Shown here in pieces: positions 1 through 64,000 of a stretch of 64,000 nt of DNA. The position numbers and the translations under genes were made by a program. The notes under the pieces were generated by a model, which saw nothing but the letters and a program-made list of their open reading frames with translations, searched no databases and had not been told where the DNA came from. The stretch comes from Chrysoperla carnea (Eukaryota; Arthropoda; Insecta; Neuroptera; Chrysopidae), in assembly GCF_905475395.1 (NCBI RefSeq), contig NC_058340.1:63590181-63654180 (forward strand). Reading direction: 5' to 3'. How positions within the stretch are numbered: the first letter of the stretch is position 1; the number at the start of each line of letters is the position of its first letter.

Positions 1-982
1 TCGTAAGTACAGGCTGATTCAATTGAACTAATTTCCGGATTACAATCTACATACTGTACATCAATTTCTTTCTGTTACATTTACAGCAAAGACTATAGGA
101 TAGACAAGAAGCAGAAGTATAATTATAAGTGACATCTGGAGTCTGAGGCGATCAACTATTAAGTTTGTAGGCCTTTGCGGGTATGGCTATTAAGTTTAAC
201 TACTTTGCGGGGGTGACTATTAACTATCAAGTTTGAAAGCCTGACTCGGTAGAGGCGCTGAAACTCGTATACTACGATTTTACATTAGCTCATATGGGCT
301 GCTTCTCCTCTATCCTATGCTCTTTGATTTACAGAATCAAATTTTGCTTATCTCTTTCCCAACCAAATACAAAATTTTAATGAAGCCTTTTTCGCTCAAA
401 GTTTTGAACTAGTCTATTCAATTTTGTACGATGATTCCTGTGGCATCTGAGTCGACGAAATTCAACTTTGGAAAAAACCCATAGCCGGGCAGGACGTCAA
501 AAATTCACGCGAAGCACTCGATATTTGCAATGAATCCCAAATGTCTACCAAATGCTTCGCATTCTCGCAGTTTTGTCTGTGACAACAGGGACGAATGAAC
601 CCTCCTTTTCAAGTTTGCACCATACCTAAGATGAACAATGTCTGAAGATCGTCTAAACGGCTTAGCCTCGCTCAATATACACGGCAATGTAGAAGCCAAT
701 GATTTATAACTTAATATGATTAATAAAAATTTGAACAGTCTCCCTTGGATGATTCCCGCGCACGGGAATGCCTGATACAAGCACGTGGAAGTCAGGATCA
801 TTTCACGGCAAAGAATAATAATAATAATAATAATAAAATACAAGTTAGTTTTTTTGTTAAAATTTACTAACATCATTGAGTTAAAATCTTATAACGTAAA
901 CATTTTTTATAACAATTCTAAAACTTTAATTGTAAAAAAAAACAAATAAATAAATAAACTTAATTCATAAATATTAATTTTG
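1..982. other. gene-free flank with (TAA)n tract
   Basis: No reading frame here resembles a protein I know. A minus-strand open frame at 505-876 has no recognisable motif. There is a short GC-containing palindrome near 749-770 and a (TAA)n microsatellite at about 818-838. A trinucleotide tail after unrelated single-copy-like sequence is also how some non-LTR retrotransposons end, but I see no coding support for that. Confidence 0.4.
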
Positions 983-3900
983 TTAATCAAAATAATTATT
1001 AAAATTAAGTATATTAATAATTTGATCTAAATGTGGTTGATATTCTTTACGTACTTGTTTTTCGCATAATTTTATTATGTAACGCATCATTTCCTTAAAA
1101 TTACTAAAACATAACTGTAATTTATAATAATTTGGATGTAAATATTGTTCATCTTTTAAATGAAATTGGCGATTACTAAATAAATCATGAAATTGAAATA
1201 TTAATTCAAATGCTTTATTCACATTTTGCATATAAAATTCTGAATTATCATTCAATGAACACCTGAAAAAAGTAACAAAATAAACTTTTATTGGCATTAA
1301 TGACCGAAACAATTTATAATTCGTTCCAGTTAAGTAACTAGAAACGAAAATATGGTAAATTTGAATCGATGCAAAGCAGAAAAATACTTTACCTAAAAAC
1401 AGCATCCTTTATAAATTGTTTATGAGTATGATAAATGTCATCAATAGTTGTCGCTTTTGTTAAATCTTTTTCGAATTCATACCATGAACTGTGTAAGACA
1501 ACTTCCGTCACATGGCACAACATTAATGTCAACCATGTGTTCATGATATGTCGCATTAATTGAATTCCTTTAAAATGTGGTGAACGCATTAATTTTATAT
1601 CATCAAAATTCATTTCTTTTTGGGCGAATTTCAATTTCTGCAAAAATTAATATTTAGAATAATTAAAATGACATCCTATCATCACACAAAGGAGGTAAGT
1701 ATGGCATAAAATCAATTTCAAGGTGGCTTACTGTAGGAGCTTGGTAGACAAATTGCAGTAAAGTGAATTTTGATGACGTCATACAAAAACGATTAGAATA
1801 TAACTTTCAAATTTTATCTGATATGTTAAATTTAACAGCAAACTTGGAGTATATGACTCAGTTTAATTGCTCGTCTCAATTTTAGAACTAAGATGATTGG
1901 TCCAGTCTTTGTCCTTTTAAAACGGTTGCGTAGAGAAATTCTCTCAGTCTTATTTTAATTTATCTTCACAAAATTTCATGCTTTACAAGATAGTGAATTA
2001 AATTATTTTTTAAAACTCACAAAGCAAAAAAAATTAGAGTTTTTCTCATCACTTCAGAAAAGTCGGTTAAAAAAGACTGCAATTCGGGTGAATTTTTATA
2101 CTTCGGCTATCTCCGTAGATATTCTTTGTTTTAATAATAAGCGACATAATCTATCCAGAACATTTAATAAGTAAGTAAATTTAATCTAGTAAGATTTTCT
2201 CTCATCACAAGAGTAATGATTGCGTTACGAAAAAAGACCAGTCCGAAGGGTTAAATTCACAGGAACACTAATATTCTAGTGTTTATAGCGCCACAAGTGA
2301 TAAAATACAAAAGTTTCATACTTACATATAATAAATCATTTAAAACCCATTGTACACGTCGTAATTTTAATAAATATTGAAATATTGTATTATACTTTTG
2401 TAATACTTTATCAGTAAAAATAATATTTAACGGCCATTCCACTTGATATGTTAATGATAAACAATTTAATAGATCAACAGATTGTAAATTTAAAACCGAT
2501 GGCATTGTAATTAATTGTAACGATATACGATCTTTAAATTCATTATTATTTTGATTTGGATGATATGTATTTACACTAAATTGTACGATTTCATATAATG
2601 TTTTTAAATTAAATACTTCTTTTGGATAATTACTATGATAATATAATAATTCAAATAATTGTTTTGTAAAATTATGTTTATATTCGGAATTGAAAAAGAA
2701 ATAAAAATCACCTACAACAAAGAAAATTTACAAATTAATTGAACAATAATAATAACATAAGAGGGGTAGCGCGAATAAGTCCCTAGCATCTACGAAAAGT
2801 GCTTTTTCGGTTAATGCATTCATCTACGTTCTTATCTTATTCGAGCCGGAGAACTGCACCGAACAATCAACGAGATTTTATAAATTCTAAGAAATAAAGA
2901 ACTAAAACAGGTCTTTATTAATAGATTTTTATTTCTGAGGGATTAAAATAAAAAAACTTACCCAGTGTGTGGAAATGTTGTAAAATTTTAAAATCATTTA
3001 AAAAATGTTGCATTAATCGTGTATTTAACATAGTCAACTGTGTATTTAACGGCATTAAAAGTGATTGTTCGGCATGTAAATCGAATAATTTACAATTTGA
3101 TAAATTGAAATCCGTATCAAATTCTAAATTTAAATTTGGTATACTAATTTCAGGAACTTTTTCATTAGTTGTTATCGTATTCGAATATGAATAAATAATT
3201 TTCAATACATCAAACGGTTTAATCGGATGATTTTGTTTTTCTAAATTTTCAAGCTTAAGATCCATAGGATCAATTTTATGTTCATAGTTTAATGCATCCC
3301 ATTTTGTTTCGGATATTTCATCTAATTTTTCAATATCATAATTGAACTTATTATCAATGTATGGATTTGTTAAATCAGGAATTGCTTTCGAGATATTCGG
3401 TACTGTTTCAATTGTTTCTTCTATTATCGTGTAATTAATTTGTTCATTACTTTCATCGATAACTTTATCCTTGACAGCTGCAATTTGTCTCTCAATTGTA
3501 GTTCCTTTTTCCTCAATATTCGTCGTCATTTCCATGATATTCCAAGCTAAATTATTATTCGTGGGTGTTGTTAAATTATCATTAAATGATAATTTCGTTT
3601 CACCTAAACCGTATAACGATAATTTTGTTTTATTTTTATCGTCAAACGATGTAATTTGGTTATTTGAATTTGTTATATTTTCGACCATGATTGATTCAAT
3701 GGTATTCGATTCGCTAGTTGTAATATTAGTTAACGGTAATGTTAAAGCGGTTTTATTTAGATACGCTTGTAAAAGTGCGATTCGATTATCGAAGAATGAA
3801 TGTTGTAAATCTAATGTTTTTGTTAAATTCGCATATTTCGTAATGAGTTCTTCTTTTTCTAAATTGATTAATCTCTGTTTTTCCTTTTCGTAATGTTTCT

Positions 3901-6900
3901 CTTCATTATATTCAACCAAAGCTGTACGGATCTCTTGGGAAATCATTAAATCTTTAAGAAGTTGACTTGTTTTACGTTCTTTTTCAACTTCATCCCAAAC
4001 TTTTCGTTTCTCTTGCATTCTTAATTCTCTTTTAGTTTGAATTTGTTTTTGTATATTCAATAAAGTGGAAATTTGTGTTTCCGCTGCGCGTGTTTTTAGT
4101 TCATCAGCTATCTGAATTTTAGTATCAAATATATTTTGAAACGAAGCCATCGAACCGGTATTCGTTAAACCGTGTTCATAATTTTGATCACATATTTCTT
4201 TTAATTTAGCTAATTGATTTTCCGATGCACATAGATCCATTTCCATTGAGTTGGATTCGATTTGTGGCAAATCAGAATCTTGAAAACAATGTTTCACTAA
4301 GCACACACTTTTCCCACATAATAATATTAAATTAAGATATTCTTTCAGGAACAATGGAATTGTTGTTTCAGATGATATTTTAAAACCTTGTGTCCAATAT
4401 TTTCGATTTCGATAATGCGCAAAATTTGTATTCTTTTTAATAAAGAATTCATTATATGGATCAATTAAATTTCCATCCATGATCCAAGGTTTTATAAATC
4501 GTCGGAAATAATTTTGATAACAATGAAATAAGAAATAATGTACAATAAATAGATAATCATTTTTTGTTGTTCGAGAAAATTCTTGATATATATTATTAAA
4601 TAGATCGATACCAGTCCATATTTGTTTCGCTTCTATATTTTGGAAGAAACATCTTGCAACACTTTGGATAATTTCTAATAATTTTCGTGTATACATTTTA
4701 AAATCACTTAAAGAATTCCCATTGAAAAGTAGAACATTTGAACGGTAAAAATTAAAAAACTTTGGTAATTTCAAACACAAATCCTAAAAAAAATTACCCA
4801 AATCGATTAAATTGGTTATAAATGGTAGTAAAATTATATCCAAAAAGTGATTGGGATGATTTACGGCAGGGATGGTGAACCAATGGCAAGTGACACATTA
4901 TTTTGGGAACGCCACCGAGCACTAAGTTCAGATAACAGCTGTTGGGAAAATCATTAACAACAATTTTTTTGGATTTTTTACGATTTTTTTAAAACGAATT
5001 TCAAAAAAATGGGTCAAATCAGGGATGGTGAACCAATTGCACGTGACACATTATTTTGGGCACGAAACCGATCAGAAAAAAATTGGGTCAAATTTCAGTT
5101 AATTCTATAAAAATTTATTCTTACATTGAATGTATATCCATTTTCCTTATTTGGTGTTAATAATAGCGCATATAATCGTGTGAATAATGTTCCAGCCATT
5201 ATCAATTCTTCACAAAAACGATGAAAAGTGTGTGGTAATATTCCTTTTACGCATAAACCGGTTTTTATAATAAATTTATCATCTTCCTCTGACCAACGAA
5301 ATGAATTCGATTCTATACCCACTAAAAAATTAAAATATAAAATACTCCAATCTTTAGATCTTTAGAATTCAATCTGTCCTTTTAAACACTCGTAATGGAG
5401 ATAGATGGATCTTAATACGGAGTGCGAAATTTTATGCGGTTGTAGATGATACTCAAAGTAAGTGGCTAAAAATAGCTCATATTCGTAGCTGATGAGAGGT
5501 AAATAAAAAATTTCGTGCAAAATTGTTATCTCTACTTTCGAGTGTTTAAAAAGGCAGTCATTCTATCACAATAATAGGGTATTCTGCTATTTTTGAAAAA
5601 GTACTTCAAAATGTTGATTTTGCTAATAAAAAACGTTTTTTAAACTGTCAAAAACGCGGGCCTCCAATTTGATGACGTAATATGGGCATCACTATTCGAA
5701 ATAACACAAATAAGTATGACAGATATATTCATAGACATCTGATTATAATAAATATAAATAATTAAATACTTATTATCTATGTATACATTATACCCAGCTG
5801 TCTACACTGAACTAATTGATGGTCTATGACTCATACCGATATGACATCACAGCAGTCGAGCTAACCCGCGTTTTAGATCACGTAATATACAGTTTAAAAA
5901 TTACGATTTTTAATTTCAATATTTTAAAAGAAAAATGTGCTTTTATGACTATGATATTTAAGTATATTTTTACATAAATTTTAACTTTTTTCAAATTTCA
6001 TGATTTATTTTTGACTAACAATAATACCCTATTTATCTGTTATCTTTAAATGGCACTTACCTAAAAGATTTTTAGCATCAATTAAAAACTGATCTACACT
6101 TATCACATTAAACGTTTCCGATTCAATATTTCTAGATACTAAATTCGAACGATTCCTTAAAATTATTTTCCACAACACATAAATAATATCAACATTTGAT
6201 TCAAATAACGTATTCCGATTATTCAAAAAGTCATCACTGCTTTCTAAATTTTCCCAAACACAATTTTCACTTAATAATGTATCCCAAATATTTTCATTTT
6301 TAAATTGATTTTGTGACGCACTCTTTATATAATCAATTGTATTTTCATTTTTTTGGAAATTTGGATAAAGAAAATTACATGTTACATCATTTTGAAACAA
6401 GAATGATTCACCAAGTGGTTGAATATCGAGAAGATTTTGATCGATGTATGGGGAATCGTTGAATTTGGATAATTTTAGGGTATTAATACCGTGAAAATGT
6501 GGATAAATTTCGGGTACATATTCATAAATTTTACGATCACTAAAATTCTATAAAAAAATATGTATCAAAAAACAAGAATTATTTATCCAGTCAAATTATA
6601 CACTTTGAAGGTTACAAAAATTCCCATAGAGCTAAAAATTGATATGAATGATCAGAATACTATTATAAATGAATTGTGAAAAGTCCCTATCAATCCCACT
6701 TGTGCAAAAAATTTTATTGAGGGGGAAAGTTTGCCAAAATAGGTTTTTCGCGTTTTTCAGCAAAACGGTGAGTTTAGCAGCAAAAATAGTTTAGACAAAA
6801 ATTGTAGGTCATTCAATTTGCTACAAAATAATTTTCTGCACTTTTTTTCATAAGTGCTGCCATTTTCGTGATATAGCGGTTCAAAGAATTGAAAAAAATT

Positions 6901-8199
6901 ATTTTATTCGTAATATGCACGTTTATATACATTTTTGAATCGTTATACGAGTAAAAATATGAGTCCCTATATCTTATACACACGAATTATAAAATTTTAA
7001 GAATATAAATCAACGTCAAGAACTCCGTCCCTATTTTTATTTAGTAGCATGGCCTGAGTAACATCTGTCTGCCATTCAATTGTCAGCGTGGTGATGCTCG
7101 TTACCTGCCTCGTTTCAAAGGTCTCATACTCCACAAAATACTGTTAGTCGTAAGTATTGAAAGAGGTGGTGAATTCGGAGTACCTGAAAGACCAGACATC
7201 TGTAAAAATTCATGTGCAGTATCGAAAAAATCATACTCGAAAGGGTAGCATTGATGCTGTGAAAAGACAGCGCCAATAAGAAGAAGCTGGTTCATCAAAA
7301 ATAAATCCTCATATTTTTACTCGTATAACGGTTCAAAAATGTATTACGAAAAAAATAATTTGTTCAATTCTTTGAACCGCTATATCACGAAAGTGGCAAT
7401 ACTTACGAAAAAAGGTGTAGAGACACTTTTTGTAGAGAATCGGCTTATCTCTAATTTTTTCTGTAAAACTCATCGTTTTGCTGAAAAACGCGAAAAGCCT
7501 ATTTTTGCAAACTTTCCCCCTCAATAAAATTTTTTGCACAAGTGGGATTGATTGGGACTTTTCACAATTCGTTTATAATAGTATTCTGAACATTCATACC
7601 AATTTTTAGCTCTATGGGAATTTTTGTAACCTTACTTATATTTTATGGACTAATTTGACTGGATAATATAAAAAAAATTCGATATGCAAGAGTTGGGTAA
7701 CCTATCACTTCCTCAGCCTTGCCTAATTTTCTCCGTAATAGTATTCAACTTACCGGTATTTCGTCTTCATCTTCGTCTTTATCGCATATATTCTTATTCG
7801 ATAAAAGTAAAAGTAATTTTAAAATATTTTCATTAGCTTTCACATCTATGTTACTAATACATTTCTTAAATTTCTCAGCTTTCTGTCGATTATGATTCTT
7901 TAAAAAGGATATTTCACAAATTAACAGCTCAGTTTCAATATCATTATGAAATTCACGACCGAAATCACTATTTTCTAAAAAATAAATCCCAAAAGTTTAT
8001 AATCAAATGCATCAACCAAGAAATATTCGTTCTTACCAAATTGCCATTTATCGTTTAGTAATATATGAAACGATTTTGATTTTAAATGAGAAACTATCGC
8101 ATTGATTTCTTTTTCTTGTAAATTATTTACGTTTACCAGAGACTTGAATAATGTACGACAAAGCGTACTTATCAAATCCGGAATACTTTGTTTATCCAT
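983..8199 (-). CDS. gamma-tubulin complex component 6 (GCP6/Grip163-like), 8 coding exons
   Basis: Exons on the minus strand, in order: 8199-8037, 7974-7754, 6547-6061, 5331-5125 refined to 5321-5125, 4783-2962, 2711-2326, 1637-1393 and 1262-983. All junctions are GT-AG and keep phase; the sum is 3801 nt, giving 1266 residues plus stop. Intron 1 is only 62 nt (7975-8036). The product is a Spc97/Spc98-family protein of the gamma-tubulin ring complex, which nucleates microtubules. Family features seen: an acidic, coiled-coil-prone insert rich in E, K and R in exon 5 (about 3840-4130) between the two GCP halves, and a C-terminal half containing the stretches VEWPLNI (exon 6) and HSSWYEFE (exon 7). 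The long middle insert and the C-terminal motifs fit GCP6 better than GCP5, which is my second choice. The start at 8199 is the first ATG of the open frame of exon 1. Introns 2, 3 and 4 carry transposon-like inverted repeats. Confidence 0.82.
4866..5077. repeat. two-copy direct repeat in GCP6 intron 4
   Basis: A unit of about 55 bp beginning CAGGGATGGTGAACCAAT occurs at about 4866-4922 and again at about 5021-5077, with a few substitutions, inside the intron between exons 4 and 5. The spacer is T-rich. Origin is unknown. Confidence 0.65.
5371..5562. mobile_element. short inverted-repeat element (MITE-like) in GCP6 intron 3
   Basis: The ends are imperfect inverted repeats of about 35 bp: the left end reads AATCTGTCCTTTTAAACACT and the right end is its near reverse complement, ending at 5562. 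The core has no coding potential. It lies directly beside a second inverted-repeat element at 5577-6029. Confidence 0.6.
5577..6029. mobile_element. TA-flanked MITE-like element in GCP6 intron 3
   Basis: The element starts GGGTATT and ends AATACCC, with TA on each side (5575-5576 and 6030-6031), as expected for a TA target duplication. Inner inverted blocks also match: ACGCGGG near 5653 pairs with CCCGCGT near 5865. It has no coding frame. A similar end, AATAATAGGGTATTTGTTAT, is seen at about 49387, so the family is probably repeated. Confidence 0.6.
6586..7663. mobile_element. fold-back DNA element with long inverted arms and unique core
   Basis: The terminal inverted repeat TCCAGTCAAATTA occurs at 6586-6598 and in reverse complement at 7651-7663, flanked by TA on both sides (6584-6585 and 7664-7665). 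The inverted arms run about 6605-6966 and 7303-7640 and differ by small indels and substitutions. The core at about 6967-7302 is not repeated and is richer in G+C than the arms. It sits in GCP6 intron 2 (6548-7753). TA target and TIR fit a Tc1/mariner-class non-autonomous element, but no transposase remnant is visible. Confidence 0.7.
7101..7298 (-). other. coding-like core of the fold-back element, unknown
   Basis: An open frame of about 65 codons starts with a hydrophobic MNQLLLIGAVFS segment that could be a signal peptide, followed by CYPFEYDFFDTAHEFL. It reads up to a CAG-GTAACG sequence near 7104 that looks like a splice donor. I do not recognise the family. It may be a fragment of a host exon captured between the inverted arms, or chance. 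Nothing else proves that it is expressed. Confidence 0.25.
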
Positions 8200-8399
8200 A
8201 TTTAACTCAAATGTATTCGTTTTGATTAATTAAGACATATTTATGCAGACAAATATGAGTTTTTTTTACAATTTTCAGACTTTAAAATAATAAAAAATTA
8301 CCTGTCAACTACAACTTTTGACATTTTTATTATTTTGCATTTAAAAAGCATACACTAGCGTAGTGTAGCGATTCATTTGTGTACTATCTTTTTACCATG

Positions 8400-8830
8400 C
8401 ATATATGTAATATGCAACTACTCCATGATGCAACGTAAACTAAGTTTAGTCCCAAGTTTGTAACCCTTAAAAATATTGATGCTATGAACAAAATTTTGGT
8501 ATAGGTGTTTATAGAATCACCTAATTAGTCCATTTTCGGTTGTCTGTCCGTCTGTCTGCCAACACGATAACTCAAAAACGAAAAGAGATATCAAGCTGAA
8601 ATTTTTACAGCGTATTCAGGACGTAAAAAGTGAAGTCGAGTTCGTAAATGAGCAACATAGGTCAATGGGGTCTTGACTTTTGGATCCGTAGGACCCATCG
8701 TGTAAACCATTAGAGATAGAACAAAAGTTTAAATGTAAAAAATATTCATTATCAATATAAACAACTTTTGTTTGAAACATTTTTTCGTAAACATCACTGT
8801 TTACCCGCCAGGGCGCAAATTAGGCGTAGA
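8400..8830. repeat. interspersed repeat, family A, copy 1
   Basis: The block contains phrases such as ACTAATTAGGTGAT-like and GTCTGTCCGTCTGTCTGCC, CGATAACTCAAAAACGAA and ATATCAAGCTGAAATTTTTA. Related sequence is present at about 36305-36545 (opposite orientation), 60620-60835 (opposite orientation) and 61240-61345. No coding frame is associated, so the class is undetermined; it behaves like a non-autonomous TE family. Confidence 0.6.
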
Positions 8831-9069
8831 TTGTATAGTATGTTTTATATGGGGATATCAGTTACGTATGTGTGACTTATATGTATGTGTAATGTAATAA
8901 AGCAATCAACACTGTCTACGCCTCTATGGTAGTTCAACAATTAACTCAATCAACTGTTTTGTTATTTGTAGATACAAAATATTATATTCGCCTAATACTT
9001 TTTATACTTTTCGAATAAGCTAAAGAAGACCAAAAATTAAACAAACAGTAACAATAAAATTAATTAACA

Positions 9070-9582
9070 GGTTGGCTGATAAGTCCCCGGTCTGACACAT
9101 AGATGGCGTCGCTAGTATTAAATGCATATTATTTTTATATAGTACCAACCTTCAAATGATTCGTGTCAAAATTTGACGTCTGTAAGTCAATTAGTTTGTG
9201 AGATAGAGCGTCTTTTGTGAAGCAACTTTTGTTATTGTGAAAAAAATGGAAAAAATGGAATTTCGTGTTTTGATAAAATACTGTTTTCTGAAGGGAAAAA
9301 ATACAGAGTCCGGAAACTCATTATCAAGCCAAGTTTTTGCTTCCACTGTATTTTTTCCCTTCAGAAAACAGTATTTTATCAAAACACGAAATTCCTTTTT
9401 TTCCATTTTTTTCACAATAACAAAAGTTGCTTCACAAAAGACGCTCTATCTCACAAACTAATTGACTTACAGACGTCAAATTTTGACACGAATCATTTGA
9501 AGGTTGGTACTATATAAAAATAATATGCATTTAATACTAGCGACGCCATCTATGTGTCAGACCGGGGACTTATCAGCCAACC
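9070..9582. mobile_element. palindromic mariner remnant
   Basis: Both ends carry the same 5-prime mariner sequence in opposite orientation: GGTTGGCTGATAAGTCCCCG starts at 9070 and its reverse complement ends at 9582. The arms are almost identical over about 230 bp and run into the start of a mariner transposase frame (MEFRVLIKYCFLKGKN). The spacer of about 40 bp at 9305-9345 encodes, on the minus strand, the next transposase residues (VEAKTWLD). The structure is two copies of a mariner 5-prime end joined head to head with the rest of the transposase lost, so it cannot be autonomous. The right side keeps a flanking TA (9583-9584); on the left the corresponding bases are CA. Confidence 0.85.
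9191..9415 (-). pseudogene. truncated mariner transposase N-terminus, minus-strand arm
   Basis: The frame encodes the beginning of a mariner-type transposase: the DNA-binding N-terminal stretch KEFRVLIKYCFLKGKN, then VEAKTWLDNEFPDS. It then runs into the opposite arm, where translation is antisense. The catalytic DD34D region is absent. The plus-strand arm at 9237-9461 encodes the same N-terminus up to LKGKNT. Confidence 0.75.
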
Positions 9583-10036
9583 TATTAATCAATCTTAGGC
9601 TATTCAATAGTAAGTAAGTAGTTAATATCAATCTCAGACCATTCATGATTTCTTTTTGCGTGAGTTTTTTGGGATTTTTAACGCCTTCAAGCGATACTTA
9701 AACAAGCGGATTTTTAAATTTTCTTCTAATTTTTTTTTCGAAAGAACTGGATTGGTTTTTCGAGTCCGGTTGCCCGTAAACAATCTGAAGTAGGCAACAC
9801 ACGTTACAAGCCCAAAACTTCTCAACTTCGAAAAAAAGATACTAATAACATATTTGGGAAATAAATAAAAATAAAAACAACAAAAATTAAATTTATACTA
9901 GGAAGATTTATTATTTATTTATTTATAAAATTATTATAGGAACAGTCTTACAAAAAATCACAAATTAATAATAAGCGAAAAAAAAAATAACAGTAAAAAA
10001 ATTAAGAAAAATAAATTACATATTATAAAATATTAA
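9583..10036. other. intergenic, no gene seen
   Basis: AT-rich spacer between the mariner remnant and the downstream end of the minus-strand sHSP gene. A short open frame at 9643-9825 on the minus strand has no recognisable motif. TTTATT runs near 9907-9925 offer several AATAAA polyadenylation signals for the minus-strand sHSP gene. Confidence 0.5.
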
Positions 10037-10561
10037 TTATTGTTTTTTCTCCTCGACTGATTTATTTTCTTTTCTTACTGGACCAGTTTGAGTAATTGGA
10101 ATTGCTCGTTCACCTGCTGAACCTTCAATTGTTAAAATACCATCTGAAGAGAGACTAGAAGCTATATTTTTACCATCATAACCTTCTGGTAACACATATC
10201 GTCTGGTAAATTGTCTTGAAATGTAACCATGTTCATCTTGTTTCTCTTCATGTTTACCCTCCACAATAATGTGATTATCATCGATGGCTTTTACTTGAAT
10301 TTCATTTGGAGCAAATTGTTGTACATCCAATGATACTTGGAATTTTTCTTTGTCAGCCACTACAGTAGATCCTTGATCCAATTTAGCCAAAGCAGAACGC
10401 CATGGTCGATAATAATTTCGACTTAACATCGATGGTACTACAAATGGCTCCAATAAATCGTCGCTTCGTAATCCCAATCCAAAATGTTGATCATGTAGGC
10501 GAGATGGTCTTGCCCATGGATCGCTTAAAACGTCTTGAAAGATGAATGGAATTAGAGACAT
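10037..10561 (-). CDS. small heat-shock protein (alpha-crystallin/Hsp20), copy with internal 7-residue loss
   Basis: Intronless 174-residue frame encoding an ATP-independent holdase chaperone. The alpha-crystallin domain spans roughly residues 65-150, including the [13 protein letters not shown] and [17 protein letters not shown] segments. The first 145 residues are identical to those of the divergent gene at 12833-13378. This copy then lacks seven residues (SAPKLAI in the other copy), which removes most of the last conserved beta strand of the domain (LTISAPK becomes LTIEGS). The frame stays open to a KKQ C-terminus. The deletion is bounded by CAAT in the intact copy. An upstream heat-shock element and TATA box suggest it is still transcribed; whether the protein folds and oligomerises normally is uncertain. 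Confidence 0.9.
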   Translation of the reverse strand: MSLIPFIFQDVLSDPWARPSRLHDQHFGLGLRSDDLLEPFVVPSMLSRNYYRPWRSALAKLDQGSTVVADKEKFQVSLDVQQFAPNEIQVKAIDDNHIIVEGKHEEKQDEHGYISRQFTRRYVLPEGYDGKNIASSLSSDGILTIEGSAGERAIPITQTGPVRKENKSVEEKKQ

Positions 10562-10701
10562 TTTTTTTTATTTACTTTAATTTACAAAATTCACAATAAA
10601 ATTCACTTGGAATATAAAGCACTTTTTAATCACTTAGATTCGCTTTCAGTTGTGTACTCGTTGAGTTTCTATTGCAATCTGCCGGTAACGCACGCTGTCA
10701 G

Positions 10702-10775
10702 GGCTTTATATAGTGACAGTCAATTGTTACCATAATAATCTAGCATATTCTAGAAGTTTCAAGTATGTTCGGCCG
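10702..10775 (-). promoter_or_regulatory. heat-shock promoter of minus-strand sHSP
   Basis: On the minus strand, a cluster of alternating GAA/TTC units (GAACATACTTGAAACTTC and TTCTAGAA) lies at about 10747-10770, followed by a TATA box, CTATATAAAG, at about 10704-10713. The ATG is about 145 bp downstream. The arrangement matches HSF-bound heat-inducible insect promoters. Confidence 0.75.
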
Positions 10776-12590
10776 TTGCCATATACATCCCATATCTACA
10801 CGTATTATTCATTTATTTACTATCTCTTTTCATATTATACAAAGGTTAATTGTTTATTTCTTTTTAGAATTGTCTAGATAATTCTATTTATTTGTTAATT
10901 ACACTTATTTTTTTAAAAATAATTTAGCAAACATGATAATTTTTTTTATTTGTTTATGAAGATGTTATGCATTTTTTTACAATCTTAATTAAAAAAATAT
11001 GAATTTAAAAAAATTAAAGGATTGATTAAATTTAATTGTTTATTTTATCCGTTACTTAAAATTAAGTCTTCCATACTTGTATGTCAATATTCTAAAAAAT
11101 ACTCGAATATTCTTTCCAAATAAATAAAAATTCTAGAAATTCTATTATATAAATTTTATATTTGATACTCTAAAACTCTGCAAATTATGTAATAAGTTCA
11201 TCCTCTCGTTAATATTATTGCCAATATTTTTTTATCTTTTATAGTTTCGGAAAACCTACCTAGAAACCTGCCAAATATTGAGAATTGATTCTTTTCCATC
11301 AATGTTCTCGAAATGTATATGTTTTTAAACGCCAATTTTAAGGGTACCAGTGTGGGTTTGCCTTCTTTTTTCGATTACAAAACTTTGTTAAATTATGTTG
11401 CATAAAATAAAAATAATGAAGTAAATAAATAAATGTATGATGCCAAAAAGTGCAGTTGAGTGGACTTTATAATATTGTCAAGGTCATATTTTGTATACCA
11501 GACGCTTATGTTGCGAACTGGATTTTGTACAATAATAATTTTTTTGTCAATAACAAAAATAACGTTTTATTTATGGGAAGATACCAAAATGACTGTTGAT
11601 ATTATAAAATCATAAAAATTATGATTGTATTGATGATGTTATTTTTAAAAATAAACATGAAATATAAGAATTAACATATAGTTAACTGTTTTACCACCCT
11701 GAATATACTCGGTTAAATATGAAGATTTTTTGAAAAATTATAGCCATATATTTTTGACCTGAAATTGTTTCAAATTTGTTGAGTTTATTCTATAATTTTT
11801 ACTAAAAAGCTAGAGACATATAAAATAAATTGCAGGCTATTCTAAGATCAAAAAGCCCCCAAACCTTGCAAAGTTAATTCCAGTTTAATTCAACTTTTTT
11901 AAGATGAAATCTAAGTTAGGAAGAGGTCTAGCTTAAACAAAACGTGATTTTTCTGCGCTAAATATTGTAAGAGCCGTTACAAACTAAAAATTAATCTACA
12001 TTAATGCACGAATGCATCTGATATACAAATTATTTTACTATAGACAGTTTGTAGACGGGAAAAAATGCAAAAAAACCGGTCAATTGTGATAAGAAGTAAT
12101 ACAATATTTTATAATAATAATTTTTAAATAAATGCACATAAGAATAAATTCATTCAATTTATGTATTTTGTTTGGATCGTTGAATCAAGATTTCCAGGTT
12201 CAAAAAGTCTAGTCGAAATTTTTATTGTTAACAATCTTACAAAATTGCAATTAAAAATTTAATATACTCATTAAAATTTATAGGTAGGGTATAAAAAACA
12301 TTGCATTTTAATAGGAATCAAATTTTTGTACATCATTTGCAAAAAATAAAAGTGTATTTTAGTCAAAAATAAATTTTACTGTTAACAAATGTGAAAAAAT
12401 TTGGTAAATATCATAAAATTTTTAATAACAAAACAAGTAAATATTTTTTTTAAATGTCCAGAATATTCTAAAAAAGATAACAAATTTTAGTTTACATAAA
12501 AGAGAAAGAAATAGATAATTTTAATATATATTCTGGAATAAACATGATTCATGCATTATATTATAAACAGGCACTACAACAACACGCCGA
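10776..12590. other. intergenic region between divergent sHSP genes
   Basis: About 1.8 kb of AT-rich sequence with no recognisable gene. Several GAA/TTC-type motifs are scattered in it, for example around 10866-10885, 11090-11115 and 11130-11142, and could be extra heat-shock elements. A minus-strand open frame at 12521-12730 overlaps the opposite promoter and looks spurious. Confidence 0.5.
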
Positions 12591-12600
12591 ACAAATTCGA

Positions 12601-12662
12601 TTCTTCTCGAATATTCTGCAAACGCTAGAATATTCTTGAACAAATGAATACAAGTATATAAA
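12601..12662 (+). promoter_or_regulatory. heat-shock promoter of plus-strand sHSP
   Basis: TTCTTCTCGAATATTCTGC and CTAGAATATTCTTGAAC at 12601-12641 form an extended array of inverted GAA/TTC units, a good heat-shock element. A TATA box, TATATAAA, follows at 12655-12662, about 170 bp before the ATG, leaving a long 5-prime leader typical of insect heat-shock genes. Confidence 0.8.
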
Positions 12663-12832
12663 CAGCGTGCAGTGCATTTTACCGTCAGAAGTGAATCAAC
12701 TAGTGAACTGTGCGAATCAAAGTAAACCAAGCGTTTCTACACTATATTCTATATCTATACCTATACTGTAATATACAGTGCATTTAAAGTTTTTTAATTC
12801 AATTGTGTTAAGTGATTGTTATTTAAAAAATA

Positions 12833-13378
12833 ATGTCTCTAATTCCATTCATCTTTCAAGACGTTTTAAGCGATCCATGGGCAAGACCATCTCGCCTACA
12901 TGATCAACATTTTGGATTGGGATTACGAAGCGACGATTTATTGGAGCCATTTGTAGTACCATCGATGTTAAGTCGAAATTATTATCGACCATGGCGTTCT
13001 GCTTTGGCTAAATTGGATCAAGGATCTACTGTAGTGGCTGACAAAGAAAAATTCCAAGTATCATTGGATGTACAACAATTTGCTCCAAATGAAATTCAAG
13101 TAAAAGCCATCGATGATAATCACATTATTGTGGAGGGTAAACATGAAGAGAAACAAGATGAACATGGTTACATTTCAAGACAATTTACCAGACGATATGT
13201 GTTACCAGAAGGTTATGATGGTAAAAATATAGCTTCTAGTCTCTCTTCAGATGGTATTTTAACAATATCCGCACCAAAGTTGGCAATTGAAGGTTCAGCA
13301 GGTGAACGAGCAATTCCAATTACGCAAACTGGTCCAGTAAGAAAAGAAAATAAATCAGTCGAGGAGAAAAAGAAATAA
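12833..13378 (+). CDS. small heat-shock protein (alpha-crystallin/Hsp20), intact copy
   Basis: Intronless 181-residue frame. It binds unfolding client proteins in the cytosol as a large oligomer, by family knowledge. Order of parts: N-terminal region with W/F-rich [12 protein letters not shown]; alpha-crystallin domain at about residues 65-155 ending with the conserved LTISAP strand; and a C-terminal extension with an IPIT motif (the I-x-I anchor used for oligomer contacts) and a charged KKK tail. It is paired head-to-head with the copy at 10037-10561, about 2.27 kb between starts. An AATAAA signal lies at 13466-13471. Coding identity with the partner stops close to the start and stop codons, while flanks are dissimilar. 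Confidence 0.95.
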
Positions 13379-13471
13379 ATTTGTAATTTAATTCTACACT
13401 TTTTTCGTTCTATTTTGTGATTTATTTAATAAGACTGTTATGTAATTTTTAGTTATAATTTTTTTAATAAA

Positions 13472-14591
13472 TTAATATTTTGCAGTAAAATTTTTTGTTA
13501 TCATTTTATTAATTCCCTTATAAAGTAACAATAGGATCCCCATGAACGCCTCCAATCACACATAAAGAAATGTGTATTTCCGATTCCCGATATTAACATA
13601 AATCCATAGAAAAAACAGGTTATAGAATTAATATTGACTTTTATTTTATTTTTTATGTAATTTATATATCATATCTGTAATAAAAATTGCCTATAAATAA
13701 TAAAGTAAATCATTGTTGATGTTGAGCACTGTTTTTAGCCGCGGTGATAAAAATGAAAAATGAATCCCATATTTTAAACAATTCGTTATCAAGTATAGTA
13801 AAATTGACTTAAGTGGTTGGTTATCATTAGGTTAAGATGTCTTTGAATCTTGTAGTATATCTTCGATCTTCGAATGAACTGAACCAATATTATTATTGCC
13901 ATTATTTCCTTGATCCTAATAAATTCGAAGAAGACATCTAGAAAAAAAATTTAATAGTTACTGATACGCCTGTTATATACAGAGTAAAAATTGTCTACAT
14001 TTTCAATAAATGATAGGTAATTTTTTCATTGATGAAAAAGTATACTCTTTGTAGTGGTGAGTACGGATGTGAGATATTCTGTACTCTGAACTATACCGAA
14101 TAAAAATACTAATTACTAATATTATTATTATCTCTCCAATACTCCAGTAGTTATCTCTCAGAGATAACTGTTATATAGAATTTAAAAAAAACAACCAAAT
14201 ATGAATTACTAAAATATTTAAAAGATAATTTCAGGTGAAAATTTGAAAAAAAATTACGCAAAAGGTAAGCAATTTTGTTTTATTTTGAAAATTTTTAATT
14301 ATATGTAAAATATTAATTATAAAAATACATTAATTTGACCTTCGAATTATAATGTGTATTTAATAATAATTTCGTTTTTCAATGTAATTATTTATATTGA
14401 ATGTCCGATGCGTGTTGTCCATTGCCCAAAAATAAGCGCTAATGTTTTTTTTTCAAGAAGTTTGGAAATAGTTTTAAAATAATACAGATGAACGTTGCGC
14501 GCTGAAATCCGGTTGTTCGCGAGATGGACATTTCTTGTTGAATTCAAATCAATATTAAATTTTAAACAGTCATAAATATTCTTTTTTTTCA
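13472..14591. other. intergenic and probable 5-prime region of phosphate carrier
   Basis: No coding region is recognisable. The T-rich tract ending CAG at 14592, 14 bp before the carrier ATG, looks like a splice acceptor, so an untranslated first exon may lie within this interval; I could not place it. A short inverted repeat around 14152-14170 (TATCTCTCAGAGATA) is the only other structure noted. Confidence 0.45.
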
Positions 14592-14605
14592 GAAAACTAT
14601 CAAGC

Positions 14606-16325
14606 ATGTCTTTATTGTCAACTTTATTTGACCAATCGTGGTCCAATCCTTTCAAATCTCCATTCACTTCAGTTCAGTGTAAAGAAACAACCACATCTTC
14701 AGTTACCGATAAATCAGTTATAGAAAGTCGAACATTCGATCCAAAATATGCAGAATTAGTATCGAAATATTCGATAGGAATTGCAGCAGCAACATCTGAA
14801 CAAGGTGGTACGTATATATTTTATTTTGCGATCATGGTTAAATCAAAAACCTTTTTTCTGGTAATATAATATAGAGATCTCCGAAAAAAAAAATTTTGAA
14901 GTTAAAAATTTTCTCTAGCCGACTATTATCTAATTTTTAGCAATATAGACCTTCCACTTTATATTTCAGCTAAAATTGAGCGAAGTATAATGCAGTATCT
15001 AAAGTTGTATAATGTTTTCTATGACGAAATAGTACAATACATGTTTTTTTTTCGTCCAAAAAGAATGATGATAAATAAAAATCTGGAATATATTCGATTT
15101 AATATGAATACATTCTTTAATATGAATTAATATGAATTCTATGCATTTATTAGCAATGTCTAACCTTACAGATTCTTGCGAATTTGCATCGAATAAATAT
15201 TATGCATTATGCGCTATCGGAGGCATATTGGCTTGTGGGCCAACACACACTGCTGTAGTACCCCTTGATTTAGTTAAATGTCGAATGCAAGTAGATCCTG
15301 CCAAATATAAGAATCTAATCCAAGGGCTAAAACTTACTCTAAAAGAGGATGGTGCGAAAGGTTTAGCTAAAGGTTGGGCCCCAACATTAATTGGATATTC
15401 AATGCAAGTGAGTATTTCATTTTTGGTTTTTATGATAATTTTTTTATCTTCAAGGTGTTTTTACGTCATAGATAAAATTTTTACCGATTTTTTTTGAATG
15501 ATGAAAATTTAAAAATACTAGAAAAATTTCCTAAAATTCAATTTAAAAATTGAATTAGATAAAAAATTCCTAAAATCACCAGAAAAATTGATTTTACTGG
15601 ATTAAAAGACAAATTTGTTTCCTTTTTCCCAGGGTGCGTTCAAATACGGTTTATATGAATTATTCAAAGTAGAATACTTAAAATTAATGGGAGAAGAAAA
15701 TGCATACACATACAGAGTTGCATTATATTTAGCTGCTTCGGCATCAGCTGAATTTTTCGCAGATATTGCTTTAAGCCCAATGGAAGCTGCTAAAGTGAAG
15801 ATTCAAACCACTCCCGGATTTGCTAATACATTACGTGAAGCTCTTCCTAAAATGATGAAAGAAGAGGGTTTAACTGCATTCTATAAAGGTGTTGTACCTT
15901 TATGGGGTCGACAAATTCCATATACAATGGTGAAATTCGCATGTTTTGAAAAGACAATGGAATTATTATACTTATATGTTGTACCAAAACCACGCGAGGA
16001 ATGTACAAAAGCTGAACAATTGGCGGTTACATTCACGGCCGGTTATATTGCTGGTGTATTTTGTGCTATTGTTTCACATCCAGCCGATACAGTTGTTTCA
16101 AAATTGAATCAAGCTAAAGGGGCAACAATTGGTGATATTGTTAAGAAAATTGGTTTTGCGGGATTATGGGGTGGTTTAGGTACTAGAATTGTTATGATTG
16201 GTACATTAACTGCATTACAATGGTTTATTTATGATGGTGTGAAAGTAGCTTTAAGAATTCCACGACCACCGCCAGCAGAGATGCCAGAAAGTTTAAAAAA
16301 GAAATTAGAACAAGGGGCTCCATAA
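14606..16325 (+). CDS. mitochondrial phosphate carrier (SLC25A3-type), 3 coding exons
   Basis: Coding exons 14606-14807, 15172-15407 and 15633-16325 join in phase through GT-AG introns to give 376 residues. Mitochondrial carriers sit in the inner membrane; this one imports phosphate with protons for ATP synthesis. The three carrier repeats are visible by their signatures: PLDLVKCRMQ (exon 2), SPMEAAKVKIQT (exon 3) and HPADTVVSKLNQ (exon 3), the middle one with Glu in place of Asp as is usual in phosphate carriers. The residues before repeat 1 form an N-terminal extension that probably includes a cleavable targeting sequence. The ATG at 14606 follows a probable acceptor at 14592. AATAAA is at 16407-16412. 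Confidence 0.93.
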
Positions 16326-16576
16326 TATTCCAATTTGTAGCCTTAAATCAATTACTTAGTTCAATTTTAATGTATATCAGTATTTATGTATTTTATTTCT
16401 ATGAAAAATAAATTCGGAAAACTACCAACTCGAATCTTGTTTTTTGCTTTGTTAAAAATAAATATAGCAAAGATAAAAACGATTACTTCAATCGTAATTT
16501 ATGGGAAATCGAGTTCTGATTGCTGTAATTTCCATTACAAGTTTTCCAGAATGAGTTGTTAGTTTGTTGTAATATA

Positions 16577-16597
16577 GGTCTGTGGAATCCACAGACC
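16577..16597. repeat. perfect short hairpin
   Basis: GGTCTGTGGA and its exact reverse complement TCCACAGACC are separated by one base. It lies in the intergenic spacer of about 350 bp between the phosphate carrier and the next gene. Function unknown; it may be a remnant of a palindromic element. Confidence 0.6.
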
Positions 16598-16676
16598 CTG
16601 ATTTGTAGACAACTCAAAACTCACTTGAATGCTGAAAAAAAATGACAGAATTGACAGTCTGTCACAGTAAGAGGAA

Positions 16677-18887
16677 ATGTCTTGTGAAAATTTACCGGAG
16701 TTATTAATCGAAAAACTAAGCCTTGGTCAAAATTTATTAGAGAAATTACACAATTTAAGCCACATAAATGGAGTCAATAAATTAAAGCGAAAAATTAATC
16801 AAGAATTAAATTTTCTTAAAAAGGTAAACAAATAAATTATATAAATTAACTTAAATTTTTAGTTTATATTTACGATATTTATAATATTTATCATAAATTT
16901 CAGAAAAAGTTCAATAACACAATTCGTATTGAAAACATTCAATGTACAAATTTAAATCATTTTGTAGCGGTTGTTGATACATTGAATCGAACACCGAACT
17001 GTGTTGAAGTTGATAAAACTTTCGGTTTTAATGATCGAAAGTTATCAGTGGATATTGTATCACATAATGGATTCATTTGGATAAAAGTAATTGCACGAAA
17101 TTCGAAATCATTATTGCAGGCTGTTGAAGGTGATACAAGTTACGGTACTAAATCTATTGTAGATCATGCTGATGATTTTCTAGAATGTGCTAAATTGTAT
17201 CCAGTTTGTTTTCAAAATCCAAAAGTATGTATTTCGAGTGATTTTGTATTTTTTTCCCCAATCATCCGCAGAAGTTTAAAGTAGTTTGATTCCCTTTTTC
17301 TTAAGAGATCTTCTATCAAACCTAAAATAACTCCTAAATTTTTTAAAAGGGAGACAAAAACCCGGGGATGTTAATAATTTGCCTATTGCATTTTTTGAAG
17401 GGACAATAAGATTTTAGAAGATGGGCTTTATCTAAAGTTACTGAAAAATTTGCAATTGCTGAAATTTTTAGGTTATATTTCATTTTTCACAAGGAATTAC
17501 ACCAGAACTTTTGAATGTATTACAAACTACTGAAATTACCGTAACAACAAATGAAAATTTTGTGGATATAATTGAAAAATTACAATTAAATAAACCGATA
17601 AATCAAGAAATTTATGTAAATAATTTTTGTAATTTAGCTACAAAGAAATTAAATTTAGATGTATCGTCCATGATTGCGTATGTGAGTAATTTAACGAATG
17701 GATATTGTAATTATATCTACAAAGAGGCTTTATTAACACAACAAGCTCAATGGGAAGCTGAACGACCCGTAAAACCTATACTGGACAAGTTATTTAACGG
17801 TATGTAGTTTCAGTGCAAAGTTTAATCCAAAATAAGTTTATATATCATCGTAATCTTGTAATTTCCGTCAAATTTTAAACTAACTATCAAAAAGGGGCCA
17901 AAAACCATCCCAACCCGTGCTAACTCGACCCAGATCAACTTAACATAACGCAATGAGTTGATTTTTGTTCATAAATGTTGAATTAGATTTAGTTGGAGCG
18001 ATTTTTTGCAATCCTTTTACAATCTGACAGAAATTACAATATTACATTGACATATATAACTCAGTGTTAAATTTTTAGGAAGGCAATTATTATGTTGTGA
18101 AACTGCCTTAAATGATTTTAAAAGTATAATCGAAACCGTTGGAGGTGAAACTGAAAAATGTAGGGCCAAAGAATTGATAGACCGATTATGTGTTTTGTCC
18201 AGTGATGTTGTAGAAACAGCAATTGAAAAACATGATATTAAACTTGGTGGAAAAATTAAAAAACGTTCGCTTCTTGTGTTTGAGTTTGGAAATCAAATTC
18301 AATCCGTCACAGTTACAGCAAATGAAGGTTTCGTTCGTTCAGTTAAACAACAGGTATGTACATCTGTACAAAAGTTTTCATAGCCGGGTACTTTTCTTCA
18401 AAATAAGTCAAAGATTCATTCAGTAGCATTTCGTCAGCCACGAGGATCCTTCTTGCCAAAATTAAGACAAGTCTTAGTTCAAAATTTTCTTTTACTGAGT
18501 GAACATTATTTAAGTCGCCTTACAGTTATCCCAGACGCCTTGTTTTTGTAAAAACAGCACTTAGGCATCGAAAAACACTTTAAAGAAACAAATGTACCCT
18601 TTTATGTCAAATGAATGTGCCCGATTTATTTGGATTAGATTTTGTTCATCGATTTGATCTGGTTGCCACGAGGATCCTTCTCCCCAAAATTAAGACCAGC
18701 ACTTGGTGTTCGAAAAACCCATTAACGAAACAAATGTACCCTTTTATGTCAAATGAATGTGTCATAGTATTTTCAATTTATGATTTATCTTTCTGATATT
18801 TTTTAGGGTGTTGAATATGCTGTTTTTATTCATGAATCTCGAGCTTTAACCGAACAGAAAGAGAAGACGGCTACTAAACGAATTTAA
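16677..18887 (+). CDS. UPF0415 protein, C7orf25 homologue, 5 exons
   Basis: Exons 16677-16823, 16904-17224, 17472-17799, 18079-18353 and 18807-18887 join in phase to 383 residues, somewhat shorter than the vertebrate protein of about 420. The family is conserved in animals but without an established function; its C-terminal region is a DUF1308-type domain. Recognition rests on the CVEVDKTFG motif in exon 2, followed by a conserved block ending in the segment with VDHADDFLECAK, and on the exon 3 junction PK-VIFHFSQGITPELL, which restores the family pattern. The start ATG is the first in the open frame of exon 1. AATAAA is at 18940-18945. Intron 4 contains a duplicated sequence block. Confidence 0.85.
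18437..18761. repeat. duplicated block in intron 4 of UPF0415 gene
   Basis: GCCACGAGGATCCTTCT at 18437 recurs at 18665, and CAAATGTACCCTTTTATGTC recurs about 145 bp apart (near 18591 and 18730). The first copy carries roughly 85 bp of extra sequence between these blocks. This is a local direct duplication, non-coding. Confidence 0.65.
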
Positions 18888-18945
18888 TAAAACCTACAAG
18901 TATTAAAACTGTATATAATTTTGTAAATTTCAATTTTGTAATAAA

Positions 18946-20453
18946 GTTTATTTTTTTCTAATATCTATTGTAGATCCGAAATTATTATAGTGTTTAAGCT
19001 AATATTACAGTAACAAAAATCGGTTAATAAAAGAAAATGAAATAAACCGCTCACTTTTTCCTAAAACCTGGTGGAATGTGTTTTTTAGATGAGAAATATC
19101 ATTCGTAAACCATGAGTTAATGGTGTAAATATTTCTATTTGTTAGAATTTCCTATGATAGGATATATGATCATCGATGTAATTATTTCTATTGTAGAAGT
19201 GAAATATCGAAAATTTAATTCTGATCGTATATTACCCAGCGGCATCTTTTTGTCTGATCCAAAGGTTATAAAAAAATGAAAAGACGCAAAAAAATGGGAA
19301 TCAAATGTTTGTCACTGATAATAATGAAAAATAGGTTCTAATTTTGATCAGAAAATTATGAAAATCGAGTTCATTTTATTGTTGTGTGCATCTATGTCTG
19401 GATATAAAGAAATAACAGTTCGAACGCAAAATCTCAAGCAATCTGTTTTCAATTTAAATTTTTCTTATAAACATCGTGGTTTTTCATTTTAGGCCAGTCA
19501 TTCAGATTTAAAAACTATAATCAAAACAATCTTGATAGAGACGATTCAAAACTATTTTTATGGTAGTCTATATTGTCATAGAGTCTACAAAAATTTATGA
19601 GCAGATTTTTCCTACATTTTCTACTTGGAAATGTATCTTGCCGATTTGCTAGATTATGATAACCTTTTTTTGAAAAAATACACTAGGTACTGGTGTCGGA
19701 CATCAATGCAGACGACCGACCACGACCGGTTATTATTACACTTCTGATAAAATATTATGTTTTATTTGGAAAACACAGTTTTTTTCATGTTAGTCAATCG
19801 TCAATATGAAAACGTTAAATTCGACGCTTTTAAGGTAGTGCGTATTTGTTCAGAGTGCGCCAAATTCGATGTTTTAATAGGGTATCTCGCAATTACTATA
19901 CGAGGTAGAAAAAAATGTTTAGTATTCTCTCGATCTCTTTTTTTAAGACAAGTTCATTGGTGCCAACAAAAACTGGATCGCATTTTTTTGTTTTCGAGAT
20001 ACGTCGTATTGTCAAGTTATAACATAATTCACCATCAAAATTGATTTAAGTTTAAAGTATTATTCCATCCCGCTGAATTGCGAGGTTTTTGGATAGATTT
20101 TGGTAGGTGCAGAGCAGCATGAAGAATTCTGAACGTCACAAGATTTGCCGTGAGGAGTATTCACCTTTTTTCACAGGTCTTCCGACGAATTTACTTTTAA
20201 TGCACTCGCCGGTTATTTTGCATATTCAATGTCGACTAGAGTTCATATATTTCTTTTGTTATTGCCAATAATAATACTCAATGCTCATGCATGCTAATAA
20301 CGCACAATGTTATTTACTCGTATGTGCAAGTGTTAATATGTTGAAGTTTTTTTCTAATTAAAAAAAAGTTTGATCGTGAAACCAAAAATGTGAAATATTT
20401 TTTAAAATAATGAAAACATTTCAAGATTGTGTTCGATTCCGAATTAAAAAATT
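18946..20453. other. intergenic with one inverted-repeat element
   Basis: No gene is recognisable. The open frame at 19757-20044 overlaps a repeat shared with two other places in the window (family C at about 19825-20045). The rest is AT-rich and appears unique. Confidence 0.45.
19825..20045. repeat. interspersed repeat, family C, copy 1
   Basis: The right part, containing GTCAAGTTATAACATAATTC followed by ACCATCAAAATTGA, is the reverse complement of the left arm of the element at 29007-29339. The left part starts with AAATTCGACGCTTTTAAGGTAG. Likely a degraded copy of a MITE-like family. Confidence 0.5.
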
Positions 20454-23400
20454 ATGTGTTCTTTTAAACTATTAATTTTTATATTGTTGTTATATTTTCA
20501 ACAAACTTGTACAATCATTGGTGTGTAATTTTTAATTTGTTTTTAAATAAATCGCCGAAGAACAGAAATTCAAAATGTTTACTTAAATCACTTTTACTAA
20601 AAATGGCTTTTTGGCTCTTGCGTCCACCTTGTGATTTACGGGTTGGTCATACCTTTATAATGGGGTCAAATTAACACGGATCTGTAGGATTTTTGGGCCT
20701 TGCGCTCACCCTATAATGGTGTACACTCCATGTAATATATGTAATTTTACCAAAAATGAGTTAAGTAAACATTTACCACCATTAATTATTGTAAAAATAA
20801 TTTTGATTTATAAAAATTGAAACTTGAATAATCTATGAAAATCAAACTTTATTATTGTATGGTATGTATTTCGAACTAATCGAATGTTTTCTCTAGAATC
20901 GAAAACAGAGAACATCTAAATATCAAGTATCTATCTTGATATTTTTACTCGTAAAATCTCGATAAATAGGGGTGCCACTTTTACAAATTTGATCGGGAGA
21001 CTCCAGAAATCTTATAGACTAGACAGTATTATAATTCGATGTTATGATTAGATTAATTTCACAATCTCTTCACTTCCAGTTTGTTTCTCAACTTTCCAGA
21101 ACTTTAAAGAGGTTTACTTTACCATAAAAATGGTTTCAAATAATCTGAAATATTCAAGTTTATTTGCCTTCTTTTTTCATTTATTTTTTGAACTCACACT
21201 TAATTAAAGTTTAAAAACAATAATTTAAAGCAATTTTTCCCAAAAATTAATGGTATTTTGTTATATGTATAGTTAAAAAATGGCATGAAAATTGTAAATA
21301 CGACGATGAATGTTCGGACCATCGACAAGTATGCGATTATTCGGATGAATTCAAAATGTCAGTATGTGTTTGTGATAGGTAGGTTTTAATAGTGATTTAA
21401 TTTTATAATTTAATTAATATTTGGCTAAGTTTGCTGAAGCTATGATACGTTAAATGGGCTTGTTCATCTGCTTTTGAAAAAATCGATTTTTTTTCATGTG
21501 GTATCCAAAGTTGTATTAACATTCAAAATCTATCGGAAAATTTGGAAAATATTACTAAATTTTAGTGGAGTTATATCCTTGGTTTATAAAATTTAGATAA
21601 AATGTATGTTTGGTAAAGCAAAATCAATTTTTTAAAATTTTGATGACGTCATTAAGTACAAATTTATATATTTTTGGTCTAGTTCAAAATCATTCAATCC
21701 ATCCTATAATATTAAAGAGATTAAATTGTGAAGTTAAAAAAACACCTTTAAAACAAGGAAAATTATCTAAATGTTCATTTCATAAAATATTTTATAGCTT
21801 CCAAAAAAGTTGATGAAAAAATGTAATTTTTCGGAAATTTGACGGCTTGACTGTGTACACATTAAATATGCAGCTCCGCGTATTTTACATCCATTTAAAA
21901 AAATTTCAAAAACGTATTTTCCCAATTTCATAACAGTATAAAATTTACTTTAATAGCTAACATTTCCGGCGAAACTATTTCATTTTAGGTCAAGTTTATT
22001 GTTTTTAGTGATTGACGCCAAGTATTACACGTTAACATATTTTTGTTAATTAGTTAGTTTAGTAAGCTGATAATGTTTAATTAGTTAAATTAAGTGTGGA
22101 TTGTATTTGTGTACCGTAAAAAAAAAAAAAATTAAAATTATGAAAATAATTTTGTAAAAATATTTTCAATATAGGCAAAATGCTCGACGGCAATGTATAA
22201 AATAAGTATGTATACAAACTAGGTGAAAAAAATATGACAAACCAACAAAACATTTTGTAGAATATTCTCACATTTAAGTGACCTGGGTCCTGAAAACTTT
22301 AATAATTTATTTGAGTAATAATATTTCACCATTCTTTTGACTTTTCAAAACTTGTAGTATTATAATAAAATGTAAAAATTCTCAATTGTCTGAGGCAAAA
22401 ACGCCGTGGAAATATTCTATTTTTTTTAGTTAGGGGTAGATTCCGTTCATACTTAAATCCTTTTGGAAAAAAATTCGTGAAGAAATTCTTTGAGTGACTC
22501 AATTATTATCCATAAAGTTCTAAAACCATTGTTTTTGAACATTATCAACATAGTTAAGAAAAAAAACTCTGAGCACTGGGAATTGAATCACGGACCTTTA
22601 TTTATACGACATTAGTTAACACTGACAGCTCCGGCTTAGAAGACACCATGTAAATATGCCAATAATACGTTACCTAGTATTTTTTTGAAAATTATTTTAG
22701 CTTCATTTTTTTTTTAGAAAATTATCGCATTTTATCTGAAGTTATTTGTTTTTAATTAAAAATCTCGAATCCCCGGATTGCATATGTCTTTTCTATCTCA
22801 ATTCCTCAATAAAAAAATGACGGTCGAATAATATCTGTAACAAAAATCTATAAAACACTATTTGATGACTTATTTACAAGGCTGTTTTCATGTTATATCA
22901 TACCAAAAAATTCGATCAAAAGTGAGTTTAACGACTCAGTTAAAGGTCAGAAAGTATCGTATCTTATAAAATAGTTCATCTTCTTTAATTGGCACCTTAA
23001 AAATGCCTACACATGTTCAAACAACTGCCGCATAAACTTTGTTTTTGCAATTGGATGTATAGCAAAGATTGGTTAATTAATGTTATCAAGTGGTCTTAGT
23101 TTCCGGCAAATTTCCTGCTGCGTTTTTCTGACCGATAGCTTAAATATGACGTTATCATGCTCGTTTGAAAACGTAGCACTTTAGGAAAAAGTCGTAGAGA
23201 GAAATTTTGGTAAATTAGCCAAAACGAAGCCACTCAAGAAGTTTCAAGAATGTATTAACCATTGAACAAAAAAAGGATGATGTCCCGCAGATTAATAATG
23301 GTTTATTTTTTAAACTTTGGTACAGGATCGTAAAAAAAGTTTAAAATGTATTCATTTATGCTTAAATTAACAACTATTGTCTGTCAGTAGCCACACTGTT

Positions 23401-26102
23401 AGATATTCTTTGGCATTTGCTCAAATCTGATTAGAAATGTCTACACTGAATATTATTTACGTTTGTGTTCATAATACCTAGATATTTATTAACTAGAAAA
23501 TTTTATATGCATGATGTATTCCAAGAATAATACAAGTTGACAAAATGATATAAAGCTAATTATTTTATTTTCAACATATAAAATATTTGTTAATAATACC
23601 GTTATTATTTTGTATTGAAAATATTTGTCAGTTTACGACAAATACTGTCAGATTTGTTTGACTTTTTATTAAATGCTAATTTGTGAATAATTAGTAAAGA
23701 AACTTCTTTAAAATGTACAGACATTTTTGAACGCACGAAGTTAAATTTAGGTTCTGTTTTATCAAACGCGGATTCAAATAATGCTTTCCAGCTAGAGGAA
23801 AAAGCATTATTACTCCTTCCAAAAGCAGAAAAGCTAAGTTTTTTAAATTAAGTAAATTGCACTATCGCCAAACCTGTTGCATTTTAACGCTAAGGTGACA
23901 GCGCAACGAGTAAAAAAATTGTAAACCATACCTGTTAGACTCACCTGATTTTTTCATTGAATGAAAAGACAAAAGATACCCACATCATTTGACATTTTAA
24001 TGTGCTGTGCCATTTTTACTCCCTCTAGTCTTTTATAATTGACGTTCTTGTACATTAGCCGCAAGGTCTTAGTGTAGATGGCAGGAAAAAATCTGATATT
24101 TTAGGCTTAAGCCAACTCTATCATGCCCCTCGATACGTATGTACTTGTATGCTTATAAAATAGTCAGAATGAATTTTCAGATAGTCAAAATGTATATTTC
24201 GATTGAAATTTGGAAATCGAAAATTTTCGAAAGCGCTTCGTACGAAGAAGTACAAAAGGAAAAGTGCTCTAGATGTTACAGCAATCTTGAGTCTAAAATT
24301 TCAACATTTTATTGTTAATAATTTCAGTATTATTCGAGTTAATTATATACATTTCCGCTGAAAAATCAATTCTGTTTCCGTTGAAAAAATAACACTGATT
24401 TTTTTCGCGATTACAATAGGTACTTTCTTTACTTTGTAGAAGGAAGTAATTGATTCAGGAGTACCCAAAAAAGACTAATAGATTCAGGAGTACTCAAGAA
24501 AGACAAATGTAGTCTTTTCTATGTTTGTTGCAGAACTTCATGGTTGTTTTTATAAGTATTATATTACCCGACTTCCACGTTGCGGATGTTCTAAAAAAAT
24601 CATAATGCGTTGTGTGTTATTTTTTTGTTTAGTGTGCGTTTTTGGCCCTTGATATTAATATACACAACTACATAAATTTAAGTTCAATCAAACATTTTAT
24701 TTTAATAAACTAATTTGTAATCAAAAAGATTGTTTATACTTGAATCAGATCTGTGGCATATTTATAATTCTAAATAAAATAAATAAAATTATTATAATAT
24801 AAATATTTATAAAATATACGCAATTTATTAATTATTTCGAGTCTATATTTGTAATATACGTAATTATTTTGAGTTTTCAGTATTCATAAATGGAGTACAG
24901 ACTTTCATCAATGCATTCCAATACATAATTCAACGGAGTTAGTGAAATTATTGGAGGAAAAATATAATACAACTGGTAAGTCAAATAAAGTATTCTTGAA
25001 TTCAGCTGAGTGACGATATTGCATTCGATTTACAGTCGATAAGAGAAATCGAGAAAACTTTTTTCATTTTAAAAGGACGATGCCAGAATCTACCAAAACA
25101 CACATATTGTAGAATTAGTCCTGTAAAGTTTAGCCCACTCGAATTTTTACAAAAAAAATATCCACTTCCATTAAATTTCATGAAATGAAGTTTTATAAAT
25201 TGAAAACAAAAAATTTTGTTTGTATTTGTTTAGGATGGATTGCACAAGAAGCGCGTATTATTTTCATGGGTGCAATGATTGCTGGATTAATTGTTGTCTT
25301 TTTTTCCGTCCTATGTTTTTTGGGAGTTGTGTTATATTGTATGCATATTCGTAGACGGTAAGATATTAGTATTCCAAAGGATTTCTGATCAACTAGAGAT
25401 AGTACCTTTTTCAAACACAGCAGCGTGGAATCTTACAGTTGCACTTAATAAACTCGAAGTAACAACAGCTTCTAAAGTAGCATTTAGTATTTGCGCCTAG
25501 AGTTATTGACTCATACTTCTCAACCTTATTGAGTACAACCTTAACAGTACCTCCTTTAACCTGTCCATCCTTTTTTTGGTCGATCGAGCTTATTTTCAAT
25601 CCGCAAGGATCTCTTTTTAGTCAGTCGAGTTCAGCCCTTTTTTGGTTTTAGTCTCCCTTTCCAATGGACAATCTTCAATTTACCATTAGCTTACAATTTG
25701 GGAGACCTATTTGGTAAGATGGGTGCCGTATGCAAGTCGCCATCTGATCGCAGTGATGTTTTCTACTAAAACGAGTTAGTTTAAATAACAAACAGAAGAA
25801 ACTTAAGTTTCAAGGCCAAAGCTACTTTACCTAAGTCATTGTATAGGCTTCTATAGGATCAAATATTTTGAATAGGCCTCCAGACCATTCTAGTTGAAGG
25901 ACAGTTGTATATTCCTATTTTATAAGTGGCAAGTGATAGCTCCCCTCCCTCTCATTAAAGACTTCTCTAGCCGATCCAAAAAAGGACTATAAATTAGATA
26001 ATTTAACTTATCTATTACAGAGATCGTGAATTAAAAGAAATTGTTCATCGATTGAAGGAACAACATTCAGCTCCAACAGTGCGAAAAGCTGTACATATTT
26101 AA
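20454..26102 (+). CDS. small signal-peptide, cysteine-module, single-pass membrane protein, paralogue 1
   Basis: Exons 20454-20520, 21273-21378, 24881-24975, 25234-25357 and 26021-26102 join in phase to 157 residues. Exon 1 encodes a signal peptide (MCSFKLLIFILLLYFQQTC). Exon 2 encodes a six-cysteine module (C-x5-C-x6-C then C-x-C) resembling EB-type or short EGF-like repeats. Exon 3 ends in EEKYNTTG with a possible N-glycosylation site. Exon 4 is a membrane segment (GAMIAGLIVVFFSVLCFLGVV) followed by basic HIRRR, and exon 5 is a short charged cytoplasmic tail. The predicted topology is type I. The paralogue at 33726-37102 has the same intron phases and identical lengths of exons 2, 3 and 4 (106, 95 and 124 nt). 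The first donor is GTGTGT, weaker than the others. AATAAA is at 26279-26284. I do not recognise the family. Confidence 0.72.
21379..24880. other. long intron 2 of paralogue 1
   Basis: About 3.5 kb separate exons 2 and 3. I see no transposase, reverse transcriptase or RNA gene in it. Short open frames at 21610-21813 and 22077-22271 have low-complexity, AT-driven compositions and no motifs. Confidence 0.5.
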
Positions 26103-26371
26103 AATTTAGATTAGCCATAATTTTATGGATTCGTTATAAATGGTACTTTCAAAGAACCAAAAATATATTATCAGTGAGAGTCGATAATCATAAAACACTT
26201 TTGAAGAAAGTGATTGGTATATTGTTTTCAAAAGTTCATTCCACATTCATAAGAAAACTATTTATAGAAGTGTTTTAAAATAAAATACATTCTGAATAAT
26301 TCAGTTGTTTGTTTTAAAAATTTCATAAATTTTTTTCAGTTAACGAATTCAACATTTACAAAGTTTTTTTT

Positions 26372-29300
26372 TTACTCTTGGTAATCACTATTTTCCATAA
26401 TGAAATCTATATATGGAGCGACTCTTGTATAACCACCTGGTATTCCTGCTTGACATAAAAGACCTCCAAATGAAACAATACCAACTTGAATCTTATTTAT
26501 GGTTAAAGGACCTCCACTATCTCCCTACAGAAAATCATTGAAAATTAGAAACATAGCCATTAAAAAAACATTTTGAAAGATATCAATTCGCTTACCGAAC
26601 ATGCACCCCTAAGCCATAATCCCGTGCGACCAGAAACACAAATATCGTTTGGTGGAAATTGACCATAATACCTTTTACAAGTTGATCTATCAGTTGTTCG
26701 AACAAATGTATAACGTAATTTATTTGTAATACCTATGGCAGCTATAAAAAACAGAAAGAAATGCTAAAAAAACATGCGTTAAGGGAAATAATTCGTTCAC
26801 TTGAGTTTCAATTTTCAATTGAAGTCGCTGAGTTGGTAAACAATTTTTATTGGGTTTTTTTTTTTTGTCAAATTATATTTTTAACACCATAGAAACAAAA
26901 TAACAAAAATTGAAAATTATTATTAATTTATGTCAAATAAATTTGTTCTTCTAATTTTTGATTGATCAAAACGTCACTTTTTGGAACTATGTTCCTTATC
27001 GCACGTAATCGTTTTGATTTGTTAGCGGGATGGGAGTTAAAACCAAGAAAAGTCCAACATAAAAAAATGACATAAAAAACCCACCAGATTCTTTAACGTC
27101 GATGTGGGTTTTTTGTTAAAAACGCCAGCTAGATTATCTCTTGCTGAGAAGCCCAATACAAATGCTAAATTGAGAAACAAAGTTTCAAACAAAGGTAATT
27201 TTTATTACTTACCATCGGAATCTTTCCCCCATCCACTAACTCTTGCTGTCATGTTAACTATATTATCATTTTGACTGGAGCTTGACTCTAAAGTAACTGG
27301 TTTTATTTGATCTGAAATACAAAATCATTTAGCTAGAACAAATAAATAACAATTCAAGAAATTCTCTTAACCCATCAGCCGTACGATAATTTTTAGTCGC
27401 GCGTTGAGAGATTTGCTCATGCGTTCTACTCATGCGTCAAATATTTCACGCGTTATATATTCTTAGTAAAAATAGCAAGTGCTGACGCGTTATTCTTAAT
27501 AAAAATTCATACAGTATGAGATAATTTATGATTTCGAGGATAAAAGGTGATAAAGAGTTTTTATTATACTGATAATTTGATGAATAAATTCGAGAGGATG
27601 AGAATTATTCTAGTAAATTTACCACTAAAAGTAATGTCTTCGTTTAATAAAACAAGAGCAATATCATTTGTAAGGTTATCAGGATTCCAATCTGGATGTA
27701 CTATCGATGTATTTGTTTTTACCTCCATTTCACCGGGTGTTGCTGCATTAAGAGTATTTGTTCCTAATAATATGACAAAGTCTGTTGCTCTAAAATAAAT
27801 AAATAAATAATTTTAAAAAAATACGATTAAAATGGAAATTTATTATAATTTTTCATTTTATACTATATATAAGTTACATATATTATGTATGTGTTTGTTT
27901 GTTATAGCATATACTATATCCACTGAGGTAATGAGGAGAAAAATACTCTCATTAATTTGTGTGTAAGAGTGGCTATCTTAATTTGATTATTATAGAATTG
28001 TTATTATCTTCAAGTTATTCTCATTAAGTATATATATATTTTGTCAGAAATAATTTTATACCATTACCATTAATATAGAATGGAAAATTTTTCAGCATTA
28101 ATTGGGACATTGCTGTATTACATTTTCTTAAATTTTTAAGGAAGAAAAGCGAAAATAAAAATTGCAAAAATTTCTTACCCTTCAGCACAATGTGCAGCAG
28201 TTAGAATAGTTCTTTTTGATATCACTGAACCACCGCAAAAATAAGTTCCATTTGGTGTATTTATGTTAAGTGCTGCCTTAAAAATAATACAATTTTTATA
28301 ATCTAAAATGTTGAAGTTGTTCTTGGGAAAAAATAAATCTTAAGATTTATTGTTATTCATTTGCACATGAGAATTTAGAAAATTGGTCGATAGTTCTTTT
28401 TATTTAGGAGAAAACTATGTTCTTATATATGATTTTTTGAGGTAGGTATAGCAGCGTCGAGGGTCATATAGAGCAGGCGCTAGAAAGAGTTGAGTGTGCA
28501 AAATTCGAGGACCGCATTTTGTCAATTGATTTTTGTTCAGAAAAGTTTATAGAAAAACAGTTATGTCAATTATTTGAACCAAATAAAGCTATCCGAGATT
28601 TTTTAGGTAATTTAACGTCAAAAAGGGCACATGTGTTATTTTTCTAAAGTTTGCTGTTTTTAAGTTATTAACAGTTTAATATTTGGAAAAATTCCGGAAA
28701 GATTATTTCAAAGCTGAAAATTAATGCAAATAAATTAAATTTTTGAGCTTTTCAAAATCTTTAAATCATCTTTGAACATCTTTTATAAAGTTCCGATGAG
28801 TAATTACAGATTGCCACCAAATTTTTAAGTATAACCTTTTCTGAACAAGAATCAAGTGACAAAGTGCTGTCCTCGGACTTTGCACACTCAACTCTATCTA
28901 GCGCCTGCTCTAATAGTTAACTACTATGGATGATAAGTTTTCATAGATTTCTCCAAAACTAGTCGGTGGTAATCAAAAAAATATTTTAGAACTAGTCGGT
29001 GGAAATTAAGGATGTATGAGCACGGTAGTGGGGACACAAATAAAAAAAATATATTTTTTCAATTTTGATGGTGAATTATGTTATAACTTGACAATATAAG
29101 ACGAAAATTAATAATAAAATTTTTTGATATTTGGAGTAATTTTCAAAATATCGAAAATAGAAAATTTTGTTTGATTATTTAGCTTTCGATATTTCGAAAA
29201 TCAAGGCAGTTATAGAAAAATTGTATTCTTATTTTTCGTCTACATTCATGAAGTTATGTCAAAATTCATCATCAAAGTTGAAAAGGTACAAATAATTTCA

Positions 29301-30648
29301 ACCACAAGTCTTAACTTGCCTTGGAGTCGTACTACCTTAAATAAAAGTACTTTTGACTGGCTAAGATTTATGACTGTGACATATACATATAGGTATATTT
29401 TCACATAGGTAGTTATAGCATTTTTATAGAGCTGGCTGTAAGCAAAGAGTAAATAAAATTGTTTTTTTTTTATTTGTTAAAAGTGTTTATTACGATTATA
29501 CAAAATTTACATGCCATTAGAACCAACACCTATATGTAAATTTTAATAAACTAAATGACTACACAACGATTAATTAAGAAAATTTATGCATTGCTCTTAA
29601 ATTCATCTTTTAAAATTGTATGAAATTTATAGGTTTCTCTTTATCTTCAATTTCTTTAATGTAAAGTCCTATGGTACAGAAACAATTCAGGTATGAATTA
29701 AAGATACATCGTGTTTTTCGTTTCGAAAAATTAAGGAAAAAACTCTAGGTGATTCAAAAAGTAAACCCTCCAAAATAATTTGTAGAAAGGTTTCTGAACG
29801 ATTTCAATCTTGACTGATCTTGCATTTTTTAAACTAGAATTGCTATAAATTTTAAATGTTAATATTTTTATTTGCGGCAGTATTTTATATAAAATTTATT
29901 TTCACCTTTGGTAAATCCCATTCATCCTTAATTTCTCTGGAAATTAGAATTTACTCATACCTGATATGGAAACATGTTTGGTCTAGCTTCAAAACCACCA
30001 ACAATTCTTGATTGTACTTTTATACCTTGAACTGCTCTTGCAATGTTTGAAGCATCATGCATTGGATTATGAGACATTTCCATTGGTTGTAATAAATCCC
30101 ATGCTACTTCACGCTAAAATTATTTAGAAAACATTTTCGAAAAAATATTTAATCGCCATTTTTACAGGCCCAAATTTTGGAAATATAGTATTTTACACAT
30201 CTAGGGAGCAAAAGTAATGAATCGGCTTCGCCTCGGGTGACAATGAATATAAGATCGGAGACATTCTGCACTTGGTCCCGTTTTATGTATATACATGTTT
30301 CTGCTCGACTGTTGAAACTTTCCGTCCGGAGAGGAGAAAAAGTATTTCATGTATTATTTGGGGTAATTGAGACTCCCAAACATAAAAATTCAGCTCATTT
30401 GACGTATAGATTAAATGAAAAGTTCATATTTCTACACTTAGGTGAAAATTTTCTGAATCCGTGGTTGCATACAAAGTCTCAAAAACTAGATAAAGACTTC
30501 TATTCAACTACGTATTCAAAAAATTTTCAGAAATTACAAATTTTATAGGCTTGGGCCAGTGGATTAAATTGTAATTTAGACAATTACTCACTTGTAATGT
30601 GGAAACAAATAATAAAGTTAGCAAAAATGTACTTATTTTGAAATTCAT
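26372..30648 (-). CDS. S1 family serine protease, chymotrypsin/elastase/collagenase-like, 7 exons
   Basis: Minus-strand exons 30648-30592, 30113-29961, 28276-28179, 27789-27623, 27311-27213, 26741-26596 and 26524-26372 join in phase to 290 residues. Parts in order: signal peptide (MNFKISTFLLTLLFVSTLQ, exon 1), propeptide, activation site R-IVGG (exon 2), catalytic His in TAAHC (exon 3), catalytic Asp in NDIAL (exon 4), and catalytic Ser in GDSGG (exon 7). All three triad residues are present. The residue six before the catalytic Ser is Gly (GACSGDSGG), not Asp, so trypsin-like cleavage after Lys or Arg is unlikely; chymotrypsin, elastase or brachyurin-type collagenolytic specificity fits better. 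A secreted, probably digestive, zymogen is inferred. It lies between the two membrane-protein paralogues on the opposite strand. Introns contain MITEs. Confidence 0.92.
28471..28910. mobile_element. TA-flanked MITE with long terminal inverted repeats, in protease intron 2
   Basis: The left end GAGCAGGCGCTAGA and the right end, ending GCGCCTGCTC, are inverted repeats; pairing extends through GAGTTGAGTGTGCAAA and TCGAGGAC to about 40 bp. TA flanks both ends (28469-28470 and 28911-28912). The 440-bp element has no coding frame. It lies in the intron between exons 2 and 3 of the protease gene. Confidence 0.8.
29007..29339. mobile_element. inverted-repeat element, family C, copy 2, in protease intron 2
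   Basis: The two halves are imperfect reverse complements: the left half has GATGGTGAATTATGTTATAA and the right half TTCATGAAGTTATGTCAAAA then TTCATCATCAAAG. The ends resemble TTAAGG... and ...CTACCTTAA. Related sequence lies at 19825-20045 and 59524-59695. Confidence 0.6.
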
Positions 30649-33600
30649 TTTGTTCAAAAAAAAAAACGTTTTTATGGTTAAAAATTTTGATTAGTAAAAT
30701 GATAAACTAGCAAACGATTCGATTACGTTGCTATATTTTATATGATAAAAAAGTTATATGTCACCTACGTAATATGAAAGAAAATTTAAAAAATTTCAAT
30801 AATTTATCCTTTAATTTTTTTAGCAAAGTTATCGTTTAGAAAAATTTTTTTTAGTAAACAAACACTTTTTTTGCTTTTATTTTTCATTATTTTTTACTTT
30901 TGATAAAGGTAAGTATATACCTAAGATAATTTAAGAAAAATATTTTCGTGTTTTACGGTCCCTACATTTTTGCAATTTTATGGTGATATTTATGGCTGAG
31001 TACGGAATACTTAAGCGACTTAAATTGTGAATGCTCTAGGTTCAGGTCCTTCTTTCATATTGGAGACTTTAGGCAAAAATAATGTTTCTCAAGCATGGGT
31101 CAACCAATGGTCTAGGTCAACTTACTAAGTCGAGGTCCTAAGGGGGGGGCAGGTAACTATTCTCGGTACATCCATGTCGCCAAAGATTAAAGACTCTGTG
31201 CATAGGACATCCATGAGGGAAACATACCCAGGGTCAAATGGATTAAATGTGCCCCAATTTAGACTGCATCGTTTTTTTGGTATGGACTTACAGGGTGGAT
31301 TTAAAGAAACGTATCTAGAAACGAAAATTTATTTTTTTTCCCACATAGTTTTTCTCCAGCCCGGGAGGGTAACGTAACGACATTCGATACACATTCGATA
31401 GAAACGGCTTTGATTTGTAAACAAATATTATCTAAGCAACGCTCGTTGTTTTTACTCTACTATTTCGTAATAAATTTTCAATTATTTATTGGTTTTTATT
31501 TCGTATTTTAGATTTAAGAATTTAAGATCTTAAACAACAGATTCAAACGATTTGTAGAAAGTAGGACTTTCACTTAGGGCTAAATAGGTTAGAGATTTTA
31601 GGTTTGAGAGATTTGCAGATAATATGTTGATAGTAATGTAAACGCAGCTCGAAAAAAATTAGAAATTTTCGGACTGGAATATATGTCGGATTTACCTTAC
31701 TATTTTGCGCAAATTGTTTATTTTTAAAAAATGCATCAGACTCAGTTATATGTATGTTAACAATGTAGTTCCAGAAAATCTTATCATTATCTATAACAAT
31801 TATAGCTAATTAAATATCGAATAATAGACTTATTAAGTTCGCAGATAAGAATTCGTAGAAGTATTGGAGGTACCTTTAGGTAGAGTTGGAATTTAAATAA
31901 CTTTATCTTTAGTAAACCAACTAAAACCTACTTTTATTCTCATTCTTGCAAAAATAAACTACTTTATCAGACTAAAAAGGAAAAATTGTTTAACTCTCAT
32001 TAATTTTGAGGTTTTGCGTTTCAAGCACTTAGATTTCGAAAACAAAAATGTTCAAACGAGGTAAATTATCTCCCGATAATCTGCAATGTTCAGTAGGTTT
32101 ATGAATACCTTCTAGAACCTAATGCAAAAACCCTCATCTCGAACCATCTTACTTCAGAATTTTCGAGGTAAATTGCTAAATTTCCCCGTCTATAAGTTCT
32201 GCTTACTAAAAGTTTACAGTTAATTGTGTGTTGTTGAAAGATTTAAACTATAAATAAAAAATATTTAGAACAACAATATAACTATTTCAATGCTAACGTA
32301 ATTGAAATTTTACATTAATTTTCACATTTTCATGAAGGGCACTTTGCATAAATTGTATAATAAATTTATTTTATATAAAGGATGTCTGGTAATGACCCCT
32401 ACGGTTCCGTAAAATCTATCAACTTCTACAAAAAAGTCTATTTTATCATCGAGCCCGACTAAAGTAATCAACCAGTGTTTTTTCTTTAATTTTCTTTATA
32501 ATAATTCAAGATCAAATATTCTAAATTTTATCAAAATAGGACCACAAAATTGCATTGAAATATAATAAATTTATCGGCCTAATATCATTTTGGAACTGTT
32601 ACCATATCAGATAGACATGTGCGTTTATTTAACGCCTTTTACAAATTTTACCCATAAAATGCAATGTGATCCATCACGATTCCTTAGTACAGAGATAAAC
32701 ATCTGACCCAATCAACTTTAAAAAGACTGACCAATTTGTGGGGCACGCTATACGATCCATTTTAAACGAACCTAGCTTTTACATTGTCTGTTTCCATTTA
32801 AAATAAAAATATTTTTTACATGCTAGCGTGCGATCGTCTGAAGCATAGAAATACACACAATAAGTTTGTATATCCATTATTTTTGAAATATAGGGTAATG
32901 TCTGGTACCCCGGGTATATTTATCACTGAAAAGTTTCTCGACAGGTATAGCAACTATATATGAAAATAAAGTAATCTGACTAAAAAGCAAGTGACTGTGA
33001 TAATGAATGATTATGTATTTGAATTCAAGTAAAATAAAAAAGTAAATTTTTTAGTGTTTCAAATATATTTTGCTTTTCCTGTTGATTTGTTAAGTTGACT
33101 ATTGGTTTTTGTGTTTTAATTAATCATATTCACCTAAATCATTTCTTATTTGTAGAGAGTTGGTTATGCAAGATTTCAGTTTTATACATAATATAACATA
33201 CAAGTGATTTTTACAAAATTTAAAAAATCTCCGACAAACTTTTTTCTTGGTGTTTCATTTCCCTCCAAACTCAACCGATTTTTTTGGATTACGAGAAAAG
33301 GGTTAAAAAATTGATCCATAGTTTTTTCCGGCAGGCAAACAGGCAAGGAAGCAGACATGCAGGCAATACGAGTTAAAGTAAAGGGAGTAATTATAGTCCT
33401 ATAAGAAGCGGAAACTATTTTAATATTGTATTTTTTTTAATGGATATAAACACAAATGTAAATATTGATTCAAAATACATAGGTACTACACTCTACCCTT
33501 ATTATAATGTATTAATTTATTTTGAAATGATTTTGGCAAGATATTAATTTTCAACAATTTTCTCATATTATATTATTTTATTTTTGTGTACCAAAACAAT

Positions 33601-33725
33601 ATTTAATTTTTATTTACAATATTGGTGGCCATTATTTATTAATATAAATATTTAATTTTTATATGCAAGATTCGTGGCCATTATAAATTAAATTTTAAAA
33701 AAATATTAATTATAATATAAAAAAA
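30649..33725. other. intergenic, no gene seen
   Basis: About 3 kb of AT-rich DNA between the protease and paralogue 2. Small open frames at 30237-30548 (inside the protease intron) and 31174-31377 lack motifs. A block at about 31385-31460 resembles one at 62172-62262 (family D), sharing ATTCGATAGAAAC and CTAAGCAACG. A run of nine or so G lies near 31141. Confidence 0.5.
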
Positions 33726-36700
33726 ATGAAAAAATGTTTTTTATTGTCTTGTTTGTTTATCATTGTTGTGTTCTTTAGTGAGTTCGTTCAACTTGAAATT
33801 ATAGGTAAGTTTACTAATTTTGAGCCAAAATTTCTATGCAAAATTTTTAAAAATTTTTTATTTTAATTTGGAAAAAATTTTTATGATCTTCTCTTTACAA
33901 CTATAAGTTTTATCTGAAGGTATGTATCTTGAGGATCCATGGATTTTAGGTCATATATTTCATTTTTTTCATGTTAGTAGGTATAATTCGTTTTAATAAA
34001 ATATAATTTTAATTTTTTTTTTCTAGTTCGATATTGGGGTGATGAATGTTTTATGGATAACGATTGCACAGATCATCGACAATCATGTGTGTTTATTCCG
34101 GAAAGTGGTATTAAAAAATGTGAATGTGATAAGTAAGTTCGAAAGTATTTCTTTATTATAGTTCGAAAGAATTTCTTATTTATTTTTTCACTGATAACGT
34201 TATAATTATTTTTATTAATAAAATATAACTAATTAAAAATTTTTATGAATTATTATGAAATATCCAAAAGATTTAAAAAATCTTAGTTATTATTCATATC
34301 TTATTTTCCATAATATGTTTTTTATTCACAAGAAATACCTTATTATAAGCCATGGTTACAATAACATCCCACCTAAAGTATATATGTAGATTATTTTGTG
34401 GAATACTTTTTAGAAAATTAATTTCGAAATATAATTTATCTCTACGAAGACTCACATATCTACGAAATTTATTTTCTCATTATAGATGTTCGTTTATTTA
34501 AATCTTCAGCTGAGTCCACCTTACGTCAAAGGTAGCATTGGACTGCCGAACGTCCTTAAAACGAGCTGGCGGAGCAAATAAATGTAAACCTGGTATGGGT
34601 ACCTGGACACATTGACATTCCTTGAAATTGTGAAACCGGCATGCAGTGCTGGATTTACACTAGGGTCAGTCGGGGCTAGTGCCCAGGGCGGCAAATTTTT
34701 TAGGGCGGCAAAATTTTGAAAGTGAGAAAACATTTTCTATACAATATATAATTAACTAATTCTTTTAAATAAAGATTTTATATTTCAAGAAATATAATTT
34801 ATATGCATTATGTATCAAATTAAAATTTTGTATATTATATATTAAATTTATAATATATTAAATTTAAGTGAAGACTATTAAAATAAAATTAATTTATTTC
34901 CATAAAGGTTTGAACAAATAAAATTTGATACTTTTTTTTTCTGAAATTGATAAAATAATATAGTTTTTTTTGAAGAATTAAAAAAATTTTTTTCTCATGT
35001 TTTTTGAGAACTCTAGACATAAAGCTGAAGATTTGCTAGTTGCTGTATTATCTGTTCTTCAGTTTCTTGATCTTGATCTCTCAGATTGTCGAAGTCAGTC
35101 ATATGATAACGCGAATAATGTATCAGGGATTTATTCGGGCTTACAGGCAAGAATTCATGAAATTATATCTTGCAGAACATGCTTCTTGTGCTGTTCATTC
35201 TATGAATTTAGTTGGAGTTGAATGCGCCCCAGTTGCAGTAGAATGCGCCCCAGAAGCTGCGTCATTCTTTCATACAGTACAAACTTTATACAACTTTTTT
35301 ACTGCATCGACGCATCGCTGGGAAGTCTTACAGTCTCATACTGAAAAAAGAATTGCGTTAAAAACTTTATCTGCAACCAGATGGTCAGCTCGTTATGAAC
35401 CGGTTCTTTTTTCTGCAATTAATTAGTTATTCTAATTCTTAAAAAATAAGATCAAAACTATTAAAATAAAATTTCAGTCATAGGGCGGCATTTTCTTCAG
35501 TGCCCCAGGGCGGCAGAAATTTAAATCCGGCCCTGCCGGCATGTTTGCTAGAAATGGTACAATGCTGTCGGACACAAGCATCAATAGATACGCGGGAGTT
35601 CCATTTGCGAGCTGCAAGTTGTTCCTCAAAGAGTATATCTTAAAAAGGCCAATCTTAGATGAAGGGAGGATTATTGCATTAGCTGTCATAGTGAGGAGGA
35701 TGAGGAAACGATGTCTCATCTCCTCTGTCCCTGCCCAGCTCTTGCCACGAGGAGGTGGACTCACTTGAGCCAGCCTTTAAAGGCAGAGAGATCGTCAAAG
35801 AATTCTTTGACGATCTCTCCGACTTGAAGTCCGATTACGTCAAAGCATTCCTGCTGTTATTAAACAGCTCCAAATGTTCATGAAGTAGTGCCGGAGATGA
35901 GCTAACCTCTTTTCTGTATCACAACGGGCCCTATGGTCTAAGTGTGTCCCACCCCAGGACAGCCACTCTAACCTAACCCTACCTAGATCTTAAAACGGAA
36001 TTAAGAGAAACTTATTTTATTAACCGAGTTAAAAACAAAATAGGATTACAGGGGAATTAGAGAATTAGTGGGAAGTAAGAGTTCATATGTTAGAGGCATT
36101 CCGTGTCTTCTTGGGGAAGTTTCTAGTAATATTATTCGATACTCTAGAGAAAAGATCTTATTGTAAGCGTTATACATCTTCTATTTTATTTCAGATTTCA
36201 TGTTTGGGATGAAAATTTGCGATCCTGCAACTTACGTTATAATGCCACGCATTTGTTGACATTACTAGTAGAGAAATATAATACCACAGGTAAGCCTAAT
36301 TTGCGCTCTCACGGGTAAACAGTGATGTTTACGAAAAAAATGTTTCAAACAAAAGTTGTTTATTTTTTTATAAGGAACATTTTTACTTTTACATTTAAAC
36401 TTTTGTTCTATTTCTAACGGTTTGCAATAAGACTCAATTGGTTGCTCATTTACGAACTTGGCCTCACTTTTTACGTCCTGAGTACGCTGTAAAAATTGAT
36501 TTCTTTTTTCGTTTTTCGATATCAGCTTGATCGTATCGATACCAATTTGTCAATTTGAAGTGGGCTGACTATATATAACGAAAATATGAGAGTGTCTTTA
36601 TCTTCAATGCGACACATTGTAGAACAAGCCATAAACGTTCAGGCCAAACAGAATCCATATCAAATTTTTTTCCAGTATTTCATTAATTTTTAGGTTGGAT

Positions 36701-37102
36701 TGAACATGAAGCGTATATAATATTTCATGGTGCATTATATGCTGGATTATTGGTTGTTTGTATAACAATTGGTTGCTTTTTGAGTACGATTTTGTATTGT
36801 AATCACATTAGGAAAACGTAAGTAGATTTAATTTGGATCAGGAAATTAAACACTCGATAAATAACTTCTGATACACATATTTGTAATCTCCTCTAAAATG
36901 AAATTTTGGATTCTTGGTGATCGATCAATAATTTTTATTTAAATGAAAATTCACTAATTTTTTTTGTATTTTTTGTTTTAGCGATAAAAAATTAAAAAGC
37001 GATGTCAAAGAATTTCAAGATTCTACATCGAAACCAAAAAATTTGAAATTGAAAACTTCTGCACACAAAAGTTTAAAGAAAATTGGAATACTTGAAGTTT
37101 AG
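33726..37102 (+). CDS. small signal-peptide, cysteine-module, single-pass membrane protein, paralogue 2
   Basis: Exons 33726-33804, 34027-34132, 36195-36289, 36694-36817 and 36982-37102 join in phase to 174 residues. Exon 1 is a signal peptide (MKKCFLLSCLFIIVVFFSEF). Exon 2 has the same cysteine module as paralogue 1 with the shared core C-x3-DC-x2-HRQ. Exon 3 contains N-A-T and N-T-T sequons and ends VEKYNTTG, as in paralogue 1. Exon 4 is a hydrophobic membrane segment. Exon 5 is a lysine-rich cytoplasmic tail, longer than in paralogue 1. The same order, intron phases and internal exon lengths show a duplication. Both introns and tails have diverged widely. Intron 2 hosts a nested LINE/hAT insertion. 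Family unknown; possible roles (receptor, adhesion, ligand) cannot be chosen from sequence. Confidence 0.75.
34644..35535 (+). mobile_element. hAT-superfamily transposon, internally deleted, with exact 8-bp target duplication
   Basis: The element starts CAGTGCTGGATTTA and ends TAAATCCGGCCCTG, giving imperfect terminal inverted repeats, and is flanked on both sides by the identical octamer CCGGCATG (34636-34643 and 35536-35543). An 8-bp duplication and CAG ends are diagnostic of hAT elements. The core encodes part of a ZMYM1-like/hAT transposase. At 892 bp it is far too short to be autonomous. Subterminal GGGCGGCA repeats are present at both ends. Confidence 0.9.
35040..35426 (+). pseudogene. 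hAT transposase fragment (ZMYM1-like)
   Basis: The frame includes the stretch HASCAVHSMNLVGVECAPVA and then SFFHTVQTLYNFFTASTHRWEVL and LSATRWSARYEPV, of which only short parts are quoted here as recognition marks: the SxHSxNLV motif and TRWSAR are typical of the hAT/DUF4371 transposase core. The N-terminal zinc finger and the C-terminal dimerisation region are absent, and the piece before HASC shifts frame relative to 34997-35221. Confidence 0.75.
35786..35819. repeat. 34-bp perfect palindrome in the LINE tail
   Basis: The sequence centred on GAATTC reads the same on both strands from 35786 to 35819, with arms GAGAGATCGTCAAAGAA. It lies in the coding-like LINE tail just after the cysteine motif, so it could be chance repetition of EIVKEFF- and DDLSD-type codons or a feature of the element. 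Confidence 0.85.
36305..36545. repeat. interspersed repeat, family A, copy 2, in paralogue 2 intron 3
   Basis: Reverse complement of 8580-8820: GGGTAAACAGTGATGTTTAC, CAAACAAAAGTTGTTTAT and CGATATCAGCTTGAT are shared. It lies in the short intron between exons 3 and 4 of paralogue 2. Confidence 0.65.
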
Positions 37103-39199
37103 TTTTATTTAATACAGGATGATGAGAAGAATGCCTATGTCCATTTGAACAGCATCAGAGAGAATTGAGTTTTTTCACTGAAAATTACAAGTTCAAATTA
37201 AACTTATATGATGCTCGGAAATAGTGAAAAAAAAATGAATATTAGACAGAAAAAAGGTTATTTAAGGACGTTCCTAAAAAAATAAGTGTAAGAAAATATC
37301 TCAAACTAAGTGTATGAAAATACTTTTCAAATTTTGACTATGGATTCTGTTAGAATTTGATTTAGTCAGACGAAAATTTTTCGATTTATACTGTTTTTTA
37401 AATATGGATACTTTGAAATTCTATATGTGCTTAAAATTCAATTGTAACTTTAATCATTCTTATCTGGAAAACCGCTTTTCTTTATTTTTTTTTTTTGCCA
37501 CCAATGAATTTTTAAGAGAATTCTTAAAAAAAAAAATTTATCCATAACAGCGTTAATCGTTTTAATATATCGAATAACCACTATTAATCAACTTAATAAA
37601 AAATAATTAATAGATAAATGTAAGCCGTGATGTATCTGAAAGACCGATCTAATACATGTGATGTTTTGATTTTCTACAACTATTACAATTTTTATACTAT
37701 TTTTCCGAGCAATAAATAAGTGGTAAGAAGAAATGAGATAATTTTAAAAATATGTGATTTTTGATGTATAATTTAAAATAACATTAAATACCAGTATAAA
37801 CAACAATAATAAAAGTATGTTTACAATAATAAAACTATAATGAGTCAATTTACTTGCATGCTCTTTGATCATGAAAGAAAAAAAGAATTTCCGCAATGAT
37901 TTTATGGGTAGGGCAGTCTTAATTTAAGTCTACTATTTTCTAGTCAAGGAAATGAGGAAAAACGAGTGAACTTCTTTGATTTTGTTCGAGTAAACATTTA
38001 CAATACGTAATTTAACTTTTATTTCAAAACTAGATTGCTTATAAAATCTTCTATAGAGTGTCCTAGGAGTAACGGGCGCCCTTGTTGCATCAAGAAGATA
38101 AATTCTAAGAAGAAAAGTATTTTTTTTGATCCAATGCACGGATAAAAAATTATATATTAATTAAAAAGACAAATGGAAGAGGGGGGGGGGGCTGGTGTAG
38201 GAGAAAAAGTAAGAAACTGCGAGAATGAGACACGAGAGATTCAACGTTACGTTGGCGTGTACGTATTCAAACGTATGCAAGTGTGTGAATGTTTAAGATG
38301 GGCGGATATCCGAGAATCGGATCAAAAAATAAAAGTGGACTTTTCGGCTTAGAATTTTACTTTCTACCTGATGCAAGAAGAGCAACCGTCACTCCAGGAG
38401 CCTTTTTTCAATGTAGGTAATTTGACGGTGATCCTTTACACGTCGTGTCTAAAGTTTTACTCCGGACTTCGTTATCTTATCTTATATAAAAAATTCTTTG
38501 AAATATTTTTAAATACAAAGTCTTCTGAAAAATGACGCGCGATCCATACAAAATTCTAGAAAGTTCGATAGCTCCATAACCTTGATTTATTTTTGTTGTT
38601 TTTGAGTGTTTTTATTTAAGACAGATTAAAGAAGGAAGCTAAAAAAATGTATTAATTTATTCATCATTATATTCAATACAGATTAACTACGATTAATTTA
38701 TAAAAAATTAAATTTATGAATATATTATTAATATTTGAATTTACTGGGAGCATAATGAACATGTCCCTCTAATTTTTTATATTATTTTATTTATTAGAAA
38801 TATAAAAATTATCAAATGAAAATTGACTGATTTTGTTATATACTTACAAAAAAACAAGGGCATTTTTTTTTCACTTTAAAAAAATTTCAAAAAACTTATT
38901 GTTTATTGATGTATTTGTTCTGAGTTAAAAGAAGAAAGAGAAAAATTATTGAAATTTTCATTGATGAGATATAATAATGCAATGCTAAAACACTTTATTG
39001 TTGAACAGAAACGACTATAGTTAGAGTATTGTAGTTGAAGAGAAATAACTATATTAACAGAATTATAAATAAGTCATCTATATCAGGCATGAGCTCAAAT
39101 GTGACTCAGAGAAGTCCCTCAGACTTCTGTAACTAAATAACGAGCAAGACAGCGACAACCCAACCAGTGTCAACCAATAATACGAGAGACAACATTTTT

Positions 39200-39243
39200 T
39201 TCTACCTATCTCATTACTATTAGAGAAACTGAGATAGGTAGAA
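39200..39243. repeat. 14-bp perfect hairpin
   Basis: TTCTACCTATCTCA at 39200-39213 pairs with TGAGATAGGTAGAA at 39230-39243 across a 16-base loop. It lies in non-coding DNA with many other weak inverted repeats around it (39100-39310). Possibly the core of a MITE. Confidence 0.7.
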
Positions 39244-39699
39244 GAGTCGACGAATACCCGTCTCGCTTCCTTCTCTATGAGCAATGCGGACTTGGATAAA
39301 GAGACACACAATAAAGTATATGGAACACAATAAAGTTATAACAATGGTGCCTTCGACTTAAAATAACTCGCATGCCTGATCTATACGGTACACACAGTTG
39401 AGTGGTAACGTATTGATACCACCATATTGACCATATTGATTCTTTACTCTTCACGTGCATAGAATCCAATATTGCAGGTAGACGACAATAAACTTAAACG
39501 TTATAATTTATTTAAAATAATATATTTAATGAAACTCATCAAAATTCCAATTAAATAATATTATCACTTTCATATTTACTAATTTGTTTATTAATTATTG
39601 TTATTATTAAAATAATTATTGTTAAATTACTAATTATTAGTTTTAAATATGATAAAACATAAAAAAATAACAATATCGATATAGTTGTTGAAAGTAATT

Positions 39700-40135
39700 T
39701 ATTTCCGCCAAAGACCAATTTTTTTTATATGAAGTTGAACTTCTCGATTTTTTGCAATTTTTTTTAGGTGTACCCCTTTAAAAAAATCGAGAAAATCGCA
39801 AAAAAAAAATTTTTGTTCTAGAATTTGATACAACTCGGTGGGTGGGGTAATTTTAATCCAAAAAGTATAAAAAACAGATTAATTTAATGATTGGATGCCG
39901 AGTTTCTGAGATATCACAATATTTGGATAGATTTTAGTTCGTATCTCAAAAACTATTCGATCAGTCATCAAATGTACCCGATTTTTTGTACTTTTTGGGC
40001 CAAAATTACCTTATATACTGAGTTTTATCGAAATTGGAAATAAAAGAAATTTCTGGATATTTTGCAATTTTTTTAAGGGGTACCCCTTTTGAAAAAATCG
40101 AGAAAAACGCAAAAAAAATCTGGCCAATTGACAGT
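39700..40135. repeat. interspersed repeat, family B, copy 1
   Basis: Shared phrases with 47015-47465 and 56335-56875: GAGTTTCTGAGATATC, CGTATCTCAAAAACTATTCG, CAGTCATCAAATG and GAAAAAATCGAGAAAA. Inside each copy the phrases occur in both orders and orientations, so a unit of about 150-300 bp seems to be repeated and inverted. Confidence 0.65.
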
Positions 40136-41495
40136 TAGTATTTTTTACCTGATTATGCAAGGGCTTCATTTTATAATATATCTTTCGTGTTGGGTTATTT
40201 TCTCAGACTAATTACATTTCTTTATGATGTATGCAGGTCAAAAACAGAATACAATCTTTATCTTTATGTCTGTTAAAAGACTAAAACTAATTAGATATTC
40301 CATTTAAATGTATTTACTATACATAATAATTAATGTAATTTATGACAAATTAATTAAATTTTTTTTTATAAAATCTGTTCATAAATGAAAAAGAAAAGAG
40401 GCTAGCCAATAATATAAACTCAATAGTCAATACCATACGTACGTAAATGGTATTAAATGTTCTGGAATGTTCCACCAAGACAGGTTATTATATAACAACA
40501 AATTTTTTGAATATATTAATTATGAAATATTTCTATTTATTTATTAATTTTAAATATATCATATTGTAAACATACTGAAGTCATGAAATAAGTGCATTCC
40601 TTCATAAGGACAATTATTATTAAAGTTGTGACTTAAATTTAAGTGTTTTTTTTGTTTACGGTTTTTGGAAAATCGATAAGGAAAATTTAAAATGGTTACT
40701 AGTATTATCAATTCAAGTAAGTGTTTTTTATTTATACCAAAAGTAAAGTTTTTAACGCAAAAATATTGTTGAAGCTTAGTAAAACCTCGAACGCTTTAAT
40801 GATTTTTGTTTATTATACCGCTAATATCTACTGTTAATTTAAATGTGCAAATATACATGCAAATTAATCGTAATAAATACAAGACAAATTGAATAATTAA
40901 TGAGAGGGGATTTTATGAAGTTTATTGAAGGTTTACTATAATTTCTACTATTTCTTTAAATAAGAATGGATGAAATTTTAATGACCATGGTATATAACCA
41001 TGTGTTATAATAAGGTTTTTGAATCAACGGATGTGTATATAATTATGATAGGAACAATTTTAATCCGTCAGCACACGTTATGCTTCTTTAATCTTCATAT
41101 AATTATATCGAATTAAGAATTTTTTTAGATTTTTTCAACCTATCTACAGTTTTTAAAGATTTTATCTATCTAACGTCTAATCAGCTAGATGACGAAACAT
41201 AAACCCAATATACATTATTTTGTTCTTTTTTGGAAAATTAGTGTTTATTATGTAATGTTTTTTTCAAGTTTTATGTTTCAACTTCAAATAATATTTATAA
41301 ATGAAAATACCCAACAAAAGCAAATTCTGCAGCTAAAAACTTAACGCAGATCATGATTCTAGGGATTTATTAGTTTATTTTAGATTAGAAGTTTCTGATT
41401 TTAGAGATAGAAAAGAATTGAAACAAATAATTATTTAAGTAGCTACCAGAAACTTTTCTGTAAAAAGAGAATAAAGATTTACAGAGGTAATTGTT

Positions 41496-41647
41496 TAAAA
41501 AATCTACATTGTACATTTTAGACTATTTTTCATTACATTTACATTATTGTATAACGAGTTGCCTATACAAGTAAAAAATCTACATTATACATTTTAGATT
41601 ATTTTTCATTACATTTACATGGTTGTATAACAAGTTGCCTATACAAT
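41496..41647. repeat. two-copy 76-bp tandem repeat
   Basis: Units 41496-41571 and 41572-41647 differ at only a few positions; both contain ATTTTTCATTACATTTACAT and GTTGCCTATACAA. A recent local duplication in non-coding DNA. Confidence 0.85.
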
Positions 41648-44600
41648 AAAAACAATAATATTAATAGCTTCATTCATTGATCATTTCAAAATATCCTTGC
41701 TTGCTTTCTATTTCATTCGTCAAGCTACTTTCAATACGATCTTTAATGACGACTATGTTCGATCAATTATCGATGTTACTATGTTCGATCAATTTACTTA
41801 ATGTAATATTTTCCGAAAATGTTCAATTTTTATATTTTTTGTGAACAAATATATCAAAACAAACTATGTATTTTTGTTTTTCCTCTATTCTCATTACACG
41901 CACGTGTATAGGTTGGTCTAACACCTCGAAAGAAACTGTAGTATCACACAAGATTTTACTCAAGATTTTTACTTTAGGAATTGACATCCCAGCCACTTTT
42001 TTAATTTATTCTCGTTATAGTGTTATACGATTGGCTATTGGCGAATTATTTTTAGCTAGTTAAAAAATAAATGCGTCTATTATTATCTATTATTAATGAG
42101 CCATGTGTTTTAGTGTATAGGTGCTTTGATAGATTTTATGTTTGTCATAAAATATCTCATGGAAAACTTCTTTTTTAATTCATAAATAATATCTTGTTTT
42201 CTATTTACTAAGTTATTTCCTTTTCCTCGTAAAAAGGAAGTTGTAATTATTTTAGTAAATTTTAAAATACGTTTTTTGCTAAAATATGAAAAATATATAT
42301 AGAAATTCTCAGGGATAGATTTGGTATATAAATTATAAAATGACTTTTATGATATGCCAAATTTTATTATACTTTTAAGGTAAGTAATCATGTGATGAGA
42401 AGATACATTGCCCCTTGATAACCTTCATAGTGCAGTAAATGAATATACAGAATCGGGATCGACGAACTAAGTTTTTTGATAATGAACCGATTTTGATGTT
42501 TAACGTTTCATTTTGATGTATATCGTTTCTTTTTTGAGAAATTCGACTTTTATGCCACTGAGTTCCCAAATCGTATTTTTTGAAAATAACCAAGGATGAA
42601 AATAACATTCTGAGGGCTTTTGAGGGTTTCGGACTTCGAATTTGACCATAAAAAATATGAAAATTCAAAAACGGCGGTCGAAAAATTCAGTTTATAGCCG
42701 AAATCCTTATTTCGACCCCCGATAATATAAAACACTGTTAAAATAAATATATTGAGAAAATGATATTGTTCTGGGAGTTTTCAGTGCATTTAGAAGAAAT
42801 TATTGATTGAAATCATATTGCCTATGATTTAGTAGTTGATTTTATGACGTGTCACCCTTGAGATACCTATTATAGTAAATCGACTCACTGTCATCAATAA
42901 ATTCGAATTGATTAAGTACCGTTGCGTTTATATGACCGTCATAATAAAAAAAATATACATATAATGTTTTTGTTTACAAAAATTTTACATGAAAAATATA
43001 TTTTTTGACCCTAAACTTATTATTTTCTTTTACTCATCTGCACTTGTCAAAATAAAATTTTGTTCTTAGGTACTATCACTACCAAACACTATTTATTTTA
43101 ATGGTAAATAAACCTTGAAACAACAATGTAACATTTATTAAACTGTAGGAAAAGACATTGAAATTATTTAAAATATATATAGGATGAGATCGATAAATGT
43201 TCGATTTGGAAAGCGTTACACAAATGTTTTCAAATTATCTTTTAACCACCATAAAATACCTAAAAAGAATTAAAGATAATTAAATGAGTACCTACTGAAG
43301 GAAATTAACTGTGCTTTTAAGCAATTGTATTGCCTTTTTAAGTTAACTCTAGGCATTGGTTAGTATTGAAGTTATTCACCACATGAACCACTTCTTTTCG
43401 GGCTTGGGACAGAACGAATGACTTGGAAGAACGCGAAAGGTGAAAGGCGAAAGGAAAACACGTCATACTCATTTCCAATACATGTAGGCTAGACAAATAA
43501 TTTTAGTTTATTAGGCAAACATTTATCGAATGTAACAGTTCTTATAGATGTTCTCCTAGTACAGAACGCATCATTAAGAAGTAACAACAACGTAAAGATA
43601 TTTCAAATTAAATTATTGTTTGTTCTCCTAATAGTAATTTAATCGCTCGAGCTAGTTAATCTTAATTTTCTTAAATGCTTTAATAAAGATAATTTGAAAA
43701 AAATAATGGGATTTCTTTAACCAGAATAGAACACTTTCATTGCCCACATTTTTTAGTTAATGTTGTTCTAGATGCTAGCTCTGCTCTGCATCTAACGACA
43801 CGAACCCCCTTTTCCAGTTTTTTGGTGGTTTTATCGATATATTAACTTTTACTTGAGTTTTTTTTTTTTGGAACAACTTATATAAAAGTGTGTTATATTT
43901 TTTTTTTTAGATTTTTATTGCATAAAATATTTAATTAAACATAATCAATATAAATAAATACTACACTAGTAAAGTACTAACACATATCATGTGATAAGTG
44001 TTATCACGTCATATGATTTTTCAAACCATGTTAGCCTTGGTTACAATTATATTCTCAAAAAAAATAGTAAATAAATAAATAAGGAAAAACTTGTTTTAAC
44101 CACTTGCATTGTAATAAAATTATTTAAAAAAAAAAGTAATAAGTTAAGGATAAGACAATTGACTTTAGTCAATTATAATTGTTTTTATTGCAATCCAAAT
44201 GTTTATAATATCAATTGATTGTCTTTACATACTTACCCCGTGCTATTCATATGAAAAACCAGTGGCGGATTAAAGAAAAAGGGAATATTTGGGAAGTTCT
44301 TTTAGGAGAATTACTACCTACCACTTTGTAGGACGTAATTCTCCTGAAACTGCTTATAAATTTTTCTTCTTTAAAAGTTTTCTACCCCTATATATTTCCA
44401 CATTTTAGGAAATATTTTTAAATAAAATACACTCCAAAAAAATTATACTTTCTAAGATTTATACTTTTAAATATTCATTCTTTTAAAAAAATCGTCTGTA
44501 ATCTACACTATATTCAAAATAAAAGGACGCAAATTAAATTTTAACAAAGAATCAAATAAATCAGCAAATTATAGGTTTTCAGTGAAAAAATGGAATTTTC

Positions 44601-44899
44601 TATGACCTACCTTAGTAAATAAAATTCTAAACCTAGTAAAATTATTAATTTAAAGTCAATAATAATTACCACATGTCAATTTTAAATATTATTATGTCAA
44701 TATTTCAATTTCATTTGTCATTCTTTCAAACAGAAAATGATGATCTATTATACTAAGAAGCTATTTATAGACATCATGCATTTTTATTACCTCTGTGTAA
44801 TTAATATTGCAAAATATAGTAAGGTTTGTACAGTTTTTGAGAAAATTTTATTTCAAAGTAAATTATATCATATGATCTTTTTTGATTTGTCCTAATTCT
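41648..44899. other. gene-free region
   Basis: Only short motif-free open frames are present (41866-42063; 42375-42735 minus). The 42440-42720 block has a repetitive look (TCGGACTTCGAATTTGACC, ATTCAAAAACGGCGGTCG), but no second copy is in this window. T- and A-runs are frequent. Confidence 0.45.
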
Positions 44900-44907
44900 A
44901 CCTATAT

Positions 44908-45303
44908 CAGTGTTGCCAACTCTCAAAATTTTTTCCCCCTAGAGCTCCAACCAAAAACCCCTAAAATCCCCTAAAATACAATTGCTGCGAGATTCCCTTA
45001 AAAAAAAAAAAAACATTATTATAAAAATATAAATAAATGTTATTAATAAAATAAACAATTAAGTATTACTACATTAATTACATAATCGTTTATAAATAAT
45101 TAATCAATAATCAAATACCAAATTGAATTATTTAAATAATATAATTATTCGTTTTTTAACCTGAAAACCTAAAAAAGTGAATATTCGAAGTTGAAAAAAA
45201 AATCCCTAAAAATACCCCTAAAAATATAACACCCCTAAAAAAACCCCATTAGACTTTTTAAACCCCTAAATTTGGGGGGAAAACCCCTAAGTTGGTAACC
45301 CTG
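44908..45303. mobile_element. non-autonomous hAT element with exact 8-bp target duplication
   Basis: Starts CAGTGTTGCCAACT and ends AGTTGGTAACCCTG, an inverted repeat with two mismatches, and is flanked by identical ACCTATAT at 44900-44907 and 45304-45311. The 396-bp core is AT-rich, with CCCCTAAAA repeats near both ends and no coding frame. Confidence 0.88.
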
Positions 45304-45311
45304 ACCTATAT

Positions 45312-48300
45312 AGATATTTTACTGTGGTTTGGGTCATACGATGATTGACCTTTTAAAGCTTCACAATTCTTCCAGATTAGGAATTAAAAATTCAAGTCCT
45401 AAATCAGTAGCCCTCTTAACAGAAGTGGTGGAATTATAATGTGTATGGCTCAACTTGAAAACAAAGTTTTTTATTTTAAGAATATCAAGTTTAGAGAAAA
45501 TAACATTTTGGTGAAACTCTCTTTTCTGCTTTCTTAAACATGATCGAACAAAAACGATTGAACTGTACTCACTTTTTTTACATTTTATTAGTTCGGAAAT
45601 GTATATTTTGAATACTCATGTGATTGAAACGTGCTTTCAGCTAAAAACAGATAAAAAACATTTCCTCATTATAAATATAAACTTTGTATGTTATGGTTTC
45701 AGACAAATTTAAAACATAAGTTTAATAAATCTTATTGGAAATAGATTTTGGTAAGACCGGGTTCAAAAATTGCAAGAAAGTTTTTAAGAGCAACATGTAT
45801 CTTCTAAAGTCTGACCCGGAGGCTCTGGAACAAATCAAATTTGATGGGAAATTTCTCAAAATTAATTGTTACCTTTTACTTGTTAATGCTAAGTGTTGAT
45901 CCAAAAAAAACAATGTTATTATTTTAAGTATATAGTAACCTTGCTGCATTAATACATTTTTGTCTATTGTACTTTTATGCAATTGTGTTGAATGTCCGAT
46001 ATCTGAAGTGTGATATCCTATGGGAATAGTCAAAAAAATCATACAAACTACGAATGGTGTTGTAGTTTGAACTATTCTCAATAATTCGTTAAAAAAATCC
46101 GATTCAGGACTTCTACTATATCTCTTTGAACATTAAAATATTAAAATGGGAAATTTTGCCAAAAAATTTGGTATATATTTTGTTAGTTTTGAACAATATG
46201 TGGCCTGAACAACGATTTGCATATGAAATTGATGTTGTTTTTTTCGACAAACAGGGATTGTCTGATTGATAACAAAATTTTCGTCGTTTCCGTTTTTTGC
46301 CAATTTTTGTAAAATCCGTATTTTGAACAAAGGTTTGTGTTATGCACATTTTATTACTTTTTTTGGCATTTTTTATGAAGACATGAATAAAGTTCTGATT
46401 GTATTTTAAAGTTGAAGGTTCTATAGTATCCGACGCAGGGGGTGTTAAGGTGGCTTCAGGTGGGTTTCTGAAGGATTAAAGAACTATTAGAGAGTATTCA
46501 ATTGAGAAAAGAAAGGAGAATTGAAAGTTCAATGACCATTTGAGCCGTATACTACCTATATACAGACTAGAAATTGACTTATCAGCCAGTTAAGTATATC
46601 ATGGATTTTTTAACAAGTTTCATATTTTTAATTTAATATAAATTTGTTTTTTTCTTAAAAAATTACAATTATTTGTACTAAATATATTTAAATAGATATA
46701 CTTCATTTAATCTTGACCTAAACGCATGTTTATTATTAATATTTATTAATTAATATTATTTTTAAATAAAAAGTTATTCAATAATGTGTGTCGGAAACCT
46801 GACAAGTAAATGATAAAAAAATATGTGTGTGTATGTGTGTTTTTTTATTAAAAAAAGTTTATTTTTTATTATTAAAAAATAAAATCACTAATCAACCATT
46901 ACATATTACGAAACCTTTTAGTAAATATGTATAAAATTACATTTACAGATACCAGATGAACTAATAAAATACCTAATACCTAAACGAAAAGCAAAAAAAA
47001 TTCTATATTAATGGAATTGCAATTTTTTTATCTCCACCTACGATAAAACTCAGTATATAATGGTATTTTGACCCAAAAAGTACAAAAATCGGGTGCATTT
47101 GATGACTGGTCGAATAGTTTTTGAGATACGGACTAAAATCGATCCAAATATTGCGATATCTCAGAAACTCTTCATCCAATCATTAAATTAACCTGATTTT
47201 TATACTTTTTGGATCGAAATTACCCCATCCACCGAGTTTCATCAAATTCCAAAACAAAAATTTTTTTGCGTCTTTCTCGATTTTCACCCCTTAAAATAAT
47301 TGCCAAAATCGAGAAATTTTTTTATCTCCAATTTCGATAAAACTAAGTATATAAGGTAATTTTGACCCAAGAAGTACAAAAATCGGATGCATTTGATGAG
47401 TGGTCGAATAGTTTGTAAGATACAGACTAAAATCAATCTAAATATTACGATATTAGCTCATTTCGTGTGGAAAATCCTTCTTCTATATTACTTCAAGTAT
47501 ATAGATGGTAGAAGGAAAAAATTGCACTTTCCCTCAAAAATATTCTGAAATGTAATAATAAATAAGATGTTTCAATACTGAATTTTATTTTGCTCTTAAT
47601 TATACAACTTATTTTATTCGAGGATAATATAAGTCGTATAATTTCTTGGATCATTTTGTATTTTATATGTATAAGAATTTTAAATATCACAGGGTATTAT
47701 ACGCTGATATAATAATAAGTGTCAATAACACAGAAATTATTTGGTTTAAAATATTAATTTTAATAAGGCGAATTCTGTTATATAATGGAAACGACATGTC
47801 CATGTCAACTTTATTCAGATTCTTTAAAGAAAATTTCGACAATCATTCTTCAGTTTCATTTTTTTGCACAAAGATGGTAGAAAAGAAAACCTACCTGGTT
47901 TATTAAAGGTAGAAATTTGTTTAATATATAAACACAATAGAAAAAGTACCTACAATAATGTGTTTTTATTATAATTACGAAAAATTTCGATGTTGAGTTT
48001 TCAACGAAAATTTCCATTATGAACATCCTCAAATAGCTCCTGTACTCGAAAAAAAGTAAAAGACTATTATCTAAGCTAAATCATTCAGCACATAATCTTA
48101 AAGATGCACAAAGAGATCATGTCTTGTCGTTCAGAAACCTTTCTGAATCAAAATACATTTTCGAATCTATTTTGAAGTTTGCATAACGAAAGTTCTATTG
48201 TACTTTGGGCGCCTTTTGTTGGTTGCCGATAAAAGAAACGTAAATAACGTCTGTATTTATAGTTGTTTTGTACACTAATGACTTTTAAAAATTTTCACTA

Positions 48301-48486
48301 AGAGACTATAAATTATAAAAGGAATAATTTTTATTTACACAGATGTATATTTTACATTTAGATCGCTTATAATTTACAAAGACCTATGGAAAGTGTTTGG
48401 CAAAGTTTTTTGTTTACATCCTTAACTCCTCTCATGACATCGATTAAATCTTCTAGCATAAATATTATCGAAGATAATAAACGAGA
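45312..48486. other. gene-free region
   Basis: No recognisable gene. Open frames at 45869-46081, 46116-46349 and 47646-47906 have no motifs. The region includes family B repeat copy 2 at 47015-47465. Confidence 0.45.
47015..47465. repeat. interspersed repeat, family B, copy 2
   Basis: Contains TTTGATGACTGGTCGAATAG and TTTTGAGATACGGACTAAAA, the reverse complements of phrases at 39920-39990 and 56420-56460. An internal second unit begins near 47320 with TATCTCCAATTTCGATAAAA. Confidence 0.65.
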
Positions 48487-48778
48487 ACTCTAGGATATTT
48501 CGAAATAAATTTTGATTTTTTCCCCAATTTCCTAGACCAGTTTTTTGTATTTTATAAATACGTATTTGAACTACCAAGTAGTCATCATCAGTAAGAATTA
48601 GTAGTAGAACTAGTCGTGATTACTCTTATTATGAATGTTACTACTCTTTGCTAATTTGGTGGCGACTAGCTAATTCTTACCGATGATGACTACTTGGTAG
48701 TTCAAATACGTATTTATAAAATACAAAAAACTGATCTAGGAAATTGGGGAAAAAATTGAAATTTAAATCTTCTAGGAC
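48487..48778. mobile_element. inverted-repeat element, family E, copy 1
   Basis: The left arm (CCCCAATTTCCTAGACCAG then AAATACGTATTTGAAC and ACCAAGTAGTCATCATC) is repeated in reverse complement in the right arm, ending near 48778. Arms are about 115 bp, with a core of about 60 bp. A second copy is at 51569-51774. Confidence 0.8.
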
Positions 48779-50531
48779 AAAAAAAAAACTCTGAAATCTG
48801 ATCCTTCATTTTTATATTTAGATTGAGCATGTCAAAGATTATATTTGCATAATTATTCTTCGAGTTCTTTCTGTGTAAAAATCTCAAAATTTACTTATTA
48901 ATTATACCTTTTTTACAGTCATGAAAGCTTTCCAAATCTCAGTTATCTAAACTCTGTACAATGATGATAGATTGGCGATTGTACTCAATTCTTGCTATCT
49001 AGATTTAGCATAAGTATCAGTCTCCCATTCTCTTGCCTTCTCCCAAGCCCCCTGTGTAGGTCTAAGTAAAGATTGATACTAGACAAAAAAAAAATTACTC
49101 TAATATAAATATTATGACCATAGTTCTAATTTAAACAATATTTTTTGTTTAATTTTGAATTGAAGATAAGAATAATTAAAAAATTTTTATTACATTACAA
49201 TATACCGAAACAATTTTCTGTAAATAAATGGGCATTACTAAGCATTTTATAATTCTGTAGGTGAATGGAAAATTTTATCACGATATATGACGACAAATAA
49301 AGGGTCACCCAATAAAGATGCTCCAACTGTTGTCAATGTTTAAGGGCCATGTTGGTGAAACTATAGCCGTAAATTTGTATATTATAATAATAGGGTATTT
49401 GTTATATTTTTAATCTTAAAATATATTAAGATTTCTTATCATTATTTTTTAACTAAGCCAAAAAATTATTTTTTAAATTTTTTAATGTATCTACGCCAAA
49501 AGAACCACACAATGTGCGTTATGTGTGGAAAATTCATTTTTGAACAAAATATCGAAATAAAAAAACTACAGGTCTAATCTGTAAAGATCATATATGCATC
49601 AGAATTTCAGGTTTGTGGAAGTTTTAATTCCCAATATGGGATATGTGTGTCTACACGCTTAAATTATTTTTAGATCTAATTTGCTTATAAGGAATTTCCG
49701 CTCATAACTCGACCTCGAACCTCGTATAATGCGTTTCTTCGTAACTTCTAGACAATAAATTGTCAAATGGTTTTTTTTAAATAATATTTCCTTGTAATTT
49801 AATAAGTGCAAATGATAATATTTCCTTGTAATTGTAATTATAGTTATTTAGTTCACGAAATCACGAATAAAAAAAAAAAAAAATTCAAACACTTCGCCAA
49901 AATCATTGACATACATTTGGTATAGATAAAATGCCAAACATAATTAATTTATCATACACTTGACTTATAGGTAATTATACCGTATATGAAAGACGCCTGG
50001 CTGCCTAGAAGTCACAAAACAAATTAATAAAAAAGAACTTGAAAAATTGACAATATTGATCTTTTAATCAGTGATTTAAATGTCAACGAAACTTTTTTTG
50101 GATTTGTTAAATGTTTCAGCTTTTTCTTTTAAGCATGACTGAATCTGTCTCTCTGACTGGCAGATTTGTCCAATTCTTTTCACAGAATATTGTTAGCTGT
50201 GAGATTCCGAAGTTGTAGAACTTTTTGTTGTTTAATAACACAAGAGTACATAAAATATGTACTCTTTTGACCTCTCGACAACCCCAAAACTTGAAATTTT
50301 TTTGAATAAGTATGCTAATATGCAATCATATGATAATTGACAATAATTTGATTTTTTTTGGTCATTCCAATCATATGATTGTTTTTCAAAGGTTTTGTTA
50401 AACATGTGACATTATTTTTCTAGTGGTTTTTGAACAGCTATAACTATTCTTTGATGATAAGTACGCTCAAACGCAATATTTTTAAGCCAGTATAAATTAA
50501 GTATCATTGCATTGTAAAAACACTTCAAGTT
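48779..50531. other. gene-free region
   Basis: AT-rich, without recognisable gene. A direct duplication of about 24 bp (AATATTTCCTTGTAATT) occurs near 49783 and 49817. The sequence AATAATAGGGTATTTGTTAT near 49387 resembles the end of the element at 5577-6029. Confidence 0.45.
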
Positions 50532-50842
50532 GTATACAGGCCATTTTTGTACCATCTAGGCATACCAATATCATTAGTATGACAGATACATGCCTTAAGC
50601 CATGCATCTAAGTGAGAGGTAGGTATTATACATATGTGTATATCAAGTAATAATATTTGTATGTGCAACAAAACTCCCACTCTCTCCATGCACAGAAGAT
50701 CTGTCTTATCGTATCTGTAGAGGCAATTACATGCTAAACACATATATATAATACCTCTCACTTATACGCATGGCTTAAGGCATGTATTCTGTCATACTAA
50801 TGATATTGGTATGCCTAGATGGTACAAAAACGGCCTGTATAC
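50532..50842. mobile_element. MITE-like inverted-repeat element
   Basis: The left end GTATACAGGCC and following TACCATCTAGGCATACCAAT and CATTAGTATGACAGATACAT return in reverse complement at the right end, finishing at 50842. The arms are about 110 bp and the ends suggest a TA target (TATACAGG and CCTGTATA). No coding frame; the open frame at 50525-50761 is antisense to the arms. Confidence 0.8.
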
Positions 50843-51568
50843 TTACCTTAAGACCTATCACACAAACTTTTGACTTGTTGCGAATAGGTCCAAACAATCT
50901 CTCTTTCATATTTAAGAGCCTTCTGGTGTCCTTCTAATTAGATACTGGTACAATTTTTTGTTGTCAAATGTATATCATTTATCATATGATACAAGTAAGG
51001 TATTATTATTTTTTTGGTACTAATAAATAATGCAAATAATTATAAAATATTTTTATGTTTTTATATAGATATAAATTATTTAAAATAATAAATATTAATA
51101 ATAATATGATTATTTCAAAAATCTTACTAATTTAGATAATCAAATGTAAATAATATAAAATTTGGTCATAATTTAAATTTATATTTAATTTTATTTACAA
51201 AATACCAAACTATTGTGTTAAATATATTGACGTCACAATGACCAATTTTGTATTTATCAGGGAATTTATGAAATTCGCTTCGAATACTTATGCAGAGTTT
51301 AGTATCCAGCAACGCCGTACATTTATGGTGGTGCAGGGGTGAGACATCAAAGGGTGTGACTGTACCGCGCAAAACTGACATGATGGTGCGTAAACATGAT
51401 TCTTGGTGGGTCATTTCACCCGAAAAGTTTCAGCATGGGCTTGTGGTCTATAATCCTTTATTTTCATGAAGGTAAAGGGTTTCAAAAAAGGTATTGATGG
51501 TAAGACTCGAATACTCTCATGTTTTTTTTTCGAAATTTGCAATTTTAATCAATTAAAGTTGCAGTACA

Positions 51569-51774
51569 ATAATTAATGAGAACTCTAGGATATGTCGAAA
51601 TAAATTTCGATTTTTGCCCCGATTTTTGCCATTGGTGGCGGACTGCACCAAATTAGCAAAGAGTAACATTCACTAGCTAATTCTTACTGATGATGACTAC
51701 TTGGTAGTCGAAAATACGTATTTTAAAAATACAAAAAACTGATCTAGGAAATTGGGGCAAAAATCGAAATTTAG
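51569..51774. mobile_element. inverted-repeat element, family E, copy 2 (shortened)
   Basis: Contains the same left end (CTCTAGGATATGTCG), the core GCGGACTGCACCAAATTAGC and the right arm with TGATGACTACTTGGTAGT as 48487-48778, but most of the left arm is missing. Confidence 0.75.
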
Positions 51775-52838
51775 TACAATAACTGATTGAACTACGAAAA
51801 AATATAAAAAGGAAAATAAATTGAGTCTGGTGCGACCCTCGAGGTCCACACGAAAAACTTCCCAGTATAATAAAAAGTTATAAAAAGGTCTTGTTAACAT
51901 TTATAGATCATGTTTCGAACATGTTTTGCGGCTTATGTTGGAACGATCATTATCTCCATAGATAAATGATAAGTTTCAAGCAGATTTTGTTTATCGAGTT
52001 TTTTCCAGTTTTTTTATTACCATTAAAAAACGGCTCAACCAAATCTGCTTAAAACTCTTCCAGTTCTTAAATACACGATTACGCGTCAAATAAGCCCAGT
52101 CACGTGTTAATATCATAATTGGTTCGCGATATAATCAAGGCAGACTCACACAGACATCACATTGAAAAGGATTGATTCTGATATAAAGGCCTTGAAATCG
52201 CGGAAATATGTAAAACTGGAGATATTTAAAATCGACCGCATTAGGTGCATTAACCTCCTCTGGGAAGTTAATAATTTATCTATTCCAGGCATTCTTTAAA
52301 TCTACAAATATCGCTACTTAGATCTAAAAAATACAGGCGTATATTTATCCGGTTTTTTCGTTTTATCGTAGTCAATCGCTTTTTTTGATTTCCCAAATAG
52401 ATACTTTTTAATTAACAAAACAATTTTTTTAATTTATTTTCTTTTTTTAATTGCAAATGTTTTAAAATATGTCTACAAAAATAAATACACATTAATATCA
52501 ATTAATTTTTTTTGACGTAAACAATAAATTATTCTTGCAATTTTATAATAGTGGCGTCGTCGTTTTCATAATTAGGTAAATATTATAAAATATGTTTTAT
52601 TACTTTTATATAATTAAACATAATTTAAAAAATCATTAAATATATAATATTTACACATCAATCGCAGCCGAATTAATTATTAGAGTGACAATGGCTAGCC
52701 AACACGACTTCCAATCGAATTTTCTTCTTCTCGTTTTTTGGTAATCCTTAAACTTTTGAGAATTCTATATAGTCCAATTGTCCCTTAGCGGCGGCCACCG
52801 TTTAGATCTATCGGAATGAATGGACCTCGCAATATCAT

Positions 52839-53210
52839 GAAACTTTTTCAAACCCACCCTAATATGTTCTTTGGATCATTCTGATCAAAAGCTCTCTTGG
52901 CTACAAAAATTTTTAAAGAGTAGTTTTCGATTTAAAGGCGATTAAAGCTACGAAAATATGATAGTTTTAGTGTATATAACCAAGAAAATGGCTTTCTGTG
53001 AAACTTTTCCAAACCCCTAAAATATTCTTCAGATCGCTCTGATCAAAAACTCTCACCGCGACAAAACTTTTTGACAAGTAGTTTTCGAGCTGCGGGCGAT
53101 CAAAAATAAATAGTTATAGTACCTATACGACTAGAAAACTAGCTTTTGTGAAACTTATTCAAATAACCCCCAAAATTGTTCTTCGAATTGTTCTGACCAA
53201 AAGTACTGTT
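52839..53210. repeat. three degenerate tandem units of about 150-160 bp
   Basis: Each unit begins GAAACTT (52839, 53000 and 53150) and carries a variant of TTCTGATCAAAAGCTCTC followed by an AAAAATTTTT-type stretch and AGTAGTTTTCGA. Similarity is clear but moderate, so the array is old. The third unit is cut short. Confidence 0.7.
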
Positions 53211-54671
53211 TTTGGTATTTGCTATGTTCGCTTATGAAAAAAATAAGCGGGTACACAATGAGAGCAAAGAACGCACAAAAATTGGAATTCTTTGGCCAAT
53301 ACTGTTTAAGTAGAAATAAATGGAAATTTTTACAATAAGGGAAGTTATAAAAACTAATTTTATATTATAATTTATCGTTTTTATATTTTTTAGACTAAAA
53401 TTTACAAAGATTTTTGCGATTTTAATATTTTACTTTAATTAACAATTCATAATAAGTATTGAGATTAGCGTTGGGTCTTAAAGGCTAATAATCACGTTAT
53501 AAAGATTAAAGATTATTATGTTTATTTATTTATTAAGAATATTTTTTGAAGTACTTTTAACTTTAAACATTGAGCTTATAATATAGAGAAAATTCTACTT
53601 TGGAGGGGGGGGGGTTAATAAAGATAATTTTAGTAATTAAGAAAATTATGGTTTTAACCTTGGCTAAAACGTTGTCTTAATGAAAATTAAATGGAAACTG
53701 GGCAATAGAAATGGAGTTAATGTTAAAAGAGAGTCATTGACAACAAAATATGTAAAATAGGCTGGCACGAAGTTCACGAGTATCGAAAGGGTTGCAAGAG
53801 CAAAAAAGTCGTCGTAAAAAAAATGATTAAAGCTTCAAATGAAGGATTGGAAAGTCATAATATTCTTCTTCTTATAAACTATAACCAATTGTCTATTATT
53901 TTTTAGTTAATTTTTGTTTTATTTTTGTGTTTTTATTATAAGTAATTATTTTTCATCAGTTCCATCAAATCTCCCATTTTCCCACTAAAAAAAAGTCATA
54001 ATATTTTATATAATTTTGTTTAAACAATTTCGGTATTTACATTAATTGTAAATAGTTTTTTTACAGAAGATAATATCGGTATTTACATTACAATTATTTA
54101 CGTTATCAACGAATAACAAAAGAAAACTTTATATTTAATATATATTAGTCTCTGTCTGTTTCTGAAACGAAAGTTTCTCCAACAAAAATTTCCATACAAT
54201 ATTTCTAAATAACAATTTTTAATTTCATAAATTAAACTTTTTTTTATTTGATTTTCAATGTTTTTTTTCGGTTTTGGATATGAAACGGACTGTTTTTCGA
54301 TGATAGCAAAAGCAAAGTAATTAGATATTAATTCTATACTTGTAAATTTCTCCGATAAACGAAATCGTCTGTTTGTTTAGTTTATCGTTCTGATTCAATT
54401 TTACATATGTTTTTCCAGGATTTTCCATGGGTTTTGTACCCAGGCTATCGTACATTTTTTGTATATTTTTGCTTGTAAGAAATTTGTGTATTCCGATAAT
54501 TTTAAATTCGACTTTTTCTAAGCTTCGGAGTACCTATACAGACATGACACTTTGTTGAATGTTGCATTAAAGTCTGCAGTGCTGGAGAGGCGATTATATT
54601 CCTATCAGAATTAGAAAAAAATAAATATTTATCAATTTTAACCTTCTATTAAAAATTGACCGCGTACTTAA

Positions 54672-55427
54672 CTTAAAGTGTTACCAGCATGAAATCACTT
54701 CATCAAATCAATTTTTTTCACAGCACCACGTCGTTTTGTTTTCTTAAATTGTCAAAATGGGGAACTTAGGCATAAATTATCTCGTGCTATTCGTTGAATT
54801 CTGTCGAAAAGTAGATTTTACCATGGTTTTAGCATAGGAACTGCAAAAGCCCTGTTGGCAATACTTTAAAAAGGCAGCTATATTTCAATGAACCCCTTAC
54901 TCGATGTTGTTACGACTACTTAACGATGTTCCAGCATGGTATTTGCAGTTTCTATGTTAAAGCAATGGTACAATTTTTTTTTCGACAGAATTTAACGAAA
55001 AATTAAATTTAAGAATTTAATAATGCTTACTATTAATTCCCAAAGTTTCAGAAATTTTGACCGTTTAAAATGGGAAATAATTATGCCAACGTCCCAATTT
55101 CGATCAATTTACGTCAAAATTAATATCTCGAAAGTGAAAATTAATTTCTAAATTTTTTTTTTAGAATTGTATTGTATAAACATTTTTTTCTACTTTTTCT
55201 TCAATATATAATAATATCATAAAAATAGTTGGAGAGCCCGGACATTTTACATGCTTTAAATGGGACATGAACCTCAAAATCGCGAACTTTGTCTTTAAAT
55301 ATCTCGCGATCTAAACGGTCAAAAATTATGAAATTTTAGGAATTCATAAATAAAGCTATTATAAACCCGAGAAAAAAAATTCGGCCAAATCTGTCGAAAA
55401 GTGATTTCATGCTGGTACTACCTTAAT
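54672..55427. mobile_element. inverted-repeat element with nested palindromes
   Basis: The left end includes TACCAGCATGAAATCACT (54682-54699) and the right end its reverse complement (55400-55417). Inside, GTCGAAAAGTAGATTTTACC near 54814 pairs with a reverse-complement segment near 54960-54988. No coding frame. Confidence 0.65.
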
Positions 55428-55732
55428 ATCTATGTTTACACAAATTTTCGACTATGTAAATTAAAAAATGTATGTTTACTAAGCGGAAAACTAAATTAGA
55501 CTTATTTTAATATTTTCCTAGAAAAGTTAAGTTAAATGGTTGATTTCTTCCTGTGTGGCGGCAGTGACATAAAACTTAATCCACCTTTGACGAAGTTCAA
55601 ATTTATTTTTTGATGTTTTTGACCTTTTAATATAACAATTTATCGTCTTTTTTTAAAATCTTGCTGTTGTTAATTTGATTTTCAAAACACTTACCTATCT
55701 ACATTATCTTATATATTTAAACGAGCAATTCT

Positions 55733-55734
<2 letters not shown>

Positions 55735-55815
<81 letters not shown>
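55735..55815. repeat. (TA)n microsatellite, 81 bp
   Basis: An uninterrupted TA run. It directly precedes a block (55816-56100) beginning CAACGATCTTGGAAATGGC, which looks like an interspersed element associated with this dinucleotide run. Confidence 0.97.
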
Positions 55816-55817
<2 letters not shown>

Positions 55818-56100
55818 ACGATCTTGGAAATGGCTCCAACGATTTTCATGAAAATGAGTATGTAGGGGTTTTTTGGGGCGATAAGTCGATCTAGCTAGGT
55901 TTCATTTATCAGAAATGTCGTTTTATCCGTCTTTTCATGAAAAATTCATCAGACATCTATTGGTGTATAACGTAGTTAATGAAATACAATGCAAATTATA
56001 GCATAACAAAAAGGAGGCGTTTGAGTAGTCTAAAGTGAAAAATATGACTCTTGCTGACATCTATTGGCGAATAACCGAGCAAAGCTCGGTCATCCAGATA
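55816..56100. repeat. interspersed repeat ending in a hairpin
   Basis: The block contains ATTTTCATGAAAATGAGTAT and CGATCTAGCTAGGTTTCATT and ends with a perfect hairpin, ACCGAGC-AAA-GCTCGGT (56074-56090). A 3-prime hairpin with no terminal inverted repeats is reminiscent of Helitron-type or similar elements, but a CTRR end is not obvious, so I leave the class open. Confidence 0.45.
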
Positions 56101-56334
56101 TTCATTATTTAAACGGGGAAATTCCAGCTAAGAAAAAACATTCCAGCAAAAAAAGACGCTATTTTTTGTATATGAATCTAAGTAAATAATACATTACATA
56201 AATATAATACAAATAACCATAAAAATTTGTATTCAAAATAAAGAATCACGATATAAAAATGTTAATTTTTTATGGCCATTATAAATTTTTATAAACATTC
56301 AAATTTTTTTGGTCTTTATTTCCGCCATTAATTA

Positions 56335-56875
56335 ATGTAATTTTGATCCAAAAAGTATAAGAATCAATTTAATGATTGGATGAAGAGTTTCTGAGATATC
56401 GCAATACTCACATCGTTTTTGGTCCGTATCTCAAAAACTATTCGACCAGTCTTCAAATACACCCGATTCTTGTACTTTTTGGATCAAAATTACCTTATAT
56501 ACTGAGTTTTATCGAAATTGGAGATAAAAAAAATTTCATGATTTTTGCAATTTTTCTAAGGGGTACGTACTCCTTTGAAAAAATCGAGAAAATCGTGAAA
56601 AAAATTTTGTTTTGGAATTTGATGAAACTCGGTTTATAGGGTAATTTTGATTAAAAAAGTATAAAAATCAAGTTAATTGAATGATTGGATGCAGAGTTTC
56701 TGAGATATCGCAATATTTGGATCGATTTTAGTCCGTATCTCAGAAACTATTCGACCAGTCATCAAATATACCCGATTCTTGTACTTTTTGGGTCAAAATT
56801 ACCTTATATATTGAGCTTTATCGTAGGTGGAAAAAAAAAATTTCCCGATTTTTTGCAATTTTTTTTAGGGGTAAT
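56335..56875. repeat. interspersed repeat, family B, copy 3
   Basis: Holds two tandem units; GAGTTTCTGAGATATCGCAA occurs at about 56381 and 56693, about 312 bp apart. The open frames at 56376-56639 and 56685-56879 are the same part of each unit read through, so their similarity does not show protein coding. Confidence 0.75.
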
Positions 56876-58055
56876 TTAATTATTATTTCTAATTTCAAAT
56901 AGTTATTGTAATCCATACAAAAAAAAAAATTTATCAAATTTTTGAAAAATTATATTTTAACATTAACTTGACATTGTTTTGAGACTTATCTCTTCACAGA
57001 TTTCTAAAAACAAAAATTTGTTAAATAATAAACGTCAGTTTCTATAGACTATAGTTGATTTAATGTGGCCTCCCATAAATTACAACTCAGATTACGTTTT
57101 ATGTTTAAATTACTGGAAAATAATTATAAATTTATCCATAAATTTTTACCAAAAATTAACCAGTGGCAAAAAAACTTAAATATACCATACGATATAACTT
57201 CATAAAGCCGTTGGTTGAATCCTTAAATCCTTAAATATATTGCCGAAGTTTTGCTAAACACTAATTGGAATGAATGTTTTGAAAGTGATTTTTTTTCGTG
57301 AAAATATTGTTTAAAAAATGTTTAAAAAAAACTTTTGTGAAGTCCTATGGGAGAACTGAAAAACCCTTCGCCCATGAATGAGACTTAAAATTTCGTAATC
57401 CTAGACTACATAAATACGCTTTTATCTCTTTATCTTATTTATCTTATGAGATACCGTCTAGCCAAATAGATAAACTTATACAGGTGAACGAACAGGCAAA
57501 TTTTGATTGCATCATAATGGTTTCTAACACCCGCCTTTATTACGAAAATCGATAATTCTATCCATGACCAAATAAAGACTTTTCTTACCAGTACAGAGAG
57601 TTTAAAAATTAGGTAGCCACTGTAACTTATTTACTTACAATGTAACTTATTTTGGTAAATTCCATAACTTTAGTAAATAATGTCTAAAGATTCCAACGCA
57701 ACTGCTATTTTCTCTTATCCAAAATTAAAATAATTATTTCGTAAAAAATGAATAAAGTTTTGATAATTTTTTATTAAATTCAAAATAGTACTTGGGCCCC
57801 TACGATTTCAGGCATATCTTTTTAACTACTCCCCAAATCATGAAACGATTTAGAATTTTATATTTTTGGGTCAAAATAAATAAATTTAGCAAGCAAAAGA
57901 CAGTTTTTCTACAATTGATGACTTTTGGTACACTTTATCTAATGTTATGATGTACTTTCTGTTTCATCATAGAAAAATTCGCTAAGGTAATCAACTTCCT
58001 CGTGACGATTTATTCATAAATTTAGTTTGTTTGTATGAATTATAAATGTATAATA
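56876..58055. other. gene-free region
   Basis: No gene, RNA or clear repeat is seen in this AT-rich stretch. Confidence 0.45.
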
Positions 58056-58853
58056 CAGTGCAACCTGATTAAGTGAGACATCAAGCGACCTGCAAATTTG
58101 TCTCACTTATAGAGGTATTCCACTTACCTAGTTTCTCAGATATCCATGTATAAATAGATATCTGTCTCGTTTACAGAGGGTGCGATTAATAGAGATCACA
58201 TTATAGGATATTTCAGTTAGAATAGGTGCGATTATTAAATAAAATAACGTCTTTAATCTGTTTTCTACATTTGTTAACATTAACAGCATTAATTTTTCCA
58301 AAATTATGCGAAATCTTGTGCCTTTTCTTTAATCATCGGTACTTTTTCGTTACAAAGTTGCTTGACCCATGATAGCAAACACTAGTCACGTTCAGGATAT
58401 TCTGATAAACGTACACGTTTTTTAGATTTTGGCATATTATTTTCGACATAGACTTCATCGGGTGTCTTCTCATTTTCATAAACAGATATTCACTTCAGAT
58501 TTTCACGTACTGATAACGATTTGAGCCTTCGTTTCGGCATTTTTCAAATAAACATTCGTATGATATTAAAGCAAAATTAAAACTGAAGGTCATGGAAGGA
58601 TAAAATTAATTAAGAATAAGTAAATAAGCAAACAAAACAATGTTATCTCACTTCTCAGTAACAGAGGTTAACGCATATAAAATTCGCTCTTTGTTCAGTA
58701 TTGAGGTAACTAAAACGAATGAATCCCAAATATAGAGATTTGCTTCGTCCCACAAACAGAGGTAATTCCATGTCAAAGTGTTGGCACCTCAACATGAATT
58801 CCATTTATGGAGGTTTCTCACTTATCCAGGTCCCACTTAACCAAGTTCCACTG
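58056..58853 (-). mobile_element. pogo/Tigger-type DNA transposon remnant
   Basis: Starts CAGTGCAACCTGATTAAGTG and ends as a near reverse complement (CACTTAACCAAGTTCCACTG), with TA at both sides (58054-58055 and 58854-58855). At 798 bp it is much shorter than an autonomous element. The minus-strand core encodes a decayed CENP-B-type DNA-binding N-terminus of a pogo transposase. The DDE catalytic region is deleted. Subterminal copies of TCTCACTTAT are seen near both ends. Confidence 0.85.
58306..58540 (-). pseudogene. pogo/Tigger transposase N-terminal fragment
   Basis: From an ATG at 58540 the frame reads MPKRRLKSLSVRENLK, a stop, then ISVYENEK... and, after another stop, CLLSWVKQLCNEKVPMIKEK. 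The first part matches the start of the CENP-B helix-turn-helix domain, and the LLSWVKQ...VPMI part the second (CENP-B-type) helix-turn-helix. The sequence between is much shorter than normal, so an internal deletion is likely. Two in-frame stops make it a pseudogene. Confidence 0.8.
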
Positions 58854-59523
58854 TAATATTTTCATATATACGGTATAATTAATACATTTACTTAAAATCG
58901 TGCTTAACTAATCATATTGTAATGGGTTATTAATTCCATACCAATTTTATGACCATTTTAAAATACAACATTTAATATTTATTTTAAGATAAAAAAAAAG
59001 CCACACGCCTTTCACATTATTTCAAAATTTACTAAAATCAGTTTCTATAATTCACGTTTTTGGAAGGGGAATGTAAAGTGGATCACATCTAGTGTATAAA
59101 ATTATAATAAAAATATGGTTTTCCGATCCAATAAAATCGTTACCACTTAAGTAATAACGGAAAACTAATGTATTTTGAATATGACAGTAGTTGCCGACAA
59201 ATTTGGCTTTTATTTCACAGACTCAGATCAATAATGTTAGCTGTTAGATCCCGAAGTTGCAGAATTTTTGGTTGTTTAGATCGTGAAAGCACGCATGTAA
59301 AACTCAATGTCTTCCCAGCTATTTTTTACGATTTAAAAAATTATCTCGACAGAATTGAAAAAAAAAGAGGAACGTTGTTGGGGAAAAGACTGTCTGAAGA
59401 ATAAATAAAATAATAATAATAATAATAGAACCACATGAATTTGACATAAACTGGTCAAAATTGGGAACTTACTTTGTGTTTTAAACAGTCAAAATTTCTG
59501 AAACTTTGGGATTTAGCTAAATT

Positions 59524-59695
59524 ATTTAGCTTTCGATATTTCGAAAACCAAGGCAAATATCGAAAAATTGTATTCTTATTTTTCGTCTACATTCATGAAG
59601 TTATAACAAAATTCATCATCAAAATTGAAAATAAGGCACAAATAATTTCAACCACAAGTCTAAACTTGCCTTGGCGATCGTACCACCTTAATTTA
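59524..59695. repeat. interspersed repeat, family C, copy 3
   Basis: Close match to the right half of 29007-29339 (shared TTTAGCTTTCGATATTTCG, TTTTTCGTCTACATTCATG and AACCACAAGTCT). The left half is missing here. A (TAA)n tract at 59409-59427 lies just upstream. Confidence 0.7.
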
Positions 59696-59699
59696 TAAT

Positions 59700-60270
59700 T
59701 CAAATCTCGTCTAGCGTATTATATCAGAATTCTCTTTATATTGTTAATGATACGGAGCCTTTACTCTCTTTCTTAGCGAATTTTGTTAAAAAACTAATAA
59801 CCTCATAAAAATTAGAAACCTTTACTTATAAATTTTTTGCTTAAAAACAAATAATAGGTAATAAAATCTGCGTGCACGGCAGAATATAGATGTACTTAAA
59901 ATATAATTCTTTTAAAGAACAACATAAATTTAATTTAAGTCAGATGATTCTTGTGTTTTAATACTAACTAACATAAACGACCTTTTGTATCAGACTTTAT
60001 TAACCATTTTTATATTGCTAACTCCAGGCGATTTCAAGGTAACACACATCTATTATCTCTAAGTATATAATTTATCAAGTCTAGCTAGGTTCAATTTACG
60101 TACAGTTTGCATAAAAAACGTTTACGCTTACAATTTTACAGCAAATCTTTTAAAAGTAAGATGCTGTACAAAACTTGAAGGGAAACACTTTTGGTTAATT
60201 CGATTGGAAATTCATATTAGGGTGGATTAATGTCTTAATGAGCACCAAGTCCGAAAATTTGAAAATCATA
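59700..60270. other. gene-free region
   Basis: AT-rich sequence without recognisable gene or repeat. Confidence 0.45.
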
Positions 60271-60276
60271 CAGAAA

Positions 60277-60430
60277 TCAAAGGGCATAACATTCTCTATT
60301 TAACCATGATAAGAAAGTGAAATCGATCGAATATTTCTTAAGAGAATCTTCTGGATAGTCTATTTTAAGAACCAATCGATCGATTTCATTCTTTTATCAT
60401 GGTTAAAGAGAGAATTTTATGCCCTTTCAA
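60277..60430. mobile_element. short inverted-repeat element
   Basis: Left arm AAAGGGCATAACATTCTCT then AACCATGATAAGAAAGTGAA and ATCGATCG pairs with the right arm ending ATGCCCTTTC. Arms are about 65 bp with a core of about 25 bp, giving an almost complete hairpin. Confidence 0.75.
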
Positions 60431-60619
60431 ATGAGGTATCACAAAGTATGCAGTGCTGTTTGAAATTTCAAAGTTTCGATGGGTGAGGATGAAGAAACGA
60501 AACCTAAAATTTTCTGGGTAGTTTTTTTGAACTTCTCCCTCGATATCTACATCGACGTGTCTTCATTCAAAACAATAATCACATCAGGTCAAGGCTTATT
60601 AAGGGTGAATTCTCTTGAA

Positions 60620-60835
60620 ATTATCACACTGTATGTAAAACCTATATTTTCAGCTTGATATCTTTTTTCTTTTTTGAGTTATCGAGATGACGGACGGACG
60701 GATGGACGGACGGACAGCAAAAAATGGACTAATTAGGTGCTTTTATGAACACCTATACCAAAATTTTTAAGCGTTACAAACTTGGAACTAAACTTAGTAT
60801 ACCTTGCATATTACATATATGCATGGTATAATAAT
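60620..60835. repeat. interspersed repeat, family A, copy 3
   Basis: Reverse complement of about 8400-8610: GGACGGACGGATGGACGGAC (degenerate GGAC repeats), TGGACTAATTAGGTGC and GAACACCTATACCAAAATTT are shared. Confidence 0.75.
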
Positions 60836-62171
60836 ATCTCTGAGAAGGTATTGTAAACTACAATGACTTCTTAAGATCAATGTTATTAAAGGTAAAATTA
60901 ACATTTATTATCTAAATATAGATACGCGTCCGATATCACCCTAAGAAATCGTCAGCCACTCTTTAGTCAATAAAAGCTAATTGGCCCCAAGTAAATTTAT
61001 GTAAAATATATGTAAGTACATACATACAAGTACATTACCTGTGCATGTAATTATTATTAAACGGAGTAGGTAAACACACAACTAAGATAGTAATAAGCAT
61101 ACAGGCTGGTACACAAAAAAGCACTTAGTATAAGCGCCGACTGACTACGTCACGAAAAAGTTAATTTTATGGTAGTATAGCAGTATCGAGGGATACATTT
61201 AATTATTATTATACCCTGTATACATTAAATATATATCAAGGTATATTAATTTTAGTCCCGAGTTTGTAACGCTTAAAAGTATTGATATCCACCCGTCTAT
61301 ACGATAACTCAAAAAACGAAGAGATGTCGAGTTGAAATGTTTATAGCGAAAATTTTATACCGTAGGAATATCTTAAAATATAAGCAACTTTTGATTTTTT
61401 CGGAAATATCATTGTTTTCGTTTGTGGGAGCAAATTAAGGCAAAATTTTGGTGCATTCTCTCAAACATATTAAAGATAGAGAGTTGAAAATTTGTAGATA
61501 GCTTCAGCTAATGAGTCTTGTGAAATATTTAAAAAAAATAACAATAACAAGTTTTCTTGAAAATACTTCGAAAAATTTTAAACATTTTCAAAACTAGAAC
61601 AGAGGTGGGAAGGACGTCATAAATATGTCTGGTTTATAAACTTGTTTAAATGCAAGCACTGATATTCAAGATTGTCTATACACGGTATTTCAATAATTAA
61701 CTCAGTCAATTGTTTAATTTCACTTATTTTTAGGCAATTTTACACAAAAGATATGATTTTTTTGGCACAGTTCATTCATGGTATAATCAAATTTTTGTTT
61801 GAACAAGTTGTTCAAAACAACCTGTATGCGCTACCATAAAATGACGAGTATTTGACATTTTATTTGATAAGGAACCAATTGATAATCTCAAGTGTATAAA
61901 AAATATGAGTGTTTTGTGAATGAAAATAAAAAAAATAATTTTCTTATGACAAAAAGTCACGAGATGAATATTTTTCAGGTTTCGCAAGGTAATCTAGAAA
62001 TTAATAAAAATGTAATCAAAATCGAAATGTATTATACAGAGTGTACCACAATTCTTTAAATGATACCACGTCTATGAACTTCTAACCGGATCAGAATAAT
62101 ATTAAAATCTTTGATCTTATCTTCTATCAATTCAGTATTATCGAATACCTATTCCTCTTGTAACAACATTG
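60836..62171. other. gene-free region with family A fragment
   Basis: A partial family A copy lies at about 61240-61345 (AGTCCCGAGTTTGTAACGC, CGATAACTCAAAAAACGAA). Otherwise there is nothing recognisable. Confidence 0.5.
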
Positions 62172-62265
62172 CAATTTCAATTCGATAGAAACAACTTTGC
62201 TTTGTAGACAAACATTACCTAAGCAACGTCTGTTCTTTGTACTCATAATTTCAGTATTTTAAGAT

Positions 62266-62394
62266 GTAAGAGCAAACTCTTACAAATTGCATCGTCCGGG
62301 AATCGAACCCAGGCCGCCAGCGTGGCAGGCGAGCATTCTACCACTGAACCAAAACGATTTTGACTGTACCAAATTTGTAAGAGTTTTCTCTTAC
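62266..62394. repeat. 23-bp inverted repeat enclosing a tRNA-like sequence
   Basis: GTAAGAGCAAACTCTTAC followed by AAATT at 62266-62288 is matched in reverse complement at 62372-62394 with one mismatch. Each arm is itself a palindrome (GTAAGAG...CTCTTAC). The tRNA-Gly-like sequence lies exactly between them. Upstream (62172-62262) is a family D repeat shared with 31385-31460. Confidence 0.85.
62288..62360 (-). tRNA. degenerate tRNA-Gly(GCC)-like sequence, probably a pseudogene
   Basis: On the minus strand the D arm (GGTTCAGTGGTAGAATGC), the anticodon loop CTGCCAC with anticodon GCC, the T arm (GGGTTCGATTCCC) and the 3-prime acceptor strand ACGATGC plus discriminator A are all clear, so boxes A and B of the internal promoter are intact. 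Defects: the 5-prime acceptor strand reads AAATCGT instead of GCATCGT, two extra T lie between acceptor and D stem, and one anticodon-stem pair (C-T) is broken. Length is 73 against 71 for the usual tRNA-Gly. A T-run after the 3-prime end is absent. It may be a pseudogene or a marginal gene. Confidence 0.7.
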
Positions 62395-62399
62395 ACTCT

Positions 62400-64000
62400 T
62401 CAAAGATGGAGGTTTTTCTTTCCGTTAAAGAAGGGGGAAGGTTGACACCCGGTATATAATAAGTATGTATTTATTATAAAGCTATATATCTATTATTATG
62501 TATTTAGTAATGAAAAAAAAAGAACATTACTGTATAAATTGTGGAAGGGACAAAACACCGGTTGACAGTGACTGGTTTCATATCAAATGTGTTTAAAGGC
62601 TCTCAACAGTGCCGTGCGCTAGGTGATTTTGTTTAGTTTTAAAAAAAAAAACTCTAATCTCTTTTTAAAAACATTAAAACAAAAAGTTTTTTTCGTATCA
62701 ATTAAAACAATTCATGTGTGATTTTTTTTCATTTTTGAATGAAAATTTCCCGAACAATAAAAAAATTTTATCTTTTCTTTTAATCATTATTAAATTTTTG
62801 GTTTGTTTTTTTGTAATACGAACGTGTTAATTTAAATTTTTTTTGTTTTTGCTACAATCAAAAGCGAAAACCAAGAAGTGTGTTTTGAATTCTATTTTTA
62901 TTTATTATAATTTATTGTTATTAATATAATTTTTTTTTTATTGTTTTTCAATAAATTTTCAATATGTGAGTATTGTTCTGTTCGTTCATATGTTTATTGT
63001 TATGTAAATATTGTTGTAAGATTGTATTCGCATCTAATAGGTATTACATTATATGATATACTAACGTACACTACCGTCGTAAAATTTATGTAATATAAAA
63101 TTGGACAGGTACTTTTTTTGATCCATTCTTATAGCAGTGCTTGGAAGCAATTACAATGGGAATGATGTCTTAATATTTTTTATCAATACAGGTAAAGAAT
63201 TCTTACTGCCTAAATTTTTTTTTATCGCTACACGTAAAGAATTCTTACAAGGGCAGAAAAGTGATGTTGGTTTTTTGAAAATCTTTAGAAGTAGGCAAAA
63301 TATGAACGTTTAAAACTCCTACTTAAACAAAGAAGAAGATACTTAAAAAGTGATGTCATTAATCAGTAACGTCAAAAAGAATACATATAAAACTCTTTTC
63401 TCCAAGAAAGAGACGGGCATTAATCTTTGAATGCTTATTACTTCTTCGATCCTTACTCAATTTTCATTTAACTCTCAAATTTTGTTATGGTATCAAGTCT
63501 ACTTTTACATTTTTATGAATACTGTGGCAAATTCGATATCAGTCATATCTACCCAATCGACAAAGAACCCATCAGCATTTATGAACAACTCTAGAAATTT
63601 TCGTATGACATAATTTTGCTTAGCTTAACAACTGTATTTTCTGTGAAAACTTTCGTAAATGGGGTGCAAATGCAAAATTCTTTTGTCGTATATCGGATAA
63701 AACACCAGATACATGAAATTTGGTTTTTAGAAATATTTCGGGTGTCATAGATCTGAAATCTAGTTTCTAGTTTATCGAGTGCTTGGTCATGTAACTATTT
63801 GTCTCTGATTGATACCGTTTTCATCTAATGAAGAAAGGAAAAAATCAGCACCTCAATCGAAATGTATTCCAATCAGAACGCCACAAAAATGGGGATAATC
63901 TAGTTCCTTCCTGATGTATTGTAAAAAAATTTAATCTGTATAAATATTTTAAATGCGATTTTAAAAAAATATTCTATTAAAAAATTTACAAGGTCCTATG
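62400..64000. other. gene-free end of window
   Basis: No recognisable gene. The 63431-63613 open frame has no motif. Poly-T and poly-A runs are common. GTAAAGAATTCTTAC-type duplicates (63191-63206 and 63233-63249) form a short direct repeat. Confidence 0.45.

What the first reader, a model, noticed from the sequence alone, without database searches (positions are those of the whole stretch)
20454..37102. Unrecognised tandem family of small signal-peptide, cysteine-module, single-pass membrane proteins
Two genes on the same strand share the same five-exon plan, the same phases and identical lengths for exons 2-4 (106, 95 and 124 nt), plus shared motifs (D-x-C-x2-HRQ-x-C, EKYNTTG-W-I-x-x-EA). 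The sequences have otherwise diverged strongly, with different signal peptides and cytoplasmic tails. I cannot match them to a named family. The conserved exon sizes argue for selection on a compact ectodomain and membrane segment, with freedom in the tail.
Basis: partly seen in the sequence, partly recalled or inferred. Interest (0 to 1): 0.7.

Follow-up and report, generated by a model that had tools for sequence, protein, structure and literature searches.

The report
Two lacewing membrane-protein sister genes
Two neighbouring, intact-looking sister genes of the green lacewing each encode a small predicted cell-surface protein with one cysteine module, one membrane span and a variable tail; they look real and old, but what they do and whether other insects have them could not be tested here.

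Summary
The window lies on chromosome 4 of the green lacewing Chrysoperla carnea. Two same-strand genes, A (157 aa) and B (174 aa), each have five exons, GT-AG introns, phases 1-2-1-2 and identical exon 2-4 lengths of 106, 95 and 124 nt. The proteins are homologous (44% identity over 144 aa, E 3e-44). Synonymous sites look saturated, and dN is below dS except in the tail, which suggests an old duplication kept by selection. Own-genome searches found no convincing third member. A trypsin-like gene on the other strand lies between them. Each protein reads as a type I membrane protein: signal peptide, one six-cysteine module (spacing 5-6-10-1-12), two sequons, one transmembrane helix, short tail. 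The module resembles EB and EGF-like modules, but EB membership was not met. Best reading, by inference: a membrane-tethered ligand or co-receptor subunit that acts through its ectodomain and membrane segment. No insect protein collection was available, so 'unrecognised' is untested. Interest is modest.

The parts
20454..20520 (+). Gene A exon 1 (67 nt): start and signal peptide
   Evidence: in-frame stop 9 nt upstream of the ATG
21273..21378 (+). Gene A exon 2 (106 nt): first five cysteines of the module
24881..24975 (+). Gene A exon 3 (95 nt): last module cysteine, linker, sequons NST and NTT
25234..25357 (+). Gene A exon 4 (124 nt): juxtamembrane segment and transmembrane helix
   Evidence: hydropathy
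26021..26102 (+). Gene A exon 5 (82 nt): cytoplasmic tail and stop
   Evidence: AATAAA at 26279
33726..33804 (+). Gene B exon 1 (79 nt): start and signal peptide
   Evidence: in-frame stop 30 nt upstream of the ATG
34027..34132 (+). Gene B exon 2 (106 nt): first five cysteines of the module
36195..36289 (+). Gene B exon 3 (95 nt): last module cysteine, linker, sequons NAT and NTT
36694..36817 (+). Gene B exon 4 (124 nt): juxtamembrane segment and transmembrane helix
   Evidence: hydropathy
36982..37102 (+). Gene B exon 5 (121 nt): cytoplasmic tail and stop
   Evidence: first ATTAAA 37197, first AATAAA 37595 within 800 nt

Best explanation
A and B are old, functional paralogues encoding small type I plasma-membrane glycoproteins. 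Shown: gene structure, homology, and codon-level constraint on the ectodomain and membrane segment but not the tail. Inferred: the signal peptide inserts the chain; six cysteines form a compact EB/EGF-like knot held close to the membrane on a stalk of about 20 residues with two sequons; the conserved G-A-x-x-A-G membrane segment and a cysteine at the inner membrane face anchor it or let it pair with a partner. Because the tail is short and unconstrained between the copies, the protein most likely works from outside and within the membrane, as a membrane-tethered ligand or as an accessory (co-receptor) subunit, and not as a stand-alone signalling receptor. The divergent tails suggest that the two copies differ in trafficking or inner partners.
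For: Gene models and phases; homology. As DNA only parts of exons 3 and 4 align with weight (E 1.1e-5 and 1.4e-10; the rest 0.006 or worse). Of 65 identical residues 41 use the same codon against 38.2 expected at saturation, so the duplication is old; dN 0.58 and dS 1.28 overall, with ectodomain and TM constrained and tail not. Six module cysteines, two sequons at aligned positions (A N74, N87; B N78, N91) and two hydrophobic peaks in each. Four of five cysteine spacings lie in the range of 13 EB modules of the same genome.
Against: No transcripts, orthologues or structure could be examined. Topology rests on hydropathy, not on a trained predictor; the signal cleavage site of B is not clear by eye. 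The periodicity of invariant TM residues is not significant (p 0.27), nor are the two conserved small-xxx-small pairs (11% of shuffles have as many). Two sequences give little power on the tail, where the alignment is gapped. Ligand against co-receptor is not decided by any search.
Confidence: 0.45

Rival explanations
1. A and B are divergent single-module members of the insect EB-module group (PF01683). This concerns the fold and can be true together with the best explanation.
For: EB is the only Pfam family listed for both proteins at E up to 10 (12.4 and 13.4 bits). C-x5-C, C-x6-C, C-x-C and C-x12-C spacings lie within the range of 13 lacewing EB modules, and 9 of 13 of these have C-x2-D as A and B do.
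Against: Both are below the cut-off of 24.3 bits, and for B a TMEM128 match over the membrane part ranks above EB (E 0.024, also below its cut-off). Against a model of 13 lacewing EB modules A scores 0.2 bits (341 of 1000 cysteine-preserving shuffles do as well) and B 8.6 (21 of 1000), while the modules score 13.2-35.3 left out in turn and an EGF-like decoy 6.0. The C3-C4 gap is 10 against 3-6, and a phase 2 intron splits the module.
Confidence: 0.35
2. They are membrane-tethered growth-factor-like ligands released by intramembrane (rhomboid) cleavage at the G-A top of the helix, working like Spitz or TGF-alpha without being members of that family.
For: Architecture of signal peptide, one six-cysteine module, one span and short tail. 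Three aligned positions near the outer end of the span fit a small P1 with large hydrophobic P4 and P2' (that P1, P4 and P2' are the crucial motif positions: passages of PMC2941825; the residue classes are recalled); 1.5% of column shuffles have as many (a test chosen after seeing the sequence).
Against: Cysteine spacing is not that of EGFR ligands (recalled), no EGF model was listed by Pfam at E up to 10, and the cleavage test is post hoc and weak.
Confidence: 0.12
3. They are accessory subunits pairing through the membrane segment with a larger receptor or channel.
For: The membrane exon is the best conserved of the five (59% identity, dN 0.37), with invariant G-A-x-x-A-G, C-F-L and L-Y-C.
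Against: Conserved residues do not fall on one helix face significantly, and the small-xxx-small pairs are within chance.
Confidence: 0.25
4. Chance open frames or decaying pseudogenes.
For: No transcript evidence was available.
Against: Homology at E 3e-44, eight GT-AG introns in matching phases, coding scores and dN below dS outside the tail.
Confidence: 0.03

Closest known systems
EB module proteins (Pfam PF01683)
   Same: Six-cysteine order, C-x5-C and C-x-C-x(10-12)-C spacing, C-x2-D start in 9 of 13 lacewing modules; module begins behind a phase 1 intron in A and B, as EGF and EB modules often do (recalled)
   Different: Below the Pfam cut-off, longer C3-C4 loop, module split by a phase 2 intron, one module only and a membrane span
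EGF-like membrane-anchored ligands (Spitz, Gurken, TGF-alpha)
   Same: Overall plan: signal peptide, one small six-cysteine module, one span, short tail (plan of the ligands recalled)
   Different: Cysteine spacing 5-6-10-1-12, no Gly/aromatic EGF signature after C5 (signature recalled), no EGF model listed by Pfam at E up to 10
Small type I co-receptor or accessory subunits (general class, recalled)
   Same: Compact ectodomain, conserved membrane segment, short unconserved tail
   Different: No sequence match to a named subunit in Pfam over cut-off or in solved structures; partner unknown

Membership tests
EB module (PF01683) | Score at or over the curated cut-off (24.3 bits) | tested here: not met
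   12.4 bits (A) and 13.4 bits (B), 2 of 2 below; neither is among the 31 genome places listed, 22 of them marked over the cut-off alone or with neighbours
EB module (PF01683) | Cysteine framework of EB modules | tested here: inconclusive
   4 of 5 spacings within the range of 13 lacewing EB modules; C3-C4 is 10 against 3-6. The 13 come from the 8 loci returned, not from all 31 places
EB module (PF01683) | Similarity beyond the cysteines | tested here: inconclusive
   A: 341 of 1000 shuffles score as high; B: 21 of 1000
EB module (PF01683) | Module uninterrupted, followed by a phase 1 intron (as seen in this genome) | tested here: not met
   Phase 2 intron inside the module in A and B. Of 13 lacewing modules 8 have a phase 1 donor as the first donor-like GT within 20 nt, 10 when read by eye. 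The 13 were picked as uninterrupted, so split EB modules could have been missed
EGF-like domain | Match to an EGF-like Pfam model | tested here: not met
   No EGF model listed at E up to 10 in 2 of 2 proteins (HMMER's filters drop most matches above about 0.1)
EGFR ligand | EGFR-ligand cysteine spacing and G-x-R-C end (recalled) | tested here: not met
   Spacing 5-6-10-1-12; no G-x-R-C in either protein
Type I membrane protein | N-terminal signal peptide plus one later transmembrane helix | tested here: met
   Two hydrophobic peaks (19-residue mean over 1.6) in each protein and no other; hydropathy only, cleavage and orientation not tested
Tandem paralogue pair | Homologous, same strand, neighbouring, same exon plan | tested here: met
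   an opposite-strand trypsin-like gene lies between them

The most novel reading that the evidence does not exclude
A taxonomically restricted insect or neuropteran family of membrane-tethered cysteine-knot ligands with a cysteine module of its own, released by intramembrane cleavage at a conserved G-A site, with two copies that diverged in their tails.
Probability: 0.07. Interest if true: 0.6.

Novelty: new variant of a known kind. Interest (0 to 1): 0.25.

Why it matters
If expressed and shared by other insects, this would be a small, undescribed cell-surface protein family with a clear split between a constrained outside and membrane part and a free tail, which makes ligand or partner screens simple. 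As it stands it is a well-supported gene pair of unknown function, and such pairs are not rare in insect genomes (recalled).

Tried and rejected
Third copy in the genome: the two weak extra hits (C5:55900845, E 0.96; C1:64029783, E 1.96) were inspected on both strands; the 3 kb around each holds no six-cysteine module, HRQ motif next to one, or YN[ST]T motif like that of A and B (a first scan had covered the forward strand only). The C5 match carries stops. A profile built from A and B, run on 8484 open stretches of 264 kb around the pair, matched the ten exons, as it must by construction, and nothing else below E 0.37.

Solved structures: best E 0.4 for the profile and 0.68 for the B ectodomain, chance level. 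Viral contigs: 30 stretches matched a pattern, none a relative. Papers: three peptide strings of the shared motif in 0 papers; the two EB-module searches listed 3 papers each, none by title or start of abstract on this architecture; a search on lacewing, orphan-gene and cysteine-rich terms found 177 papers, 8 listed, none by title on it. Venom: in the main text of the lacewing venom paper PMC12758981 the terms EB domain, EB module, transmembrane and EGF occur 0 times (word search and two passages); a membrane span argues against venom. A first EB extraction read minus-strand loci in the wrong direction and was redone on both strands. Helix-face periodicity of conserved TM residues: not significant.

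Full report
Source. The genome held for the window has 337 contigs; its contig C1 is 139,979,878 bases and C4 is 77,476,099. The report on the Chrysoperla carnea assembly inChrCarn1.1 (PMC10116181, first of two text parts read) gives 337 scaffolds, a longest scaffold of 139,979,878 bp and chromosome 4 of 77.48 Mb. The window is therefore on chromosome 4 of the common green lacewing. C3 (94.12 against 94.41 Mb), C6 (38.56 against 38.62 Mb for X) and the total (559.49 against 560.25 Mb) are slightly smaller than printed, so the copy differs a little from the printed version.

Observation. Both gene models were rebuilt from the DNA: five exons each, 8 of 8 introns GT-AG, phases 1, 2, 1, 2, exons 2-4 of 106, 95 and 124 nt in both, proteins of 157 and 174 aa. 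A stop codon lies in frame 9 nt (A) and 30 nt (B) before the start; AATAAA starts 177 nt after the stop of A, and for B the first ATTAAA is at 37197 and the first AATAAA at 37595. BLASTP gives 44% identity over 144 aa, E 3e-44. With codon usage from neighbouring genes of the window the true frames score +27.6 and +24.3 bits and the ten other frames are negative.

Copies. Six-frame searches of the own genome with B gave 8 matches, all in A or B, and with A 10 matches, 8 in A or B and 2 weak ones elsewhere that show no like module or motif on either strand. The tool scores only its best candidates, so this is a lower bound. Between the copies, exon 4 is found at E 6.3e-10 and 5.8e-9, exon 2 at 0.007 and 0.002, exon 3 at 0.69 and 0.1, and exons 1 and 5 only as part of other matches or not at all. 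A third copy of like divergence should therefore show through exon 4; a much more diverged one could be missed. A profile of A and B over 264 kb found nothing but its own ten exons below E 0.37.

Age and selection. As DNA only parts of exons 3 and 4 align with weight (E 1.1e-5 and 1.4e-10; other matches 0.006 or worse; plus strand only). Of 65 identical residues 41 use the same codon, against 38.2 expected if synonymous sites were randomised, so dS is close to saturation and its values are rough. By region (dN and dS, Nei-Gojobori): ectodomain 0.49 and 1.38, transmembrane 0.43 and 1.47, tail 0.82 and 0.84, signal peptide 1.03 and 1.85, whole 0.58 and 1.28. The tail shows no constraint between the copies, although its alignment is gapped.

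Anatomy of the proteins. The 19-residue hydropathy mean passes 1.6 in two places in each protein, the signal peptide and one later span. The six module cysteines have spacing 5-6-10-1-12 in both. Two sequons are at aligned positions: A N74, N87; B N78, N91. Exon 1 encodes the signal peptide; exons 2 and 3 together are a phase 1-1 unit of 201 nt with the module and stalk; exon 4 encodes the span; exon 5 the tail. Disulfide formation, glycosylation and palmitoylation of the conserved inner cysteine are inferences from position only.

What module is it? Pfam lists EB below the cut-off for both (12.4 and 13.4 bits against 24.3). Other sub-threshold entries are Ribosomal_L12_N and AtDEF-like for A, and TMEM128 (E 0.024, ahead of EB, over the membrane part) and Col_cuticle_N for B. 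The genome holds 31 EB places at E up to 10, 22 marked over the cut-off alone or with neighbours, none of them at this locus. From the 8 loci returned, a cysteine pattern gave 14 modules; one was set aside before counting because it looked EGF-like and served as a decoy. With a model of the other 13, A scores no better than chance (0.2 bits; 341 of 1000 cysteine-preserving shuffles as high) and B somewhat better (8.6 bits; 21 of 1000), the decoy 6.0, while the 13 modules score 13.2-35.3 when left out in turn. The gene structure also differs: the module of A and B is cut by a phase 2 intron. I therefore do not file A and B as EB proteins; the fold may still be EB- or EGF-like.

Mechanism. The best reading is a membrane-tethered ligand or accessory subunit acting by its ectodomain and span, since the tail is short and free; this is inference. 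A rhomboid-cleaved ligand is the boldest version: three aligned positions near the outer end of the span fit the P4, P1, P2' pattern (positions from passages of PMC2941825; the residue classes used are my recall), as many as in 1.5% of column shuffles, but the test was chosen after seeing the sequence. Conserved small-xxx-small pairs (11% of shuffles have as many) and helix-face periodicity (p 0.27) are not significant.

Neighbourhood. On the left lie a gamma-tubulin complex gene, a pair of small heat-shock protein genes in inverted orientation (one copy tested in Pfam), a mitochondrial carrier and a DUF5614/DUF1308 gene; between A and B is a trypsin-like gene on the minus strand, of which one exon passed Pfam and a second tested stretch (26563-26763) gave no family. 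Nothing there points to a function for A and B.

Limits. No insect protein, transcript or related-genome collection was searchable, so orthology, expression and novelty are open. The absence of a named family rests on Pfam, solved structures, viral contigs and paper searches only.

Noticed in passing
10128-10570 and 12824-13266: Two small heat-shock protein genes in inverted orientation share arms of 443 nt at 100% identity with 2253 nt between; over 555 aligned columns the copies differ by 4 mismatches and 21 gap columns, which suggests recent duplication or gene conversion.
   Followed up: partly
9055-9306 and 9346-9597: A near-perfect hairpin (252 nt arms, 98%, 39 nt between), probably a foldback or MITE-like element (the type is a guess).
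   Followed up: no
34982-35423 and 35484-35765, intron 2 of gene B: The first stretch looks like a remnant of a hAT-type (ZMYM1-like) transposase and the second like a non-LTR element end, both by recall; 35040-35423 and 35484-35765 gave no Pfam family at 0.001.
   Followed up: partly
26400-30100: Trypsin-like serine protease gene on the minus strand between A and B; 27567-27812 matches PF00089 (E 9.1e-7); the outer limits are by eye.
   Followed up: partly
28471-28910: Inverted repeat ends: a 14-base word at 28471 recurs as its reverse complement at 28897, each once in the window, with longer similarity by eye; probably a small mobile element near the protease gene.
   Followed up: partly
2921-4783: Minus-strand gamma-tubulin complex component (PF17681, E 8.7e-19).
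   Followed up: no
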